From the NCBI RefSeq assembly GCF_001422285.1, contig NZ_LMMO01000006.1:2333-66332 (forward strand): a DNA stretch of 64,000 nt. The letters are read 5' to 3'. The position numbers were made by a program, and so were the translations under genes. The DNA is from Frigoribacterium sp. Leaf263. GTDB lineage: Bacteria; Actinomycetota; Actinomycetes; Actinomycetales; Microbacteriaceae. Position 1 is the first letter of the stretch. Every line of letters starts with the position of its first letter. Shown one piece after another: positions 1 through 64,000 of the stretch. Under the pieces are notes generated by a model. It did no database searches and had not been told where the DNA came from. It saw only the letters and a list, made by a program, of their open reading frames with translations.

Positions 1-166
1 ACGGCGGCATCGCACCGCTCCGCGAGGCCCTCGTCGCCAAGCTCGCCGACGCCCCGAGTTCGACGACGAGGTGCTCGCCGCACTCACCGACGACGAGCTG
101 GCGGGGCTCGAGCGAGGCATGTCGGCCATCGCACGGCACCTGGGAGCCGCGGGCACCTCAGCATGA
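1..166 (+). pseudogene. 3' end of an unidentified small protein gene, apparently frameshifted
   Basis: The window opens inside a gene that ends with TGA at 164-166. The last ~36 residues read well in the frame ending there (an FDDEVLAALTDDELAGLERG-type acidic helical tail). The upstream ~18 residues read well only in the +3 frame (GGIAPLREALVAKLADAP). The two frames would join if one C were added to the C-run near 52-57, so either a one-base deletion or a sequence error interrupts it. The tail resembles the C-terminal helices of MarR-like regulators, but too little is present to name it. Confidence 0.45.
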
Positions 167-318
167 GGCCGTCACCATCGATGTCGTCAGGATCGGATTC
201 CGGCTTGGCGCATTGGTGTCTCGTGGCCGGGGCGAGACGCCCGCGCAATGAAGACACGTCAGTCTCGAAGTCGTCGTTGCGTGGCCGTGAGGATATGAGA
301 CGACCAAACTGTCCGGAC

Positions 319-339
319 GCCGATCGGCTATCGGGACGC
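319..339. repeat. Dispersed palindrome CCGAT-N5-ATCGG, copy 1
   Basis: Intergenic copy reading GCCGATCGGCTATCGGGACGC, with 5-bp arms CCGAT and ATCGG around a 5-bp spacer. Related copies lie near 994, 1299, 4725 and 10271. It lies downstream of the XRE-type gene. It could be an operator or a small dispersed repeat. Confidence 0.5.
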
Positions 340-344
340 TGTAT

Positions 345-842
345 CTATCTGCTCGTCGCCTCGTCCGTGGCGGCATGGGAGAGGGGATAGGCGCGGTCCA
401 GGCGAGGGCTGAGGACGACGAGGAACAAGAACATCGACAGCAACCACCCGGCTACCCAGTAGGCGGGGATCGAGAAGATCGCGACGTTCGGCACGACGTC
501 GATGGCGACTGCGACGACCACGGCGATCGTGAAGAGCACGCCCACCCCGTAGTACAAGGCTCGGAAGCCCTCCTCCACACGGCCCCGCCGTTCCTGCTGG
601 CAAGTCGTTCGTTCGTCGAGGGCGGTGACCGAGCGGCCATAGTCGTCCTCGGCCATAGTGACGAAGAGATCCCGCACCGGGACACCGAATGCCTTCGCCA
701 CTCGGGACAGCGTGTCGAGGCTCCCGTCGTTGCCCGCCTCGAGCCTCTGGACGGTGCGCACGGTCACGCCGCTCTCGTCAGCGAGGCGTTCCTGGGTCCA
801 ACCCATCTGGGTCCGGAGATCGACGATCCGTGTTTCGTTCAT
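345..842 (-). CDS. XRE-family HTH regulator with C-terminal two-TM domain
   Basis: 165 residues. Residues ~5-60 form an XRE/Cro helix-turn-helix (MGWTQERLADESGVTVRTVQ), typical of sequence-specific repressors. After a charged linker come two hydrophobic segments (~100-120 and ~128-148), resembling the 2TM domain appended to some HTH proteins, so it is probably a membrane-tethered regulator. The start at 842 (MNETRIV) is preferred to the upstream GTG at 899 because the HTH begins immediately. Its target is unknown; the dispersed palindromes nearby are candidates. Confidence 0.75.
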   Translation of the reverse strand: MNETRIVDLRTQMGWTQERLADESGVTVRTVQRLEAGNDGSLDTLSRVAKAFGVPVRDLFVTMAEDDYGRSVTALDERTTCQQERRGRVEEGFRALYYGVGVLFTIAVVVAVAIDVVPNVAIFSIPAYWVAGWLLSMFLFLVVLSPRLDRAYPLSHAATDEATSR

Positions 843-993
843 GGACCTCACACTAGGAACGCCCAGCCCCGAGGTCCACGACACCGACCCGACAAGCACG
901 CGACACCTTCGCGACAGAACACCTCGGAGTATTCCGTCCCGACCATCATCTCCACCGCAGCCGCAGTCACCGGTCTCAGATCGGGTCCGATTA

Positions 994-1013
994 GCGATCC
1001 CCTATCGGGCCCC
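994..1013. repeat. Dispersed palindrome, copy 2
   Basis: Reads GCGATCCCCTATCGGGCCCC between the XRE-type gene and the small membrane ORF at 1081. It has the same core as the copies at 1299 and 4725 (GCGAT/CCGAT, 5-bp spacer, ATCGG). Confidence 0.5.
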
Positions 1014-1080
1014 GCCCTTCGGCCTCGACCACGCTGTCGAAGTTCGCTAACTTCAGACATCACTACTTCTCGGAGGCGCT

Positions 1081-1299
1081 GTGCTCTCGATCGTCATCGC
1101 CCCAGTGGCTCTCATCATCGTGCTGGCCCTGCTCGGGATGGCCATCCTCGGGACTGCCAGAACGAGTCCTACCCAGAAGCGCCAGGATGCTGAGGCGAGA
1201 GAGCGTCGGCAGGCCCGTGCAGATCGAGGGAGGACAGGTGATGCGACCGCGAACACCGCTACGACCTTGGGCTCTCCAGGCGACGAGGCGGTCCGCTAG
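1081..1299 (+). CDS. Small single-pass membrane protein, unknown function
   Basis: 72 residues starting with GTG, with a GGAGG Shine-Dalgarno at ~1071. An N-terminal hydrophobic helix (residues 2-24, IVIAPVALIIVLALLGMAIL) is followed by a strongly charged, Arg/Ala-rich cytoplasmic-type tail. No family was recognised. The stop codon abuts a copy of the CCGAT-N5-ATCGG palindrome. Confidence 0.5.
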   Translation: MLSIVIAPVALIIVLALLGMAILGTARTSPTQKRQDAEARERRQARADRGRTGDATANTATTLGSPGDEAVR

Positions 1300-1318
1300 C
1301 CGATCCCCTATCGGGCGC
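1299..1318. repeat. Dispersed palindrome, copy 3
   Basis: Reads GCCGATCCCCTATCGGGCGC immediately after the stop of the preceding small gene. Its 18-bp core GCGATCCCCTATCGGGC differs by one base from copy 2. Confidence 0.5.
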
Positions 1319-1462
1319 TCCAAGCACGCGCTTCTACAGGGCTGAACGTCGGCGCATGCTCGTGGTTGCATCAGGTTCGCGACCGCTTCGTGCAGCCGCA
1401 TCAGTCGGCGGCCGCCGACTCCCTTTTCCGTTTCGACGAACGAGTGAGCAGGAGAAAGCATC

Positions 1463-1906
1463 ATGAGCAACACCGTCATCCATGACTTGGTTTCCGAGAT
1501 GCTGAGTCAGCTTCCGTCCGGTGGAGGCATCGTGGCTGTGGATGGCGATGCTGGCGAGCATCTCTCGGACATGGGCAGTCAGTTAGCTCGGGAGATCAGC
1601 GCGAGAGGCCTCACGTCGTCGGTCCGATCATTCACGGGCGCAGACTTCGAGTCTTCACCCGCCGGCACGGACGTGCTGTTGGTCGTCGGCGAAGGCGCGT
1701 TGCAGCCTGGCGTCCGGACGCGGTGGAACTGGACTCTGTGGGTCGAAGCCTCCGGGGTGCGTGATCCGGCGAGCAACGACCGCAGTGCGGTGGCGTTCGA
1801 GAGCTACCGGTCGCGTGACGAGCCCAAGGGCGCCGCCTCGGCCATCGTCGACGTCAGTGACCCCGAGGCCTATCGCCGTGACTGGAACGACGCCTGTTCG
1901 ATCTGA
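1463..1906 (+). CDS. Uridine-kinase-like small protein lacking a P-loop
   Basis: 147 residues, with AGGAG upstream of ATG. The N-terminal IVAVDG strand, a conserved-looking middle (TDVLLVVGEGAL) and the C-terminal AIVDVSDPEAYRRDW segment resemble actinobacterial uridine kinase-like P-loop proteins. Where the Walker A GxxxxGKT should be, the sequence is GDAGEHLSD, so phosphoryl transfer is doubtful. It may be a degenerate or repurposed homologue. Assignment by resemblance only. Confidence 0.55.
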   Translation: MSNTVIHDLVSEMLSQLPSGGGIVAVDGDAGEHLSDMGSQLAREISARGLTSSVRSFTGADFESSPAGTDVLLVVGEGALQPGVRTRWNWTLWVEASGVRDPASNDRSAVAFESYRSRDEPKGAASAIVDVSDPEAYRRDWNDACSI

Positions 1907-1938
1907 GCCACTCCCCCACGCACCCTCGTCGTCCGCGG

Positions 1939-3087
1939 TCAGGGCAGGGGACGGGGAGGCGCGAGGAGCGTTCCGCGTATGACGCTGCCGTGGAAGGTGC
2001 GCACGGCGACCGTGACCCAGGCCCCGACGAGCCCGATGTAGAACACGACCGCCAGTACCTGCAGCGCGACGAGTCCCGTGTGCAGGGCCAGACCGTTCAG
2101 GCCTGTCACGCAGGTGCCGACGGGGAAGGTGAACGACCACCAGGTGAGTGAGAACGGGAGCCCCTGGCGGATGGTGCGGCGGGTGATGGCCGATGCCAGT
2201 GCCGCCCACATCAGGGCGAATCCCAGAGTGGGCACACCGTAGACGAGCCCGAAGACGAACAGGGCGTGCGAGGTTCCCTGGTCGACGGCGAGGTGGGCGT
2301 TGCCACCGAGCAGGTTGGCCGCGGTGATCGACTGCCCCAGGGGGCCGAGGACGATCCAGAGGGTCGGGACCATGCCGGCCGGGCCGATCTTGTGCTGGGC
2401 CAGGCGTGACCAGATCAGCGTGATGATCACGATCGACGCCAGCAACGACAACCCGAACATCGCGTAGCACCCCCAGAGCATGTTCTGCCTGGCCTGCCCC
2501 GCGGGCAGGAAGGGCAGCAGCAGCGCACCGGTCGAGGCAGACACCATTGGGGGAACCACGGGCATGAGCCAGCCGCCGAACGCACTGTCGGGGGCCGTGT
2601 CGTGCCGGGTGAACGTCAGGTACGGGACCGCGATCGCGCTGACGAGGCCGAGCACCGTGCCGATGGTCCACAACACCCAGTCGATGCCGACCGCCAGGGG
2701 CGTACCGAGGACGTCTTTGCCCAAGAGCAGGGTGCCCGCGCCGACGGTCAGCAGCGCCATGGGCGGTGCCCCGTAGAAGTGCGCCATCACCGGATTGAGT
2801 CGATGCCCCCGCGCGGTGGCTCGGTAACGCACCCAGTGCATGACGGTCGCCGTGCTGAGAGCGACCAACAACACGCTGGCCAGTGCCCAGACGATGGTCG
2901 CGGCGGGGCGCAGCCCCGGGAACTGCAACGGCAGGGTCGCCGCGGCGTTGGCGACGATGCCGGTCCCCATGATCGACGCGAACCAGTTCGGGGTCAGGTT
3001 CGACACGATCTGCCCGCGGTGCTCGAGCTGGCGGAACAGACCGTGCGTGCGGGGAGGGGCGACAGTCGGTGTGATCGCGGCAGGCAT
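1939..3087 (-). CDS. TDT-family (TehA/SLAC1-like) membrane transporter
   Basis: 382 residues with about ten hydrophobic segments. The N-terminal NLTPNWFASIMGTGIVA block and the HFYGAPPMALLTVG block are hallmarks of the tellurite-resistance/dicarboxylate transporter family, which conducts anions (tellurite efflux, C4-dicarboxylates, sulfite) across the cytoplasmic membrane. The substrate cannot be told from sequence. It is divergently transcribed from the LysR gene at 3157 with a short shared intergenic region, so it is the likely LysR target. Confidence 0.85.
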   Translation of the reverse strand: MPAAITPTVAPPRTHGLFRQLEHRGQIVSNLTPNWFASIMGTGIVANAAATLPLQFPGLRPAATIVWALASVLLVALSTATVMHWVRYRATARGHRLNPVMAHFYGAPPMALLTVGAGTLLLGKDVLGTPLAVGIDWVLWTIGTVLGLVSAIAVPYLTFTRHDTAPDSAFGGWLMPVVPPMVSASTGALLLPFLPAGQARQNMLWGCYAMFGLSLLASIVIITLIWSRLAQHKIGPAGMVPTLWIVLGPLGQSITAANLLGGNAHLAVDQGTSHALFVFGLVYGVPTLGFALMWAALASAITRRTIRQGLPFSLTWWSFTFPVGTCVTGLNGLALHTGLVALQVLAVVFYIGLVGAWVTVAVRTFHGSVIRGTLLAPPRPLP

Positions 3088-3140
3088 GCCTCGATCTTCG
3101 TACGTGCGTCCGGCTGCCGATACGGGCGGATGCTTGTGGT

Positions 3141-3161
3141 GTCACAATCGATCCTTGTGAC
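3141..3161. promoter_or_regulatory. Perfect inverted repeat at the LysR start, candidate LysR box
   Basis: GTCACAA (3141-3147) and TTGTGAC (3155-3161) flank a 7-bp spacer between the divergent transporter and LysR genes. The right arm covers the LysR GTG start at 3157. LysR proteins typically bind such dyads and repress their own gene. Confidence 0.55.
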
Positions 3162-4065
3162 CGGACTCCCTGTTGATCTCGAGACGCTCCGACTGCTGGA
3201 GGCGATCTCGAGATCGGGCAGTCTGGGCCGGGCCGCGACATCGGTGGGCATCAGCCAGCAGGCGGCGTCGTCTCGCATCACGGGCGCCGAGCGGCGGCTG
3301 GGTCGTACGTTGCTCGTCCGCTCTCGGGCGGGCTCGGCGCTGACCGAGCACGGACTCCTGGTGTGCGAGTGGGGCCGACCCCTGCTCGAGGCGGCGACCA
3401 CCTTCGAACGATCGCTGGACACCCTGATGACCGGCGCCTCCGACGCTCTCCTCGTCGCGGCGAGTCAGACGGTGTCAGAGGCGCTGATGCCACGCTGGAT
3501 GACAGCGGCAGCGGATCGTGTCCGGGTGCGCCTGGAATCGGGCAACAGCGACTGGGTCGTCGACGAGGTCCGTTCGGGGCGCGCGCACCTCGGGTTCACG
3601 GAGACCCCTGATGAGGCCGACGGGCTCGCCACGACCGTCCTGGGTGTCGACGAACTGCTCGTCGTCGTCTCGCCGAGGCACGCATGGGCATCGAAGTCCG
3701 AACCCGTGACGGCAGCGGATCTCGCATCCACACCGCTCGTGTCTCGGGAGTCGGGCTCGGGCACCCGCCGGACCCTCGAGCTCGCCCTGGGGATCGACCC
3801 TGCCCTGATGGCAGAACCCGCTGCGCAGTTGTCGTCGACGGGCGCCATCCGGGCGGCCATCGCCGGCGGTGTGGGTCCGGGAGTCATCAGCTCGTTGCTG
3901 GTCGAGGACGACCTCCGCGCCGGGCGCCTCGTCACCGTCCCGGCAGCCGTCGACCTGAGACGACCGTTTCGCGCTGTGTGGTCGGCCGGTCTGAGCGCCG
4001 GGGCGCAGGAGCTCCTGGCCGTGATCGCCGCGTTGCAGCACAGCCCCCACTCCTCGCGGAGATGA
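3157..4065 (+). CDS. LysR-family transcriptional regulator
   Basis: 302 residues from GTG 3157. The N-terminal wHTH (LETLRLLEAISRSGSLGRAA, then VGISQQAASSRI) is diagnostic. The remainder is a periplasmic-binding-like effector domain with GFTETP and LLVVVSPRHAWA strands. An in-frame ATG at 3130 would add nine residues, but the usual distance from the start to the HTH favours 3157. It is divergent from the TDT transporter and probably controls it. The effector is unknown. Confidence 0.85.
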   Translation: MTGLPVDLETLRLLEAISRSGSLGRAATSVGISQQAASSRITGAERRLGRTLLVRSRAGSALTEHGLLVCEWGRPLLEAATTFERSLDTLMTGASDALLVAASQTVSEALMPRWMTAAADRVRVRLESGNSDWVVDEVRSGRAHLGFTETPDEADGLATTVLGVDELLVVVSPRHAWASKSEPVTAADLASTPLVSRESGSGTRRTLELALGIDPALMAEPAAQLSSTGAIRAAIAGGVGPGVISSLLVEDDLRAGRLVTVPAAVDLRRPFRAVWSAGLSAGAQELLAVIAALQHSPHSSRR

Positions 4066-4611
4066 TCAGAGGAGCGAAGCGTGCCGTAGGGCCGTGACGG
4101 CCCGCAGGTGCTTCTCGCCGGCGCGGGTGGCGTTCGCCGGCGACAGATGGGGTGCTGCGAGCACGGGCACGACCCTCGCACGCGGTTCCAGGGTGAAGTA
4201 CCTCATCACGCCCGTCAGGGCCGGAGTTCCGAAGGTCACGATCGCCCGCAGCTGCGGCAGAGAAACGAGCAGCTGAGCCAGGGCAGGGCGTGCCTCGTCG
4301 AGATCGGTGACGGTCGGCGCCCGACCAAGGGCCCACGGGACGATGTTCCATCGCAGGTAGACGTGCCTGCCCAGCCCCGACTCGATCCGTGCTCGCCTGA
4401 ACGCAGACGCCGTCGGCCCCGGGTTGTCCTCACTGCTGATCGCGTCCTCGCCCTGCCTGATCGTGGCAGGACCGGGTGATTCCATCAGCACGAGGACTTT
4501 CGCCGCTGCTCCTCCACCTGATGGGTCGAAGCCCGGCACGAAGCGCGCACGTCCTGGTCCGGAGCTCCGCCATTCCGACACGAGCTGATCGAGGCCCCTC
4601 GGCTGCTGCAT
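4066..4611 (-). CDS. Uracil-DNA glycosylase superfamily protein
   Basis: 181 residues. The PGFDPSGGGAAAKVLVLMES, SEDNPGPTASAFR and YLRWNIVPWALG segments match the UDG fold, whose first strand and motif A loop bind uracil and activate water. The C-terminal AAPHLSPANATR matches the HPSxxN-like motif B region. It may remove uracil from DNA or act as a UDG-like binding protein. Its stop codon abuts that of the convergent LysR gene (TGATCA at 4063-4068). Confidence 0.7.
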   Translation of the reverse strand: MQQPRGLDQLVSEWRSSGPGRARFVPGFDPSGGGAAAKVLVLMESPGPATIRQGEDAISSEDNPGPTASAFRRARIESGLGRHVYLRWNIVPWALGRAPTVTDLDEARPALAQLLVSLPQLRAIVTFGTPALTGVMRYFTLEPRARVVPVLAAPHLSPANATRAGEKHLRAVTALRHASLL

Positions 4612-4724
4612 CCCTAGACGCTACGACGTCGAGGACCATTTCCGCCCACGCTCACCGACGACGCGGAACGACCAAGACGGCGTCCGCTCCGAGTGCACTC
4701 GCCCCACAGCAAGTGATCCAGTGG

Positions 4725-4744
4725 GCGATCCTCTATCGGGCACC
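4725..4744. repeat. Dispersed palindrome, copy 4
   Basis: Reads GCGATCCTCTATCGGGCACC and contains the stop codon of the minus-strand gene ending at 4733. It differs by one base from the copy 2 core. Confidence 0.5.
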
Positions 4745-5038
4745 GTCCACGCGTGCGTTCAAGCGATCAACCAGTTGCGCCATTCGGGGCGGTCCGAGTC
4801 GAAGGACGAGCGACTCCGAGAACCAGCGCATCCACACCGCCTCGACATCAAGGATCGTGACGGCATCGGCCCTGAGGAGAATGCGAACCAGGTCGACCGC
4901 CTCCATCTCGCACTCATCTGACGGAGCACCGTCCGGCTGACCAGGCTCGAGACCATACGGATCGACATCGCTGAGAACAGCCAAGACACCAGCGAGGGTC
5001 TTCCCGTAAGTCACTGTCCCCGCTCTCATGCCCCTCAT
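4733..5038 (-). CDS. Hypothetical protein, DUF1871-like
   Basis: 101 residues. The central pattern (VDPYGL then GAPSDECEMEAVDLVRIL) resembles small DUF1871-type proteins with a DP-G-L and DEY/EA pattern. Function is unknown. An alternative start, MRAG, lies nine bases inside. The 244 bases from 5039 to 5282 hold no recognisable gene. Confidence 0.5.
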   Translation of the reverse strand: MRGMRAGTVTYGKTLAGVLAVLSDVDPYGLEPGQPDGAPSDECEMEAVDLVRILLRADAVTILDVEAVWMRWFSESLVLRLGPPRMAQLVDRLNARVDGAR

Positions 5039-5282
5039 GATGCCTGGGGCTGCCTCAACCGGTGACCGATTGCTAGGCGGACGTTTTCAGCACGGGTCAC
5101 ATCCTCACCAGCAGGACTGCGGGAGCGACGTCGACCACGAGGCCGGCGACCGGTATCGCTGCCACCCCAGGTGGCGACCAAAATTCCGCTGCTTGTGGCT
5201 CCCCGAGCCATCCCGGGACTGCATTACCAAGACCGAGATTCTGGTGACCGTCTTGGGGCACGCTGGCCTGCGACGAGGACGG

Positions 5283-5864
5283 CTACTTGATTACCGCGAG
5301 GAGGTCTTCCATCGTGTCGATCTGGTCAGTCTGAGAGGAGACGATCGCTGTCGCCAGCTGGACCGCGTCAGGGTTCTGCCCACCCTCGATCTCGGTCTGC
5401 GCCATCTCGACAGCCCCCTCGTGGTGTGTCGTCATCTGTTCCAGGAACAGCCGCGCCGCGTCGGTTCCGTCAGCATTCTCGAGGGCGTCCATGTCGGAGT
5501 CGCTCATCATGCCGTCCATGGAGTGATCCATGGACGCCTCAGTGTCCTGCCCCCAAGCCTTGAGCCATGTCGTGAGCTGATCAATCTCCGGGGCCTGCTC
5601 GGCCTTGATCGTCTCGGCAAGGGTGATCACGTCCCCGTCGATACCGTCTTTCGCGAGGAGCATGTCGCTCATCTCGACGGCCTGGGTGTGGTGCGGGAGC
5701 ATCATCTGGGCGAACATGACGTCTTGATCGTTGAAGGCAGCAGCCTGGGACGACGACGCGGACGACGTGTCGCCTGCGGACGACGACGCCTCGGCGCACC
5801 CCGCGAGGGCGAGGGCAGCAATGGTCGCAGTTGCGCTGATGAAGATGGTGGCGGTGCGGTTCAT
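5283..5864 (-). CDS. DUF305 copper-associated lipoprotein
   Basis: 193 residues with an N-terminal signal and lipobox (LALAGCAEA), so it is lipid-anchored outside the membrane. The DUF305 core is clear: DVMFAQMMLPHHTQAVEMSD and, later, MTTHHEGAVEMAQTEIEGG, two HH-containing helices with Met-rich surroundings that suit copper binding. A CsoR-type operator lies about 35 bases upstream, arguing for copper-dependent derepression. The ATG overlaps the stop of the CDF remnant frame (ATGA). Confidence 0.9.
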   Translation of the reverse strand: MNRTATIFISATATIAALALAGCAEASSSAGDTSSASSSQAAAFNDQDVMFAQMMLPHHTQAVEMSDMLLAKDGIDGDVITLAETIKAEQAPEIDQLTTWLKAWGQDTEASMDHSMDGMMSDSDMDALENADGTDAARLFLEQMTTHHEGAVEMAQTEIEGGQNPDAVQLATAIVSSQTDQIDTMEDLLAVIK

Positions 5865-6540
5865 GGTCGTTCTTCCAGGATCAGAATCGAAAAAAAGATA
5901 CCCCCCGGAGGTATCGTGCCGCGTACGGCTGATGAGAGCCTCTGAGCCGGCACCGGTGGTATCGGTGTAACGGTGAACGCGTCGAGGTTGCCGAGCGCAG
6001 CGCGCAGATGCGCCTCGGCCTGGTCGGCGGTCTGGGACGCCGTCAGGAGGTCTTCGGCGTCGACCTCGATGGTTGCGGAGCCGGTGAGACGGTGCCCGAT
6101 CCACCGGAGATAAAGATCGTGGACGCCCCGCACGCCCAGGGCGTGTTCCAGGGCGTGTTCGGCTCGCTTGTGGAGGTCGGGGTCGATGCCGTCCATCAGC
6201 CGTCGGCCGATGGATTTCACCGTCCCCCAGGGCAGGACCATGATCGAGGCTGCGATGAGCAGGCCGATGATGGGGTCCGCGAGCGGGAACCCGGCGAGGA
6301 CCCCGATGGCGCCCAGCACGACAGACAGGGACGTGAAGCCGTCCAGGCGGGCGTGGACCCCGTCAGCGACAAGGGCTGCCGATCCGATCCGTCGCCCGAC
6401 GCGGATGCGGTAGATCGCGACGAGTTCGTTGTCTGCAAAGCCGATGAGCCCAGCGGCGACCAGCAGCCAGGGATTCGCGATCGGCCTGGGGTCGATGAGG
6501 CGGTTGATCGATTCCCAGCCCGCGACGGCTGCCGACGAGT
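5861..6540 (-). pseudogene. 5'-truncated cation diffusion facilitator (CDF) transporter
   Basis: The frame encodes the C-terminal two thirds of a CDF metal exporter: WESINRLIDPRPI, then helices carrying FADNELVAIYRIRVG and ALVADGVHARLDGFTSL (the HxxxD metal-site helix), then the cytoplasmic domain with VHDLYLRWIGHRLTGS. The first three TM helices are absent; homology starts abruptly near 6535 next to the unrelated antiporter gene. The last ~35 codons run through the CsoR-type site and look non-native. Probably inactive and left by a rearrangement. Confidence 0.7.
5897..5915. promoter_or_regulatory. CsoR-type copper operator
   Basis: GATACCCCCCGGAGGTATC, an inverted repeat GATACC-N7-GGTATC with the C-run/G-run core typical of CsoR operators (TACCCC...GGGGTA). 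It sits directly upstream of the DUF305 gene. No csoR gene is present in the window, so control would come from elsewhere in the genome. Confidence 0.65.
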
Positions 6541-6632
6541 GCAAGGCGCCTGGACCGGCCGGGGGCCGCCGGCATCCGTCTCGACGATCGCCCCGCGTCG
6601 AGAGGCGCACCCCGAGGAGTTGCATAGCACGC

Positions 6633-7700
6633 ATGGACACCCTTCCCCTCTGGCTGTTAGCCGCCATCTTCGTCGCCGGCGCCGCCGTCATCTGGGTCGC
6701 CGGCATCCAGCTGTCGAAAACGACCGACGTCCTCGACTCCCGACTCCACCTCGGTAGCGCGCTCGGCGGACTCATCGTCCTCGCGGTGGCGACCAACCTG
6801 CCCGAGATCGCCATCACGGTCAGCGCCGCCCTCTCGGGCTCGCTCGAGGTGGCCGCGGGCAACATCCTCGGCGGCATCGCCCTTCAGACGGTCGTCCTCG
6901 TCGTCCTGGACGCCCTCGGGAAACGCGGCAAGGGTGTCCACCCCCTCACCTATCGCGCGGCCTCCCTAGGGCTGCTGCTCGAGGCACTGGTCGTGGTGGC
7001 GGTCCTCGCCGTCGTCATCGCTGGAACCCAGCTGCCGTCCTCGCTCACAGTGGCGCGCCTGACGCCGGACGTCGTCCTCATCGCCGTCATCTGGCTCGTG
7101 GGCCTGTTCCTCGTCCGGCGTGCCGGCAAGGGCCTGCCGTGGCACGAGGCCGGAGCGGCACCTGACACGTCGACGCCGCGACCGCGCGGACACCGGACGC
7201 GCTCGAACCCGTCGCCGACGACCATGAGCACGAAGAAGGCCGCGGTCGTCTTCGGCCTGTCGGCCCTCGCCACGCTCGTCGCCGGCGTCGTGCTCGAACG
7301 CGCGGGCGACGCGGCCGCGTCGCAGATCGGCTTGTCGGGTGTGCTGTTCGGCGCGACAGTCCTGGCCCTGGCGACGAGCCTGCCCGAGATCTCGACCGGG
7401 TTGCAGGCCGTCAAGCAGGGCGACGACAACCTGGCCATGAGCGATATCTTCGGCGGCAACGCCTTCCTGCCCGTGCTCTTCCTCGTCGCCACGGTCATCT
7501 CCGGGCAGGCGATCCTGCCCCAGTCGAACACCAGCGACGTCTACCTGACCGCCCTCGCCGCGCTCCTCACGCTCGTCTACGCCGTCGGCCTGCTCTTTCG
7601 GCCGCGACGACGCATCGCGGGCATGGGCGTGGACTCGTTCGTCGTGCTCGTGCTCTACGCGGTCGGCATCGGTGGCCTCGTCGCCATCACGCTCGGCTGA
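6633..7700 (+). CDS. CaCA-family sodium/calcium-type antiporter
   Basis: 355 residues with ten or eleven TM segments arranged as two homologous halves. Each half has an alpha-repeat: ATNLPEIAITVSAALSG with GNILGGIALQT in the first, and ATSLPEISTGLQA with DIFGGNAFLPV in the second. The conserved Glu of each repeat coordinates the cation. A hydrophilic Pro/Arg/Ser linker (~residues 170-195) joins the halves, as in YrbG-type exchangers. The ion is not certain. A purine-rich GAGGAG lies upstream of ATG. Confidence 0.85.
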   Translation: MDTLPLWLLAAIFVAGAAVIWVAGIQLSKTTDVLDSRLHLGSALGGLIVLAVATNLPEIAITVSAALSGSLEVAAGNILGGIALQTVVLVVLDALGKRGKGVHPLTYRAASLGLLLEALVVVAVLAVVIAGTQLPSSLTVARLTPDVVLIAVIWLVGLFLVRRAGKGLPWHEAGAAPDTSTPRPRGHRTRSNPSPTTMSTKKAAVVFGLSALATLVAGVVLERAGDAAASQIGLSGVLFGATVLALATSLPEISTGLQAVKQGDDNLAMSDIFGGNAFLPVLFLVATVISGQAILPQSNTSDVYLTALAALLTLVYAVGLLFRPRRRIAGMGVDSFVVLVLYAVGIGGLVAITLG

Positions 7701-7950
7701 CAGGACCAGCCCGGCGACACTGGCGACCGTCAAGCCCAATGAGCCGTGGAAGTTGACCAAGGCGCCCATGCTGCTGTAGCCGCGGGCGTCCTTGTACTCG
7801 ACCTGGCCGACGTCTGAGATCGCCGTAATCCGGTCCCGGGGGATGTTTCGAGACCAGATCACGTCGTGAACATGGATAGTCACGTCGTCCAGCAGGGCGT
7901 GACGCCGCAGCTGCGAACAGTGGCCCAGAGTGATGATGTGTGACAGCGGT
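7701..7950 (-). pseudogene. Remnant of a PH-domain-like or membrane protein gene
   Basis: This stretch has one good minus frame (DDVTIHVHDVIWSRNIPRDR, then ITAISDVGQVEYKDARGYSS) without its own credible start or stop. The pattern resembles bacterial PH-like domains or a small conserved protein. It merges downstream into the antisense of the antiporter gene, so it is probably a fragment. The rest of 7951-8116 holds nothing recognised. Confidence 0.3.
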
Positions 7951-8116
7951 GCCCTCGGTGCAGGGTTGCCACTCGCGTTTGCCACCCGTTTCGCCGGGAG
8001 TGAGGACGGCTGCCTGCGACCGCCAATCTTTTTCGGCCACGGATGAACTTCTGGATGAGCTGCATCGTGTTCGTAGTAAGCGGGCTACCTGGGCCGGCGT
8101 ACCAGCAGGAGGAATC

Positions 8117-8635
8117 ATGCACAAGCGAATGACCATCACCCTCACGACGGCCGTTTTGGCGGCGGCCGCTCTCTCCGGGTGCACCACATCTGCCGAATCA
8201 TCCACGACGACCGACTCCACCGAGCCGGCCCCCGCCGAGACCACCGCGGCAGCGGCAGTCCTCGGCACCGCAACGTCTCCCCTGGGCGAGATCATCACCG
8301 ACGACGCCGGGTACACGATCTACACGTTCAAGATGGACGAGCAGGACTCGGGCACCAGCAACTGCTACGACGAATGCGCCACGACCTGGCCGGCAGTTGA
8401 AGCCTCCGACACGTCCTCCCCAGAAGGCATCACGGGCGAGATCGGTTCCCTCACCCGCACGGACGGGACAACCCAGCTGACCGTCGACGGCTGGCCGGTG
8501 TACCGGTTCGCGAAGGACACCGAACCTGGACAGGTCAACGGACAGGGCGTGAAGGATGCCTGGTACGTCCTCCAGCCGGACGGCACGATCAACATGGAAG
8601 CAGCCACTGAGGGCGCAGCGACCCCAGCCTCCTGA
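8117..8635 (+). CDS. COG4315 / lipoprotein_15 secreted-repeat lipoprotein
   Basis: 172 residues, with strong AGGAGG before ATG 8117. A signal peptide with lipobox (AALSGCTT) is followed by a Thr/Ala/Glu-rich linker. Two copies of the secreted repeat follow: DDAGYTIYTFKMDEQDSGTS...CYDECATTWPAV and TVDGWPVYRFAKDTEPGQVN. Members are exported, surface-anchored proteins of unclear function, often with Cys/His suited to heme, quinone or metal. It lies upstream of the sigma/anti-sigma pair and may be its target. Confidence 0.85.
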   Translation: MHKRMTITLTTAVLAAAALSGCTTSAESSTTTDSTEPAPAETTAAAAVLGTATSPLGEIITDDAGYTIYTFKMDEQDSGTSNCYDECATTWPAVEASDTSSPEGITGEIGSLTRTDGTTQLTVDGWPVYRFAKDTEPGQVNGQGVKDAWYVLQPDGTINMEAATEGAATPAS

Positions 8636-8933
8636 TCGCGCGCGTGCCTGCCGGACAGAACTCTCCGGGTTGCAGGCCCTCGCAGCTCCACAACCCCACC
8701 CGAGCAAAGGAGCCACAAGGCAGTGCTCATCGACATCAAGGCAGAGACAGTGGGTGCGAATACGTCGACTGCTTCCGCTCAGACGGTGAACCCATGTCCT
8801 GGCCTGGTCGATGGCATGAGGTTCGATCACTGGTGCGCATCGGCGTTCCTCGGTGCGCTCGATACAGGCACGACAAGAGGCGGTCCTGGATCAGGCACTA
8901 GCCGGACTTCACTGGCGCGAGGCGGTGAAGGTC

Positions 8934-9440
8934 ATGGCCCGAGCCAGTGACGAGCTTTTGTCGACATTGTTCGAGTGCCACGGCGGGGCGCTTCGCCGTT
9001 ACACACACAGCCTCACTCGGAACGCGGCGCTGACCGAGGACATCGTTCAAGAGACGATGCTGAGAGCATGGCAGCGTCCTAAGGTGCTGGAGCTCGACAA
9101 GGATGCGGCTCAAGCGTGGCTGTTCACGGTCGCTCGGCGCCTCGTCATCGACGACGCACGATCTGCCCGGAGTCGACGAGAAGTGGCAGCCCTTGGCGAG
9201 GTAGAAGGCACTGCTCTCGATCGCACTGATGCCGTCCTGGACAGCATCATCGTTGCGGACGCGCTGGCGTCGCTCTCCGACCACCACCGTCAGATCGTCA
9301 TCGATGCGTACTTCGCTGGTCAGAGCATTCCTGAAATTTCGAGACGGCTTGGCATCCCAGAAGGAACCGCGAAATCGCGGCTCCACTATGGGTTACGCGG
9401 GCTGAGGCTAGCCCTCCAAGAAAGGGGCGTCACACGATGA
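8934..9440 (+). CDS. ECF RNA polymerase sigma factor
   Basis: 168 residues. Region 2 is HSLTRNAALTEDIVQETMLRAW and region 4 is SLSDHHRQIVIDAYFAGQS..EISRRLGIPEGTAKSRLHYG, the complete ECF architecture. The start at ATG 8934 places region 2 at the usual distance; longer starts exist. It overlaps its anti-sigma gene by ATGA, so the two are translationally coupled. It resembles the SigK/SigL-type group with zinc-finger anti-sigmas. Confidence 0.9.
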   Translation: MARASDELLSTLFECHGGALRRYTHSLTRNAALTEDIVQETMLRAWQRPKVLELDKDAAQAWLFTVARRLVIDDARSARSRREVAALGEVEGTALDRTDAVLDSIIVADALASLSDHHRQIVIDAYFAGQSIPEISRRLGIPEGTAKSRLHYGLRGLRLALQERGVTR

Positions 9441-10147
9441 CTGAGCATCCCGATCTTCAAGCTAACGAGGACCGTTACCAAGACTGGGACGCGTCCTACG
9501 TCCTCGGAGCGCTCCCCACCGATGAACGTCGCGAATACGAGCAGCACCTCAGTACCTGCGCCAACTGCCGTGAAGCGGTGACGGAACTTGCGGGTCTCCC
9601 AGGCATCCTGAGCCGAATCTCGCCGGAAGAGGCCCTTGCCATCCATTCACCTCTGGGTATGGATGAAACTCAGGCGCCATCAGAAACGTTGTCGCTGATG
9701 GCCCACCGCTTCCGCAAGAGTCAACGCCGCCGCCGAGGAGTCATGGCTCTCGCAGTTGCCGCTGCTGTTGCTGCCGCCGTCTTCGGGGGGCTCGCCGTGG
9801 GCGCAAGAAACGACGTCGGCCCAGCGACGGCCCAAATGACGTTCCAGCCCATGGACCCCGGAACTGACTCCACCACCCTTACTGCCGGTCTGCAGATCGA
9901 GGAGAAATCTTGGGGCACGAGGCTCGATTGGAACTGCGACTACGGCGCGGATGCGCCAGACAACTCCCGATACGAGCTCGTGGTCACACAAACGGACAAC
10001 ACCACGCTTACCGTCGCGACGTGGGACGCAGCTGGCTCGCGTGCCGCAGATCTGTCTGCGTCGACGGCTATTCCCAGCCTGAAGATCACGAGTGTAGAAA
10101 TCCGCTTGCAGGGATCCACGGTCGCGTTGGCTCGGCTAGACACCTGA
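9437..10147 (+). CDS. Membrane anti-sigma factor with zinc-finger (ASD) domain
   Basis: 236 residues. The cytoplasmic N-terminus carries the anti-sigma zinc motif (EYEQHLSTCANCREAV; H-x3-C-x2-C). One TM helix follows (~100-120, GVMALAVAAAVAAAVFGGLA). The extracytoplasmic C-terminal domain resembles the anti-sigma-K type (MDPGTDSTTLTAGL...GTRLDWNCDYG). It would hold the upstream sigma factor inactive until a signal triggers release. Confidence 0.85.
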   Translation: MTEHPDLQANEDRYQDWDASYVLGALPTDERREYEQHLSTCANCREAVTELAGLPGILSRISPEEALAIHSPLGMDETQAPSETLSLMAHRFRKSQRRRRGVMALAVAAAVAAAVFGGLAVGARNDVGPATAQMTFQPMDPGTDSTTLTAGLQIEEKSWGTRLDWNCDYGADAPDNSRYELVVTQTDNTTLTVATWDAAGSRAADLSASTAIPSLKITSVEIRLQGSTVALARLDT

Positions 10148-10230
10148 GCACCTCCGAACGAGACGCCCGTTAGACGGTCGGTCACCGGACGCTCGTTGGC
10201 TGCGACCACTCCCTCTTAGTTGCGGGGCCC

Positions 10231-10290
10231 AGATCGTCTCGATAAATCGGTCCGAAATCGCTCTCGGTGGCGGATCGGCTATCGAGACGC
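10231..10290. repeat. Inverted pair of CGATC-type repeat, copy 5
   Basis: CGGATCGGCTATCGAGACGC (10271-10290) is a variant of the dispersed palindrome. An inverted relative, CGTCTCGATAAATCGGTCC, lies at ~10234-10252. Together they form a dyad of about 60 bp upstream of the arsC-like gene, consistent with an operator region. Confidence 0.4.
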
Positions 10291-10332
10291 AAACGCGGTG
10301 ACTCGTTTCTCGACGTCAGTATGGTTCGCCAC

Positions 10333-10740
10333 ATGACCACTCATCAGCCCACTGTCGTTTTCGTCTGTCAGAAGAACGCGGGCAAGTCGCAAATGGCCGC
10401 AGCTCTGATGCGCGACCTCGCTGGCGACGAGGTCACCGTGCGCTCTGCCGGCACCAAGCCCGGGGCTGCCCTCAACGCCCAATCAGTCCAGTCTCTTCAA
10501 GAGCTGGGCATCGACGTTGGCGACGAGCACCCGAAGGCCCTCACCGCAGACATGATCGCCACGGCTGACGTCCTCGTGACTCTCGGTACCGAGGCGAAAG
10601 TTGAAGGGATCCCGACAGTCCGGTTCGAGACGTGGATCACAGACGAACCTTCCGAGCGGGGCATCGAAGGCATGGAGCGGATGCGCCTTGTCCGAGACGA
10701 CATTCGCTCTCGAGTCGCAGACCTACGCAACCGTCTCTGA
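10333..10740 (+). CDS. arsC: Low-MW-phosphatase-type arsenate reductase (arsenate-mycothiol type)
   Basis: 135 residues. The N-terminal VVFVCQKNAGKSQMAAALM is the low-molecular-weight phosphatase/ArsC loop with nucleophile Cys12. The canonical CX5R loop here ends in Lys18 (C-Q-K-N-A-G-K-S). A Lys at this position is, from memory, a feature of a mycothiol-linked corynebacterial ArsC subgroup. It would reduce arsenate to arsenite for export by the neighbouring pump. The stop overlaps the convergent pump gene by 18 bp. Start 10333 is preferred to 10321. Confidence 0.75.
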   Translation: MTTHQPTVVFVCQKNAGKSQMAAALMRDLAGDEVTVRSAGTKPGAALNAQSVQSLQELGIDVGDEHPKALTADMIATADVLVTLGTEAKVEGIPTVRFETWITDEPSERGIEGMERMRLVRDDIRSRVADLRNRL

Positions 10741-11697
10741 ATCGCTCCGCACGAGACGTGGGACGAGGCGGACGAAGATCACCATGCCAACGAGCTCGAT
10801 GAGCGTCTGGGTGACGACGACGACCGGAGCAAGCGACAGCGACGCCGGGAGGGCGAGTGCGAGCGGCAAGACCACGAGCGAGTTCCTGGTCGCACCGCTG
10901 AACACCAGGGCCCGTGTTGCTGGCACGTCGAGCCGGAAGATGCGTCCGACGCCGATGCCGAGCGCTGCCATGACGACGAGGAACGCGGCATAGATCGGCA
11001 CCAGCACGAGGAGCTGCCCCAGGGCGTCTCCGACGTCTCCGGCTTGTGAGGCCACGACGGTGAACAGGGTTGCCATCATCAGCGGCACCATCAGGCCCAG
11101 CATCGTCCGCTCGATCACGACACCGGACCGGTGTCGCCGGGCGAGGGCCTGCACGAGCGCGGCCGCGGTGAGCGGGACGACGATTAGGAGGAGGAACGCC
11201 CGTGCGAAGGGGCCGACCTCGACCACGGCGACGCCCTCGGGGCCGATGAACAGCAGCAGGTACAGCGGCAGGAGAAGGATCTGCGCCAGCATCAGAACCG
11301 GTGCCGCAGCGAGGAGCCGTTCTGACGCGCCGCCGGCAAGACCGGCGAACACGATCACGTAGTCGATGCACGGGGTCAACAGCACCAGCAGCACCCCGAA
11401 CAGCAGCGCCGGCTCGTCCGCGACGAACCGGGACAGCCCGTACGCGACGAGGGGGACGACGACGAAGTTCAGCACCCCGACCGCGGCGAGGAACCGCCCG
11501 TCTCGGAGAGACCTCCTGATCGCGGCGAACGGCACCCCGAGAAACGTCGCGAACAGCAGCATCGCGAGCACGGGCTCGATCGCGGCCTCTAGGTGGTGTG
11601 CCCCCGGCACGGTGAGGCCGACCACGCCGGCAGCCAGGATAGCGACCAGGTAAAGACCGATCTGCCGGTGTTCGCGCCAGGAAACGACCGCGTTCAC
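10723..11697 (-). CDS. ACR3/BASS-type arsenic resistance efflux protein
   Basis: 324 residues with ten TM segments of the bile acid:sodium symporter fold. LLTPCIDYVIVFAGLAGG contains the conserved Cys in helix 4 used by ACR3 arsenite pumps, and FSGATRNSLVVLPLALALP is the helix 9 signature. It probably extrudes arsenite. It is divergent from the MerR gene; a MerR-type spaced promoter lies at 11734-11764 facing this gene. Confidence 0.8.
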   Translation of the reverse strand: MNAVVSWREHRQIGLYLVAILAAGVVGLTVPGAHHLEAAIEPVLAMLLFATFLGVPFAAIRRSLRDGRFLAAVGVLNFVVVPLVAYGLSRFVADEPALLFGVLLVLLTPCIDYVIVFAGLAGGASERLLAAAPVLMLAQILLLPLYLLLFIGPEGVAVVEVGPFARAFLLLIVVPLTAAALVQALARRHRSGVVIERTMLGLMVPLMMATLFTVVASQAGDVGDALGQLLVLVPIYAAFLVVMAALGIGVGRIFRLDVPATRALVFSGATRNSLVVLPLALALPASLSLAPVVVVTQTLIELVGMVIFVRLVPRLVRSDSETVA

Positions 11698-11720
11698 GGC
11701 AGGACAGGTGTGGGGGAAGA

Positions 11721-11736
11721 GGGCACGTCAGTGCCC
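11721..11736. repeat. Perfect hairpin GGGCAC-GTCA-GTGCCC
   Basis: A 6-bp stem with a 4-base loop between the arsenic pump start and the MerR operator. It would lie at the 5' end of the pump mRNA. Confidence 0.5.
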
Positions 11737-11764
11737 GTAGAGGTTCGAGCCGCTCGAAGGTCAA
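11734..11764 (-). promoter_or_regulatory. MerR-type promoter/operator for the arsenic pump
   Basis: On the minus strand TTGACC (11764-11759) is followed by a 19-bp spacer and TACGGG (11739-11734). The spacer holds the perfect dyad TTCGAG-CGG-CTCGAA. An overlong 19-bp spacer with a central dyad is the hallmark of MerR-activated promoters. It lies 37 bases upstream of the pump start. Confidence 0.65.
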
Positions 11765-11792
11765 GCGGCACCGGCGGCTCTAGGGTCGCGGT

Positions 11793-12194
11793 GTGCGAAT
11801 CTCCGAAGTCAGTAAACGCAGCGGTGTCTCCGCCACGGCGCTCCGGTACTACGAGTCCATCGGGCTCTTGACCCCGGCCAGGGCCCACAACGGGTACCGC
11901 GACTACAGCCCGGACCTGCTCAGCCGCCTCGACCTGATTGAAGCCAGCAAAGAACTCGGATTGCCTCTTGATCAGATCGGCGCGCACCTCAGCACCATGG
12001 AGTCGACGTCCTGCACCGATGTCCGGGAGGCGCTGCGGCCGCTCTTGGCAGAGCAGGTGCGTCAGATCGAGAAGAAGCAGGCCCGGCTCGACCGGCTCCG
12101 GTCACGCCTCGCTCGTGCCGAACACGGCCTAGCCGCGTGCCCTGACCGGTCAGAGCGGTGCTCGACCGAGTGCGTGTTCCGAACGTTCCCCTGA
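11793..12194 (+). CDS. MerR-family metal/metalloid-responsive regulator
   Basis: 133 residues. The N-terminal wHTH MRISEVSKRSGVSATALRYY is diagnostic and is followed by the long dimerisation coiled coil. Several Cys lie at C-terminal positions (SCTDV in the middle; CPDRSERCSTEC at the end), suited to metal or metalloid binding. It probably senses arsenite or a heavy metal and activates the divergent pump. It starts at GTG with a TAGGGT -10-like box only seven bases upstream (11781-11786), so the mRNA may be leaderless. Confidence 0.85.
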   Translation: MRISEVSKRSGVSATALRYYESIGLLTPARAHNGYRDYSPDLLSRLDLIEASKELGLPLDQIGAHLSTMESTSCTDVREALRPLLAEQVRQIEKKQARLDRLRSRLARAEHGLAACPDRSERCSTECVFRTFP

Positions 12195-12224
12195 TCCGCC
12201 GAGCCTCGTCCACGAATCGATGGA

Positions 12225-12791
12225 TCAGGGCGCCGCTCGCTGGATTGCGCGGTAGACCGTCGAACGCGCAACACCGAAGAGTTCGGCGATCTCGCTGGTT
12301 GTGTGGGCGCCGGTGCGGTGCAGCTGCACGAGGTGCTTCTCCTGTGAGGGGGTGAGCTTGGGCTTGCGACCGCGAAGCTTGCCAGCGGCCTTGGCGATCG
12401 CCATCCCCTCCCGCGTGCGGGCACGGATCAGGTCGGCCTCGAACTTAGCCACCATTCCGAGGACGTTGAATAGCAGGCGGCCCACTGGGTCGGTGGGGTC
12501 GTAGACCGCTCCCCCGAGGTTCAGGGCGACGCCCTTCTTCGTGAGCTCGTCGGAGATGTCGGTCGCGTCACGCAGCGAGCGGGCAAGACGGTCGAGCTTC
12601 GTCACCACCAGGACGTCGCCGGCACGGCACGCAGCGAGGGCCTCGCGCAGGCCCGGCCGGGCTCGAGTAGTGCCCGACAAGCCGTGGTCAACATGGACGT
12701 GTTGATCGTCAACACCAAGCGCTGCAAGACCGTCACGTTGTGCTGCGAGATCTTGTCCTGACGTCGAGACGCGGGCGTATCCGATGAGCAT
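12225..12791 (-). CDS. Small serine recombinase (Tn3-type resolvase/invertase)
   Basis: 188 residues. MLIGYARVSTSGQDLAAQRDG holds the nucleophilic Ser10. VVTKLDRLARSLRDATDI and MVAKFEADLIRARTREGM are the resolvase core and E-helix. TSEIAELFGVARSTVYRAI is the C-terminal HTH. It catalyses site-specific strand exchange at a res or invertible site. No transposase accompanies it, so it is either a plasmid resolvase or a transposon remnant. The 276 bases from 12792 to 13067 hold no gene apart from the operator at 13010. Confidence 0.9.
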   Translation of the reverse strand: MLIGYARVSTSGQDLAAQRDGLAALGVDDQHVHVDHGLSGTTRARPGLREALAACRAGDVLVVTKLDRLARSLRDATDISDELTKKGVALNLGGAVYDPTDPVGRLLFNVLGMVAKFEADLIRARTREGMAIAKAAGKLRGRKPKLTPSQEKHLVQLHRTGAHTTSEIAELFGVARSTVYRAIQRAAP

Positions 12792-13009
12792 CCGACGACT
12801 GTAGCGTTCATCCCCCCGTCACCGGGCATTTTTGCGGGACAGGCATACGCGAATCCGCAGGCCAGGCGCCACTTGATGCCAGTCGGATAAAACGGGCCCA
12901 AGCAGGTGTCCCGATGAACGACCGACTAACGGACGCTCTCCTACTCGCTGCACCGCGCGACATTTCTCGCAACTTGGGCAGCTGCCCTGCGATGAGCCCG
13001 AGCGTCGTC

Positions 13010-13033
13010 GTGCTAACGTTTTCTTGTTAGCAC
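13010..13033. promoter_or_regulatory. Operator GTGCTAAC-N8-GTTAGCAC upstream of the amidase gene
   Basis: Perfect 8-bp arms with an 8-bp AT-rich spacer, 35 bases before the amidase ATG. The same TGCTAAC-N8-GTTAGCA core occurs at 17271-17292 before the amidohydrolase. The dyad length suits a TetR dimer, and a TetR gene lies between the two sites. Confidence 0.75.
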
Positions 13034-13067
13034 CCATCGGGTGACCACAGACTTAGTAGGAGCAACC

Positions 13068-14564
13068 ATGTCCGTCCAAAAGCCCACCTCGGCGCAGATC
13101 GCCGACCTCGCAGCCGAGATTGGTTACACCGATATCGCTGCCGCCCCCGAGGAGTACACCGCGATGATCTCCGGCATGGTCGGCGTCCTCGACGCCCTCA
13201 ACGCCATCCCGGAGCCCGAAGTCCTCGTCAGCCGCGACACCGTCGACTACACCGTCCCCACCGCCGATGAGGACCCGCACCACGCATGGGAGGTGCGCAC
13301 TTCGATCCCGGGCGCCGACTCAGGTCCCCTGGCCGGAGTTCGTCTAGGCGTTAAGGACAGCATCCTGGTCGCCGGTGTCCCCATGCGTAACGGTTCCAAG
13401 GAGCTCGAGTCGTTCGTGCCCAACGAGGATGCGACCATCGTGACGCGTGCTCTCGCGGCTGGCGCCGAGGTCATCGGCAAGACGACCAACGAGTACTTCT
13501 GCATGTCTGGTGCGAGCCACACCGCCGCGTCCGGTGTCGTGCACAACCCCCACCGCATGGGGTACTCCTCTGGTGGTTCCTCGAGCGGCAGCGCCGTCGC
13601 GCTCGTCACCGGCGATGCGGACATGACCTTCGGTGCCGACCAGGCTGGCTCGATCCGCATGCCCGCGTCCTGGTCCGGCGTGGTGGGTCTCAAGCCCACG
13701 TACGGCCTGGTACCCTACACCGGCATCGGCACCCTCGACGGTTACTTCGACCACGTCGGCCCGATGACTCGCACCGTCGCTGAGAACGCCCGACTCCTCA
13801 CCGTCATCGCCGGCTCCGACGGCATCGACTTCCGCCAGAAGGACATCGTCGTCGGCGACTACCTGAGCCGGATCAACGATGGCGTCAAGGGCCTGAAGAT
13901 CGGTGTCCTCACCGAAGGCTTCGGGACCGAGAATGCTGAAGCCGAGGTCGACAAGACGGTTCGCGACACTGTCGAGGCCCTCCGCCAGCAGGGCGCGATC
14001 GTCGAAGAGGTTTCCATCCCGCTGCACTCGCTCGGGGGCGCGCTGTGGACCGCGATTGCGATCGAGGGCATGGCCGAGACGGTCCTGCGCAACCAGGGCC
14101 TCGGCTTCGGGCGCCCCGACTACTACCCGGTCGACATGATGCAGCACCTGTTCGACCACAAGGGAGACGCCGACGCGCACCCCGCGAACGTCCGTCTGTT
14201 CACCCTCGTCGGGAAGTACGTCGACCAGCAGGCCGGTCGCCTGCACTACGCCAAAGCCGTCAACCGTGCTCGCACCCTCCGCGCCGCCTACGACGCCGAG
14301 CTCGCTCGCTTCGACGTGCTGGTCACCCCGACCACCCCGCAGACCGCACGCCCGCTTCCCGACCCGAACCACGGTGCCGGTGCCGCGATCGGCGCCTCGA
14401 TCGAGATGTCGACGAACACGACCCCGTTCAACATCACCCACCACCCCGCGATCAGCGTCCCGTGCGGCACCGTCGACGGGCTCCCGGTGGGTATCCAGCT
14501 GATCGGTAAGCACTTCGACGAGGGGACCCTGTTCCAGGTCGGGCAGGCGATCGAGAACCTCTAA
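13068..14564 (+). CDS. Amidase (amidase-signature family)
   Basis: 498 residues, with TAGGAG upstream of ATG 13068. The Ser-cisSer-Lys triad is visible: Lys96 in GVRLGVKDS, the Gly/Ser-rich loop at ~168-174 (YSSGGSSSGS) and nucleophile Ser195 in GADQAGSIRMPAS. It hydrolyses a carboxylic amide to acid and ammonia in the cytoplasm; the substrate is unknown. It shares an operator with the divergent-side amidohydrolase. A hairpin at 14578-14607 follows the gene. Confidence 0.9.
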   Translation: MSVQKPTSAQIADLAAEIGYTDIAAAPEEYTAMISGMVGVLDALNAIPEPEVLVSRDTVDYTVPTADEDPHHAWEVRTSIPGADSGPLAGVRLGVKDSILVAGVPMRNGSKELESFVPNEDATIVTRALAAGAEVIGKTTNEYFCMSGASHTAASGVVHNPHRMGYSSGGSSSGSAVALVTGDADMTFGADQAGSIRMPASWSGVVGLKPTYGLVPYTGIGTLDGYFDHVGPMTRTVAENARLLTVIAGSDGIDFRQKDIVVGDYLSRINDGVKGLKIGVLTEGFGTENAEAEVDKTVRDTVEALRQQGAIVEEVSIPLHSLGGALWTAIAIEGMAETVLRNQGLGFGRPDYYPVDMMQHLFDHKGDADAHPANVRLFTLVGKYVDQQAGRLHYAKAVNRARTLRAAYDAELARFDVLVTPTTPQTARPLPDPNHGAGAAIGASIEMSTNTTPFNITHHPAISVPCGTVDGLPVGIQLIGKHFDEGTLFQVGQAIENL

Positions 14565-14577
14565 CACTCCGGCGCAG

Positions 14578-14607
14578 GTGGGATCATGGTGTGCAGCCAC
14601 GATCCCG
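14578..14607 (+). terminator. Hairpin between the amidase and TetR genes
   Basis: GGGATCATGG and CCACGATCCC arms (one mismatch) lie around a short loop just after the amidase stop. There is no U-tract, so it may be a partial terminator or mRNA-processing hairpin that sets lower TetR expression. Confidence 0.4.
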
Positions 14608-14643
14608 CCGGCTCTGCCGTACCCCCGACACGAAAGGCACGCG

Positions 14644-15330
14644 TTGACTCGTTCTGAGGAGATGCGCATCCGCATCCTCGACACCGCGCACGACCTTCTG
14701 AACGCTGAGGGCCGTGACGCTGTCACCACGCGCGCGCTCACGTCGGCCCTGCACATCCAGGCACCCACGATCTATCGGATCTTCGGCGACAAGCAAGGAC
14801 TCCTCGACCAGGTGGCCCTCCACGGCTTCTCCGCACACCTCGCGACCTGGACCGGGTGGACGCCCGGCGCTGACCCGATCGACTCTCTCCGTCAAGGGTG
14901 GGACATGCACATCGACTGGGGCCTGCTTCACCCGCAGGTGTACTCGATCGCGTACGGCGAGCCCCGTACAGGGACTTCGTCCCCGGCTGCGGATGCCATT
15001 GACGCGATCCTCACGACGCAGATCGAGGTCGCTGCGAAGGACGGCCTGCTGACCGTTCCTGTCCCCGACGCCGTCAACATGATCCGTGCGACCGGGGTTG
15101 GCGTGGTGTTCACGCTCCTCGCGATGCCCGATGACGCCCGCGACATGACCTTATCCACGCGAGCTCGCGAAGCGACGATGGCCGCGATCCTCGCCACGCC
15201 GGCGAAACATGAGCGTGACGAGCGCGATGGCGCCGCGATGCAGCTCAGGCACCAGCTCGAGGACACAACCGTTTTGACGGCGAACGAGCGCGCCCTCTTC
15301 GGCGACTGGCTCGACCGTCTCGCAAAATAG
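14644..15330 (+). CDS. TetR-family transcriptional regulator
   Basis: 228 residues from TTG 14644 (alternative ATG at 14662). The N-terminal HTH is RIRILDTAHDLLNAEGRDAV..TRALTSALHIQAPTIYRIF, with the characteristic TIYRIFGDKQGLL. The rest is helical ligand-binding domain (TetR_C-like). It lies directly downstream of the amidase. Two identical palindromes in front of the amidase and amidohydrolase genes are its likely operators, giving an inducible amide-degradation regulon. Confidence 0.88.
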   Translation: MTRSEEMRIRILDTAHDLLNAEGRDAVTTRALTSALHIQAPTIYRIFGDKQGLLDQVALHGFSAHLATWTGWTPGADPIDSLRQGWDMHIDWGLLHPQVYSIAYGEPRTGTSSPAADAIDAILTTQIEVAAKDGLLTVPVPDAVNMIRATGVGVVFTLLAMPDDARDMTLSTRAREATMAAILATPAKHERDERDGAAMQLRHQLEDTTVLTANERALFGDWLDRLAK

Positions 15331-15361
15331 GCAGCAAGCGCACTAGCGCTTGCTGCCTATT
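15326..15361. terminator. Bidirectional terminator with a 16-bp perfect stem
   Basis: Arms at 15326-15341 and 15346-15361 are perfectly complementary around the loop ACTA. The stem spans the TetR stop and lies between convergent genes, with A/T bases at both stem ends. Confidence 0.75.
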
Positions 15362-15380
15362 GGACGTGCTCAGACCGTCC

Positions 15381-15998
15381 TTAGAGCGAGTTCGCTCCGC
15401 TGTCCACCCACTTTCGGATCCAGCGAATCAGTGGTTCCGTCTCGGCCCACGTTGCCCCGATCGCGTCTCGTGATGCACTCAGCGGCAGTCGTCGCAGAGC
15501 AGCGAAGGACTGCAGGCGCAGAAGCTCGATCCACGGGTGGTCCCTAGGGAACCCCTTGGGAGCTGTTCGCAGCGACGGACCCGTGATGGTGTACCCCTTG
15601 CCCTCGAGATCGTCGAAGATCTTCTCAAGAGCTGCCGCGGCATGTGGTCGCTGATCGACGACGGTGCGCGCAGCGCCCAGCTGCTCACGGGTGGGACGGT
15701 AGAGCCCCCCACCGAGCTCGAGGCCATCATCGGACACTCGGAGGTACATCAGGCCAGCGACCATGGCCGCCGAGGTTCGGTAGGGGCTCTTGTCACGAGC
15801 GAAGCGAACGTCGCGGTTCTGCCGGAGCACCTTGCCTAGCCCGTACTGCTCCTGAGCCTCTCCGAGGAGGCGTTCGATCGGGATCCGTACGACGCGTTCC
15901 CACTCGTCCCGATGCGCGTCGAACCACTCCTTGTTGTTGTGCCGTCGGAGCTCGTCGAAGAAGCCAGCGAGGTCGTCGTCGAAGTACGATCCGCTCAC
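15381..15998 (-). CDS. DUF2461 (TIGR02453) family protein
   Basis: 205 residues. It carries the family's N-terminal FFDELRRHNNKEWFDAHRDEW block, the DVRFARDKSPYRTSAAM block and GGGLYRPTREQL. Function is unknown; members are widespread in bacteria and fungi. It is translationally coupled (ATGA) to the upstream amidohydrolase and therefore part of the TGCTAAC-N8-GTTAGCA regulon. Confidence 0.85.
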   Translation of the reverse strand: MSGSYFDDDLAGFFDELRRHNNKEWFDAHRDEWERVVRIPIERLLGEAQEQYGLGKVLRQNRDVRFARDKSPYRTSAAMVAGLMYLRVSDDGLELGGGLYRPTREQLGAARTVVDQRPHAAAALEKIFDDLEGKGYTITGPSLRTAPKGFPRDHPWIELLRLQSFAALRRLPLSASRDAIGATWAETEPLIRWIRKWVDSGANSL

Positions 15999-17230
15999 AT
16001 CTGGACCTTCGAGCCGCGGCGCCAGACCGCGGCAATGTTCAACGTGTCCGAGATCGTCGACGTCGGGTCGCCGTCGACCAAGACCAGGTCCGCACGCAGA
16101 CCCTCGGCGATCCGACCACGGTCCGTGAGGCCGAAGTGCTTCGCTGACACGGACGTCGCGGCGGCCAGCGCCTCGACGGGGCTGAGGCCGGCGCGTACGA
16201 GCATTTGCAGCTCATGGTGGACGCTGGCACCGTGCGCGAGGCCACCGAGCGAAGGGTCCGGTGCTGAGGCGTCGGTCCCGACGAGGATCGGGACACCGGC
16301 AGCGTGCAGAGCTCGAACGGTCGCCAGGACGTCGTCGACGCTGCCGGCCGGGTAGTGGTTGAAGGAGCTCTGCAGGGTCGCGAGCCAGTGGGGGGCGAGC
16401 TTGGAGCTGACGCGGGTGTCGGTGGCGAATTCGGCGCCGGTGAGGCCGATGATCGACGAGTTCAACACGATGCACGGGACGACGAAGACCCCGGCGGAGG
16501 CAATGAGATCGATGATCTCAGGCGTGGGGGCCTCGTCGACGAACAAGTGCGCGAGACCGTCGATCCCCGCCTCTATGGCCATCCGGGTCGCGCCAACGGT
16601 GAGCGTGTGGGCCACAGTCAGCATGCCGAGGCGCTGAGCTTCGGCGACACCGGCGTTCAATGTCGCCTGGTCGAGCATGGGCAGTCCGGGAGCGTTCGCG
16701 GCGGACCCGTCTTCGATCAGGAACTTGATGAAGTCAGATCCGGAGGCGATCAACTCCGGGATGAAGGCCACCGCTTCCTCTGGTGTGGTCGAGAGAGGCA
16801 TCACGATCTCGCCGAAGCCAGGTTCGCCCTCACCTGGGAAGGCACCCTCCGGAATGATCTCGAACGGATGTCCACCTGGAGGGGTGAGTCCGAAGCCAGA
16901 AGACCGGACGTCGGCGATGTCGTCGTTGGTCTCGATGTCGGTGCGTTTGGGAGCGGTGAGGACCCCGCCCATCTCCAGCTCGGTCGTGACCCCGAACTGC
17001 AGTGCGAGGCGAAGCGCGTCGAGGGATGAGTGCGTGTGAGCGTCGATCAGTCCCGGCAACAGGGTCTTGCCGGTCCCGTCAATCGCCTCACCCGTCGCGG
17101 TGACCGCCCGGTCGTCCAAGTTAGAAGGGCCGACCGAGACAATGACCGTCCCCTCGATCGTCACCGTGCGGTTCTCGAGGGCGTGTTCGCCGTCAAAGAC
17201 GCGAACGTTCGAGATGGTTGTGAAGGTCAT
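15995..17230 (-). CDS. Metal-dependent amidohydrolase family protein
   Basis: 411 residues. The signature metal ligands are present: GLIDAHTHSS (HxH), FIKFLIEDG (candidate carboxylated Lys), TVAHTLT and GLAHLFVDE (His), and VGTDASAPD (Asp). LRADLVLVDGDPTS is the usual C-terminal beta-sandwich return. It belongs to the prolidase/imidazolonepropionase-like cyclic amide hydrolase group. With the amidase it suggests stepwise degradation of an amide compound. Its operator is 17271-17292. Confidence 0.85.
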   Translation of the reverse strand: MTFTTISNVRVFDGEHALENRTVTIEGTVIVSVGPSNLDDRAVTATGEAIDGTGKTLLPGLIDAHTHSSLDALRLALQFGVTTELEMGGVLTAPKRTDIETNDDIADVRSSGFGLTPPGGHPFEIIPEGAFPGEGEPGFGEIVMPLSTTPEEAVAFIPELIASGSDFIKFLIEDGSAANAPGLPMLDQATLNAGVAEAQRLGMLTVAHTLTVGATRMAIEAGIDGLAHLFVDEAPTPEIIDLIASAGVFVVPCIVLNSSIIGLTGAEFATDTRVSSKLAPHWLATLQSSFNHYPAGSVDDVLATVRALHAAGVPILVGTDASAPDPSLGGLAHGASVHHELQMLVRAGLSPVEALAAATSVSAKHFGLTDRGRIAEGLRADLVLVDGDPTSTISDTLNIAAVWRRGSKVQM

Positions 17231-17270
17231 GGCAGTCCAGTTCTCTGCGGAGCCGCGACCAGTTGTCGCT

Positions 17271-17292
17271 TGCTAACAAGAATATGTTAGCA
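17271..17292. promoter_or_regulatory. Operator TGCTAAC-N8-GTTAGCA upstream of the amidohydrolase gene
   Basis: The 7-bp arms are identical to the site at 13010-13033; the spacer is AAGAATAT. It lies 41 bases from the amidohydrolase start on the minus strand. Confidence 0.75.
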
Positions 17293-17459
17293 GCATGAAA
17301 CCGAGTAGGTGGCGTGGCCTTCTAATGACGACCACTTGGCCGACGGGCGCTCGAGAGTCGGGCCGCTCCCCCATGGCTGCTGGCCCCGGACCGTCTTAAT
17401 GGGTCAGTCCGGAATCCAATCTCTCCGAGGAATTCCCCATCGGGCGGCCTGCCACTCGT

Positions 17460-17605
17460 GTCTCGCTTCCCTACGGTTGCGAGACGTCTCGCCGGTTCCG
17501 AGCAACGGGGAACCGGCGGCCCGCAATTTCGGGGCACGGCGAGTCTCGTAACCATGTATCGCAACCTTGGTCGAGAATTGGTGTCATGAAGGTTGGTTGC
17601 GAGAC
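17460..17605. other. Candidate res region of the adjacent serine recombinase
   Basis: The 328 bases from 17293 to 17620 contain no gene but hold several copies of an 11-bp motif. GGTTGCGAGAC occurs at 17475-17485 and 17595-17605, and inverted copies GTCTCGTAACC at 17543-17553 and GTATCGCAACC at 17556-17566. Paired half-sites upstream of a resolvase gene are the usual res arrangement. Confidence 0.5.
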
Positions 17606-17620
17606 ACACACGGTCCTGCG

Positions 17621-18214
17621 ATGCGGCTGATCGGCTACGCGCGGGTCTCGACCCGTCAGCAGGACACCGATCGGCAAGAGCAGGATCTACTGACGGCCGG
17701 CGTCCGGCGAGATGACTTGTACGTCGACCAGGGCGTCTCTGGCGCGCGTGCATCACGACCCGCGTTCGACCGAGCTCTCAATGCTCTTCATGAGGGAGAC
17801 ACCCTCGTAGTGACAACCCTCGACCGCCTTGGGCGTTCCACCATCGACATGCTCGGGTTCGCAGCGCAGCTCCGAGACCGCGGCGCCGGCCTTCGCGTCT
17901 TGAATCTCGGCGGCGGCGACGTCGACACAACCACCCCTATGGGATCGATGGTGTTCTCCGTCATGGCAGCTCTCGCGCAGATGGAACTCGAGATCAAGCG
18001 TGAGCGCGTCCGTGACTCCGTCTCAAAGAGACGCCAGACGGGCAGCGACATCGGCGGACGACGTCCCATGTTCACCGACAGTCAGATCCGATCAGCAATC
18101 AGGCTTCTCGACGCCGGACATCCTCCATCGCAAGTTGCTCGCGACTTCGGCATGTCCCGTGCAACTCTTTACCGGCGCATCGCCACACTAGACGCACAAG
18201 CGAAGCACTCGTAA
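17621..18214 (+). CDS. Small serine recombinase (resolvase)
   Basis: 197 residues starting MRLIGYARVSTRQQDTDRQ, so the nucleophile is Ser10. TTLDRLGRSTIDML and FSVMAALAQMELEIKRERV are the catalytic core and E-helix. PSQVARDFGMSRATLYRRI is the C-terminal HTH. Only distantly similar to the 12225 recombinase. The res-like repeats upstream suggest it resolves plasmid multimers or cointegrates. A longer start at 17567 was rejected because the core begins at MRLIG. Confidence 0.9.
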   Translation: MRLIGYARVSTRQQDTDRQEQDLLTAGVRRDDLYVDQGVSGARASRPAFDRALNALHEGDTLVVTTLDRLGRSTIDMLGFAAQLRDRGAGLRVLNLGGGDVDTTTPMGSMVFSVMAALAQMELEIKRERVRDSVSKRRQTGSDIGGRRPMFTDSQIRSAIRLLDAGHPPSQVARDFGMSRATLYRRIATLDAQAKHS

Positions 18215-18269
18215 GCCTGCGGAAAGGTGATTGCTACCCACCGCCGCAGCACCGGAACAAAGGAACCTC

Positions 18270-18605
18270 ATGGCGCGCAGGACAGTTATCCAGCTCACCG
18301 ACGACATCGATGGCACGCCCATTGCTGATAGAGCCGGACGTACAGTCGCCTTTGCCCTCGATGGCATCGCCTACGAGATCGACCTCAGCGACGCACACCT
18401 CGCGGAACTCCACGAAACGCTCACGCCGTACACCACCGCCGGCCGCCGCACAGGACGCAAGAGCAACGCCGCTGCAGGAGCTACCAAGACGGACAAGGCC
18501 GAGCTCACGAAGATCCGCGAGTGGGCCCGCCAGAACGGCCACGAAGTTTCCGACCGCGGACGTGTCTCGAGCACCATCCGCGACGCGTTCGACGCTGCCA
18601 ACTAG
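18270..18605 (+). CDS. lsr2: Lsr2 nucleoid-associated protein
   Basis: 111 residues of ordinary Lsr2 length. The N-terminal beta/alpha dimerisation domain (VIQLTDDIDGTPIADRAG, FALDGIAYEIDLSDAH) is followed by a Ala/Gly/Thr linker. The C-terminal DNA-binding domain is IREWARQNGHEVSDRGRVS, with the RGR minor-groove hook. Lsr2 is the actinobacterial xenogeneic silencer. A plasmid copy probably coats the AT-richer restriction-modification island next door or reduces the fitness cost of carriage. Confidence 0.92.
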   Translation: MARRTVIQLTDDIDGTPIADRAGRTVAFALDGIAYEIDLSDAHLAELHETLTPYTTAGRRTGRKSNAAAGATKTDKAELTKIREWARQNGHEVSDRGRVSSTIRDAFDAAN

Positions 18606-19100
18606 AACTGCACCTAGTCGCCGACGCCTCTCCCCGCAAACCGCAACTTAACCTCGCCGACGAGCGACCACAAGATCCGTTGCATTGCGTCAAGACCCGC
18701 GGTCAGATCTGTGGCGACTCCCCCATGGCAACCCAAACGCCACGCGTAGGAAGGCCACGTGACGTGCGGCGCTGAGGCATGCCCCAGATCGGCACGGCTC
18801 CGCGGCTGCTAGACGACCGCCTACCGGGCGCGATGCCTGTCAGCCTCCAGAAACCCGGATGGGTTCAAAAACCGTCTTCGAACCCGTCGCCGTTCTCGGC
18901 TAGCCGATCTGACCGTCCGGCAGTCCGGCCACTCCACCCGAAATTGATCCTGCCTAAGGGGATCGACCCGTTAGCACGGCGGGAGCCGCTCAGGATGCGT
19001 CTTGAGCGGCTCGCGTGTTCAGTAGTCCTGGCGCTAGAAACTGGGCCGCTTGTAGCCGTCGACGCACAGGTTCGCGCCCGAGACGATGGGGCGCTGCCAG
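18606..19100. other. Non-coding stretch with a strong inverted repeat
   Basis: No credible gene. A perfect 10-bp inverted repeat GAGCCGCTCA / TGAGCGGCTC lies at 18983-18992 and 19003-19012 with a 10-base loop. A weaker GGGTTC/GAACCC dyad lies near 18858-18882. The plus-strand frame through this area is Arg/Pro/Ser-rich and looks spurious. Confidence 0.4.
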
Positions 19101-19370
19101 TCAGCCCTGGCCTCCCTCAAGCTTCCGCCGTTCCCTCCGCAGGCGCTCAATCTGCGGCGCAGCCTTCACGGCGCCCCAAAGGAGCGCCCCGGCGCCGGCT
19201 AAGCCGCCGATCAGCAACACAACCTTCCGGCCGTCGACTTCGACTGGGTAGAGACTCTCGATGTACTCCTTCGGGTAATACTTGCCATACCAATAGATGT
19301 ACCCCTTCGCTGCATAGTCCACAGCGTCGTCCCAGTCGTGGTCGTCTTCGTAGTCCCATGGTTTCGACAC
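19101..19370 (-). CDS. Small single-TM protein, unknown function
   Basis: 89 residues. An acidic and aromatic N-terminus (WDYEDDHDWDDAVDYAAKGY, YWYGKYYP) is followed by one hydrophobic helix (VVLLIGGLAGAGALLWGAV) and a basic tail (IERLRRERRKLEGG). No family recognised. No clear Shine-Dalgarno, so moderately uncertain. Confidence 0.5.
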   Translation of the reverse strand: MSKPWDYEDDHDWDDAVDYAAKGYIYWYGKYYPKEYIESLYPVEVDGRKVVLLIGGLAGAGALLWGAVKAAPQIERLRRERRKLEGGQG

Positions 19371-19580
19371 CCGGCAGATCCTTCCGCCGTGACCGTTGTG
19401 ATCAGGCGAGTCTTATCTTCGCGGAGACCCCCGCGGAGCGCTAGGAATTACCACTAGGGCATCTTCCACTCCTGGCCGACGGTGGCACGGCGCCTACCTC
19501 CCGTGCCGGTAATGTCGATCCTCGATTGGACTTTTGCGTTGCCGCTGCGTGCGAGCGCGCGTGCACAGACAGGGGAAACA

Positions 19581-21716
19581 GTGTCGAGACTCACGGATCT
19601 GATTCACACCGTGAAGCAACTCGACCCCCAGCTCGGTACGGACCTCGAAGCTGAGATAGCGCCGCTGCAAGAACGGTTGCCGTTCGGTCTGAACTTCGAA
19701 AAGCACCAGCCCGAGGCGGTCGAGCTTCCCGGAGTTGCGCTGCGGGTCGGGAGTAAGGTGCGCGTGCTGCCGGCACGGGACGGCGTGGATACGGCAGATC
19801 GGCGACTGTGGGTCGTCGAGGATCTTCACCGAGACACCGTTGGAGCTCGAAGAGCTCGGATTTCCCTGGTCCGCAACCCAAAGGAGGCTGTCGACGACGT
19901 TCTGGTCGAAGATCTCGTGTTGGTCGCCGAGTTCCGAGACCCCATTTACCCCGGCCTGCGCTCCACAGGCACCGTGCTGCGGGGCGGAGATCGCCCCTTC
20001 CACTCCGTCATCAACGGAGAAAACTTCCACGTTCTAGAAGCTTTGACATTTACACACCGCGGCCGCGTCGACGCCATTTACATCGACCCTCCCTACAACA
20101 CGGGTGCTCGCGACTGGAAGTACAACAACGACTACGTCGAGTCGGACGATCTCTATCGACACAGCAAATGGCTCGCCTTCATGGAGCGGCGGCTGCACGT
20201 CGCTCGAGCGTTACTAAACCCGCTCGACTCAGTCTTAATCGTGACTATCGACGAGAAAGAGTATCTCCGCCTTGGTCTCCTGCTCGAGCAGGTGTTCCCC
20301 GATGCCCGCATACAAATGATCAGCACGCAAATTAACCTTGCTAACGTTGCACGCAAGGGCGCCTTCGGTCGCAACGATGAGTATGTTTTCTTCGTCATGC
20401 TCGGCGACGCAGCTCCGCAGCGCGTCGAGCTCGGATCCGATTGGGTCTCGGCAAAGGGTCGAACGTTCACGGGGTCTGTTCGCTGGGATCTTCTCCGTCG
20501 CTCTGGAACCAACGCGAGCCGGACTGATCGACCCAACCTGTTCTACCCGATCTACATCAATCCAGAGAAGAACGCGGTCGTAAGCGCAGGAGCAGCACCA
20601 ACGCCCGAGGAAGATCACACCCTAGTTGAGGTACCGGCTGGTCAAAAAGTCATCTGGCCGATCCGAAAAGACGGATCGCACGGCAATTGGCAACTAGGCC
20701 AGAACGCTCTTCTTCGACATGTAGAACAGGGCCGGGTCCGCCTGGGCGGCTCGGCGAACAAGGGCTATGTCGTCTACTACATCAAGGGTGGCGAATACGA
20801 AAAAATTGAGCGCGGCGACTACCCAATCGTTGGACGCAACCCTGATGGGTCTTTAAACCTTGGGTCGTCGGAGAATATCGTCAATCTGGCCGTTCCTGGG
20901 ACTCAGTGGCGGGTCTCGGGGCATGATGCGACGCAGTACGGATCGCGCTTATTGAATTCATTTCTCCCGGGTCGAACCTTCCCCTTCCCAAAAGCTCTGT
21001 ATGCGGTCGAGGATGCCCTCCGATTCTTTGTGTCCTCTAAGCCCGAAGCGGTCGTGCTCGACTTTTTTGCTGGTTCGGGCACCACCGCCCACGCAGTGAT
21101 GCGACTTAACAAGCAAGATGGGGGCCGTCGACAGTCGATCTCCGTGACCAATAACGAGGTTGGCGTCGACGAGCAGCGCCGTCTACGCCTCCAGGGCCTA
21201 CGAGCTGGCGACGCCGAATGGGAACGCAGGGGAATTTGCGACTACGTCACAAAGCCCCGGATCAAGGCAGCGATCACAGGTCTGACGGCCACTGGAGAGC
21301 CAATTTCCGGCACATATAAGTTCGTCGACGAATTCCCTATGAGCGACGGCTTCGAGGAAAATGCTGAATTCTTTACCTTGACGTACGAGTCGGTGTGGCG
21401 GGTAAGTCAAAATCGTGCCTTCGCCGCGATTGCTCCACTTCTCTGGTTGCGAGCTGGTGCCCGAGGTCGCCGCATCGACGACTTGAGTGCAGGCTGGGAA
21501 GTAGCAGAGGCGTACGGCATTCTCGACGACCTCGACAAAGCAGCCGAGTTCATCGAAGCCGTCGAAAAGCGCCCGGACTTGCATATCGTCTACATAATCA
21601 CGGACGACGACCGCAGGTACCAAATGGTCTCTGATGGCCTGCGTCACCTTTCTACGGTGCGGTTGTACTCGTCGTATCTACAGGACTTCCAAATCAACAA
21701 TGGGGTGACGATATGA
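19581..21716 (+). CDS. Type III-like site-specific DNA methyltransferase (Mod)
   Basis: 711 residues from GTG 19581 (AGGGGA upstream), which gives the family-typical opening SRLTDLIHTVKQLDPQLGTD. The catalytic motif DPPYNTG (169-175) precedes the SAM motif LDFFAGSGTTAHAV, the beta-class N6-adenine order used by type III Mod. The surrounding YIDPPYNTGARDWKYNNDYV and HSKWLAFMERRL are strongly conserved in this class. It would methylate the host strand and give sequence specificity to the downstream helicase. ATGA overlap with that gene. Confidence 0.9.
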   Translation: MSRLTDLIHTVKQLDPQLGTDLEAEIAPLQERLPFGLNFEKHQPEAVELPGVALRVGSKVRVLPARDGVDTADRRLWVVEDLHRDTVGARRARISLVRNPKEAVDDVLVEDLVLVAEFRDPIYPGLRSTGTVLRGGDRPFHSVINGENFHVLEALTFTHRGRVDAIYIDPPYNTGARDWKYNNDYVESDDLYRHSKWLAFMERRLHVARALLNPLDSVLIVTIDEKEYLRLGLLLEQVFPDARIQMISTQINLANVARKGAFGRNDEYVFFVMLGDAAPQRVELGSDWVSAKGRTFTGSVRWDLLRRSGTNASRTDRPNLFYPIYINPEKNAVVSAGAAPTPEEDHTLVEVPAGQKVIWPIRKDGSHGNWQLGQNALLRHVEQGRVRLGGSANKGYVVYYIKGGEYEKIERGDYPIVGRNPDGSLNLGSSENIVNLAVPGTQWRVSGHDATQYGSRLLNSFLPGRTFPFPKALYAVEDALRFFVSSKPEAVVLDFFAGSGTTAHAVMRLNKQDGGRRQSISVTNNEVGVDEQRRLRLQGLRAGDAEWERRGICDYVTKPRIKAAITGLTATGEPISGTYKFVDEFPMSDGFEENAEFFTLTYESVWRVSQNRAFAAIAPLLWLRAGARGRRIDDLSAGWEVAEAYGILDDLDKAAEFIEAVEKRPDLHIVYIITDDDRRYQMVSDGLRHLSTVRLYSSYLQDFQINNGVTI

Positions 21717-24277
21717 GGTATACACTCAAGGATTACCAGTCTGATGCCGTCGGAGATGTCCTCACCAACCTCGCCTCAGCTCGCGAACTCTTCCACAGCG
21801 TCAACTCGCGCGTGACGAGCCTCGCGCTTGCCGCCACCACCGGCGCCGGCAAGACGGTCATGGCCGCAGCTGTCATCGAATCACTTTTCTTCGGCAGTGA
21901 CGACGCCGATTTTCTCAGTGACCCATCTGCCGTTGTCCTCTGGTTCAGCGACGACCCTTCCCTGAACGCCCAAACCCGATTTCGCCTCGAAGAGGCATCT
22001 GACAAGCTCAGGAGTCGTCTCGTAACCATTGAGCACCCGTTCCGATACCGCGAGCTTCAACCGGGGTACGTTTACTTCTTGAACACGTCGAAGCTGGCCA
22101 AAAATAGTTTGCTGACCCGCACAAACAGCGAACAGAACCAGCTCGACGGAATTCGGAGTCACCCTGACGCCATTCCGTTCACAATTTGGGACACGATTCG
22201 GAACACGATCGACAACGGCTCCACGACGCTGTACATGGTCCTAGATGAAGCGCACCGAGGGATGGGACGTCGATCGTCCGCCGACAAGCCGAGCATCGTC
22301 AAGCAATTGATCAACGGGCGTGGCAGCGTGCCGCCCATGCCCGTTGTCTGGGGCATCTCGGCGACTGTGGATCGCTTCGAGCAGGCCATGGTTTCAGCCG
22401 AAGTCGCGTCGAACAGGATCCCGCTGGCCACGATCACCGTAGATCCGGTGCGAATCCAGGAGTCGGGGCTTCTTAAGGACGACATTGTCCTTGACTTCCC
22501 CGCCGAGACCGGCGACTTCAGCACGGTGCTGTTGCGTCGAGGCACGCGCAAAATAAAGGCATCTACCGCGGCTTGGGAAGAGTATTCACAGCAGCAAGGA
22601 GGCGACGATCGGGTCACCCCTTTGATGGTTCTTCAGGTACCGAACAAGCCTGACGCAACGCAAATGAAGCAGGCTCTAGACGTCATCTTCGATGAGTGGC
22701 CCGATCTAACAGGCGATGCGATTGCCAACGTCTTCGGTGACCATGCGAACGAACGCTACGGGCCCTACACCGTGCCCTACATCCCTCCGGAACGGGTGCA
22801 AGATGCCCGACACATCCGGGTCGTCCTGGCGAAGGACGCAATTTCTACAGGTTGGGACTGTCCCCGTGCGGAGGTTCTCGTCTCGTTCCGGCCGGCGAAG
22901 GATGCCACTCACATCACGCAGCTACTGGGGCGGATGGTCCGGACGCCACTGGCGCGTCGTGTCGAGGGCAATGACGTTTTGAACAGCGTGGAGTGCATCT
23001 TGCCCCGGTTTGACCGCAAGACTGCGACGCAGGTCCTCGAGCAGCTAATGGGAGGTAACGAGCTCATCAGCCAGGACGACACGCGCCGGATCCTTGTAGA
23101 TCCGGCTCTAATGACGCCAAACCCTGACTTGTCAGCGAAGGTGTGGGAGCTTTTGGACGAGTTGCCCTCGCAAACTCTTCCCCGGAAGAACGCCAACCCA
23201 ATGAAGCGACTCACGGCGCTCGCTCACGCCCTCTCCGCGGACAGGCTCCGGGCTGCGGCTGGCGACGAAGCTCACAGTGAGTTGCACGGTGTCCTCGACG
23301 GCCTCGCCGCGCGCTACGCACAGGACCTCCAGAAGGCGACGACTGAGATTCTGACGGTGCGGGGCGGCAGCGTCCGTGGTGCTGCGCAGTACGGCATGCG
23401 GATCGAGTCGACGTTCACGGAGGTTGCCGACGACCGAGCAATTCAAAATGCTTACGCTCAGGGCGCGCGTGTCCTCTCCCCGGACCTCGCCCGGACGTAC
23501 GTGGACCGTCTGGCTCCTGAGAACGACGCCGACGACGACGAGATCCGTGAGGCATTTGTCCGCGTTGCAGCGCTCGGCACTCTCGCTCCCGTCCGCCAGG
23601 CCCTCGAAGATGAGGCTGACAAGCTCGTCAAGCAGTGGCTAACGGAGTATCGCGTGGCGATAAAATCGTTGCCTGAGGCTCGACAGACCGTGTATGCCGA
23701 TATCACTTCAATGAGTTCGTCCCCACAGATCATCCCAATCGCTCGGCCCCTCAACCGACAGGAAGAAACCAAACGACGTACTCTAGATGGCGACGTTGTC
23801 CTCGAACGGCGGAGTCGGCATCTCCTTGCCGACGAAGAGCGTCTTTTCCCGATCGGGTCGCTGAACCCGATTGAGGTGGAAGTGCTCGACATTGAACTCG
23901 CTCGCACCGATACCATCGCCTGGTACCGAAACCCCAGCCGCGGTCGGGACTCCCTTGGGATTGCATACACGGATAAGTTCGGTGACTGGCGCACCCTCCG
24001 ACCTGACTTTCTCTTCTTCACGGAGCAGCCCGGCGGCGTTCGGATAAATCTGGTTGATCCCCACGGGCATTGGCTCCCCGACGCGCTGCCGAAGCTGCGG
24101 GGCATGGCTCAATACGTCCACGAACACGGTGACAAGGTGCATCGAGCCGAGACGATTTCGCGCATAGAGGGCAAGCTTCGCGTGCTCGACCTCACGCTCG
24201 AAGCCGTACGGTCCGCGGCTCTGACGTCCACGGACGCGGACGAGCTGTATCGCGCCGCCGGCCACAACTACGAATAG
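21713..24277 (+). CDS. Type III-like restriction helicase subunit (Res)
   Basis: 854 residues. The SF2 helicase motor has a Q-like YQSDAV, Walker A ATTGAGKT (41-48), DEAH (178-181), the SAT-like GISATVDR, and a motif VI-like HITQLLGRMVRT. The C-terminal domain has WYRNPSRG and TLRPDFLFF, like the type III nuclease domain, but the expected ExK strand reads VDPHG. It is coupled to Mod by ATGA. It would cleave or translocate on unmethylated incoming DNA; the nuclease chemistry is uncertain. Confidence 0.88.
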   Translation: MRYTLKDYQSDAVGDVLTNLASARELFHSVNSRVTSLALAATTGAGKTVMAAAVIESLFFGSDDADFLSDPSAVVLWFSDDPSLNAQTRFRLEEASDKLRSRLVTIEHPFRYRELQPGYVYFLNTSKLAKNSLLTRTNSEQNQLDGIRSHPDAIPFTIWDTIRNTIDNGSTTLYMVLDEAHRGMGRRSSADKPSIVKQLINGRGSVPPMPVVWGISATVDRFEQAMVSAEVASNRIPLATITVDPVRIQESGLLKDDIVLDFPAETGDFSTVLLRRGTRKIKASTAAWEEYSQQQGGDDRVTPLMVLQVPNKPDATQMKQALDVIFDEWPDLTGDAIANVFGDHANERYGPYTVPYIPPERVQDARHIRVVLAKDAISTGWDCPRAEVLVSFRPAKDATHITQLLGRMVRTPLARRVEGNDVLNSVECILPRFDRKTATQVLEQLMGGNELISQDDTRRILVDPALMTPNPDLSAKVWELLDELPSQTLPRKNANPMKRLTALAHALSADRLRAAAGDEAHSELHGVLDGLAARYAQDLQKATTEILTVRGGSVRGAAQYGMRIESTFTEVADDRAIQNAYAQGARVLSPDLARTYVDRLAPENDADDDEIREAFVRVAALGTLAPVRQALEDEADKLVKQWLTEYRVAIKSLPEARQTVYADITSMSSSPQIIPIARPLNRQEETKRRTLDGDVVLERRSRHLLADEERLFPIGSLNPIEVEVLDIELARTDTIAWYRNPSRGRDSLGIAYTDKFGDWRTLRPDFLFFTEQPGGVRINLVDPHGHWLPDALPKLRGMAQYVHEHGDKVHRAETISRIEGKLRVLDLTLEAVRSAALTSTDADELYRAAGHNYE

Positions 24278-24516
24278 GAACAAGCGCCCATGGGCTGAAC
24301 CGGCGGTCCCGGCTTCCGATCAACGAACCTAGAGGCTTACGACAGCTTGTTTGAAATATGCCGATCGCGGCGGTAGTTATTAAGGCTGTCGCGGACAAAC
24401 TAACAAGGGCTTGCTCAAGAAAATAATGCTTTGTCATTGAAGCAGTCAGTGTTGACTAAGTCAGATTCGACTTCAACTATAGGACAAGCGCGAAAGTAGT
24501 CTTTTCAGCACCCGTC
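24278..24516. other. Non-coding AT-richer junction
   Basis: Between the convergent Res and parB genes. It holds a 10-bp palindrome GCCCATGGGC at ~24287 and an AT-rich tract at 24340-24470. No gene was seen. Confidence 0.4.
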
Positions 24517-24999
24517 TCAACTCGATAGCGGACGACCTGGTGAGAGCGGACTCGAATCAGGTGCGTATGCTTTTCCGGCATTATGTTGGGCCTCGCGTCT
24601 CTCCAGCTCAGCGACGATAGCCTTCTCGACAAAATCGGACCAGCTTCGGTCTCGAGCCGCATAGCTCGTGGCCCGGTAAGCGGCACGTGCGCGCGCGTAG
24701 TGACGTGATGCGATGTAGACGGTCATGCGCTTTGTTTCAGAATCGACAGCTGTCTCTTCAGCTGCGGGAGACGAGCTGGGCTCACGAGCTACTCCCAGCA
24801 TCGGCTTCTTCGCCCCAGGGACAGTCGAGGGAATGTGTCCCTCTGTCGTATCGCCAGACACGTCATCGGCTGCAGCCGGTTCCTTCATCTCGCCCCCGCT
24901 GGCTTCCGGGCGGTTTCGACGGATTAGTCGGCTGAGGTCAGGTGCAGCAGCCCGTGGCTCGAGCCCTCCGATGCGACGCGATTTCTCATTGTCGGTCAT
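24517..24999 (-). CDS. ParB-type small centromere-binding partner of ParA
   Basis: 160 residues. A long disordered Pro/Glu/Ala N-terminus is followed by a C-terminal domain KRMTVYIASRHYARARAAYR...DRSWSDFVEKAIVAEL, a strand-helix-helix pattern like the RHH partners of plasmid ParA proteins. Its ATG overlaps the parA stop (ATGA), the usual par operon order. It would bind the 18-bp repeat array upstream of parA. Confidence 0.75.
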   Translation of the reverse strand: MTDNEKSRRIGGLEPRAAAPDLSRLIRRNRPEASGGEMKEPAAADDVSGDTTEGHIPSTVPGAKKPMLGVAREPSSSPAAEETAVDSETKRMTVYIASRHYARARAAYRATSYAARDRSWSDFVEKAIVAELERREAQHNAGKAYAPDSSPLSPGRPLSS

Positions 25000-25913
25000 G
25001 CGGTTGCTCCCTGCTCGGCGCGGACTATACGGGCAACTACTTCCTGTGCCACGGCTTGAAGGTCGTCTGCTACTGACGTTGCTGAACGAGGTGAGTGAGC
25101 TGGTGCTTGTGCGTCTCCTCGGCGAATTTCATACCACTTGGGGCCCTTACGAATGTCGTCGTCTAGTTCGTGGACAAGGAGCCCACGCTCGCGGGTGGCT
25201 TGCGCAGTTGCTTCGCTGTGGCGGACGGTCGCGGTTAGAACAACGTCGTGATCGGCGTTGAAGAGCTCTGCAACGTTCTGGCGGGCTTCCCGCTCTACAG
25301 CCTTGGCCGCCTTTCCAACGTCGACCAGAACTACTCCGAGCAGGTCCAGCGAAGGATTGACGCTGAGAACGGCATCTAGTCGAGCGGCCACGGCAGAGAG
25401 TCCTTTACGGCTGCTGCGGTCGCTCTTAACAGGAACGAGAGCCCAGCGTGCTGCTGCAACTGCGGCTGTCTGAAGGGTCTCATCGCCGGGAGGGCAATCA
25501 AGGAGAACCATGTCGTAACCGCCGGCAATTGGTGAGAGGAGGCTTGCCAATGCGAGTTTGGCGCCGTCGGGATCTTTGTTTCCGCGAGCGGCTAAGCCCG
25601 CTGTTGCCTGGTCGAGCGCTGATCCGCCGGCGAAGACGTCGAGGTTGGTTCGCACGTTCTTCAGGGGGGCGGCATCGCCTCCAAACATGAGGGCCTGCGC
25701 CAGTGATCTCCCCTGGTCGTCCTGGGCCGAGTCTGTGTACCCGAGGTCTTCGGCCAAATTGCCTTGAGGGTCTAGATCCACGAGGAGGACGCGGTAGCCG
25801 CTAGCTGCGAGCATGCCGCCCACGTTGGCTGTCAGGGTTGTCTTGAGGACTCCCCCTTTGCCGTTGATCACAGCAATAACTCTCTCAAGATTAGTTCTGT
25901 CGATGACTGTCAT
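24996..25913 (-). CDS. parA: ParA-family partition ATPase
   Basis: 305 residues. Deviant Walker A is GKGGVLKTT (18-26), where the usual KGGxGKT Gly is Leu23. The signature Lys19 and catalytic Lys24 remain. VLLVDLDPQGNLAEDLG is A-prime/switch and DMVLLDCPPGDET is Walker B. It moves plasmid copies over the nucleoid with ParB. The operon promoter and the repeat array lie immediately upstream. Confidence 0.9.
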   Translation of the reverse strand: MTVIDRTNLERVIAVINGKGGVLKTTLTANVGGMLAASGYRVLLVDLDPQGNLAEDLGYTDSAQDDQGRSLAQALMFGGDAAPLKNVRTNLDVFAGGSALDQATAGLAARGNKDPDGAKLALASLLSPIAGGYDMVLLDCPPGDETLQTAAVAAARWALVPVKSDRSSRKGLSAVAARLDAVLSVNPSLDLLGVVLVDVGKAAKAVEREARQNVAELFNADHDVVLTATVRHSEATAQATRERGLLVHELDDDIRKGPKWYEIRRGDAQAPAHSPRSATSVADDLQAVAQEVVARIVRAEQGATA

Positions 25914-25942
25914 CAGCGGCCTTTCGTCTTGACAAGATTACC

Positions 25943-26094
25943 AGCTTCACCAGCAATGCCAGCTTCACCAGCAATGCCAGCTTCACCAGCAATGCCAGCT
26001 TCACCAGCAATGCCAGCTTCACCAGCAATGCCAGCTTCCCAGCTTCACCAGCAATGCCAGCTTCACCAGCAATGCCAGCTTCACCAGTAATGCT
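25943..26094. repeat. Array of eight 18-bp direct repeats (partition site or iterons)
   Basis: Unit AGCTTCACCAGCAATGCC repeated head-to-tail: five perfect copies at 25943-26032, an 8-bp truncated unit at 26033-26040, then three more at 26041-26094, the last with two changes (CAGTAATGCT). It sits between the parA start and the rep stop. It is the likely ParB-binding centromere; replication iterons are the alternative. Confidence 0.85.
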
Positions 26095-26114
26095 GCTATT
26101 TATTCCTACTACTG

Positions 26115-28007
26115 TCAAGCTGCGTCTCCGAGGTACTGGAACCTGCGCTGAGGATTCAGTGCGCCCTCGAGAACGAGCAGCCTCGCCGACTTGTGGTCGC
26201 CTCGACGGTCCGCTGAACGTGGGTACCGCGGCCAGGTCCGCTCACCAAATGACTGTTCGGTGAAGATCGGCCGGCTCGTGACGTGGGGTCGTCGGGGCCG
26301 TTGTTGCGGGGGAGTGGCCATGGTAATGACCTCGGCCTGCCACCAGGCCCACGTCTCGCGTTCAGCCGCATACCGACGCGCTCGCTCCGCAAGAACTCCC
26401 AATACGCCCGCAGCACGAGCGGCCGCGTCACGAAGGTCGCGACGGGACCGCATCCAACCCCCACCATCCTTGATGAGCAAACGATGCTTGCGCAATCGAC
26501 TCATAACAGTGGCTGCGTGGGCCACGCTCACGCCCAGAAGTTCCACCACGTAGGCCAGAGTTACCTGCCTGCGACCTGCGATTTCCGCGTACAAACGACC
26601 TGCCAGGTGTCCCAGACCGCCGCGGGTAAACAGATCATGTCGCCCTTCGACAAGTGCCTGTTCCAAGCCAACCATGAGGAGAGCGCGCCGGTCGAAGAGG
26701 TCGTGCGCGGGGCGGGGGTTATTAAGTGGTTGTGACCGGACCATGTCTGACACTGTGGAAACTGAGCGGGTAAGCCGCCACTCGGCGGCGTTGCCGCCGT
26801 CGGCTGAGGCGTCGCGTTGGATGAGTCCGGCCTGGCTGAGCGCTTGGAGCGCGGTGGCTGCCGTCGTGCGGCCGAGGCCTGTCATGAGAGCAAGGTCGCG
26901 GATGGAGGCAGCGACGACGGATTTGCCTGTCTGCAGCGTTAGGTAGGCGAGCGCGCGGAGAATGCTGAGCTGCGACTGGCCCGCCTCCGTACGCCAGCGG
27001 CCTGGTGTGGCGCTGATGCGCCTGAGGGCGACGTCGAGGTCCTCGACGAGGATCTGGAGCTCTGTCAGGTCGCGAGGCTCGGTCTCGCGGGGTAGCGGGC
27101 GGTACAGGGCCGCGTACGCCTGAGCCCGTGACCACTGGCGCTCGAGGCGGTTGCGGGTGTCTTCGGGGGAGCGGGGTCGCCTGGTGCCGCGTCCGGTGTT
27201 CTTCGACCGGTAGTGCTCCATGCCCGGCGCGGTGCGCGCTGCACGCTCGACATCGGCGAAGTCCCAGCCGGCGACTGCAGCTGAGAGGAGGCACATGAAT
27301 CCTGTCCAGCTGGGGTTTCCGCCTCCGTCGATGGTCGCCATGTGGGCTTCGCCGGCCTTGCTCAAGCGGCGATGTGCACGGTGTCGTATGTCGACGGGGC
27401 CGGATGGCTCGCTGTTCTGTGCCTGCATGGCGGGTCTGAGCCCGTCAAGGGTCCTGATGACGGCTGCGAGAGCCTCAGCGGTCGTCTGCGGCGCGATGAG
27501 TTCCTGGAGTGAGCCACGGATTACGACCGAGCGGGACCCGTTGTGGTGGGGGGACAGCGGTGGACGGGCGGATCCTTCGCTGGGGTTGCAGAGCATCCCG
27601 TAGTCGAGGGTCCGGAGTACTTGGTGGGCCACACGGCCAAGAGCGGCAATGACGGATGCGGCTGCTCCTCCTCGGATAGCGACCCAGAGGTGGCGGCCGC
27701 CACTCGATGACGACTGGCACACAACGTGGGGGATCCCGTGGTCGTGGAGGATGCGTGACAGCTGGTCGCAGTCATCGACTGCCTGTTCAACGAGCTCGGG
27801 GGAAGTTCCGGTCTTGTCTTTGCCGTCGAAGTCGAAGCAGAGGAAGCGGAAGAGGCCGTTGCTGTCGGTGAGGCGCATGGCCCAGGGGGTTGTGGGCTCG
27901 ACAGGGCCTACCCGGCGCAGCAGGGGATAGGAGTTGTGCTCGAGCTGCCCGTAGGCGTCTCGCTTCATGACTCGGACCTGGTCCCGAGGGGACAGCCGAC
28001 GGGTCAA
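26115..28007 (-). CDS. Plasmid replication initiator with AEP-primase-like domain
   Basis: 630 residues from TTG 28007; an ATG at 27968 (MKRDAYG) is also possible. The N-terminal half carries archaeo-eukaryotic-primase motifs: FLCFDFDG (Asp59, Asp61) and SSGGRHLWV (101-109, His106). The middle has wHTH segments (ASIRDLALMTGLGRTTAATALQAL and TLAYVVELLGVSVAHAATVM). This matches Rep-type proteins of actinobacterial plasmids, which bind the origin and prime synthesis. Its leader is covered by a putative antisense RNA. Confidence 0.8.
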   Translation of the reverse strand: MTRRLSPRDQVRVMKRDAYGQLEHNSYPLLRRVGPVEPTTPWAMRLTDSNGLFRFLCFDFDGKDKTGTSPELVEQAVDDCDQLSRILHDHGIPHVVCQSSSSGGRHLWVAIRGGAAASVIAALGRVAHQVLRTLDYGMLCNPSEGSARPPLSPHHNGSRSVVIRGSLQELIAPQTTAEALAAVIRTLDGLRPAMQAQNSEPSGPVDIRHRAHRRLSKAGEAHMATIDGGGNPSWTGFMCLLSAAVAGWDFADVERAARTAPGMEHYRSKNTGRGTRRPRSPEDTRNRLERQWSRAQAYAALYRPLPRETEPRDLTELQILVEDLDVALRRISATPGRWRTEAGQSQLSILRALAYLTLQTGKSVVAASIRDLALMTGLGRTTAATALQALSQAGLIQRDASADGGNAAEWRLTRSVSTVSDMVRSQPLNNPRPAHDLFDRRALLMVGLEQALVEGRHDLFTRGGLGHLAGRLYAEIAGRRQVTLAYVVELLGVSVAHAATVMSRLRKHRLLIKDGGGWMRSRRDLRDAAARAAGVLGVLAERARRYAAERETWAWWQAEVITMATPPQQRPRRPHVTSRPIFTEQSFGERTWPRYPRSADRRGDHKSARLLVLEGALNPQRRFQYLGDAA

Positions 28008-28066
28008 CTCCCAAGCCGACCCCCCAAGAAGGGACGCCGATCTCTCTGAAATTCCTGGCGCGTCGC

Positions 28067-28094
28067 TTGCGCGCGCAGAAATGCTGTCTACACT
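28067..28094 (+). promoter_or_regulatory. Sigma-70-like promoter for a countertranscript
   Basis: TTGCGC (28067-28072), 16-bp spacer, TACACT (28089-28094), predicting a start near 28101 on the plus strand, opposite to rep. Confidence 0.5.
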
Positions 28095-28100
28095 GATGCC

Positions 28101-28255
28101 ATCACCTTCCTTCGGGATGGTGGTACGACAAAGGCCCGGTTGGTAGCCGGTCTTTATCGGAACTTGAAGCTCAAACCCAACAGTCTTGGCGGATCGAGGG
28201 GCTAGAGCAGCGATCTTGTGAGAGCCCGTCGCGCAAGCGGCGGGCTCTTTCGTTT
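28101..28255 (+). ncRNA. Putative antisense RNA controlling rep
   Basis: Inferred ~150-nt transcript between a plus-strand promoter (28067-28094) and an intrinsic terminator (28221-28252), lying in the gap between the RHH gene and rep, both on minus. The 5' end forms a 10-bp stem (28101-28110 with 28115-28124, one mismatch) capped by a C(TTCG)G tetraloop. A second small stem, CCGG-N7-CCGG, follows. No ORF is present. The arrangement mirrors countertranscribed copy-control RNAs such as pMV158 RNAII. Confidence 0.5.
28221..28255 (+). terminator. Intrinsic terminator
   Basis: Stem AGAGCCCGTCGC / GCGGCGGGCTCT (one G-T pair) with loop GCAA, then TTCGTTT on the plus strand. On minus there is no T-run, so it acts for plus-strand transcription and leaves the RHH-rep readthrough possible. 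Confidence 0.75.
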
Positions 28256-28493
28256 AAGCAGCCGGGATAGGCAACTCCTCGAGCTTCTTGTCGCGGGGGT
28301 GCTCGACCAGGGGAAGACACCCCTGCTCGGCAACGATCTGGGCTACGAGCGCTTCCATGTAATACGCGATGGAGACACCGCTGGCAGCAGCAGCTGCACG
28401 GACCTCCAGGCGCGTCTCAGGGGACACACGGCCCTGCAGAAGGACCGTGGGGACGTTCTGGGGTCGATGTGCCAGCCCACGGATTGCGCTCAT
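28254..28493 (-). CDS. CopG-like ribbon-helix-helix protein
   Basis: 79 residues from ATG 28493. NVPTVLLQGRVSPETRLEVR and AAAASGVSIAYYMEALV give the strand-helix-helix of RHH repressors. It lies upstream of rep on the same strand with a ~246-base gap holding the antisense RNA candidate. By analogy with CopG it may repress the rep transcript and set copy number. The upstream GTG/ATG at 28577 would add an unrelated-looking 28 residues. Confidence 0.65.
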   Translation of the reverse strand: MSAIRGLAHRPQNVPTVLLQGRVSPETRLEVRAAAAASGVSIAYYMEALVAQIVAEQGCLPLVEHPRDKKLEELPIPAA

Positions 28494-28644
28494 GCAGCCA
28501 TCTTGGGCACTTAAGATGCATACACCCGCGTCATCTGGGCGCGTGTCGCGGTTAAAGTCACCAGAACCTCCGCACAAAGCTCCTGGGCTGCGATCTCCGA
28601 CTCGTCAGGCCAGGAGGCGCTGTAAAGCCAAGGCGACCTCGTTG

Positions 28645-28950
28645 TCAGCCGAGAAGTTCGGTGCGGAGCTGGGTGACGAGCTGCTCGACGTAAGCGACGT
28701 CGGCCGTGTAGCGGACGGCGTAACCGCGACGGTCTTCGCCTGCAACGTCGCCGACGATGACGCCCGTGGATTCCAGCTCGGCAAGGTGTCGGCCGAGACT
28801 GCTGGTGGCCACGCCGGTGCCTTCCTGGATCTGCCCTTTGTAGCTGTTCGGGTGCTCGATCAGAAACCGGATGATCTTTCGGTACTGGGGTGAGCGCGCG
28901 AGAGCGCTCAGGGCGTCGAGCCCGGCGGCCGGGTCCTGGGGTGCTGGCAC
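28645..28950 (-). CDS. ArsR-like winged-helix regulator
   Basis: 101 residues from GTG 28950. It has the wHTH core ALARSPQYRKIIRFLIEHPN, QEGTGVATSSLGRHLAELES and a DRRGYAVRYTAD wing. No metal-site Cys is visible. It precedes (in genome order) the FHA operon on the same strand with a ~186-base gap, and may control the conjugation genes. Confidence 0.7.
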   Translation of the reverse strand: MPAPQDPAAGLDALSALARSPQYRKIIRFLIEHPNSYKGQIQEGTGVATSSLGRHLAELESTGVIVGDVAGEDRRGYAVRYTADVAYVEQLVTQLRTELLG

Positions 28951-29136
28951 GGGGATGACTTTCTACAGCGTGGACGGACGGCTGCATGGAGGCGTTGTGA
29001 CCGTTTGCTGGATCACTCTGCTGTGCCCCCACGAGAGCAAGAGCGCGGCGAGGCCAGCAGGCCCTGATGTGGTCTAGCGATCGACAGTACTGATGGACCC
29101 CCGTAGAAGGTCAAGACGGTTTTTCTCATTGGGGCA

Positions 29137-29988
29137 TCACTCCTTCGTGAGCTTCGCAAGGTGGACAGTGAAGATCTGATCGCCGATGGCGACGCGGTCG
29201 CCGTCAGCGAGCGTGTGGGGATCTCCGGCGTGCAGCTGCACAGCCGGGCCGCCGTCGACGGGGAACACGACGGTTCCGTTACCGGAGCCACGGTCTGTGA
29301 TCCAGAAGCCTGCATCGTTCCAACCCGCCATCAGGTGACTCTTGGAGACCGAGCGTTCCGGGTCGTCGATCGTGACGAGCTGGTCGACGGCTTCGCCCTC
29401 GTCGGCCGCGGGGCGTCGGCCGATCAGGGCCGTCCCGGCGATGCTCACGGATGCCCCGGTCGTGAACACGAGCTGGGCTTCGCGCCTGTCGCCGGTGTTT
29501 CGGACGATGGTGGCCTCGACGTCGTCGGGTAGCTCCGGGTTCGGGGTCCAGTCCGCCGGCTCCGGGGGAGTAGTGGCGGTGACGATCGCCACCTGCTCAT
29601 CCGGGCTCGGCATCACAGGCAGGGGCGGGAGTGTCGGGTCGACGTCGATCGGTGCCGCGAGAGCAGCGGCGCTGCCGGCGGGCATGAACGCCTCGGGCGG
29701 TGCCATGGGCGCCGGCACCTGGGACGGGCCTACCGGCTCTGGTGCGCGTCGGCGGGCGCCGCCTCGGTGCACGATGACGCGCCCGTCGGGGTGGACGGCG
29801 AATCGGACGGTCGTGCCGTCGTCGTCAGCTGTCACGTCGAGGGGGAGCGCCTGGACGGCCGCGTGGCTGGTCAGGACCGCTAGGGCCTGTTCCCGGGCAG
29901 CAGCGAGTGTGTCGGCCTCGAGCGAGACGCTTTGGCCGGGGAGGCCGACGACTCCTCGGCCGGTGGGATGCAGGATGACGTGGATCAT
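29137..29988 (-). CDS. FHA-domain protein of the conjugation locus
   Basis: 283 residues. The C-terminal FHA domain has GTALIGRRPA, the phosphothreonine-binding SVSKSHLMAGW and the GSGNGT turn. The N-terminal ~75 residues form a small alpha/beta domain that resembles the N-terminus of the upstream propeller protein's partner. A Pro/Ala linker joins them. It would read Thr-phosphorylation (Ser/Thr kinase signalling) and dock on the conjugation machinery. Coupled by ATGA to the upstream gene. Confidence 0.8.
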   Translation of the reverse strand: MIHVILHPTGRGVVGLPGQSVSLEADTLAAAREQALAVLTSHAAVQALPLDVTADDDGTTVRFAVHPDGRVIVHRGGARRRAPEPVGPSQVPAPMAPPEAFMPAGSAAALAAPIDVDPTLPPLPVMPSPDEQVAIVTATTPPEPADWTPNPELPDDVEATIVRNTGDRREAQLVFTTGASVSIAGTALIGRRPAADEGEAVDQLVTIDDPERSVSKSHLMAGWNDAGFWITDRGSGNGTVVFPVDGGPAVQLHAGDPHTLADGDRVAIGDQIFTVHLAKLTKE

Positions 29989-31451
29989 CGGTCGTCTCTT
30001 TCGTCCTCGCGGCCGAGCGCGTAGAGCAGTGTGCTGTCGACCTTCTCGGCCACAACGTAGGCGTAATCGGCCACGACGGCGGCGGGCACGGTGGTGTCGT
30101 CGGTCGAGAGCGTCGTAAACGGGGCGACCTCGAATGAGTCGCCCTCGAGGCGCGCGACGACGGGCTCGCGGTCCTGGGTGCCGTAGATCGTGTCGCCGTC
30201 GATGACGGCGGGCACGACTTCGTCGACGGCCACGATCTGCGGCTCTTCCCCGTAGTCGATGAAGATCCCGCCGAGTGTCAGCGTCGTGCCGGTCGTCGAG
30301 TGAATCGGGGCGGTGTCGTCCCGGACGGTCCCACTAGGGACTTTCGCGGCGGCGACGATGGTGTTGGTTTCGAGGTCGATGAGGTTCACCAGGTCGGTCG
30401 CGTTGTCGTCGGTGGGCCACACGGTGATCAGGTGGGTGTCGTCGGCGGCGGTGATGAGCGTGGGGTCGTAGTCGACTCCGCGCGGCCCGGGCAGATCGTT
30501 TTTGACCGGTTCGCCGGCGGTGGGGATGGTCCACCAGCTCTTCGCGTTCGCGGCGATCGCGGTGTCTTGGGTGGCGAGGATGGCCGTGGACGTCACGGGC
30601 ACGTCGACGCGCTTGACGCCGTTCTCGGTGAGGAGGGCGATCGTCTGGTCACTCAGGGTGACCAGGGGTGCCGAGCCGAGGTAGCTGACCTCGCCGGTGG
30701 CTTTGATGTCCACGCTCGTTCCCGGGACACGGGCGGAGTCGTCGGTGTCGAGGGGCCAGAGGGTCAGGGCTGTGCTGCCCGCCGTGGCCAGCACGGGCCG
30801 GTTCTCGACGGTCGTGGCGTGGATGCCGGCCTGTCCTGTTGGGCCTCCGTTGCCGCGCCAGGTGACTGATCCGGTGGCGCCGTCGAGGATGGCGAGGTTC
30901 CCGTCGTTGTCGACGACGACGACTCGGCCGTCCTCGAGCAGCACGGGTGTCGATCGCGACTGCACCGGGACGGACCAGGCCGCTTTCTGGCCGTAGCCGG
31001 GCGGGGCGAGCACGGGGAGGTTCGCGAGGTAGCCGGGCGGCTCTGCGGCTGTCGGAGCGACCACGGCGGGCTCAGAACCCGTGGTGAACACGACAGCTCC
31101 GACACCGCCGGCGACGAGCACCATGGCGAGCACCGCGGCGCCGCCCACGACGACGCGTCGACGCTTCCCGCCGTCGGCTGCGGCGGTGTCTGGGGGAGTG
31201 ATGTCGTACGGGGTGCCGTCCGCCTTCACGACCATCAGGTGCGTGCCGTCAGGGGAGGTGGCGCGGACGCGGATGGCCTCGAGCCCGTGGTCGCGGGCGA
31301 TCTGGGCGACGGCGGCGATCCCGGCGTCCGTGGGCGGTCCGTCCATGCCGATATCGACGGGGGCCCCGTTGACGGTGATGGAGCTGTCGTCCCGGAGATC
31401 CAGGGTGACGACGGGGAACGGGGGGACGGTGGTCGGGTCGAACTCAGGCAT
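29985..31451 (-). CDS. Single-TM protein with extracytoplasmic beta-propeller
   Basis: 488 residues. A cytoplasmic N-terminal domain (~1-95) is followed by one TM helix (~98-122, VVVGGAAVLAMVLVAGGVGAVVF). The C-terminal ~360 residues read as repeated beta-propeller/PQQ-like blades (TPVLLEDGRVVVVDNDGNLAILDGATGSVTW). It is likely a cell-surface scaffold in mating-pair formation. It overlaps the upstream hydrolase gene by 8 bp and the FHA gene by ATGA. Confidence 0.75.
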   Translation of the reverse strand: MPEFDPTTVPPFPVVTLDLRDDSSITVNGAPVDIGMDGPPTDAGIAAVAQIARDHGLEAIRVRATSPDGTHLMVVKADGTPYDITPPDTAAADGGKRRRVVVGGAAVLAMVLVAGGVGAVVFTTGSEPAVVAPTAAEPPGYLANLPVLAPPGYGQKAAWSVPVQSRSTPVLLEDGRVVVVDNDGNLAILDGATGSVTWRGNGGPTGQAGIHATTVENRPVLATAGSTALTLWPLDTDDSARVPGTSVDIKATGEVSYLGSAPLVTLSDQTIALLTENGVKRVDVPVTSTAILATQDTAIAANAKSWWTIPTAGEPVKNDLPGPRGVDYDPTLITAADDTHLITVWPTDDNATDLVNLIDLETNTIVAAAKVPSGTVRDDTAPIHSTTGTTLTLGGIFIDYGEEPQIVAVDEVVPAVIDGDTIYGTQDREPVVARLEGDSFEVAPFTTLSTDDTTVPAAVVADYAYVVAEKVDSTLLYALGREDERDDR

Positions 31452-32544
31452 TCGTTTTCACTCCGTAGAACTCCCAGTGCCAGGCCTCGTGCGGGCCACG
31501 GCCACCGGGCTTGGCCCAGTCGGGGTGGACCCATCCGTAGGTTCCGGCGTTGGCGACGAGCCAGTTGTAGGTGCGGTCGTAGTAGGCGATTCGTGCGTGA
31601 CTCGGGGTGCCGATGTCCACAGCCAGCGCCCACCCGTGGTTCGAGAATCCGGGGGTCGCGGCGCCGCCGCCGTAGAGCCTTTTCGCCTCGACCTGGCCTT
31701 CGAAGTCGCGGTACCCGTCGTTGATCGGGATATCGCTTCCGAACTCGGCCCGGTAGGCATTGTTCATCGCCGTCAGGGCTGCGGCCGCGTCGGGGCGGAG
31801 GTACATGGTGCCGACGTAGCTCTGGTTCGTCGTCCACGGGATCGGGACGACGGCGGTGGTGTCGATGCGGCCGTTGTCGTAGCCGCCCCACTTGCCGGGC
31901 TTGGTGCCGTTGGCCTCGGCGTAGTCGCCGGAGGCACCGACGGCGCAAGCGGAGGCGCCGGGCCCGCCGGCGGAGGGGTCGAGCTGAACCCCGGAGAGGG
32001 TGGAGACGATGTTCACGGCCCCGGACCAGTACTTCTCGTAGTGGTACGGGTCGGCGTTGATCTGCACGCGGTGCGCGGCGATGCTCGGTTCGAGGCCCTG
32101 CCAGTTGTCGACCGTGATCAGCTTCTTGAAGAAGTTCGTCGCGCTGATCGTGGGGTTCATCCGATCCTCGTATGACCCCCATGTCCCGTTGGCGCGCTGT
32201 TGAAACAGGCCCCGCGAGTCGGGTCCGACGGCGTCGCCCTTGTCGATGACTGTGAGCGAGGACTCGCCCATGGCGGTCATGACGCCGATGGCCTGGCCCT
32301 TGGCGTCGAGCCCTATGGCCTGTCCGGCGTTCATGATGTACGCGGCGTTCACGAGCTGCACGCCGCTGTAGTCGCCGACGGTCTGCACCGGCAGCTCAGC
32401 GACGTCGACGCTGACTGCAGGCGTGCCCGAGCCCTGTCCTGTGCTCGCGCTGGCGGGCTGGCAGTTACCCCCTGAGAACAGCACCACGACCAGCAGCGGA
32501 ACCGCGAGAACGGCAGCTGCACCGCCGGCGGCGACCCGCTTCAT
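31444..32544 (-). CDS. Bifunctional peptidoglycan hydrolase (lytic-transglycosylase-like plus M15 VanY)
   Basis: 366 residues from ATG 32544 (ATGA with the upstream gene). A signal/TM segment occupies residues 1-27. The first domain (~60-185) has GESSL (Glu94) and GLFQQRANGTWG of SLT-like lysozymes. The second (~245-362) is a zinc D,D-carboxypeptidase: SNHGWALAVD (His303, Asp310) and EAWHW (Glu353, His356). It would open the wall for the conjugation channel, equivalent to VirB1-type hydrolases. Confidence 0.85.
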   Translation of the reverse strand: MKRVAAGGAAAVLAVPLLVVVLFSGGNCQPASASTGQGSGTPAVSVDVAELPVQTVGDYSGVQLVNAAYIMNAGQAIGLDAKGQAIGVMTAMGESSLTVIDKGDAVGPDSRGLFQQRANGTWGSYEDRMNPTISATNFFKKLITVDNWQGLEPSIAAHRVQINADPYHYEKYWSGAVNIVSTLSGVQLDPSAGGPGASACAVGASGDYAEANGTKPGKWGGYDNGRIDTTAVVPIPWTTNQSYVGTMYLRPDAAAALTAMNNAYRAEFGSDIPINDGYRDFEGQVEAKRLYGGGAATPGFSNHGWALAVDIGTPSHARIAYYDRTYNWLVANAGTYGWVHPDWAKPGGRGPHEAWHWEFYGVKTNA

Positions 32545-33029
32545 TCGATGCCCTCGGGCGGGGTCAGTCGTGACACCGTCCATTCGCCGCCGACCGCCTG
32601 GCGGTTCAGGAGCACTTGGTACTGCCCGACGTCAGTCGGGACAAGAACGGTGATCTGCGTTGCGTCCGGGGCGGCGCTCACGCGTGGCTCGCCGGTCACG
32701 CTCGAGGCGGGGACGAGCGCCGGGTCGGTGAACTCATACGCCACGAGGGCATCGCCGTCGAGGTAGCGGTTGAACCCGTCCCACCACTGGTCGTAGGGGA
32801 GCTCGTTCTGCACGAAGGCCTCCATGGCCCCGAGGGCGACATCGGCGGCCTCGTCGGCGCCGGCGTCGTCCATGGTGTCGGGGACCGGTGACGCGGTGTC
32901 GGTAGAACGTGCTGTACTGATTCCGGGACTGGGGGTCTCGGGGGAGTCGGGCGACGTGCACGCACTGATGCCGAGAACCAGAGCGAGAGCGACAACCAGG
33001 GCCACGCCAAAGGCAGATCGTCGAGCCAT
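32541..33029 (-). CDS. Conjugation-associated lipoprotein
   Basis: 162 residues. Signal peptide with lipobox LGISAC, Ser/Pro/Thr linker, then a compact domain (DVALGAMEAFVQNELPYDQWWDGFNRYLD...VTVLVPTDVGQYQVLLNRQ) of NTF2/TcpC-like appearance. It is the first gene of the minus operon, divergent from 33156. Probably an extracytoplasmic structural part of the mating channel. Confidence 0.7.
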   Translation of the reverse strand: MARRSAFGVALVVALALVLGISACTSPDSPETPSPGISTARSTDTASPVPDTMDDAGADEAADVALGAMEAFVQNELPYDQWWDGFNRYLDGDALVAYEFTDPALVPASSVTGEPRVSAAPDATQITVLVPTDVGQYQVLLNRQAVGGEWTVSRLTPPEGIE

Positions 33030-33155
33030 CGGTCATCTCCTAGGGTGCGCGCGGGTGAACCTCAAACGAGTGTATAAACGTACTTGTCTGTATAGCAATA
33101 CTTGTCTACGGTATAGCTATCTTGCAAAGTGAGTTTTCACGACGAGGGGACCGGC

Positions 33156-33815
33156 ATGGGGCGCCGAGCAGCAACCGGCCTGAGAACACAGGCGAATCCG
33201 TTCATCCCGGGGGAGGCCCCGCCACCGCCGGAAGAGGCCGTTGAGCCGGACCCTCTCTGGAATGGGCAGATGAGCCTCGAGGGGCCAAGCAGCCCTGAGG
33301 CCGCACCTCTTGTCGATGTCTCCGCCGAGGAGCCATGGCCAGTTGTCGAGATCACCGATCGGCCCCTCGTGACGGTCATGGGACTCCACGGCGGCTCGGG
33401 AGCAAGCCTGGTCACGGAACTCCTGGGCGCGGACGCACTGGATGTCGGCCGCGCGTGGCCGGTGTTCACCGGGTGGGATCGCCCCGCTCCGTCCCTGCCG
33501 GTCGTCGTCACGGCCCGGACCAACTACGAGGGCGTCGCCGCTGCGTCGCGCTTCGCACGCCTGTGGGCGGGGGAGACCCTGCCGGGCTCGACGCTCCTTG
33601 GCATTGTGCTGATCGACGACGGCCCGAAGCTCTCCTCGCAGCAGCGCTCGGTGGTCCGACGGATCGGCCAGATGACCCCGCACGGGTGGCACCTGCCGTG
33701 GAACGAGTCTTGGCGGCTCTCGAAGCCGTCCGCAGAGGCGTCATCCCTTCGGGTGCGCCGCATCGTCAGCAACATTCGAACGCTCGCGCAGAGCACGAAC
33801 GGAGATATCTCATGA
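33156..33815 (+). CDS. Conjugation-operon P-loop-like protein (DUF6668-type)
   Basis: 219 residues from ATG 33156 with GAGGGG upstream; a GTG at 33129 is less likely. A disordered Pro/Glu N-terminus is followed by a MinD/ParA-like fold: VTVMGLHGGSGASLVTELLG (a Walker A lacking the Lys of GKT), VVVTARTNYEG and GIVLIDDGPK. Probably a non-canonical ATPase or a nucleotide-free scaffold. First gene of the plus-strand channel operon, coupled by ATGA to the next. Confidence 0.7.
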   Translation: MGRRAATGLRTQANPFIPGEAPPPPEEAVEPDPLWNGQMSLEGPSSPEAAPLVDVSAEEPWPVVEITDRPLVTVMGLHGGSGASLVTELLGADALDVGRAWPVFTGWDRPAPSLPVVVTARTNYEGVAAASRFARLWAGETLPGSTLLGIVLIDDGPKLSSQQRSVVRRIGQMTPHGWHLPWNESWRLSKPSAEASSLRVRRIVSNIRTLAQSTNGDIS

Positions 33816-34093
33816 GCAACCTGCTCCTGGCCACGGCCATCAACCTCGCCGGCGTCCTGCCCGATCCGACGCCGGAGCAGCCCCCCGGCACCGAGGGCTT
33901 CACGACCCTCCTCAACTACATCAGCTGGGGTGTCATCACCCTCGGCCTCGCGGGCTTCCTCGCCTCCGCCGGCTACCTCGCGTTCGCCGCCTTCACCGGC
34001 CGCGAGATCAACGGCTTCAAGGGCCTCGTCCTGGCGATCATCGTGTGCATCCTCGCGACCAGCGCCGGCGCCATCATGCGCGTCTTCATCTAA
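33812..34093 (+). CDS. Small two-TM pilin/TrbC-like protein
   Basis: 93 residues: N-terminal hydrophobic stretch, Pro-rich linker, then two TM helices (ISWGVITLGLAGFLASAGYLAF and GLVLAIIVCILATSAGAIM) separated by a short basic loop. The size and topology match TrbC/VirB2-like subunits of Gram-positive type IV secretion systems. Confidence 0.7.
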   Translation: MSNLLLATAINLAGVLPDPTPEQPPGTEGFTTLLNYISWGVITLGLAGFLASAGYLAFAAFTGREINGFKGLVLAIIVCILATSAGAIMRVFI

Positions 34094-34117
34094 CGACCGA
34101 TCTGCCGGGGAGGCACC

Positions 34118-34858
34118 ATGAGCACCGACAACAACACCAAGACCGACTCGCCGTTCAACATGTGGTGGGTGGTGTCAGGCATCGGCGCCGTGCTGGTCGT
34201 AGTCGCATTGATCCTGGTCCTTGTCTTCGGACGAGGAGGAGGATCCGACGACGCGGCACCGGCTCAGACGTCGTCCGCGAGCGTTGCTCCTGCCCCATCG
34301 AGCAGCGCAGAAAACAGCGCCGCGGCAACGAGTTGCGATCTTGACGACTCGAACCAAGACATCCCCGTTGCTGGTCCTGAGGCCGACTGGCAGGCGCAGG
34401 GGTACCTCCTCGTTCCGATCTCATCCGAGTTCGGCCCAACGGCCCTCCCTGACTCGGAGTGGGGATGCTTCGCGCACTCGCCCACCGGCGCTCTGTTCGC
34501 TGCCGCCAACGTCATTGCGGGCGCGGGTGGTCCTGACTACGAGACCTTCATGCCCGACGCGGCAGTCGACAACTCCGCACTCGAGGCGTGGATCGCAGGA
34601 GAAGACCCTGCCGCTCACACTCAGTCGGCCGGGCAAGTCGCACAGTTCAGTGGCTTCCAGATGGTCTCTGTCGAGGATGACGCGGTGGTTGTGAACCTGG
34701 CGCTTACACAGGGCGAAGTGAGCGCTTCGGTGAACGTATCGCTGGTCTGGAACAGCGATCTCGGGACTTGGAACGTCGACATGGCCACTAGCGACTTCGA
34801 CTTCGAGCCAATAGACCTTCAGGGATTCACGCCATGGGGTGCGAGCAGTGGCAGCTGA
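34118..34858 (+). CDS. Single-TM conjugation protein with extracytoplasmic domain (VirB8-like candidate)
   Basis: 246 residues, with GGGGAGG upstream of ATG. One TM helix (~15-37, MWWVVSGIGAVLVVVALILVLVF) precedes a Ser/Ala linker and a soluble domain ~70-240 with an alpha-plus-beta composition like NTF2/TcpC folds. Position between the pilin-like and VirB6-like genes supports a VirB8/TcpC role. Fold assignment is inference. Confidence 0.6.
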   Translation: MSTDNNTKTDSPFNMWWVVSGIGAVLVVVALILVLVFGRGGGSDDAAPAQTSSASVAPAPSSSAENSAAATSCDLDDSNQDIPVAGPEADWQAQGYLLVPISSEFGPTALPDSEWGCFAHSPTGALFAAANVIAGAGGPDYETFMPDAAVDNSALEAWIAGEDPAAHTQSAGQVAQFSGFQMVSVEDDAVVVNLALTQGEVSASVNVSLVWNSDLGTWNVDMATSDFDFEPIDLQGFTPWGASSGS

Positions 34859-36323
34859 CGAGCCCGGCTGCCAATTCTTCGACGCCGAGTGCGTCGTGGG
34901 CGGCACAATCGGCAACATTGCTGAGGGTCAGATCAGCGACTTCGTCAAAACGATGGCCGAAGGAGCGATCTCCGTACTGAAAGCCCTGACCACGTTTTGG
35001 ATGGGCCTCCCGTCGCCGACGGTGACCTCCTCAGCGGTGACAACGATCCAGGAAAGCCTCTCCTGGTACACGTTCGCCTTTGCGCTGATCGGTATCTTCA
35101 TCGCCCTCGGGCGGATGGTGTTCACCCAGCAGTTCAGCACCGGCATGATGGCCGTGAAGATGATCATCAACTTGATCATCGTGACGGCTGTCTACGCCAC
35201 CGCCTTCAAGGCCCTCATCGCGGCTAGCGATGCTTTCGCCCCGTGGATCGTCGAGAAAGCGACCGGTCAAGATCTCAACCTGGCGGGGATGCTCAACGTC
35301 GAGCTGATCATGTCTGCCGGGATCGGGCCGGGGCTGCTCATGGGCGTTCTCGCGTTCCTGGGGAGTCTCGCCAACGTGATCTTCATGCTGCTTCGGGCGG
35401 TCATGATCGCGATTCTGTTCGCGTTCCTGCCGACGCTCGCGGCGGCCTCCGCCTCCGAGACGGGCAATCAGGCGTTCAAGAAAGCTCAGGGATACCTCCT
35501 GGCGTTCGTTCTCTTCAAGCCCATCGCTGGGGTGATCTACGCACTCGGGTTCCTGACGATCACCGACCCCCCAACTCTCAGCGGGCTCGACGACGTCGGC
35601 ACGGCGCTATTCAGCACATCGGTCGGCGTCATGACGCTGCTGATCGCGAGCTTGGCGCTTCCGGCTCTGATCAAGTTCATCGTCCCGGTGGCAGCTAATG
35701 GCACCTCGGGCGCGTTCTCCGGTGCCGGCATGGTCGCCGCGGGTGTCGCAGCTGGCGGGGCCGTCGTGTCTCTCAGGGCTGCAGCGGCGACAGGTGGCGC
35801 GTCCGCGGCCGCGGGCGGCGGGAGCGCAGCTCTCACTGGCGGCAAGGCGGCCGCCGCCGCGGGCGGGCAGAGCGCGGCATCAAGCGGCGGTCAAGCCGCG
35901 GCGGCGAGTTCCGGCGGCGTCAGCTCCGGGGGAGTGGGCGGTGGCAAAGCGTCAGAAGCCATCAGTGGCAGTGGCGGCGGCACCGCGGGTGGCAGCGGCT
36001 CGTCGTCCGGTAATGCCACGGGTGGCCCCGGTTCTGGCGCCGGTTCATCCGGCGGGAACAGCAGCCCCTCAACGAGTGGAGGGTCCTCCACCGGGGGTAC
36101 AGGTACGTCAGGCAGCGGGTCAAGCGGTGCGAGCACGGGGGGTGCTGGCACGTCGGGAAGCACCGTCCCCGCTGGGGCCGCGGGTGGTCAGGCTGCGGCG
36201 CAGTCGTCGAGCGGGTCGTCGAACGGCGGTTCAGCTGGTGACACGGCGAGGGTTCTCGGCGATCTGGCGGCGGCCGGTGGCAACCAGGCTCACGCGATCG
36301 ATGACGCTGCAGAGGAGAAGTGA
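34848..36323 (+). CDS. TrbL/VirB6-like polytopic membrane protein with Gly/Ser/Ala tail
   Basis: 491 residues from GTG 34848 (GGGG eight bases upstream); GTG 34839 is the alternative. Residues ~40-300 hold about seven TM helices (WYTFAFALIGIFIALGRMVF, VKMIINLIIVTAVYATAF, FMLLRAVMIAILFAFLP). The last ~180 residues are low-complexity Gly/Ser/Ala/Thr repeats. This is the inner-membrane channel component. It overlaps the preceding gene. Confidence 0.8.
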   Translation: MAADEPGCQFFDAECVVGGTIGNIAEGQISDFVKTMAEGAISVLKALTTFWMGLPSPTVTSSAVTTIQESLSWYTFAFALIGIFIALGRMVFTQQFSTGMMAVKMIINLIIVTAVYATAFKALIAASDAFAPWIVEKATGQDLNLAGMLNVELIMSAGIGPGLLMGVLAFLGSLANVIFMLLRAVMIAILFAFLPTLAAASASETGNQAFKKAQGYLLAFVLFKPIAGVIYALGFLTITDPPTLSGLDDVGTALFSTSVGVMTLLIASLALPALIKFIVPVAANGTSGAFSGAGMVAAGVAAGGAVVSLRAAAATGGASAAAGGGSAALTGGKAAAAAGGQSAASSGGQAAAASSGGVSSGGVGGGKASEAISGSGGGTAGGSGSSSGNATGGPGSGAGSSGGNSSPSTSGGSSTGGTGTSGSGSSGASTGGAGTSGSTVPAGAAGGQAAAQSSSGSSNGGSAGDTARVLGDLAAAGGNQAHAIDDAAEEK

Positions 36324-37828
36324 TGACCGATACGACCCCGCCGAACGTCTACGGCAACATCGTCAAGCCCGGCCGGATGGGCATCCTCGGGCTTCCCCTC
36401 GGGATCTCGCTCGCCGGTGTCCCGCTGGTGATCGTCATCGTTCTGATGCTCACCCAGAGCTGGTTCTGGCAGGCCCTCGTGCTCGTCGTCATCGGCACAG
36501 TCCTGTTCGCCCTGGTCAACATTCGCCGGCCCTCGGACGGACGCAACTTCTACGAAAGACGAGCCCTCATGTTCGCTCACAAGCGCAGCGTCAAGCGCGG
36601 CGACAACCTCAACATCGGCGGCCCCACGGGCCGCGCGCCCGACGGCACGACTCGCCTCCCGGGGCTCCTGGCGCCCAGCGAGCTCAGCACGCACTTTGAC
36701 TCGTTCGGCAACGAATTCGGCCTGATCAGGCTCAAGGCAGCACGGCACTACACGGTGGTGCTCGAGGCGTACCCGGACGGAGACAGCCTCGTCGACCAGG
36801 CACGCATCAACTCTCAGGTCGACCACTGGGGCGCATGGCTGGCTGACCTCGGCGTCGCCGAAGGGGTCATCGGTGCCAGTGTCACCGTCGAGACCTCCCC
36901 GGACTCGGGGCTGCGCCTTGCCCGCATGACGCAGAACAACCTCGACCCTCAGGGGTCTGAGTTCTCCCACGCTGTCGTCGGTGAGATCCCCGCACGCTTC
37001 AACTCCGGTTCGCCCGCGATCACGACTCGCCTCGCCATCACGTTCAGCGGTAAGGGCCTCGACAAAGACGGCACCGACCGGGGCTTGCAGGTCATGGCCG
37101 ACGAGATCGGCAACCGCCTCCCAGTGCTTCTCGGGAACCTCTACGACACCGGCGCCGGCACCTCCGTTCGGGCGTGCACGGCTCAGGACATCGTCGACTT
37201 CACCCGTGCGGCCTACGACCCCACCGTTTCGGCCCAGATCGAGCAGGCGCGAGCTGAGGGCGGCACGGGCCTGACGTGGGAGGACGCCGGCCCTGTGTTC
37301 GCGGCCAAGGAGATCGACCTGTACTACCACGACCGTGCCGTATCTAAGACGTGGCAGATGTTCGAGGGCCCGCGCGGGCAGTTCGGGTCAAAGACATTGC
37401 GGCCGATGCTCGAATCGACCCCGGGGGTGCTCCGCAAGCGGGTGACGATCCTCTACCGTCCGATCCCTGCCGGGGAGGCCAGCGAGGTCGTCGAATGCGA
37501 CATCAACAACGCGAACTTCTCCGGGTCGACGAAGCGCCGCCCGAGTGCTCGTGAGCAGCAGCGTCTCGCCTATGCGAAGAAAGCCGCCGCGGAGGAGGAG
37601 CAGGGCGCCGGCCTCGTGCGGTTCGGGATCGTCATCACGGCCACGTGTGCGGCGACGACGGAGTTCCCGCGGCTGGACAAGATCATCCCGTCGCTGTCGA
37701 ACCGGGCCCGGTTGAAGATCCGTCCGGCTCTCGGCAACCAGGACGTCGCCTTTCAGGCGGCGCTCCCGCTCGGGGTCGTGCTCCCGGAGCACACCCTGAT
37801 TCCCGATCAGGTGAGGGACTGGATCTGA
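36323..37828 (+). CDS. SCO6880-family (PrgI-like) conjugation protein
   Basis: 501 residues; ATG overlaps the previous stop by one base (TGATG). Two N-terminal TM helices (~20-45 and 50-67) precede a large cytoplasmic domain with LPGLLAPSELSTHFDSFGNEFGL. SCO6880 proteins occupy the VirB3/N-terminal-VirB4 position of actinobacterial secretion systems and are always next to the VirB4 ATPase, as here. Confidence 0.88.
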   Translation: MTDTTPPNVYGNIVKPGRMGILGLPLGISLAGVPLVIVIVLMLTQSWFWQALVLVVIGTVLFALVNIRRPSDGRNFYERRALMFAHKRSVKRGDNLNIGGPTGRAPDGTTRLPGLLAPSELSTHFDSFGNEFGLIRLKAARHYTVVLEAYPDGDSLVDQARINSQVDHWGAWLADLGVAEGVIGASVTVETSPDSGLRLARMTQNNLDPQGSEFSHAVVGEIPARFNSGSPAITTRLAITFSGKGLDKDGTDRGLQVMADEIGNRLPVLLGNLYDTGAGTSVRACTAQDIVDFTRAAYDPTVSAQIEQARAEGGTGLTWEDAGPVFAAKEIDLYYHDRAVSKTWQMFEGPRGQFGSKTLRPMLESTPGVLRKRVTILYRPIPAGEASEVVECDINNANFSGSTKRRPSAREQQRLAYAKKAAAEEEQGAGLVRFGIVITATCAATTEFPRLDKIIPSLSNRARLKIRPALGNQDVAFQAALPLGVVLPEHTLIPDQVRDWI

Positions 37829-39519
37829 TGTCACTGCTGAAGAAGGACAAGCCCGCCGTCACCGACACCGACCTCACCATGACGCTGTCGCGTCGTGAGG
37901 CTAGGCGCCTGGATTCGCTCGGGAGGCGGCTGGGTCGCCGTCAGGCCCGTCGCCGACCCGACGGGACGCCGGTGATGTCGCAGCTGCAGTCGTTCTGGAA
38001 TGACTCAGCCCAGGCCCGCAAGCAGTCGGGGCTTCGCCCCGGTCGGCGGGGCTGGATGACGAGGGCCGCGGGCCGGGTCAACTACATCGAATCGCCCATC
38101 GAGTACCAGGGCACCACCGTGCAGGTCGAAGGGCTGTGGCCCTTCGTCATCGGCTCCGGGTCACCCGTGGTGGGTGTGCCCCTCGGGCCGCATCTGCTGA
38201 ACAGCTCGACGGTGTGCGCGGACCCGATCTTCTGGTTCCTCAACAACCTCGTGTTGAACCCGTCCGCGTTCGTCGTCGGCCGTCCGGGGCTCGGTAAGTC
38301 GACCCTCGTGCGGCGGATGATCACCGTGCTCGAGGCGTGGGGCATCGTCCCCATGGTCCTCGGTGACACCAAGCCCGACTACGTCGACCTCATCGAGGCG
38401 ATGGAGGGTCAGGTCATCACCGTCGGCCGTGGCCGGGCGTCGATGAACCCGCTGGATCTCGGTCCGATGATGACGGCCCTGCTCGAGCTGCCCGAGGGCC
38501 GACTTCGCCGGCAGGCGTTCGAGGAGATGCGCGGACGCCGGCTAAACCTGTTCACGAGCATGCTCGCGCTGCTGCGCGACAAGCCCCTCGAGTCCTTCGA
38601 GGTGTCGATCGTCAGCGAGTGCCTGCGAATCCTCGACCCGGATCTCATGACACCGCCCCTGGTGGGCGACGTCCTGGCGCTCGTTCGCGATCGCCACCCC
38701 CGGATCGCCAAGGTCGCCATCGACCGCAACGACGAGGCCCACTACTACGCCCGCGTCGAAGGTCTCCTCGACCTGCTGACCGCACTCGGGGAAAACGGCC
38801 CGTTCGGGGACATGTTCTCCCGCCCGACCACCGAGCACGTCGAGCTGGGCAGGCCGATGGTGTTCGATCTGTCCTCGATCGACGACTCCGACTCGATGCT
38901 CCTCGCGGCTGCACAGTCGGTGTGCTGGAACTACGGTTCCGCGGTCGTGTCAGCTGAGAAGCACCTCGCCGAGGCAGGGCTTCGGGAGCAGCGGCACTAC
39001 TTCCTCGTGATGGACGAGCTGTGGCGGATGCTCCGCGCGTCGAGCACGATGGTGTTCTTCCTCGACGCCCTGACACGGCTGAACCGTTCCCGCGGTATCG
39101 GCCAGATCATGGCCACCCACACGATGAACGACCTCAAGCTCTCCACCCAAGAGCTATCCGACATCGCCTCCGGTTTCGTCGAGCGCGCCGCCATGGTGTT
39201 CATGGGCGGCCTCGCGGAAGCCGAGATGGGGAACCTGACGAAGGTGTTCTCGATGTCCCGCGCCGAGCGGGACATGATCACCGACTGGTCCTCCGAGGGC
39301 AGCGTGAACCCCGAGACCTCCAAAGCCGCCGCGCCTCCCGGCCGAGGAAAGTTCATCCTCAAGATCGGCAAGAAGCCGGGCGTCCCCTTCAAGGTGCAGC
39401 TGACCAACACGGAGTTGTTGGTCAATGACACCAACAAGGCGTGGAAGAGCGCGAGCGATCGCGCCGCGATGAGTTCCACTCATCAGCTCGACGTCGAGCA
39501 CGAGTGGGCTGACCTGTGA
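37828..39519 (+). CDS. VirB4-type conjugation ATPase
   Basis: 563 residues. Walker A GRPGLGKST (151-159) and Walker B FLVMDELWRML, plus GFVERAAMVFMGGLAE and IGQIMATHTMNDL motor motifs, identify the VirB4/TraC motor. It is shorter than classic VirB4, with the N-terminal region supplied by SCO6880. It powers channel assembly and substrate transfer at the membrane. One-base overlap upstream and GTGA downstream. Confidence 0.9.
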   Translation: MSLLKKDKPAVTDTDLTMTLSRREARRLDSLGRRLGRRQARRRPDGTPVMSQLQSFWNDSAQARKQSGLRPGRRGWMTRAAGRVNYIESPIEYQGTTVQVEGLWPFVIGSGSPVVGVPLGPHLLNSSTVCADPIFWFLNNLVLNPSAFVVGRPGLGKSTLVRRMITVLEAWGIVPMVLGDTKPDYVDLIEAMEGQVITVGRGRASMNPLDLGPMMTALLELPEGRLRRQAFEEMRGRRLNLFTSMLALLRDKPLESFEVSIVSECLRILDPDLMTPPLVGDVLALVRDRHPRIAKVAIDRNDEAHYYARVEGLLDLLTALGENGPFGDMFSRPTTEHVELGRPMVFDLSSIDDSDSMLLAAAQSVCWNYGSAVVSAEKHLAEAGLREQRHYFLVMDELWRMLRASSTMVFFLDALTRLNRSRGIGQIMATHTMNDLKLSTQELSDIASGFVERAAMVFMGGLAEAEMGNLTKVFSMSRAERDMITDWSSEGSVNPETSKAAAPPGRGKFILKIGKKPGVPFKVQLTNTELLVNDTNKAWKSASDRAAMSSTHQLDVEHEWADL

Positions 39520-41279
39520 GCCGCGAAGCGAGCCGGAAAAGCCAGCCCGGCACCGGCGAGGCGGGGTGGATCGCACTCGGCGGGTTCCTCGTCCTCATGG
39601 TGCTGGTCGTCATGGCGATCTGGGTCGGAGCACAAACCAACCCCGGGACCGAGAAGCTGCCCGCCAGCGACCCGGTGTCGATCATGGGCGCCCTCCTCGA
39701 CGGCACCCTCGTCCCCACCGGCGCACAGATCGGTGCGACGCTCGGGCTCCTGATCGTCCCCGCCGGCGTCAGCGCCCTCCTGGTCGTCGTGGCGCTACGC
39801 CAGCGGCGCACGAGGTCGCGAGTCGACTACAAAGCCCGCTCCATGGCGCAGAAGCGCGATCTGATCGACCTGTTCGAGGAAGCGGCCGACAAGGACGCTC
39901 AGCGCCTCGGCGCCCGCCAGGCGGGCCCGGGTGTACCTCTGGCTTCGACCGTCGCGCTCCCCGGCGGGAAGCTCTACGCGTCGTGGGAATGGGTGCAGAT
40001 CTGGCTCATGGGCCCCCGTGCCGGCAAGACGACGTGCGTGTGCGTGCCGCAGATCATCCAGACCGAGGGCCCCGTGCTCGCGACGTCGAACAAGCGCGAC
40101 ATCGTCGACCTCAGCCGCGGCCCCCGCAGCGAGAAGGGCGTGATCTGGGTCCACGACGTCCAAGACATCATCGGCGAGGCCCCAGCCTGGTGGTGGAACC
40201 CGCTGACGTTCGTGACCGATATGGAGACGGCCGAGAAGATGGCGGACATCTTCATCACCTCCGCCACCGCCGCCGGGGCGAAGCAGGATGCCTACTTCGA
40301 GTCCGCCGGCAAAGAGACGCTGTCGAGGCTTCTCCTCGCGGCAGCGCTGGGGGATCTTTCGATCTCCGAGGTGTTCCGATGGGCGAACAACCCCGACCCG
40401 GACTCCACGGTCGGCGCCCTCGACCCGGCCGAGATCCTCGCCCTGCATGGTCAGTTCGACCAGGGCGAGGCACTCCGCAGCACGCAGACGTTGACCGAGA
40501 AGCAGCGCGACGGCGTCTACGGCACGATCCGGCCCTGGATCGGAGTACTCGGCAGCGACAAGGTGCTCCCCTGGATCACAGACAACGGCTCCAAGCGGCC
40601 GCACTTCGACCCCGAGGCCTTCGTCCGCTCGACCGACACGATCTACCTGATCTCCAAGGAGGGCGGCGGGTCAGCCCGGGCTATCACCGGAGCGCTCACC
40701 ATGGCGATCCTGATGGCCGCAGAGAAGGTCGGGGCACGTCAGGCCGGCGGGCGCCTCTCAACGCCGCTGATGGCCGTTCTCGACGAAGCCGCGAACGTCT
40801 GCCGCTGGCGCGAGCTGCCCGATGTGTACTCGCACTACGGCTCGCGCGGCATAATCGTGTCCTCGTTCTTCCAGTCTTGGGCTCAGGGCGTCGAGGCGTT
40901 CGGGGAGAACGGCATGTCGAAGCTCTGGTCTGCCGCCAATATCCGCGTCGCCGGTGCGGGACTAGCCGAAGACAAGTTCCTCTCGTTCCTGTCGAGCCTG
41001 ATCGGTGACCACGACGTCACGAAGCGCAGCTCCTCGACGCAGTCCAAGGGCCGCAGCGTGACGACGAGCATCCAGCGCGAGCGGATCTTCGACGTCGCGG
41101 ATCTCACGGCCATGCCGCGCGGCCGCGCGGTGATGCTCGCCTCCGGCATGCCCGCCGCTCTCGTGAAGCTCGACCACTACTCGACGGCCCAGTACGCCGA
41201 GCAAGTCGAAGAGAGCAAGAGCTACTACGAGGGCCTGGCCGTCAAAGAGGGCCGGACAACGGTCGGAGCTGCCTCATGA
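39516..41279 (+). CDS. VirD4/TraD-type coupling protein
   Basis: 587 residues from GTG 39516 (GTGA overlap). Two N-terminal TM helices (~18-37 and 72-94) anchor a TraG/VirD4 ATPase with Walker A GPRAGKTT (166-173), Walker B LMAVLDEAANVC and the FLSFLSSLIGDHDV segment. It brings the relaxase-DNA complex to the channel. C-terminal RERIFDVADLTAMPRGRAVM is typical of the family. Confidence 0.9.
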   Translation: MSREASRKSQPGTGEAGWIALGGFLVLMVLVVMAIWVGAQTNPGTEKLPASDPVSIMGALLDGTLVPTGAQIGATLGLLIVPAGVSALLVVVALRQRRTRSRVDYKARSMAQKRDLIDLFEEAADKDAQRLGARQAGPGVPLASTVALPGGKLYASWEWVQIWLMGPRAGKTTCVCVPQIIQTEGPVLATSNKRDIVDLSRGPRSEKGVIWVHDVQDIIGEAPAWWWNPLTFVTDMETAEKMADIFITSATAAGAKQDAYFESAGKETLSRLLLAAALGDLSISEVFRWANNPDPDSTVGALDPAEILALHGQFDQGEALRSTQTLTEKQRDGVYGTIRPWIGVLGSDKVLPWITDNGSKRPHFDPEAFVRSTDTIYLISKEGGGSARAITGALTMAILMAAEKVGARQAGGRLSTPLMAVLDEAANVCRWRELPDVYSHYGSRGIIVSSFFQSWAQGVEAFGENGMSKLWSAANIRVAGAGLAEDKFLSFLSSLIGDHDVTKRSSSTQSKGRSVTTSIQRERIFDVADLTAMPRGRAVMLASGMPAALVKLDHYSTAQYAEQVEESKSYYEGLAVKEGRTTVGAAS

Positions 41280-41668
41280 GCGACGACTTCGACGACCCCA
41301 CCGAGCACGACGGCGACGAGGAGACCGTGCAGCTCGAGACGGTCTACGCGAACGTCGTCGAGTGGGTCGACCAGTGGTTGCTCCCGCGGTTCGCGAGGAA
41401 CCCCAAGACGCACAAGTGGGACCCGCAGTGGTTCGAGTACGTCGAGGTCGTCGACCGCCTCGAGGCGCTGTGGCGCTCATGGGAGCACTTCCGCCTGGAG
41501 GGCATGACCGGCATGGCCGTGTTCTTCCGCGACTATCTCGATCCGGCCATGGCCGTGATCACCTCGGCCGACGGCCCCTTCTGGCAACTCGGAACCCTCG
41601 GTGCTCGAACCGTCCCCGAACCGTGGCCCTCCGGGACACCAGATGCCGACTTATACACCGATCGATGA
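41276..41668 (+). CDS. DUF4913 family protein
   Basis: 130 residues, coupled by ATGA to the coupling-protein gene. YANVVEWVDQWLLPRFAR...WDPQWFEYVEVVDRLEALWRSWEHFR and FFRDYLDPAM are the DUF4913 signature. The family is restricted to actinobacterial conjugation operons, last in the operon as here; its role is unknown. Confidence 0.88.
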   Translation: MSDDFDDPTEHDGDEETVQLETVYANVVEWVDQWLLPRFARNPKTHKWDPQWFEYVEVVDRLEALWRSWEHFRLEGMTGMAVFFRDYLDPAMAVITSADGPFWQLGTLGARTVPEPWPSGTPDADLYTDR

Positions 41669-41705
41669 CCCAGCGACAGGACACCCGTGTAGGGAAGCAG
41701 ACGCC

Positions 41706-42887
41706 TTAGGGTCGTTTGCGGCCAGGGTCAAAGACGTCCATGGAGCCGACACCGTAGAGGGCTGCCCCCGTGAAGACTTCGATGGTTTCGCCGTCGATAA
41801 GGACTTCTACCTCTCCATCGCTGGCGGGCACGATGGTTTCGGTGTCTTGCCAGAAGCAGATGACCGAGTCGAGCTCGCGACGGATGGTGAGGGTGCCGTG
41901 CCTGTTCGACGTCGCCCATTCGTCTCCCAGGGAGATGGTGGTCCGTGCTGAGGTGGATGCTTGCATGACGGCCGGGTGCGGTGTCGCGACCAGCACGTCA
42001 CCGTCCAGAGCGAGGACGTGCGGGATGCTCAGCGCGCTGGCTCGGCCGGCCTCGTCGTCTGATGCTCCGCGCATCCAGGAGATCAGGCATGGGCGGCCGT
42101 CTCGATCCCGGAAGAACGAGGGCGCGTAGTAGCTGTCGCCATAGGTCAAACGTCCCCAGCTGGTCGCGTTGAAGTGGCCCTCGGCGAAGGTGCCGACCGA
42201 GTAGGCGACGTAATGCAACTGGTCGTCCTGCCAAACAGAAGTGACCATCACGTCGCGGCCATCGATAGTGAAAATTTGGGGGCACTCCCAGAGAGCACCC
42301 GTCCATACCGGGTCGGTGTCGTTCGTGTTTCGGGATGCCGCCAGCCCCGTATACGACCACGAGACGAGGTCATCTGAGACGAATGAGCTCGCGGCCGCGT
42401 CACCTCCGACGATGGCGGTGCCCACGAGCATCCGCCACCGTTCGCCATCTCGCATCACGAAGGGGTCGCGAAAGGCAACGAGGTCAAGCGGTGGGGCCTC
42501 GGCCACGACGTCGCCCTTGGTCCACACGAGCCAGTCGTCATCGACGGGGGTCGCGGTCCGGATGCGGCCCACGCCGAAGTCGGGCGTCGAAACCGCGGTG
42601 TAGAAGATCGTTGCCTGCCCGGTTTCGTTAACAGCAAGCGAACCAGACCAGATGCCGTCATCGCCGTCACCTGGCTCAAGGGCAATGGGATGCTCGGTCC
42701 AAGAGACCAGATCAGTGGAACTTGCATGGCCCCAGCGGCACTCGGGTGCCCACGTTGTTCGCCCGGGGACGTATTGATAGAACAAGTGATACCGGCCGTT
42801 GTGCCATGTCAGGGCGAGCGGATCGTTCATCCAACCCGAACCGGGCGTGAAGTGCCAGCGGGGACGTACGCGCGTCGAAAGCGTCAT
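41706..42887 (-). CDS. GH32 beta-fructosidase
   Basis: 393 residues from ATG 42887 with AAAGGAG upstream. The five-blade GH32 domain has GWMNDP (nucleophile Asp22), FRDPFV (Asp141) and WECPQIF (acid/base Glu201). No signal peptide, so cytoplasmic. It would cleave terminal fructosyl bonds of fructo-disaccharides such as inulobiose or levanbiose, or sucrose-like sugars. Divergent from the ABC transporter genes, sharing an operator-promoter region. Confidence 0.9.
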   Translation of the reverse strand: MTLSTRVRPRWHFTPGSGWMNDPLALTWHNGRYHLFYQYVPGRTTWAPECRWGHASSTDLVSWTEHPIALEPGDGDDGIWSGSLAVNETGQATIFYTAVSTPDFGVGRIRTATPVDDDWLVWTKGDVVAEAPPLDLVAFRDPFVMRDGERWRMLVGTAIVGGDAAASSFVSDDLVSWSYTGLAASRNTNDTDPVWTGALWECPQIFTIDGRDVMVTSVWQDDQLHYVAYSVGTFAEGHFNATSWGRLTYGDSYYAPSFFRDRDGRPCLISWMRGASDDEAGRASALSIPHVLALDGDVLVATPHPAVMQASTSARTTISLGDEWATSNRHGTLTIRRELDSVICFWQDTETIVPASDGEVEVLIDGETIEVFTGAALYGVGSMDVFDPGRKRP

Positions 42888-42933
42888 GGATGCGGCTCCT
42901 TTGCTGCCGCCGTCGGCGGCGGGACTTGGGGAA

Positions 42934-42972
42934 AGTATGGACTTGACAAGACGATTTGGCAAAACGTATTGT
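42934..42972. promoter_or_regulatory. Overlapping divergent promoters with LacI operator
   Basis: Plus strand: TTGACA (42943-42948), 18-bp spacer, TATTGT (42967-42972). Minus strand: TTGCCA (42962-42957), 17-bp spacer, CATACT (42939-42934). The 17-bp pseudo-palindrome ACGATTTGGCAAAACGT (42951-42967, one mismatch) lies inside both promoters, so one LacI dimer could block both. Confidence 0.7.
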
Positions 42973-43059
42973 CAGTGCCGTCGCCCCCCACGACGCGTGC
43001 CTGACCCCCGGCACCTCCCTCGCAATCATGCAATGTCGCACAGAATTGGAGTCGAAGTG

Positions 43060-44376
43060 ATGATGCTTCGTACAGACCCACGGAAGTCCCGCCGTGTCCC
43101 GGCCATCGCAGCCGGAGCTCTCGCGGTTGTCAGCGCAGTCGTCCTGTCGGGCTGTGGTGCCGGAGGAGGTTCCCCCACAGCGGGGGACGACTCCATCACT
43201 GTTCTCGTCGAAGCAGGTGGCCATGGCGAGCTGCAGCCCATCGCGGACCAGTTCAAGGAAGACACCGGCACCTCGGTGACCTTCGTGGAACTCCCGTACG
43301 ACGGTCTCTACAACCGACTGAACAGCGAGTTCAGCTCAGGATCGCTCTCGTTCGATGTCGCCGCACTGGATTCGATCTGGCTGCCCACCTTCGCTGAGGC
43401 GCTGACCCCCCTCGATGACATGTTCACCGACGAGGTGCAGTCGGACCTGTTCCCTGCGCTCGTCACCGAGGCACAGGTCGACGATTCGTTCGTCGGAATG
43501 CCGGCCTGGACGAACTCCGAGATCCTCTACTACCGCACCGACCTCTTCGAAGATCCCGCACAGCAGTCAGCGTTCAAATCCGAGTACGGCTACGACCTGA
43601 CTCCGCCCACGACCTGGGATCAGTACTCCGACGTCGCTGAGTTCTTCACCCAGGACACCGACAGCGACGGACAGGTCGACGTCTACGGCACTGATGTCAA
43701 GGGCGCGGTCGAGACCGAGTGGCTCGCCACGCTGTCCCAGACCGGCGAGAAAGACATGGTCGTCGGCGATGACGGCACCGTGTCCCTCGGTGATGCCGAC
43801 AGCCTCGCGGCGCTGGACTTCTACACCAGCCTGCTGTCCTCGGCGCCTTCGGGTGCCGCGCAGCTGGACTGGGCTGGCTCGCAGAACCTCTTCAACCAGG
43901 GTCAGTTGGCGATGATGCGGTTCTGGGCCCACGCCTACAAGCAGATCCCCGCCGACTCGGCGGTGAGCGGCAATGTCGGCGTCACCACGATGGTGGGTGG
44001 CCCTGGCGGGGTCGCGGGTGTTCCCGGCGCCTGGTATCTGTCGGTTCCTGCGGGGACGGCCAAACAGGATAAGGCGCTGGAATTCGTGCAGTACGCCTAC
44101 GACAACAACGAGCTTTCGGTGGATACCGACCTGGGACTCGCTTCCCGGATCTCAGTGCTCGAGAAGTACCAGGACGAGCCCGGCTACGAGAACTACAAGC
44201 CTCTCATCGACACCCTGAACGCGGACGCGACAATTCCCCGTCCGGCCACCCCGGAGTGGCAGGAGATCGTCGACACTGCCCTCGTCCCGATGCTCCAGAA
44301 GGCTGTTGTTCCTGGAGCTGACAACCAGCAGCTCCTCGACGACGCCAAGGCGCAAGTGGAATCAATCACCGAATGA
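43060..44376 (+). CDS. ABC transporter sugar-binding lipoprotein (CUT1 type)
   Basis: 438 residues from ATG 43060 (TGGAG eight bases upstream). Signal peptide with lipobox LSGC (Cys32), then a family 1 solute-binding fold (TVLVEAGGHGELQPIADQFK, VGMPAWTNSEILYYRTDLFED, GPGGVAGVPGAWYLSVPAGT). It captures an oligosaccharide outside the cell for the two following permeases. Confidence 0.9.
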   Translation: MMLRTDPRKSRRVPAIAAGALAVVSAVVLSGCGAGGGSPTAGDDSITVLVEAGGHGELQPIADQFKEDTGTSVTFVELPYDGLYNRLNSEFSSGSLSFDVAALDSIWLPTFAEALTPLDDMFTDEVQSDLFPALVTEAQVDDSFVGMPAWTNSEILYYRTDLFEDPAQQSAFKSEYGYDLTPPTTWDQYSDVAEFFTQDTDSDGQVDVYGTDVKGAVETEWLATLSQTGEKDMVVGDDGTVSLGDADSLAALDFYTSLLSSAPSGAAQLDWAGSQNLFNQGQLAMMRFWAHAYKQIPADSAVSGNVGVTTMVGGPGGVAGVPGAWYLSVPAGTAKQDKALEFVQYAYDNNELSVDTDLGLASRISVLEKYQDEPGYENYKPLIDTLNADATIPRPATPEWQEIVDTALVPMLQKAVVPGADNQQLLDDAKAQVESITE

Positions 44377-44458
44377 TCCCGGGCTGCGGCGTCCCGCCTA
44401 TAACGGGGCGCCGCAGCTGTCCACCCGATCTTCGCCACATTCGACCGAAAGTCTCATC

Positions 44459-45352
44459 GTGCGCCTCAACGATCGCCGGTTCGCCCTCTACTTGATGCTG
44501 CCGGCAACTGCCTTCCTCGCCGTGTTCGTCGCATGGCCGCTCGTCCAGTTCGTCTCCAACTCCTTCTTCGAGATAAGCAAGTTCGCTGGCGGCCCCCGCA
44601 CCTTCGTGGGCTTTGACAACTACATCGAAGCCTTCACCTCAGACGACTTCGGCAATGCCGCCTGGCGGACCGTGGTCTATACGATCGTCGTCGTCCTGTT
44701 CGAGTTCGTTCTCGGCCTCACCGTGGCGCTCATCTTCACGGCACTCGGCAACGCGTCTCGAGTGTTCCGCACCATCTTCCTTTACCCCCTGATGATCGCC
44801 CCCATCGTCGCTGGGCTGCTCTGGCGGTTCCTACTCATCGACAATTTCGGCATCGTCAACCAACTTCTGACCGAGGCGCACATCTTGAACGACCCGGGCC
44901 AGATCCAGTGGCTCAGCGACCCCAAGATCGCCCTGTTCTCGGTGGCAATACCCGACATCTGGCTCACGACATCGTTCATATCGCTCGTGCTTTTCGCAGG
45001 TCTGCAGAACATCCCTGGAGACGTCATCGAGGCCGCCAGGCTCGACGGTGCCAGCTACCCGACGGTCCTTTTCCGGATCATTCTGCCGCTCCTCAGGCCC
45101 GTGATAGCCGTTGCCTTGATCCTTCGTGGCATTGACGCGGCACGCGCCTTTGACGTCATCCTCATCCAAACCAACGGTGGGCCACAGCAGAGCACGGAAA
45201 CCATGTCGCTGCTGGTGTATCGAACCCTGGTTCGATTCGGAGAACCCGGCCTAGCCAGCGCCATGGGAACCGTGTATCTGATTGCCATGCTCGCCGTCTC
45301 AGTCACAGCCATCCTGCTCATCTGGCGACCCGGAAATGAGAACACCCGATGA
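44459..45352 (+). CDS. ABC sugar permease, MalF-type
   Basis: 297 residues from GTG 44459. Six TM helices, with the EAA loop DVIEAARLDGASYPTVLFRIILPLL that docks the ATPase. Stop overlaps the next start (ATGA). A longer upstream start runs into the spacer after the binding-protein gene and was rejected. Confidence 0.9.
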   Translation: MRLNDRRFALYLMLPATAFLAVFVAWPLVQFVSNSFFEISKFAGGPRTFVGFDNYIEAFTSDDFGNAAWRTVVYTIVVVLFEFVLGLTVALIFTALGNASRVFRTIFLYPLMIAPIVAGLLWRFLLIDNFGIVNQLLTEAHILNDPGQIQWLSDPKIALFSVAIPDIWLTTSFISLVLFAGLQNIPGDVIEAARLDGASYPTVLFRIILPLLRPVIAVALILRGIDAARAFDVILIQTNGGPQQSTETMSLLVYRTLVRFGEPGLASAMGTVYLIAMLAVSVTAILLIWRPGNENTR

Positions 45353-46188
45353 ACGGCCTCGAAACCAACCGCATCAGCTCCCGAGCTATCCTCTGGGTCG
45401 CCCTCGTCTTGCTGGTCGTGCTCTACGGCTTCCCCTTCCTCTACATGCTCTTCACCTCGTTCAAAACACCACTCGAGACCATCGCAGTGCCGCCGACCGT
45501 TCTCCCGTCGACCTGGACGATCGAGAACTACGCCTCCGCCATCGGACGCGACGGTGTCGTGCCTTCCTTCATCAACAGCGTCGTCACAGCCGTGCTCAGC
45601 ACCGCGATCTCACTGGTCCTCGCGCTGCCAGCCGCGTACGCAGTAACGCGCTACCGCACTCGCTTCGGCCGGTTCTTCATCGTCGCCGCCCTGGTGATGC
45701 GCATGGTGCCCCCCATCGTGATCGGGGTGCCCATGATCGGCATCTTCCGCAGCCTCGGCATCTCCGACACCTCGTTCGCGCTAGCCATCGCCCACGCAAC
45801 CATTTCCCTGCCCCTGTCGATCTGGCTCATGTCGAGCTTTTTCGAGGCCGTGCCCGAAGAACTCGAGGAGGCGGCCAAGATCGACGGGGCGAGCCGGCTT
45901 GGCGCGCTGTGGCGAGTGGTGCTGCCGGTGACTGCCGGCGGTATCGCGGTCACCGCGATCTTCGCCTTCCTCGCGTCGTGGAACGAGTTCCTCTTCGCGC
46001 TTCTGCTCACGGCCACGAGGTCGCAGACCACCCCGATCGTCATCGCCAACTTCCAGACGCAGTTCGGTCTGGACTGGGGCGCGATGACCGCCCTAGCTGT
46101 GATGTATTCCGTGCCCGTGATCCTTCTCGCCCTGGTGCTGCAGCGTCACATCGTCGCCGGCCTGACAGCCGGAGCGGTGAAGGGATGA
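45349..46188 (+). CDS. ABC sugar permease, MalG-type
   Basis: 279 residues, six TM helices, EAA loop EELEEAAKIDGASRLGALWR. Forms a heterodimer with the upstream permease. No ATPase gene accompanies the pair, so a shared MsmK-type ATPase elsewhere in the genome must energise it. Confidence 0.9.
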   Translation: MNGLETNRISSRAILWVALVLLVVLYGFPFLYMLFTSFKTPLETIAVPPTVLPSTWTIENYASAIGRDGVVPSFINSVVTAVLSTAISLVLALPAAYAVTRYRTRFGRFFIVAALVMRMVPPIVIGVPMIGIFRSLGISDTSFALAIAHATISLPLSIWLMSSFFEAVPEELEEAAKIDGASRLGALWRVVLPVTAGGIAVTAIFAFLASWNEFLFALLLTATRSQTTPIVIANFQTQFGLDWGAMTALAVMYSVPVILLALVLQRHIVAGLTAGAVKG

Positions 46189-46249
46189 CGGCCTCAGGGA
46201 GAATGGTCGTGAGCCGAACCGTCCGGCCTCGAGCACCCAGGGGGAGACC

Positions 46250-47332
46250 GTGGCACGCAAAGCAGTAGGCATCAAGGACGTGGCTCGCGAAGCGGGCGTC
46301 TCCGTCACGACGGTCTCGCACATACTCAACGACGTCGAGTCCGCCCGCGCTAGCGACGAAACACGCGAGAGGGTGAAATCCACGGCCAAGCGGCTTGGAT
46401 ATGGTGCCAACCGAATCGCCCGAAGCCTCCGCCGGCAGCAGTCCGACATGATCGGGCTCCTCAGTGAGGAAATTGCGACCACCCCCCACGCGGGTCGAAT
46501 CATCCTTGGCGCCCAAGAGGCCGCCCAAAAACGTGGACTCACCCTCGTTCTGATCAACACCAGCCGCGACCAGCTCGACACCCAGCGTGACAGCGACGCC
46601 CTCCTCCGCCAACAGGTCGACGGGGTGCTCTACGCCACGATGTACCACCGCACCATCAATCTCCCCGAGTCGTTAAAATCTGTCCCGACGGTGCTGATCG
46701 ACTCGGCGTCCCAAGACGGAACCGTCCCATCTGTCGTCCCCGACGAAGAAGGTGGTGCGTTCGCTGCCGTCCAAGAATTGATCGATCACGGCCATCGCCG
46801 GATCGGCTTCGTCACTAACGTGGACGACGTCCCAGCCACCAGAGGTCGCCTGGCCGGCTACCGCCGCGCTCTGGGCGAAGCCGGAATTCAGTTTGACGCT
46901 CAGCTCGTGGTCGCCGAGCAATCCGAGACCCCGGGCGGCTACAAAGCAGCTGTCGAGGTGCTTGATCGCAGTGATCGGCCCACCGGTCTGTTCTGCTACA
47001 ACGACCGAATGGCCATGGGCGCCTATCACGCCGCGTCGGAACTCGGTCTGCGCATCCCAGTCGACCTCTCGATTGTCGGGTTCGACAACCAGGAGCTGAT
47101 CGCCGAAGGCCTGTACCCGGCGCTTACTACGGTCGCGCTGCCGCACTACGAGATGGGGGAGTGGGCCCTCAGCGCCCTGACTGAGCTGATCCTCCCGGAC
47201 ACGACGAACGTGACCTCCTTGGATTCGACCAGAGGGGCCCGGATCTACGAGACCGCGGTGCTCCCCTGCCCGATCGTGCGGCGCAACTCGGTCTCCTCCC
47301 CCCGACCCCTAGGAGAACCCAACCGTGACTGA
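46250..47332 (+). CDS. LacI-family repressor of the sugar cluster
   Basis: 360 residues from GTG 46250 with GGGGGAG upstream. HTH VGIKDVAREAGVSVTTVSHILND and hinge RIARSLRRQQSDMIGLL, then a periplasmic-binding-like effector domain (VPTVLIDSASQ, GLFCYNDRMAMGAY, LSIVGFDNQELI). It probably binds the palindrome at 42951-42967 and releases it on sensing the transported sugar or a product. It lies within the operon, so it is autoregulated. Confidence 0.9.
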   Translation: MARKAVGIKDVAREAGVSVTTVSHILNDVESARASDETRERVKSTAKRLGYGANRIARSLRRQQSDMIGLLSEEIATTPHAGRIILGAQEAAQKRGLTLVLINTSRDQLDTQRDSDALLRQQVDGVLYATMYHRTINLPESLKSVPTVLIDSASQDGTVPSVVPDEEGGAFAAVQELIDHGHRRIGFVTNVDDVPATRGRLAGYRRALGEAGIQFDAQLVVAEQSETPGGYKAAVEVLDRSDRPTGLFCYNDRMAMGAYHAASELGLRIPVDLSIVGFDNQELIAEGLYPALTTVALPHYEMGEWALSALTELILPDTTNVTSLDSTRGARIYETAVLPCPIVRRNSVSSPRPLGEPNRD

Positions 47333-48263
47333 ACTGTTCGTCGTCGGAGAAGCCCTGGTTGACGTGCTCTCGACTCCGACAGGGCAACGAGAACACCCGG
47401 GCGGTAGCCCGCTGAACGTCGCAATCGGGCTTGCGCGCCTCGGCGCATCTGTCACCCTCGCGACCCGCCTTGGCACGGATGCACGGGGCCGGCTGGTCAC
47501 ACAGCACCTCACCGACTCCGCCGTACGCCTGACACCTTCATCCATCGATCCCAGCGTCCGAACCTCCAGTGCAACGGCCACGCTCGAAGCCGACGGGTCT
47601 GCCACCTACGACTTCGATATCAACTGGGACGTCGGCAGCCTCCCTACTTCTGGGTTCGAGCTCGTGCACACGGGATCCATCGGGGCCCTCCTCGCCCCCG
47701 GCGCCGAGAAGGTAGCCACCTGTTTCGAAACAGCTGCGAACGATGTGCTTCGGTCATTCGACCCCAACATCCGACCGTCGGTGCTCGGCCAGCGCCACGA
47801 TGTGCTCCCCATGGTCGAGCGGATCGCGCGTTCCAGCACCGTGGTCAAGATGAGTGACGAGGACGCACATTGGCTGCACCCCGAGCTTGACCCGCTCGAG
47901 GTAACCGCCCACTACGCCCGGTTCGGCGCACAGATCGTTGTCGTGACGGAGGGCGCAAAAGGCAGCCTGCTCCGCGTCGGAAACAACACCTGCCCGATTC
48001 CTTCACAGAGCGTCAACGTCGCCGACACAATCGGCGCCGGCGACTCATTCATGGCCGGTCTCCTCTTCGCCCTCACCCACTCCGTCGGAATCGCAGACGT
48101 CATCGGACGGACTGCAGACTTCAGCGATGTTGTGCGCGCGGCCGGTTTCGCAGCGGCCTGCGCCGCAATCACCGTCGGACGTCCCGGCGCCGATCTTCCC
48201 CGAGCACATGAGCTCGAAGTCCCGCTACAGCACCGCAAAGAAGAGGCATCCGATGAGCAGTGA
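47325..48263 (+). CDS. PfkB-family carbohydrate kinase (fructokinase-like)
   Basis: 312 residues, GTG start overlapping the LacI stop by 8 bp. VGEALVDVL and GGSPLNVAIGLARLGA are the N-terminal PfkB signature. NVADTIGAGDSFMAGLL holds the anion-hole GAGD and catalytic Asp. In this cluster it would phosphorylate the fructose released by GH32. Confidence 0.9.
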   Translation: MTELFVVGEALVDVLSTPTGQREHPGGSPLNVAIGLARLGASVTLATRLGTDARGRLVTQHLTDSAVRLTPSSIDPSVRTSSATATLEADGSATYDFDINWDVGSLPTSGFELVHTGSIGALLAPGAEKVATCFETAANDVLRSFDPNIRPSVLGQRHDVLPMVERIARSSTVVKMSDEDAHWLHPELDPLEVTAHYARFGAQIVVVTEGAKGSLLRVGNNTCPIPSQSVNVADTIGAGDSFMAGLLFALTHSVGIADVIGRTADFSDVVRAAGFAAACAAITVGRPGADLPRAHELEVPLQHRKEEASDEQ

Positions 48264-49587
48264 CAACCGCTATGACGTCACAACGTGGCCGATCGGAGAT
48301 GCGACCCAAGACGTTGGCGAGGTCCTGAACAGCATCATCGCCGACATCGCCTCACGCCAACGCACCAACGAAGCTTCGGATGGTGGCAGACCTGGGGCCG
48401 TCATCGTGATACCGCCGGGCGACTACCCGCTGCGTACCCAGGTTCTCATCAACAGCAGCTTCCTCAGGATCGAGGGCTCCGGGCACGGGTTCACCTCATC
48501 GAGCATCCGTTTCAACGTCCCCGAGGACGAGTGGCCGGACCTGCACGAGCTTTGGCCCGGCGGGAGCCGCATCCTCGTCGACCTGCCGCTCGTTCCTGGC
48601 GCAGCTGAGATCGACGGTGCTGCGTTCGTCGTCGCCCGGGAAGGCAGTCCACGCATCAGTTCCGTCGAGTTCTCGGGCTTCTGCATCGATGGCCTCCACT
48701 TCACGGCCAACGACTCGGACCGGCACCCAGAGAACACTTACGTCAACGGCAAGACCGGCATCTACGTCGCCAGCGCCAACGACTCCTTCAGAGTCACAGG
48801 CATGGGGTTCGTGTACCTCGAGAACGCACTCACGGTCTGCAACGCAGACGCGCTGTCCATCCACGACAACTTCATCGCCGAGTGCGGCAGCTGCATCGAA
48901 CTGCGCGGCTGGGGCCAAGCATCCAAGATCACTGACAACCTCATCGGCGCTGGCCCAGACGGTCACTCGATCTACGCCGAGAACCACGGCGGACTCTTGA
49001 TCGCCACGAACAACGTCTTCCCCCGTGGCGCGAGCAGCGTGCACCTGCGCTCTGTAAGCCGATCGAGCGTCACGGCAAACCGCCTTCACTCCTTCTATCC
49101 AGGCATGGTGGTGCTCTCTGCCGGAAGCTCGGAAAACCTCATCGCTTCCAACCATCTGCTCCGCGACCACGAACCATGGACGCCATTCCTTGACATCGAC
49201 AATGGCCTCGACGACCTCTTCGGCCTGATACAGATAGACGGCAACGACAACTCCATCATCGGCAACCACATCTCAGAGGTGATCGACGCGGCCAGCATCC
49301 AGCCAGCCGGCGCGCGGCCTATCGCTATTCGAGTCGCCTCAGGGACGGGCAACTACATCGCGACGAACCACGTCGTCGCTCGTGAGGCAGACGCGTCGTC
49401 GAGCGGTTCCGCCTTCGAGGCGCAAGTGGACGCCCTGCTATCCACCAAGGCGCTGAACACCATGAACGTGACGACTGTCTCCATCGACTCGGCGGCGCGG
49501 AGCAACACGGTCCTGGATACCGGAACTGACGCCGAGGTGCTCGCTGACCGGACGGTCAACGCGGTGCGGCCGATCCCTACGGTCTGA
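48253..49587 (+). CDS. GH91 family enzyme: intracellular difructose-anhydride hydrolase, or inulin fructotransferase
   Basis: 444 residues. Beta-helix protein closely resembling GH91 inulin fructotransferases: YDVTTWP opening, PGAVIVIPPGDYPLRTQV, NGKTGIYVASANDSF, DNFIAECGSCIELRGWG with Asp205 and Glu216 spaced as in the known catalytic pair, and NHGGLLIATNNVFPRG. Secreted family members have a signal peptide; this one has none and starts at the mature domain, as DFA-III hydrolases do. With uptake genes, GH32 and a kinase, DFA hydrolysis in the cytoplasm is the better reading. Confidence 0.82.
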   Translation: MSSDNRYDVTTWPIGDATQDVGEVLNSIIADIASRQRTNEASDGGRPGAVIVIPPGDYPLRTQVLINSSFLRIEGSGHGFTSSSIRFNVPEDEWPDLHELWPGGSRILVDLPLVPGAAEIDGAAFVVAREGSPRISSVEFSGFCIDGLHFTANDSDRHPENTYVNGKTGIYVASANDSFRVTGMGFVYLENALTVCNADALSIHDNFIAECGSCIELRGWGQASKITDNLIGAGPDGHSIYAENHGGLLIATNNVFPRGASSVHLRSVSRSSVTANRLHSFYPGMVVLSAGSSENLIASNHLLRDHEPWTPFLDIDNGLDDLFGLIQIDGNDNSIIGNHISEVIDAASIQPAGARPIAIRVASGTGNYIATNHVVAREADASSSGSAFEAQVDALLSTKALNTMNVTTVSIDSAARSNTVLDTGTDAEVLADRTVNAVRPIPTV

Positions 49588-49998
49588 GAACGCCCTCACG
49601 GCCACCGATGTGGAGAAACGTCGCCGGCCCGAGCTGGGGGATGGCACACGACCGAGGGCTCCAACGCATCGACAAACGAGGCTGCTGACATAATATATAT
49701 TATCAGCGCTTTGGAGGAGGCTAGAAGGGGTCCAGCGCTGACCAATTGCGCGGTGGCTCAGGCCCTGTCGACAAGGTCGCGGCGCACCCCTGTCCGGCAC
49801 TTTATGGCACCCGTGCGCCCATGTGGCGCTACACGGGCTGCAACCCAGCGGGTTGACCACTGCGGCAACCAGCCCGCCTGCCGCATCACGCGCGACGGGC
49901 GGCTTGTCCCCGACGTCCGCCGTATGCTCAACGTTTAGGGGATTTTGGATGATTTATTAGTTTCCAATAAACCCTTCTAAACAGGCTAATATGGGTAT
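49588..49998. other. Non-coding region with AT-rich palindromes
   Basis: No convincing gene. A 14-bp palindrome ATAATATATATTAT lies at 49690-49703 flanked by GCTGA/TCAGC. Near 49935-49980 an inverted repeat TTTATT-N7-AATAAA sits inside a wider GTTTAGGGG / CCCTTCTAAAC dyad just upstream of the AAA gene. This region is much AT-richer than its surroundings. Confidence 0.45.
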
Positions 49999-49999
49999 G
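49987..49999 (+). promoter_or_regulatory. -10 box TAATAT giving a leaderless AAA mRNA
   Basis: TAATAT (49987-49992) ends six bases before the GTG start at 49999, the spacing seen for leaderless actinobacterial transcripts. No Shine-Dalgarno is present. Confidence 0.5.
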
Positions 50000-51228
50000 T
50001 GGACAGCATCGACAACCCCTACACACCGAACGCCGGCGCCTCCCCCGAGGTGCTCATCGGACGCGAGAACCAGATCGGTGACTTCCGCGTCCTCCTGCAG
50101 CGTCTCGGCAGGGGCCGTTCCGAGCAATCCATGATCGTGACCGGCTTGCGCGGCGTCGGGAAGACGGTGTTGCTGAATCAGTTCCGCGAGATCGCCGCCG
50201 ACTCCAACTGGGAAGTCGTGGAGTTCGAAGCAAGCAAGTATGACGACAACCGCTTCCGGCAGGCCATGTTCTCGCAGCTGAAAGCGGCGCTGTTGCGACT
50301 GTCTCCTCGCACCCGGTGGACAGAGAGAGGCCAGCGTGCAGCGGAGGTTCTGAGCTCATTCGGGGTCGCTGTCGACGGACAAGGCACCTGGTCCCTGTCG
50401 TGGGACATTCCGCCAGCAGAAGGCCTCGCTGACCACGGCGACCTCGGTCTTGACCTCACGGATGTGCTCGTCGCGATCGGTGAGGCAGCCGCCGAACGCA
50501 AGCAGGGTCTTGTGCTCCTGATCGACGAAGTCCAGTTCCTTCGGACATCCCAGCTCGAAGCCCTCATCCAGGCAATCCACAAAACAGTCCAGCGGAAGCT
50601 GCCGGTCACATTCGTTGGTGCCGGCCTCCCGCAGATCGCCGAACTCGCCGGCGATGCCAAGTCCTACGCTGAACGCCTCTTCAAGTTCCCCAAGATCGAC
50701 TCGCTTGAGGGAGACGACGCCCGGAAGGCTCTGACCGAGCCCGCAGCCGGAGAAGGGGCGGTCTACGACTCGGACGCCGTGGACCTGGCCATCGAAATCA
50801 CTCGCGGGTACCCGTACTTCATTCAGGAGTTGGGCTACCAGGTGTGGACGGTCGCCACGGCAAACCGCATTCATCTGGACGACGTGCAGATGGCGCGTGA
50901 GGCGTACGACGCGAAGTTGGATAGCTCCTTCTTCAGAGTGCGACTCGATCGAGCAACACCACTGCAAACCGCCTACATGCGGGCCATGGCAGAGCTTGGA
51001 CCCCGAGCGCAAAAGGCATCGGATGTGGCACGCATCATGGGCCGCGAATCAACGCAGCTCGGACCCACCCGAGCTGAACTGATCGAGATGGGCCTGCTGT
51101 ACACGCCCGAGCACGGCTATGCCGCGTTCACGGTTCCTGACTTCGACCAGTTCATTCTTCGAGCGGTACCTGTCCTGGAGGTACCTCCGATGCAGACTCG
51201 ACGCAGAAAACCCCCTGAAGCCAAGTGA
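49999..51228 (+). CDS. AAA ATPase with C-terminal winged helix (Orc1/Cdc6-like)
   Basis: 409 residues from GTG 49999. Opening PYTPNAGASPEVLIGRENQIGDF, Walker A TGLRGVGKTVLL, Walker B LVLLIDEVQFL and sensor-like VGAGLPQIAEL identify a STAND/AAA_16 ATPase. The C-terminal ~100 residues form a winged helix (AYMRAMAELG...GLLYTPEHGYAAFTVPDF). Such proteins are common on actinobacterial mobile elements; replication, regulation or defence are all possible. Confidence 0.75.
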   Translation: MDSIDNPYTPNAGASPEVLIGRENQIGDFRVLLQRLGRGRSEQSMIVTGLRGVGKTVLLNQFREIAADSNWEVVEFEASKYDDNRFRQAMFSQLKAALLRLSPRTRWTERGQRAAEVLSSFGVAVDGQGTWSLSWDIPPAEGLADHGDLGLDLTDVLVAIGEAAAERKQGLVLLIDEVQFLRTSQLEALIQAIHKTVQRKLPVTFVGAGLPQIAELAGDAKSYAERLFKFPKIDSLEGDDARKALTEPAAGEGAVYDSDAVDLAIEITRGYPYFIQELGYQVWTVATANRIHLDDVQMAREAYDAKLDSSFFRVRLDRATPLQTAYMRAMAELGPRAQKASDVARIMGRESTQLGPTRAELIEMGLLYTPEHGYAAFTVPDFDQFILRAVPVLEVPPMQTRRRKPPEAK

Positions 51229-51237
51229 TCTAGCGCG

Positions 51238-52158
51238 CTAGCGCCCGAGATCCTTACCGCGTTCCTTCTGGGGCCCGGTGCCACGGTTCACGCGTGCCCG
51301 AGGCGCGGCCACTTTCCGCGACTCAGTGAGTGTTTGATTGGCGCTCTTGGGGTAGCTCGTCGACGCGATCGCTGCAGCTCGGCCAGCTGCGGAAGTTTGT
51401 GCCGCTGTGCGCTGAGCAGGCGAGGCTGAACCGTCAGCACTTACGGTCGAGACGGGCGATCCTTCGACAGCCGGACGGCTTTGCTCCTTCTCGTGGGTGT
51501 TCGCGATGCTCTCTTCTGCGGCGCCGTCTGCATGCAGCCGGTCCCGTTCAGCTTCGTGGTCGGCCGCGTCAAGCGAGACGGCTTGGGCGTCGTTGGGCGC
51601 AGCTTCCTCTGCCTCTCCTCTCGCTGGCATCTCTTCCTCACGCGTCGGCTCCGACGCCTCCTCCCCACGCTCGGCATCCTGCTCGAGCGTGGCGGCGGCG
51701 GCGCGGTCGGCCTGTGCTGCGGCGTCCTCGCGGGTGGCGGCGAGGTAGTCGTCGACGGCGTGCATGAGGTCGTCGCGTCGCTTGTCCTCGCTATCGGGGA
51801 ACTGGGCCCGGAGGGAATCGACATCGATGCCGTACCGCTGGTGGGCTTGCTCGCGGACGATCTCGTAGACGTCGCGGGCGCCGGGGTCGACGTTCGAGAG
51901 CGTTGCACCGTAGGTGGCGGCGTTAGCGATCCGCTCGCCGTTGGCGGTGGCCCAGAACGCTTCACGCCCGACCTGGTCGCGGACACTTCGGGTGACCTGC
52001 GCCTGGTCGCGGACGGCGGCCTGTGCGCGCTCGGCGAGCCCGCGGTCGCGCTCCTGTCCGGCGCGCTTGACGGCCTCGGCGACTTGGCCGGCTCCCATCA
52101 TCGCGGCGCGGATGGCGCGGTCGATGTCGGTGCCGACGAGATCTTCTTCTTCGCTCAT
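51238..52158 (-). CDS. Relaxase-linked helical, Ala/Glu-rich protein
   Basis: 306 residues. Residues ~1-150 are helical (DIDRAIRAAMMGAGQVAEAVKRAGQERDRGLAERAQ; HQRYGIDVDSLRAQFPDSED), the rest is disordered Ala/Glu/Ser/Thr. It follows the relaxase on the same strand by 31 bases and is probably a relaxosome or mobilization accessory protein. Family not recognised beyond its usual place in actinobacterial mob operons. Confidence 0.65.
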   Translation of the reverse strand: MSEEEDLVGTDIDRAIRAAMMGAGQVAEAVKRAGQERDRGLAERAQAAVRDQAQVTRSVRDQVGREAFWATANGERIANAATYGATLSNVDPGARDVYEIVREQAHQRYGIDVDSLRAQFPDSEDKRRDDLMHAVDDYLAATREDAAAQADRAAAATLEQDAERGEEASEPTREEEMPARGEAEEAAPNDAQAVSLDAADHEAERDRLHADGAAEESIANTHEKEQSRPAVEGSPVSTVSADGSASPAQRTAAQTSAAGRAAAIASTSYPKSANQTLTESRKVAAPRARVNRGTGPQKERGKDLGR

Positions 52159-52189
52159 GAGCGGTCCCCTATCCTCGTGTCGCTCAGGT

Positions 52190-53782
52190 CTAGTCGCGGC
52201 CCTGGCCGGCGCCGCTCCCGCGGCCTCTGTTCGGGTCGTAGTGCGTGGGTGCGCGAGCGGGCACCGGCGCGGTGCGTCCGGTTCGCTCGGTCGCCGCCTG
52301 TTTGGTGGCCTGCTCGAATGTCGCCACGGCGCGGCTGACAGCCGTCGCGGTCGTGGCCGCAGCGGTCAGCTCGCCGCGGGCCCGCTGCGCGCCCTCGACG
52401 GCCTTCCCGATCCGGTTCAGCTGACGGAACACAGCCGTCCACCCGGTGACGGAATCCTTACCCGTGGCACGGGCCGTGAGGCGCGCTACGTACGCGGCGT
52501 TAGCGCCCATCTGCATGCCCTGCGAGCGGCGCCTTCCGGGCTGCTCGTCGGAGAACTTCTCCCGCTGCGCGAGCCGGGCGAACACGTCGGAGGCGTCCGC
52601 GATCGGTCCGTGGTTGCCTCGCTCGAAGTAGAGCGACGCCTGCGCGAACGCACCCGACACGTGGACGGCGGCGTACCGGTCAAACCCTGCGGCACGGTCG
52701 GGGATGACGATCTGGTTGGCGACCTCGTTGAGCTGCTTGACCGTCTCCGGTGAGAGCCGTTCGAGCTTGATCCGCTCCCGCACATCGGGGTCGCTGCTAC
52801 GCACCGACTGTGCGCGTTCCGTCCACGCCGGCACCGCTTCGAGCTCGTCGCCCGGCGTCGAGGACCAGCGGGCGCGCAGCTGCCCGAGTCCGAGGTTCCC
52901 GTCGAGCTTGGAGGGCGAGAACCAGACCGGGTTCTCCCGCTTGCCATCGACGACCTCGGGCACGAGAGCGACGGAGAAGCCGACGACCTTCTCCGTGTCG
53001 CCTTTCTCGAAACGGGGCCGTACGAGCACTCGCGCGTCGCGGGTCTTGGCGATGAAGTCGGCCTCGCTGGTGGCGGTCTCGGACACCGCCCGCAGTCGGC
53101 GGCGCAGCTCGTCGCGCTGCACGACGGGAACAGCGTCCCGCTCGGCGCGTGTGCGCTCGGCCGGCTTGTGGCCGCGCACCCCGTCCTGCTCCTTCTCGCG
53201 CGACTCAAGCACCTGCAAGCCGTACTTCTTCTCGAGCACGTTGGCGATCTTCTGCGACCGCGGCTGATCGTTGTGGACGGGCTGCTTCGTGCCGTCCTCG
53301 CGGACGAGATTCACGGCGATGTGGATGTGGTCGTTGCCGTTCTTCGACACCCCGTGGCGAATAGCAACCCACCGGCAGGACTTCGCACCGTCCGGGTCGA
53401 CGAAGCCCATCTGATCGACGAAGTCGTTGGCAATGTTCTCCCACTGACGATCAGACAGCGGCCCCTCGCCAGGGTTCAGGCTCAGCGAGGCGTGCCACAT
53501 GTGGCCCTCCTTCTCGCCGACCTTCACGTGCTTCTGCTGCTCCTCATTCCACTCACGAACAGGGACCATCACGGACGTGCCGAACACCTTCCGAGGCTGG
53601 TCGATCAGGTTCGCCAAATCGAGAGCGTCATCGGTCGTCAACGCACCCAGGGGTGCGGCCTGCAACATGACGTCATGGCCCGCGACGACGTGCGGGTTTT
53701 CGTGCTCGTTGGCGCGCCCTTCGCCGACGAGGTACGTCATCAGTCCAGCGGCCCGGCCCCCGCGAGTGATGTTCGGCATCAT
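52190..53782 (-). CDS. MOBP-type relaxase
   Basis: 530 residues, ATGA with mobC. Relaxase/mobilization nuclease domain (PF03432 type): candidate nucleophile Tyr17 in LMTYLVG, HMWHASLSL (His94, His97) and the metal-binding GNDHIHIAVNLV (His152, His154). The C-terminal half is helical with Ala/Arg. It nicks oriT, stays bound to the 5' end and is delivered by the coupling protein. Start 53782 (MMP) or 53779 (MP). Confidence 0.9.
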   Translation of the reverse strand: MMPNITRGGRAAGLMTYLVGEGRANEHENPHVVAGHDVMLQAAPLGALTTDDALDLANLIDQPRKVFGTSVMVPVREWNEEQQKHVKVGEKEGHMWHASLSLNPGEGPLSDRQWENIANDFVDQMGFVDPDGAKSCRWVAIRHGVSKNGNDHIHIAVNLVREDGTKQPVHNDQPRSQKIANVLEKKYGLQVLESREKEQDGVRGHKPAERTRAERDAVPVVQRDELRRRLRAVSETATSEADFIAKTRDARVLVRPRFEKGDTEKVVGFSVALVPEVVDGKRENPVWFSPSKLDGNLGLGQLRARWSSTPGDELEAVPAWTERAQSVRSSDPDVRERIKLERLSPETVKQLNEVANQIVIPDRAAGFDRYAAVHVSGAFAQASLYFERGNHGPIADASDVFARLAQREKFSDEQPGRRRSQGMQMGANAAYVARLTARATGKDSVTGWTAVFRQLNRIGKAVEGAQRARGELTAAATTATAVSRAVATFEQATKQAATERTGRTAPVPARAPTHYDPNRGRGSGAGQGRD

Positions 53783-54180
53783 GACCGCACCGTCACATCG
53801 TCAAGGGCTGCATCGATGCTCGCGCACGTGTCGTTGACGGCGCGCAGCGTGTGCGTCAGCTCGTCGCCGACGGGCGCACCTGAGTTCGTCGCGCGGGCGA
53901 TCTGGTTGACGTTGTTGGACACCGCCGCGAGGTACCGGCGGATGCGGAACAGCTCAACGAGCATGTCGTGACGGTCGGTCGCGGTCTCGCCCGTGCCGTC
54001 CGCCAGAGCGGCCTCCACGAGAAGCCGCGGGATGGTGACCTTCCGTGCCTGGGCGCGCTGCAACAGCAGCGCCTCCTCCTCAGGTGTCACGCCCACCTCG
54101 TGCGTGTGCCGGCGTCCGCCCTTGACGTTCGCACGGCGACGGCGAGAGGACTCCCGGACAGGTAGCGGCTGATCTGTCAT
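53779..54180 (-). CDS. mobC: MobC relaxosome protein
   Basis: 133 residues from ATG 54180; a GTG at 54234 adds 18 residues. Basic N-terminus (ESSRRRRANVKGGRR) then THEVGVTPEEEALLLQRAQARKVTIPRLLVEAAL and LVELFRIRRYLAAVSNNVNQIARATNSG, the MobC signature. It binds near oriT and helps the relaxase melt the nick region. First gene of the mobilization operon. Confidence 0.88.
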   Translation of the reverse strand: MTDQPLPVRESSRRRRANVKGGRRHTHEVGVTPEEEALLLQRAQARKVTIPRLLVEAALADGTGETATDRHDMLVELFRIRRYLAAVSNNVNQIARATNSGAPVGDELTHTLRAVNDTCASIDAALDDVTVRS

Positions 54181-54234
54181 CGGCTCGCCCTTCCCGCCCA
54201 GTGCAACGACCCCGCCAGCCGGGGACTCGGACAC

Positions 54235-54424
54235 CAGTCTGACGCATCCGCGACAGCAAGTCGAGGATGCAAGCCATTTACCCCGGGTAAATGTATAGCT
54301 TGCTCCCCCAACACGGGGCGCCCCTCACTCACTGTGACATACGGCTGAGTTGAAGGCAGCCGGGATAGGATCCAGCTCGGGGCCGGCTAGTGCTCTCGAG
54401 TCGGCTTACCCATAAGGTGGGTTT
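54235..54424. other. Candidate oriT region
   Basis: 190 bases between divergent mobC and 54425 with the 19-bp palindrome CATTTACCCCGGGTAAATG (54275-54293), flanked by GCAAGC (54269-54274) and GCTTGC (~54298-54303). Downstream are AT/GC transitions typical of nick regions. Position next to mobC fits oriT; the nick site itself was not recognised. Confidence 0.55.
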
Positions 54425-54742
54425 ATGGCACCTGAACTTGACATCGAAAAGACCGAGCAGAAGATGCGCGAGCTCCTCGACGCGCGCATGCAGTCGGTGC
54501 GGGCACTTGTGACGTCGCGGCAGTCCGTGACGGACCTGCGCGCGCAGCTCGTAGAGGCCGAAGCAGACGACACGAAGAAGTACTCGGCGGCCCTGTCGGA
54601 CGGGTGGACAGAGACCGAGCTTCGCAAGCTCGGCATCGCTCCGGCCGACCAGAAGCCTCGCGCCCGGCGCACCTCGACGAGAGGACGTCAAAGCCCCTCA
54701 GCGGATGCAGACTCGGCGTCGGCTGACCCCGCCCAAGGCTGA
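54425..54742 (+). CDS. Hypothetical coiled-coil protein next to oriT
   Basis: 105 residues, AAGGTGGG upstream of ATG. Residues ~5-55 form a charged coiled coil (DIEKTEQKMRELLDARMQSVRALVTSRQ), then WTETELRKLGIAP and a basic Ser/Arg tail. No family recognised. Divergent from the mobC operon; perhaps a DNA-binding accessory factor. Confidence 0.6.
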   Translation: MAPELDIEKTEQKMRELLDARMQSVRALVTSRQSVTDLRAQLVEAEADDTKKYSAALSDGWTETELRKLGIAPADQKPRARRTSTRGRQSPSADADSASADPAQG

Positions 54743-54812
54743 GCCCGCTGGACGCAAACTCCCGTAGCCCGACCGCCCAAAGCTCGTCGACCGAACTAGT
54801 CGCGGTGACTTT

Positions 54813-55856
54813 CTAGTCGCGTTCCCGTCCGCGAACTTGTTCAGGGCGAGCAGAGCTTCGTGTTGTCATCGGTGTTCCCGGTGATCGACCGACCGCCTGC
54901 GGGAACGAGGGGTTTGTCTTCTGACGGGAGGCCGCAGCGGTGAGTGCCGCTCCGTGCACACGACGAGTCTTGTCGGTCTCAAGGGCAGGCTTCGTTCGAG
55001 GCTCTGCGGCCTGCTCGGCGGTGGTCCGGAACACCCGATACCGCAGCACCACGGGGCACTGCTCGGCGAGGTTCTGAGCGACGGCTTCCGAACGGGATTT
55101 GCCGTCCGGTCCGTCGAACACCCCTCGGGCGTACTCGCTGGGAACCCAGCGCCCGCCGAGCCCGTCTCCGCCGGTGAGGGCTGCTTCGTAGGCTTCTTTC
55201 CAGCGGCCGCGGATGCGCGCCTCGGAGACCTCGTAGGGCACTTCGACGTCGATGACCTCGACGTCGTAGCCGGCGTTCTCGAGCTGGCGCCCGAGGGCGA
55301 GAGCATCCTTCATGTCACTCAAGACGGAGTCGACGACGATGTTGTCGCCCGTGGCGATGGCGTTGGTTCGTAGGGCCCTGGCGAGGTAGGACGATTCCTC
55401 GTGCACCAGGGACGCAAGCTCCAGCGGGTAGAAGTTCTCCCCCGCCTCCTGGCGCTCCCGGATCTCGTTCGGGATGAGGAAGTCGTCGTAGCTTCCGTCG
55501 GCTTGCGCCTCGTGCAGCAGGGACCGTTTGAACTCGTCGGCATCAATAACGAGGTACTCGCCGCGGTGGTCCCCGAGGACCCCTTTCAGGACCGTGCTTT
55601 TGCCGGCGCCGGGTGGGCCCGCGAGCACGATTGCTTTCTTGTCTTGGTGCAGATCCGGTGTGGCTGATCGCACCTCGTCGATGAGGCGCGTGTGTAGCCT
55701 CCGCCGCGCCGGAGTGACGTCTCCGTCGATCCACCATCGGGGGTTGTTGACGGTGGCGGTCGGGGCCCCGGGAGCGAGGGCTTGTCCGGGTTTGGACAGC
55801 TCGCGAACAGTGTCCATGTGCCGGACAACTTCGTCCGGCGTGAGCAGTTCGGCCAA
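54813..55856 (-). CDS. Zeta-toxin-family kinase
   Basis: 347 residues. Walker A AGPPGAGKSTVLKG (80-90), VIDADEFKRSLL and VVDSVLSD are zeta-toxin features; the domain normally phosphorylates UDP-N-acetylglucosamine and halts wall synthesis. The C-terminal ~60 residues are disordered. It starts three bases after its putative antitoxin, so the pair is a plasmid addiction module. Confidence 0.85.
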   Translation of the reverse strand: MAELLTPDEVVRHMDTVRELSKPGQALAPGAPTATVNNPRWWIDGDVTPARRRLHTRLIDEVRSATPDLHQDKKAIVLAGPPGAGKSTVLKGVLGDHRGEYLVIDADEFKRSLLHEAQADGSYDDFLIPNEIRERQEAGENFYPLELASLVHEESSYLARALRTNAIATGDNIVVDSVLSDMKDALALGRQLENAGYDVEVIDVEVPYEVSEARIRGRWKEAYEAALTGGDGLGGRWVPSEYARGVFDGPDGKSRSEAVAQNLAEQCPVVLRYRVFRTTAEQAAEPRTKPALETDKTRRVHGAALTAAASRQKTNPSFPQAVGRSPGTPMTTRSSARPEQVRGRERD

Positions 55857-55859
55857 GAC

Positions 55860-56312
55860 CTATCCGAGCCTGTGGCGGAGGTTGAAGACCTCTTCGTAGA
55901 TGGCATCGTCGATCAGGCCCAATCGGGCTGCGTCATCGACCTCGGACCAGGCACCAGGCGGGTCGACGATGAGCGTGTCGTACCCGTCAGTCGTACCGCC
56001 CTTGACGTACGGGAAGCGGGTGAGCTCGTCGACCAGTTGCTCCCGCGTCAGGAACCCGGCGGCATAGCGGCGGCAGATCTCTTCTGGGGTCGCGCCGGAG
56101 AAATTCTCCATCGGCATCAACAGGTTCTGGGCAGTCTTCAGTGCGCTCGAGACTGACGGCTGGGCGATGCCGAGGAACTTCGAGATCTCGCGCTGGCTGT
56201 ACCGCTTGGACAGGAGCACCAGCTCGCGCCGGTAATCCAGCTCGTCGATGTCCTTCCGCAGCCGCGCCCGAACGGCCGGCTGCGCATCAATGGGAATGTC
56301 CATGAGTGCCAC
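55860..56312 (-). CDS. HTH antitoxin partner of the zeta toxin
   Basis: 150 residues from GTG 56312, eight bases after AGGAGG; longer and shorter starts at 56321 and 56303 exist. N-terminal HTH (RRELVLLSKRYSQREISKFLGIAQPSVSSAL), then a helical C-terminal domain (EEICRRYAAGFLTREQLVDELTRF). Not the classic epsilon antitoxin; HTH-type partners occur with actinobacterial zeta toxins. The ATAGAA-CA-TTCTAT dyad at 56327-56340 is its likely operator. Confidence 0.75.
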   Translation of the reverse strand: MALMDIPIDAQPAVRARLRKDIDELDYRRELVLLSKRYSQREISKFLGIAQPSVSSALKTAQNLLMPMENFSGATPEEICRRYAAGFLTREQLVDELTRFPYVKGGTTDGYDTLIVDPPGAWSEVDDAARLGLIDDAIYEEVFNLRHRLG

Positions 56313-56326
56313 GTGAACCACCTCCT

Positions 56327-56340
56327 ATAGAACATTCTAT
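56327..56340. promoter_or_regulatory. Dyad ATAGAA-N2-TTCTAT, operator of the toxin-antitoxin operon
   Basis: Perfect 6-bp arms immediately upstream of the antitoxin Shine-Dalgarno, where autoregulation by an HTH antitoxin is expected. Confidence 0.5.
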
Positions 56341-56373
56341 CGCGTGTCGATCCTGGAGACCAGGGCCCGGTGA

Positions 56374-56646
56374 TCAGGTTCCGTGCTGCTTCCAGCACTG
56401 GCAGTTGCGATGATCGAACGCTGCCCGGTAAAGCCGGTCGGCCTCGTGATTGAGATGCGCGACTTCGTTCGTGTGAGCGGTGGACTGCAGCTCATAGCCG
56501 GTGATGAAACCCGCGTCGTAGATCCGCTGTTCGGCCGGAGTCAGCTCCCACGGATGGACGTCGTCCGTCGGGTCGTCGAAGACGGGCGGCGCATCGGCGT
56601 CGGTGGGTGGGGGTACCTCTTCTTCGGCCCATCCTCCCCAGTCCAT
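56374..56646 (-). CDS. Hypothetical acidic protein
   Basis: 90 residues. Acidic N-terminus (MDWGGWAEEEVPPPTDADAP), then a short helical domain (AEQRIYDAGFITGYELQST..EADRLYRAAFDHRNCQCWKQ). No family recognised. Three bases after the glutaredoxin-like gene, so co-transcribed. Confidence 0.6.
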   Translation of the reverse strand: MDWGGWAEEEVPPPTDADAPPVFDDPTDDVHPWELTPAEQRIYDAGFITGYELQSTAHTNEVAHLNHEADRLYRAAFDHRNCQCWKQHGT

Positions 56647-56649
56647 GAC

Positions 56650-56910
56650 CTACTCCCCCGGCGTCTCATTGTCGGCACCACCGCCGGCGATGACACGGGC
56701 GATGTGGTCGGGGCGAAGCCCTGACCAGTGGTCGTGCTCTGAGACCACGACAACGGGGGCGCCGGTGTAGCCGAGGTCGTCTTTGACGTAAGCCAGGGCT
56801 CCAGGGTTCTCGGTGACATCGACGACTTTGACCTCGAGTCCTGCGGCTTCGAACTTCTCGATCGTCTTGGTGCACGCGAAGCACTGCGGCTTTTTGTAGA
56901 CGGTGATCAT
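56650..56910 (-). CDS. Glutaredoxin-like NrdH-type redox protein
   Basis: 86 residues from ATG 56910 (AAGGGGG upstream). MITVYKKPQCFACTKTIEKF gives the CxxC pair Cys-Phe-Ala-Cys. GAPVVVVSEHDHWSGLRPDHI is the cis-Pro/substrate loop with the NrdH/mycoredoxin WSGFRPD-like motif. It probably reduces protein disulfides, e.g. for ribonucleotide reductase. It is plasmid-borne in many actinobacteria. Confidence 0.85.
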   Translation of the reverse strand: MITVYKKPQCFACTKTIEKFEAAGLEVKVVDVTENPGALAYVKDDLGYTGAPVVVVSEHDHWSGLRPDHIARVIAGGGADNETPGE

Positions 56911-56944
56911 GGCGGTACCCCCTTCGTTCATTCTGGTGCAGCGG

Positions 56945-57391
56945 TCAATCAGCGGGGCCGAAGGCGTCGGACCAGCACGTCGGGTGGATGCCCGTGCGGA
57001 TTAGCTCACGCTCCGGGGCGGGCCGGTTCGGCATGGCGTCTTGGATGGGCTCCCCCTCGGTGAAGAGCCGGTACTCGGCGCGGGTGAGCTCGACGGTGCT
57101 CGTCTCCTGGCAGAACATGCACGCAGGGGTGACGTGCGTGACGGGTACGTCGTCGGCTGTCCACGCGAGGACGACGGCCTTGGCTGGGCCGTCGCCGAGT
57201 CCGCCGAACACGGCGCGGTGCTCGCCCTCGTGGCCGAGTGGCCGGGTGCACTGCCACCCCGAGATGCTCTCGGGTGCGGACTCGCATTCCATCTGGCTGA
57301 GGTCGAGATCGGCGTCGGGGGCCTTGGGGTCGAGACGCCGGACGCCCAGGGTGCTGGGGCGTCGGTAGGTGATGTGCACGGCGGGCCTCAC
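56945..57391 (-). CDS. Hypothetical Cys-containing protein
   Basis: 148 residues from GTG 57391 (GTGA overlap with the upstream gene). Contains GWQCTRPLGHEGEHRAVF (a C-x-x-x-x-x-x-H-x-x-x-H-type knuckle) and TPACMFCQETSTVELTRAEY (CxxC), suggesting zinc binding. Function unknown. Typical of leading-region or phage-like accessory genes. Confidence 0.65.
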   Translation of the reverse strand: MRPAVHITYRRPSTLGVRRLDPKAPDADLDLSQMECESAPESISGWQCTRPLGHEGEHRAVFGGLGDGPAKAVVLAWTADDVPVTHVTPACMFCQETSTVELTRAEYRLFTEGEPIQDAMPNRPAPERELIRTGIHPTCWSDAFGPAD

Positions 57392-57930
57392 TTGGTCCGG
57401 GCGGGGGTCAGGTCCCGCTTGTAGAGGGCGAGGTGCACGGCCTGGTGGACGTCCATCCAGTCGCTGTAGCCGTGCCCGGCGATCTGCACCTCGTCACCGG
57501 GGCGGATGAGGTTGCCGGCCCGCTTGATCAGGTTCCCGTCCTCGTAGCACACGCGGACGTGGGGGATGCTGCTGTCGGTCTCGATGACGCGTTGGGCTTC
57601 GAGGTGCCCCGCTGCCGTGAAGGTGCGGGCCGTGAGGATGCCGTCACACCCGTAGACGACCTCCTCGGGCATCGCGTCGCCCTGACCGGCAATCAGCACG
57701 CTGCCCTGGTGGTCGTAGCTATCGGTCATGCCGTTGAACTTCCGGCCCTCGAACCGGCCCGCGATCTCGTCGACCTGGCCGGTCGTCGGGCCGTCGGCCC
57801 AGCTGACGTTCATCCACGACGACGCGGTGCCGGTGCTGCACCGAACACTGAACTTGACGCCGGGGAACGCCGCTCGAAGCTCCGTCCGGAGCAGCTTCGC
57901 AACGTCTTTGGTGGGGATCATGGTGCTCAT
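57388..57930 (-). CDS. LPD29-domain protein (antirestriction-type accessory)
   Basis: 180 residues from ATG 57930. TKDVAKLLRTELRAAFPGVKFSVRC, SWADGPTTGQVDEIAGRFEG and KFNGMTDSYDH match the large-polyvalent-protein-associated domain 29. These domains occur on plasmids and phages near antirestriction and anti-defence functions. The second half is a helical segment with WMDVHQAVHLALYKR. First gene of the GTGA-coupled pair. Confidence 0.75.
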   Translation of the reverse strand: MSTMIPTKDVAKLLRTELRAAFPGVKFSVRCSTGTASSWMNVSWADGPTTGQVDEIAGRFEGRKFNGMTDSYDHQGSVLIAGQGDAMPEEVVYGCDGILTARTFTAAGHLEAQRVIETDSSIPHVRVCYEDGNLIKRAGNLIRPGDEVQIAGHGYSDWMDVHQAVHLALYKRDLTPARTK

Positions 57931-58020
57931 GGGGTCTTGTCTCCTGTCGGGGGGCCTGCTTGACTGGATGGAGCGGGACGGACCCATTTCGGTTGGGTCC
58001 ATCCCGCTTCTGCGTGCCCG

Positions 58021-58221
58021 CTAGTGGTCGCGGGTGAGGGTGTCGACGAACGTCGTGTAGTCGGTCCCGCCGATAGCTGCCGTGTGGCTGAGGGTCCAGC
58101 CGTTGCGGGCGTGTCCGGCGAGGTCGCTGTCTCGCTCCCCCAGCTTCCGGAGCTGGCGCTGTAGGCCCTCCTCCTGAACGACGGGAACGACGGTGGTGAC
58201 GGTCGTGATCTGCTGAGCCAT
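58021..58221 (-). CDS. Small DUF4177-like protein
   Basis: 66 residues from ATG 58221 with a strong purine-rich AAGGAGA site. TVVPVVQEEGLQRQLRKLGE and LAGHARNGWTLSHTAAIGG resemble the short DUF4177 fold with its GWEL-type turn. It lies 20 bases downstream (minus sense) of the first 214-bp structured element. Confidence 0.65.
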   Translation of the reverse strand: MAQQITTVTTVVPVVQEEGLQRQLRKLGERDSDLAGHARNGWTLSHTAAIGGTDYTTFVDTLTRDH

Positions 58222-58247
58222 CTGATCTCTCCTTCTCCTCCTCGTTT

Positions 58248-58461
58248 TTTTGCCGTGAAGGCGGTTTTCCGCCTTAGCGACCGAAGGGCGCAGTGCAACC
58301 CGAAGGGCGGCAGGGGAGAGAATTCCGGCGCGAAATAAGGGAGCGCAGCGACCGCGTGCCGGAAATCTCGGAGGAGCCGGTGGCGTAGCCACTTGAACGG
58401 AGACCCGGAGGTGGCTACGAGGAAGCGCAGCGACCGAGCCGCCGAAGGCTTCACGGCAAAA
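58248..58461. repeat. Structured 214-bp element, copy 1
   Basis: Bounded by 15-bp inverted repeats TTTTGCCGTGAAGGC (58248-58262) and its near-complement (58447-58461, one mismatch). Inside are a 12-bp stem (58318-58329 with 58358-58369), hairpin GTGGC-GTA-GCCAC, and AAGGCGG-TTTT-CCGCCTT (58259-58276) that competes with the left terminal repeat. Similar to 60246-60459 in sequence and exactly in length. Leader of the small minus gene 58021. Confidence 0.85.
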
Positions 58462-58485
58462 CAACGGCCCGCCAGGGCCAGACAG

Positions 58486-58556
58486 GGTCGACGCGCAGCG
58501 GCGACTCCACACGGGAGCGAAGCGACCACGAGCGCAGCGACCTCGAGCGCAGCGAG
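58486..58556. repeat. GAGCGCAGCGA motif cluster, copy 1
   Basis: Repeats of GAGCGCAGCGA or GAGCGAAGCGA at ~58515, 58530 and 58543, with related units at 58341, 58423 and 58495. The same cluster follows copy 2 of the structured element at 60483-60534. Confidence 0.7.
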
Positions 58557-58680
58557 TGGGGGTGAATCGTCGCAGCCGGCCCTGCCGGTGTGCACCGAGC
58601 TCCGTCGAGGTGCACCGGGGAGAGATGAGGGGGCGAAGCCCCTTCGTGTCTCACCGAAGGTGGGACGCCGGCGCCGGAGA
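58557..58680. other. Hairpin-bearing spacer downstream of the ParB-like gene
   Basis: No gene. Contains GGTGCACC-type repeats (58585-58618), a GGGGC-GAA-GCCCC hairpin (~58629-58642) and the palindrome CCGGCGCCGG near 58668. Confidence 0.45.
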
Positions 58681-58732
58681 ACCGGAGGGGCGGGGAGGAG
58701 CCCACTTCGATTAGGCCCTCCCCTCCCCCGGT
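58681..58732 (-). terminator. G/C-rich hairpin after the ParB-like gene
   Basis: ACCGG-GGGG-type left arm pairs with CCCTCCCCTCCCCCGGT over a ~17-base loop, directly after the stop codon on the minus strand. No T-run. Confidence 0.45.
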
Positions 58733-58733
58733 T

Positions 58734-60224
58734 CTAGCTCTCGTCCATGGCGGTCTCGTCGTAGTCGTCACCCTCAGCGTCGAACGGGTCGAAGTCGCCG
58801 GTGTGCTGGGTGTCGTCAGCAGCGGTCCCCCGGATGCTCTCGGCCTGGGCTGCGTGTCGGGCAGCGTCGACCTTGCCGCCGTCGACGACGATCTGCTCGA
58901 CCTCGGCCAGGCCGTAACCCCAAGCGGCCAACTGCTCGAAGTAGAGACCGTCGAGGCCGGTCGGGTTCCGCCAGGTGCCCTTGCTGGTGCTGGACTCGAT
59001 GCCGCCGAGGGTCACGGCGACCATGACGTGCAGCGCCTTCGCGGGGTGCGCGGCGGCGTACTCCTCGATAGCGGTTGCCTTCCAATAGGAGGCCGTGGCC
59101 TCCACCCCCAGGAACGTCGCGGCGAGGCCGTTTCCATCGGTAATGCCGTGACCGACGGTCTGGCGGTGGCGCGTGAGTGCCACGGCGACCCACTGCTGGG
59201 CGTCCTTCGGCATGGTCTTGCGCGAGAGGAACTCGGTCAGCCACTCGCGGCGGACGATCTCAGCGGAGGCCCACGCCTTGTTGTTGGCGATCAGGGTGCG
59301 GCGCTCGGCCTTCTGCTCGTCGGTCATGGGACCGGCGGCACCGGCGCCGCTGCTGCGGTCACGCCACCCGAGGGCCTTCATCTGGGCCTTCGTCACGAAG
59401 AACTCCGCCTGAGCGTCGGTCGAGCCGTAGTTCGATCCGACGAACGCGGCCCGACCCTCGACCGTGGCCAGGGTCTCCACGGTGACCTGGTTGCCGTCGG
59501 CGTCGTCCAGGTATGAGACCCGGACATGCTCGGCCTCGTAGTAGCCGGGCTGACGGTCGAGGATCGTCCAGCCCTGCTCGACCAGCTCAGCGGTGCGGGC
59601 AGCGATCGCGGCGGCGCGGGCGCGGTCGTCACGGGCGCGCTGCACCGAGTGGGGGAACTGCGCGGGGCGCTGGCGGGCTTCGGTGGAAAGCTCGGCCAAC
59701 ACGTCGGCGTCGTCCTCGAACTCGATCAGCACGGCGGCCTGATCGAGCGTCAGCTCGTAGAGGTCCGCCGACTCGGTGACCGCTGCGCTGTCGGCGACAG
59801 CGAGGCCCTTCTTCACTTCCGCCGCTTTGGTGCCGGTGCGGCGTCCGATGGTGGCTGCGCTCATGCCGTCGAACGACAGCTGCTTGAACGCGGCGACCCT
59901 TTCGGACTGCTTCACGCCCTGGCGCTGATCGTTCTCGACTAGCTGCTCGATGATCCGCGTTGCCGTGTCGTCGTCCCCGGTCACGATGTACGCCGGGATC
60001 GTCGCGACGCCCGCTTCTCGGGCGGCGAGGGTGCGGCGCTGCCCGGCCCGGACGTGCACGCGGCCCTGGTCGTCCCGGCGCGCGAGGATCGGTACGAGGA
60101 CCCCGTTCGCCTTGATCGACGCGACGAAGTCTTTGTCGATCGTCACGTCGAGTCGCACGTTCTCCTCGACCTCGATGCTCGTGGGGTCGATGTGTTCGAT
60201 GGTGCCTGCGGTAGTGGTTGTCAT
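58734..60224 (-). CDS. ParB/RepB/Spo0J-domain nuclease-like protein
   Basis: 496 residues from ATG 60224 (GAGGAAGAGAAG upstream). The ParB N-terminal domain is IEHIDPTSIEVEENVRLD...GVLVPILARRDDQG and VRAGQRRTLAAREAG (the GxRR CTP/DNA box). It is followed by an HTH region (ERVAAFKQLSFDGMSAATIGRRTG). A long C-terminal part is unassigned. It is separate from parAB at 24.5 kb. ParB-like proteins near oriT are common in plasmid leading regions. Confidence 0.85.
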   Translation of the reverse strand: MTTTTAGTIEHIDPTSIEVEENVRLDVTIDKDFVASIKANGVLVPILARRDDQGRVHVRAGQRRTLAAREAGVATIPAYIVTGDDDTATRIIEQLVENDQRQGVKQSERVAAFKQLSFDGMSAATIGRRTGTKAAEVKKGLAVADSAAVTESADLYELTLDQAAVLIEFEDDADVLAELSTEARQRPAQFPHSVQRARDDRARAAAIAARTAELVEQGWTILDRQPGYYEAEHVRVSYLDDADGNQVTVETLATVEGRAAFVGSNYGSTDAQAEFFVTKAQMKALGWRDRSSGAGAAGPMTDEQKAERRTLIANNKAWASAEIVRREWLTEFLSRKTMPKDAQQWVAVALTRHRQTVGHGITDGNGLAATFLGVEATASYWKATAIEEYAAAHPAKALHVMVAVTLGGIESSTSKGTWRNPTGLDGLYFEQLAAWGYGLAEVEQIVVDGGKVDAARHAAQAESIRGTAADDTQHTGDFDPFDAEGDDYDETAMDES

Positions 60225-60245
60225 GTTCTTCTCTTCCTCTCGTTT

Positions 60246-60459
60246 TTTTGCCGTGAAGGCGGTTCCATCGCCTGAGCTACCGGCGGGGCCTGTGCAACCC
60301 GAAGGGCGGAGGAGGAGAGAAGTTCGGGGCGAAAGAAGGGAGCGCAGCGACCGCGTCCCGCACTTGTCGGGGGAACCGGTGGCGCAGCCACTTGAACAGG
60401 GCCCAGAGGTTGCTACGAGGGAGCGCAGCGACCGAGCCGCCGAAGGCTTCACGGCAAAA
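60246..60459. repeat. Structured 214-bp element, copy 2
   Basis: Same terminal inverted repeats (60246-60260 and 60445-60459) and 214-bp span as copy 1. The central stem (60317-60328 with 60357-60368) keeps pairing through two double substitutions relative to copy 1 (C-G to G-C, T-A to G-C). Lies 22 bases upstream of the ParB-like gene on its minus-strand leader. Confidence 0.85.
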
Positions 60460-60482
60460 CAACGAGCCCGTCAGGGCGACAC

Positions 60483-60534
60483 AGCGCCGCGCAGCGGCAC
60501 CCCCGGGAGCGAAGCGACCTCGAGCGCAGCGAGT
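60483..60534. repeat. GAGCGCAGCGA motif cluster, copy 2
   Basis: GCGCAGCGG, GAGCGAAGCGA and GAGCGCAGCGAG in the same order and spacing as at 58486-58556, on the promoter-proximal side of the structured element. Confidence 0.7.
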
Positions 60535-60542
60535 GTCCTCAG

Positions 60543-60882
60543 CCCTTGATTTTCCGCGGAACTCGGGGCCGTGAGGCGCGTGTAATTTGTCGCGCTGCTC
60601 CCCCGGAATGAGGACCGCCCCGCGCACGTGGTGAGGGCGCACGGGGCGGTGTGGCCGCCTGGGATGAAGGCAAGGCCTCAGAGGTCTGATCCTCTGGTGC
60701 CCTGGACGGTAGCCGAACGAACGAGACCCCGACCAGGGGCCGTCGAGGCCTCAGAGACAGCCAGCGGGCAGAGAGGGGCCCCGGGTGCGGAGGGGGGTGC
60801 ACACCGGGGCCAGGGGCCAAGTGGGGGAACTTGGCCTGGATCAAGCGTAACCGCAGGCCGCTGGTGAGTCCTCAAGCCGCGC
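60543..60882. other. Hairpin-rich intergenic region
   Basis: No gene. Perfect or near-perfect hairpins include ACCGCCCCG / CGGGGCGGT (~60610-60655), CAGAG-N8-CTCTG (~60680-60697) and GGCCAAGT-N6-ACTTGGCC (~60815-60836). AGGCCTCAGAG occurs twice (~60674 and ~60749). Confidence 0.5.
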
Positions 60883-61218
60883 CTATAGCGGCCAGGCGTC
60901 GGGCTCCGGTGTGCTGCTCGCGATCAGTGCGCGGATCTCGCGGTCGTGCTGGATTGTCCACGCGACGGCGGAGTTGAACGACTCGGCGGTGTGGAGCCAG
61001 GGGCGCCGGCCCCCGGCGTCTCGGCAGTGCGCGTAGACGTCGAAGACGAAACCACCCTGCACAGGGCGCTGCCGGACGTAGCCGAGTGGATCAGTGACGA
61101 CCTGCCGGATCTGCCACAGGCCCTGCCCGCCCGGGATCGGCGGGACGGCGTAGGGGTGCTTGTAGGGGCGTCGGCGCAGCACGGCGGCCGCCTGCTCCCC
61201 TGATCCTCGAACTCCCAT
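60883..61218 (-). CDS. Hypothetical protein
   Basis: 111 residues from ATG 61218, or 121 from GTG 61248. Basic N-terminus (VLRRRPYKHPYAVPPIPGGQGLWQI), then FVFDVYAHCRDAGGRRPWLH and FNSAVAWTIQHDREI. No family recognised. It is upstream on the same strand as the ParB-like gene. Confidence 0.6.
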   Translation of the reverse strand: MGVRGSGEQAAAVLRRRPYKHPYAVPPIPGGQGLWQIRQVVTDPLGYVRQRPVQGGFVFDVYAHCRDAGGRRPWLHTAESFNSAVAWTIQHDREIRALIASSTPEPDAWPL

Positions 61219-61516
61219 GAGCTGGACGGTAGAATCAGCCACCGACACGGCCCGGGGTGAGGCCTCCGCGCAGAGTCTCGATCTGGATAGTGGTCGGCCC
61301 TAGGGTGTGGCCATGTCGACAACCGCGGCACCTCCGTCGTCGCCGGGTTCCCCGACTCGACGCTCGGTGTGGACGCTGATGGGCTCCTCTCGGCCTTCGG
61401 GACTATCGAGGCGATGACACATCGGTCGACGTGCCCGTGCAGCTCCTGTAGCGGGTGGCTTCGCCAGCGTCGGCAGGCTCGGAAGCGACACGTTCGGCAC
61501 GAGGTGCAAGCTCGGA

Positions 61517-61738
61517 CTAGACGTCGCTGGAAGGGTCGACACGGCTGATGTCGAAGCGAATTTTCTTTGGCACTTTCCCTGTGACCAAGACCGCCAGGGA
61601 ACCGTTGCCGGAGAGCCGGGCGGTGACGAAGTCGGCCTTGGTGCGGGCCGCGGTGATGTCTCGCTGGATGCGTTCTGGATCTTCGTCCTCGGCCAAAAGA
61701 TAGAGGTTTCCATCAACAGTCATGGTGTATTGGTTCAT
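61517..61738 (-). CDS. Small hypothetical protein, paralogue A
   Basis: 73 residues from ATG 61738. MNQYTMTVDGNLYLLAEDED, then IQRDITAARTKADFVTARLSGNGSLAVLVTG. Clearly paralogous to the plus-strand protein at 62835 (same MxQ-TMxVxGxLYxL opening, then RD-ADFVT-GN-L-VLV). Function unknown. The two copies face away from a hairpin-rich gap. Confidence 0.65.
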   Translation of the reverse strand: MNQYTMTVDGNLYLLAEDEDPERIQRDITAARTKADFVTARLSGNGSLAVLVTGKVPKKIRFDISRVDPSSDV

Positions 61739-61790
61739 GGCTCGTAGTGCTCTTCGAGCAAACATCGAGCGCGCCCCTGGACGTTGTTAG

Positions 61791-61855
61791 AGGCCCGGAC
61801 CCCGCCGCGGGCCAGGCACCCGAATGCCGGCACAACGGCGGCGGGGTCTGGGCCT
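61791..61855. repeat. Long hairpin, 18-bp stem
   Basis: Arms 61791-61808 and 61838-61855 are complementary with one mismatch (AGGCCCGGACCCC...GGGGTCTGGGCCT), with a 29-base loop holding a smaller GCC/GGC stem. Confidence 0.65.
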
Positions 61856-62513
61856 ACCCGAATCCTGATCCAAACTCGAGTCCTCGAACCGTAATACGAC
61901 ACCAACCCGACGTCTACCGAATGGAACTCTGGGGCCTCGTTCATGACGAGAAGGCGAAACGCCTCATGTCCACAAATCGAACTCACTAGCGCGCAACCGC
62001 TGGCACCGGCGTAGCGTTCACCCCTGCTTCCCCGGGGCCCTAGCCCTGACCACCCATCGAGCATGTGAAGCGTGCTCGGGAGGCAGGGTGCCCTTCTGGC
62101 CCGAACCGGAAGGGCGCCACACCCTTCATTCGAGGTCGAACAAGAACCCTGCGACCAACCTCGCAACCGCGTATCTTCTCGGGCACGTCGGGAGGCCGCA
62201 GGCCCACCGACATCGGGGTACAAGGATTCGGGTCCTCGTACTTCTTGGTGGGGCCGCCGCGCAGGGGTGCGCGATGCCGGCCCCGCCTCCCCTGGAATGA
62301 CACAGCCGCCGCGACGCGGATCAGGTGCGTCGCGGCAGCCGGCCGAGGCGGGACGCCGCGGGTCTCAGATAACGACTGTCCCTGCACGTAAACCATCGCG
62401 CGTGCCAAACCCCATTAAGGGGGCCTAGACGTCGCCCTGTCGAGGGTCAAGCAGATGTCTGTTCACTATTCGGCGAAGCTCGCACCTGCCCGAGCACGAT
62501 GAAAGCGCCAAAA
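61856..62513. other. Structured non-coding region
   Basis: No convincing gene in ~1.1 kb between paralogues A and B. Strong hairpins: AGCATG-N5-CGTGCT (~62062), GGTGCCCTTC / GAAGGGCGCC (~62087-62118), GTAC..AGGA / TCCT..GTAC (~62218-62240) and GCCGCGACGC / GCGTCGCGGC (~62311-62341). Long frames here are on both strands and of low complexity. Confidence 0.5.
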
Positions 62514-62544
62514 CCGCCCCAAGCCTTAGGGAAACTTGGGGCGG
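62514..62544. terminator. Terminator-like hairpin CCGCCCCAAG / CTTGGGGCGG
   Basis: Perfect 10-bp stem (62514-62523 with 62535-62544) around an 11-base loop. Bidirectional in form; no adjacent gene claims it clearly. Confidence 0.55.
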
Positions 62545-62834
62545 CTGTTGCCGGCGTGTACGCCAGTTTTTCTCCAACTTCACGCGGTGCTCATGAAGGC
62601 ATCGACGCGTGAGCTCGAAGCAAGTCGGGATAGGCGACCCGAATCGGTCCACCCCATCGCGTTACCAACGCGCTTGCCTAGACACAGTTCACATCAGTGA
62701 CGCATCCCATGCATCCCCCATTCGAGATCTACTCGCATTTCAGCCAGCGCACACCATGAGAGGTATCGGCTAGGCGCTGTCTAGCCAAAGGTCAACCCTT
62801 GGACTCTTCGGACGTCAGTTGGCACCCTGGTCTG

Positions 62835-63113
62835 ATGGACCAAATCACAATGAGTGTGAACGGCGCCCTCTACGTGCTGACCCCTGGGCAAGACCTCGAA
62901 CAGATCAAACGCGACGTCGCTGCCGCTGCCCGTGACGGAGCGGACTTCGTCACCGTGTCGATCTTCGGTAACCGCACTCTGAGTGTTTTGGTGGCGCCCG
63001 GCGTGCAGATCACCCTGCAGTCCGAGACCGTCGACATTGACCACCGAAGCGACGAGGATCTCATCGCCCCGTTCGAGACCTCAAATTTTGATGATTACCA
63101 CCCCTGGTACTGA
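62835..63113 (+). CDS. Small hypothetical protein, paralogue B
   Basis: 92 residues from ATG 62835. MDQITMSVNGALYVLTPGQD, IKRDVAAAARDGADFVTVSI and FGNRTLSVLVAPG align with paralogue A at 61517. It has an extra acidic C-terminal tail (HRSDEDLIAPFETSNFDDYHPWY). The stop overlaps the next small gene by 23 bp. Confidence 0.7.
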   Translation: MDQITMSVNGALYVLTPGQDLEQIKRDVAAAARDGADFVTVSIFGNRTLSVLVAPGVQITLQSETVDIDHRSDEDLIAPFETSNFDDYHPWY

Positions 63114-63276
63114 CTCGGAGAGCCAGCGAGCAGTTGACATCGACGCCGGAGTCTTCCAGGCCGTCCGTGACTGTCTCGAGGGCATCGAGAACGACGACGG
63201 AACGTCGACGTGGAGCGATCACGTGACACGCCTCCGTGAACGGCTCCACGGGCCAGGTTGCTCTCCGCCGTCCTGA
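63091..63276 (+). CDS. Small acidic hypothetical protein
   Basis: 61 residues from ATG 63091, inside the end of paralogue B in another frame. RAVDIDAGVFQAVRDCLEGIENDDG and WSDHVTRLRERL look like a real helical protein. The overlap suggests translational coupling. Weak Shine-Dalgarno. Confidence 0.5.
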   Translation: MITTPGTDSESQRAVDIDAGVFQAVRDCLEGIENDDGTSTWSDHVTRLRERLHGPGCSPPS

Positions 63277-63355
63277 GCGGGTCGGCGGGGTGAGAGCGCA
63301 GGCTGGGGAAGCGAAGGCACCCGCCTCGTGGCACGACCGAGCTGGAGGAGCACGC

Positions 63356-63460
63356 ATGAGCGACACCAAGCGACCGGCCACACCTGCCAACCCCGACACG
63401 GTCGATCCCGACCACGGTACCGAGCCCGACGGAACACCCGTCGAGAACCCCTCGGGCTAA
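63356..63460 (+). CDS. 34-residue hypothetical peptide
   Basis: Starts ATG 63356 five bases after an excellent GGAGGAG. The product is a Pro/Asp/Thr-rich, disordered-looking peptide (SDTKRPATPANPDTVDPDHG). A perfect terminator follows seven bases after the stop, which supports an expressed unit. Confidence 0.55.
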   Translation: MSDTKRPATPANPDTVDPDHGTEPDGTPVENPSG

Positions 63461-63467
63461 ACAAAGG

Positions 63468-63497
63468 GGACGCCCTTCCCGCCGAGGAAGGGCGTCC
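63468..63497 (+). terminator. Terminator with a 12-bp perfect stem
   Basis: GGACGCCCTTCC (63468-63479) pairs with GGAAGGGCGTCC (63486-63497) around CGCCGA. It ends the short plus-strand unit 62835-63460. Confidence 0.75.
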
Positions 63498-63554
63498 AAC
63501 TCCCGGCCCGCGACTGTCTACCCGCGGGATCGATCCTCTAGCGGGTACCCGCGC

Positions 63555-63827
63555 TCAGGAATTGTCAGCCTTACGGGCCTTCTTCGCTAGCCTGTCCCGC
63601 TCTCGGATGAGCGAGTCGACAGTCCCCGCGTCCAAGGCGTCGATGAACGGGTTGATCTGACCTGTGCGCTGTTCCACCACGGCGGTATACGCCGCAGTCG
63701 CCTTACGAAGCTCCACAGCAGCACGTGCCACCTTCTTCGGCGGTACCGGCTTCAAACCAGACAGCTGAGCGTGCTCCTCAACCGCCTGGATGAGATCTTT
63801 CGCGGCTGTGTCGATCTTCTTCGTCAT
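63555..63827 (-). CDS. Hypothetical helical protein
   Basis: 90 residues; AAAGGGG upstream of ATG 63827. Entirely helical and charged: KKIDTAAKDLIQAVEEHAQL, KKVARAAVELRKATAAYTAV, DSLIRERDRLAKKARKADN. No family recognised; coiled-coil character. Confidence 0.65.
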   Translation of the reverse strand: MTKKIDTAAKDLIQAVEEHAQLSGLKPVPPKKVARAAVELRKATAAYTAVVEQRTGQINPFIDALDAGTVDSLIRERDRLAKKARKADNS

Positions 63828-63905
63828 GAGATCTTGATACCCCTTTCAGGTAAACGGGACGAGCATGCAAGCCCTAGGGCGGTGCCCTGATCGATCCGAG
63901 CGGAG

Positions 63906-64000
63906 CTACCGCAACAAAGCGACGGCAACGAGGCCCACGCTGATCGCACCAGTAACAGCCAGCCCCACCCATGCGACTGCGCTCGTTGTCCCCGAACTCC
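63906..64000 (-). CDS. 3' end of a small membrane protein, cut by the window edge
   Basis: The last 31 codons on the minus strand, ending with TAG at 63906-63908, read TTSAVAWVGLAVTGAISVGL then VAVALLR, a TM helix. The start lies beyond base 64000. Confidence 0.5.
   Translation of the reverse strand, partial: SSGTTSAVAWVGLAVTGAISVGLVAVALLR

Follow-up and report, generated by a model that had tools for sequence, protein, structure and literature searches.

A family of folded plasmid elements in Actinomycetota that probably act as single-stranded DNA promoters

The virion RNA polymerase of phage N4 uses small single-stranded DNA (ssDNA) hairpin promoters with 3-nt loops, and ssDNA promoters have also been described in F-like and IncI plasmids of enterobacteria. 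In the F plasmid, the folded transferred strand of Frpo rebuilds the -10 and -35 boxes, and the genes behind Frpo lose their early expression in vivo when it is deleted, according to excerpts of PMC9849209. The Frpo stem-loops are described, in the same excerpts and in those of PMC11541004, as drivers of early and transient expression. The sso of rolling-circle plasmids, as presented in parts of PMC5714925, is likewise a folded single strand that is recognised by the host RNA polymerase, in this case for the priming of replication. In the pLS20-family plasmids of Bacillus, many establishment operons are controlled by shared upstream sequences (EGeRS), for which a role as ssDNA promoter was rejected as the fold holds no promoter and the non-template strand is the one that is nicked (excerpts of PMC8708921). 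No paper on actinobacterial ssDNA promoters turned up in a search of the open-licence literature; one review (PMC9024699) contains terms of both kinds.

We analysed two related elements in a stretch of 64,000 nucleotides from Frigoribacterium sp. Leaf263 (the window). With a probability of about 0.82, these and their homologues are ssDNA promoters of the transferred strand that operate in the manner of Frpo and are unrelated to it in sequence. The likeness to Frpo1 and Frpo2 (of F, with relatives in ColIb-P9 and among ssi sequences, as described in excerpts of the work on these plasmids) lies in several traits: the elements are non-coding, they occur once to several times per leading region, they lie directly before genes (in F these include ssb and a ParB-like gene), and a single transferred strand would fold into a long stem-loop. 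The polarity is also that of F, where most leading genes, including ssb and the ParB-like gene, are on the traM strand. The actinobacterial elements differ in their hexamers, in their swapped terminal arms, in the adjoining terminator-like hairpins and in belonging to another phylum. Our family model R1 gave no match in the 18 kb of F that contain the two Frpo copies, neither GNA-loop hairpins nor the conserved tip motif were found in F Frpo, and a strict hexamer regular expression did not match there, so that we claim no homology at the level of the boxes. Most likely, the elements work like Frpo, to which no sequence relation was found, and the actinobacterial ssDNA promoters look independently built when compared with those of the E. 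coli plasmids. In common with the N4 promoters, their functional units include small ssDNA hairpins with loops of 3 nt, but whereas N4 relies on a phage polymerase, the elements carry -35 and -10 hexamers of the host type in a promoter fold of about 200 nt. They resemble EGeRS in being shared upstream sequences and differ from them on both points mentioned above, on the second of these by the predicted nicked strand.

Copy 1 spans 58243..58466 and copy 2 spans 60241..60464, both with the plus strand as the folding strand, and they are the proposed drivers of the minus-strand genes that start at 58221 and 60224, respectively. The original observation that the element is present twice is confirmed, and the resemblance is more than chance: the copies have direct-repeat blocks of 136 nt (82%), 63 nt (95%) and 33 nt (91%) in common. 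The 15-bp terminal inverted repeats seen earlier are present and a little longer, with 18 bp in copy 1 (58243..58260 and 58449..58466) and 20 bp in copy 2 (60239-60258 and 60447-60466, thus reaching beyond 60241..60464), with one mismatch in each. The left arm of copy 1 is the template side in the proposed fold. The start codons are 21 nt (copy 1) and 16 nt (copy 2) from the arm, within the 15-30 bases originally given. Inside the arms, both copies have, in this order on the plus strand, a GTGCAA motif (58293..58298 and 60292..60297) that pairs with the -35 hexamer (for copy 1 in the family consensus), a central stem with a conserved tip (58318..58369, in which 58318-58332 pairs with 58355-58369, and 60317..60368, in which 60317-60331 pairs with 60354-60368), a mini-hairpin with a GNA loop (GTGGC-GTA-GCCAC at 58380..58392, immediately 5' of the -35, and GTGGC-GCA-GCCAC at 60379..60391), a -35 hexamer TTGAAC (58393..58398 and 60392..60397) and a -10 hexamer TACGAG (58416..58421 and 60414..60419), which is atypical in both as it is without the final T. 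With the full arms, the plus-strand DNA folds with a z of -4.5 (copy 1) and -4.6 (copy 2), better than 200 of 200 dinucleotide shuffles; with tighter ends and 40 shuffles the values are merely -2.5 and -2.4. The predicted DNA fold of copy 2 pairs the -35 with the left half with a probability of 0.78, and that of copy 1 places the -35 inside a local hairpin (probability of pairing with the left half 0.00).

Relatives of the elements were identified by BLAST in 88 of 72,556 plasmid records (131 places). There was no match among 50,697 phage records, on which ground a phage origin was rejected. Two divergent members add plasmids of Gordonia, Rhodococcus, Cutibacterium and Cellulosimicrobium to the list. 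With an iterated profile search we obtained 59 hits at 38 loci, of which 48 are on 20 plasmids (19 annotated ones and the window); the remaining 11, in short unannotated loci, were dropped from the gene-start count, for which element boundaries were entered by hand from the annotation tables and are approximate for partial hits. Judged from these searches, the window elements form part of a sequence family found on plasmids. For 46 of the 48 elements, the opposite strand has an annotated gene start behind the element (two have none), with a median gap of 27 nt and a gap of at most 30 nt in 26, at most 60 nt in 41 and at most 100 nt in 42. The genes behind the elements encode hypothetical proteins (18), glutaredoxin or NrdH (9), ParB types (7), ArdC (6), DprA (2), DUF4192 proteins (2) and others (2). 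One of the seven ParB-type genes sits 547 nt from its element. A plasmid of Mycetocola (L022) has five elements, before genes for NrdH, DUF3846, DprA, ArdC and ParB. In a scan of 396 genomes of the phylum with model R1, under stricter filters and with scores for 9 of 5641 candidates, no genome matched except that of the window; BLAST against 60 relatives matched 13, seven of these below 1e-30, and the model scan therefore says little on spread.

The number of elements bears on the possibility that they are single-strand initiation sites of the sso or ssi type, at which RNA polymerase would prime the complementary strand and gene expression would be secondary. The same anatomy would serve for this, and Frpo of F is said, in the title of Masai and Arai 1997, to function in both transcription and primer synthesis. 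The sso of pT181 uses RNA polymerase as well (excerpts of PMC5714925). Unlike an sso, however, the elements are many per plasmid, up to five or six (L022 and L036), which exceeds the need of one priming site, and they are tied to gene starts, each being set before one at the short median gap given above. We consider priming as the primary role improbable, and as a reading it is compatible with that of ssDNA promoters, not exclusive of it.

Three alignments were made, of 17 (A1), 12 (A2) and 20 elements (A3, from 29 listed cores). Further homologues keep the pairing and lie close to gene starts (41 of 48 within 60 nt). For the 12 aligned elements, RNAalifold gave 56 pairs, of which 23 were kept through a double-sided change in at least one sequence, and 95.9% of the cells are paired, versus 87.2% after shuffling and 37.6-42.4% with slid partners, a comparison in which the structure is favoured because it was derived from the same alignment. 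Double-changed cells numbered 51 versus 14.5 in shuffles, and 0 of 500 shuffles reached any of five covariation measures, although the kinship of the sequences inflates this test. A comparison of arms between subfamilies avoids both problems and thus gives independent support: for 33 of the 41 elements, no right arm of another family pairs with the left arm as well as its own right arm does, a preference that holds in 11 of 12 families, whose terminal arms differ in sequence, and 0 of 2000 permutations reached the observed terminal-arm pairing. Within families the permutation ranks were poor, the own partner being joint best in 11 of 41 elements for the terminal arms and in 13 of 41 for the -35, because arms of the same family are near-identical; the between-family test answers this point. 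Both compensating changes that had been noticed between the window copies recur in the 12 aligned homologues, with C-G in eight and G-C in four at 58329/58358, and T-A in eight, G-C in two, A-T in one and no pair in one at 58323/58364. The gained pair at 58322/58365 is visible by eye in copy 2 and is absent from the consensus pairs of the family. Two mutually exclusive folds, which the original prediction also proposed, do not follow from the consensus, in which the local hairpin (columns 20-23/30-33) nests within the terminal stem and does not exclude it. By these tests the fold is conserved and under selection; as a fold of a single strand, it is supported in silico by the covariation together with the strand signals described below.

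The strand that folds can be read from the loops and mismatches. Among perfect hairpins with a 3-nt loop and a stem of at least 4 in the 48 non-redundant elements, 57 have a GNA loop on the element (plus) strand, 2 have the complementary TNC and 42 have other loops. C-G closes 56 of the 57 GNA loops, in which each of the four bases occurs as N. C-GNA-G is a loop class known from unusually stable DNA mini-hairpins. Over the 20 loci as a whole, elements included, GNA exceeds its complement only weakly (459 versus 367), which places the signal in the elements. Isolated mismatches inside stems comprise 44 G.T and 19 A.C, a G.T share of 0.70 versus 0.58 (sd 0.04) with permuted partners. As the sequences are related, both sets of counts represent fewer independent events than the raw numbers suggest. 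The mean fold z is -3.4 for the element strand versus -2.5 for the complement, which is thus also low. The loops and mismatches point to folding of the plus strand, as DNA.

The same data weigh against a cis-regulatory RNA leader (riboswitch-like or a protein-binding 5' UTR) of the minus-strand genes, one of the two functions originally proposed. Such a leader would explain why the elements sit just before start codons and why the minus strand folds well as RNA (with full arms z -4.6 for copy 1 and -3.4 for copy 2, better than 200 of 200 dinucleotide shuffles), and it would account for the covarying stems, though covariation alone cannot separate the strands. However, a minus-strand RNA would give the reverse on both the GNA and the G.T tests, and the conserved hexamers are on the plus strand. 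An Rfam scan of 50000-64000 gave two matches far below the gathering score, neither on an element, and no strict sigma-70-type promoter was present on either strand of 58000-60900 in a scan not built for actinobacteria. Moreover, 19 of 41 elements have a terminator-like hairpin, on the gene strand, that would end a leader transcript at the outer edge of the element or close to it. With the Rfam result, the strand signals and these hairpins against it, the RNA leader is quite improbable.

Inside the fold there are also promoter hexamers. The right half has, on the element strand, TTGNNN, a spacer of 15-17 nt and then nAnnnT; in the 41 anchored elements the first hexamer starts with T (36), T (36) and G (37), and the -10 has A in 41 and the final T in 39. 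The anchored tests omit seven of the 48 elements (the truncated L005, L007, L009 and L015, and the weak L035, twice, and L039). Since anchors were picked partly by score, it matters that in an unanchored plain alignment of 17 elements the TTG and the A of the -10 are among 25 invariant columns of 254. Promoter scores were higher on the element strand than on the other strand in 39 of 48 elements, and in only 22 of 48 did no more than 5 of 100 shuffles reach the same score; for copy 1, 10 of 100 shuffles scored as high. The -35 pairs with GTGCAA in the left half (0 of 2000 permutations), and the two sides vary together, as TTGTG/CACAA, TTGACC/GGTCAA and TTGCGT/ACGCAA. In the subfamily of the window, with its -10 TACGAG, there are about 20 nt extra between the -10 and the right arm in comparison with same-arm elements.

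In duplex DNA the promoter reads rightward, away from the gene, and an ordinary rightward duplex promoter, or an operator or partition site with incidental pairing, might be considered, given also the ParB-type gene behind 7 of the 48 elements. In 39 of 48 cases, however, the rightward neighbour lies on the other strand (our own reading of the annotation tables), so that duplex transcripts would mostly be antisense, and a duplex site gives no reason for covarying long-range pairs or for one-sided GNA loops; this explanation is very improbable. Hardly credible is a miniature inverted-repeat transposable element or other mobile repeat, which the terminal inverted repeats, the two copies in the window and the wide spread among plasmids would fit and which the original prediction already disfavoured: it was rejected as no target-site duplication is visible beside either of the two window copies (both inspected), and the gap to gene starts is short in 41 of 48 elements and differing terminal arms still pair with each other, with compensatory changes throughout. 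In the ssDNA promoter that we favour, the hexamers would face the gene only because the strand folds back, with its left half as template, and boxes predicted to be rebuilt in this way face the gene in most of the 41 anchored elements; in the window the -10 is atypical and in the predicted fold of copy 1 the -35 is hidden.

A further feature is found at the outer edge of many elements. In 19 of 41 elements the gene strand has, past the -10, a terminator-like hairpin with a T-run. Of these hairpins, 18 end 16-43 nt from the -10, at the right arm or immediately outside it, and the other ends at 87 nt; on the other strand there are three in 41, with 3.1 in shuffles. Copy 1 has such a hairpin (58465..58480, minus strand, facing the gene) and copy 2 is without one at the threshold used. 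The position suggests that it blocks read-through into the gene from duplex DNA.

The transfer genes of the window are found a few kilobases away, with the relaxase gene (PF03432) at 52190..53782 and a MobC/NikA-like accessory gene at 53779..54234, both on the minus strand. Upstream of mobC an inverted repeat (54263..54308) that is conserved on other plasmids is the probable oriT and the proposed start of plus-strand transfer. Its edge, GAGCAAGC, is kept in 11 of 11 aligned mobC plasmids. Read on the plus strand, this edge (TATAGCTTGC) resembles the RP4-type nick consensus, YATCCTG/Y, by which the plus strand would be the transferred strand. The two elements would then sit about 4 and 6 kb into this strand. 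The element strand is opposite to the annotated relaxase or mobC gene in 39 of 40 cases, and 16 of 17 plasmids are without exception; the sole element in the other orientation is that at 5020 of L035. The distance to oriT is large for some elements, reaching about 35 kb in L038, so that the term leading region has to be taken loosely.

The family, the covarying fold, the folding strand, the hexamers with their spacing and the orientation are the sequence-based support for an ssDNA promoter, from which we infer polymerase binding, the start site, the nicked strand and the timing. The elements probably switch on establishment genes upon entry of a conjugating plasmid into a new cell. As long as the plasmid DNA in the new host is single-stranded, the transferred (plus) strand would fold back, so that the right half gives the -35 and -10; the left half would pair with the -35 and, beyond the -10, act as template, with the GNA-loop mini-hairpins stabilising the fold. 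The host RNA polymerase would bind the folded hairpin, initiate near the terminal stem, copy the left arm and continue into the gene, itself single-stranded; the transcript would have a short leader with a ribosome site. Synthesis of the complementary strand would then abolish the hairpin and leave the promoter aimed away from the gene, so that expression goes off; in about half of the elements the gene-facing terminator-like hairpin would additionally stop read-through. This agrees with the other originally proposed function, a folded-ssDNA promoter, in the covarying plus-strand fold, the hexamers within it, the position at gene starts and the fixed orientation relative to the relaxase gene.

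A more far-reaching reading, to which we give somewhat less than even odds, is that of an independently built actinobacterial class of ssDNA promoters with a double lock, by which establishment genes would be on only during entry. In the single-stranded state the promoter hairpin would be braced by the GNA mini-hairpins, and the conserved tip may dock a dedicated factor; in the double-stranded state the hexamers would point outward and, in many elements, an intrinsic terminator would face the gene. If this is a separate and widespread class in the Actinomycetota, transcription from entering single strands would be a general solution to establishment that was reached repeatedly. The elements would then mark the leading regions of these plasmids and point to candidate establishment and anti-restriction genes (ArdC, DprA, ParB_N, DUF3846, DUF4192 and many unnamed small proteins). 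The one-sided count of GNA loops would be a simple way to tell functional folds of ssDNA from folds of RNA.

Terminal arms were also seen to differ between copies on one plasmid, which perhaps limits recombination between paralogues. In the window, the gene behind copy 1 is an ORF of 66 aa (58021..58221, minus strand) without a Pfam match, which heads a run of minus-strand ORFs extending down to 54813, and the gene behind copy 2 (58734..60224, minus strand) encodes a protein with a ParB_N domain. The likely replication gene is located at 26115-28007, with weak matches to HTH and AEP-TOTE domains, both below the cut-offs.

The excess of GNA over TNC hairpin loops on the element strand was retained when the loop count was widened to 400 nt (91 GNA vs 6 TNC). 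In the window, the right flank of each element (58470-58560 and 60470-60535, respectively) carries a run of additional GNA-type motifs (GCGAAGC, GCGCAGC).

A single exception was found to the rule that elements lie on the strand opposite the relaxase/mobC gene, namely the plus-strand element at ~5020 in the plasmid stretch L035. This element is on the strand opposite that of the other elements of the same plasmid and faces its own glutaredoxin gene. Another plasmid stretch, L029, has a plus-strand element (at 40853) without a gene behind it, the expected place of an ArdC-like gene being taken by an integrase and other plus-strand genes. Shortened copies lacking the left arm occur in genomes of the same genus (L005, L006, L009 and L015) and look like decayed remnants of elements.

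A conserved oriT-like inverted repeat with the edge GAGCAAGC is located at 54263-54308 in the window, and was also identified upstream of mobC in the loci L021, L022, L026, L028, L029, L031-L034 and L038. A second motif, of the GGTATTAGTACT type, is common to L021, L026 and L029, where it sits between element and gene. It precedes the ArdC genes in L021 and L026 and is possibly an operator.

The minus-strand gene at 26115-28007 in the window likely encodes a replication protein (weak matches to AEP-TOTE primase and HTH domains, below the cut-off); on other plasmids, unnamed proteins of similar size are encoded close to elements. A zeta-toxin-domain gene (54813-55856, minus strand) lies at the distal end of the series of minus-strand ORFs that follows copy 1, and a further zeta-toxin gene adjoins the element of locus L020.
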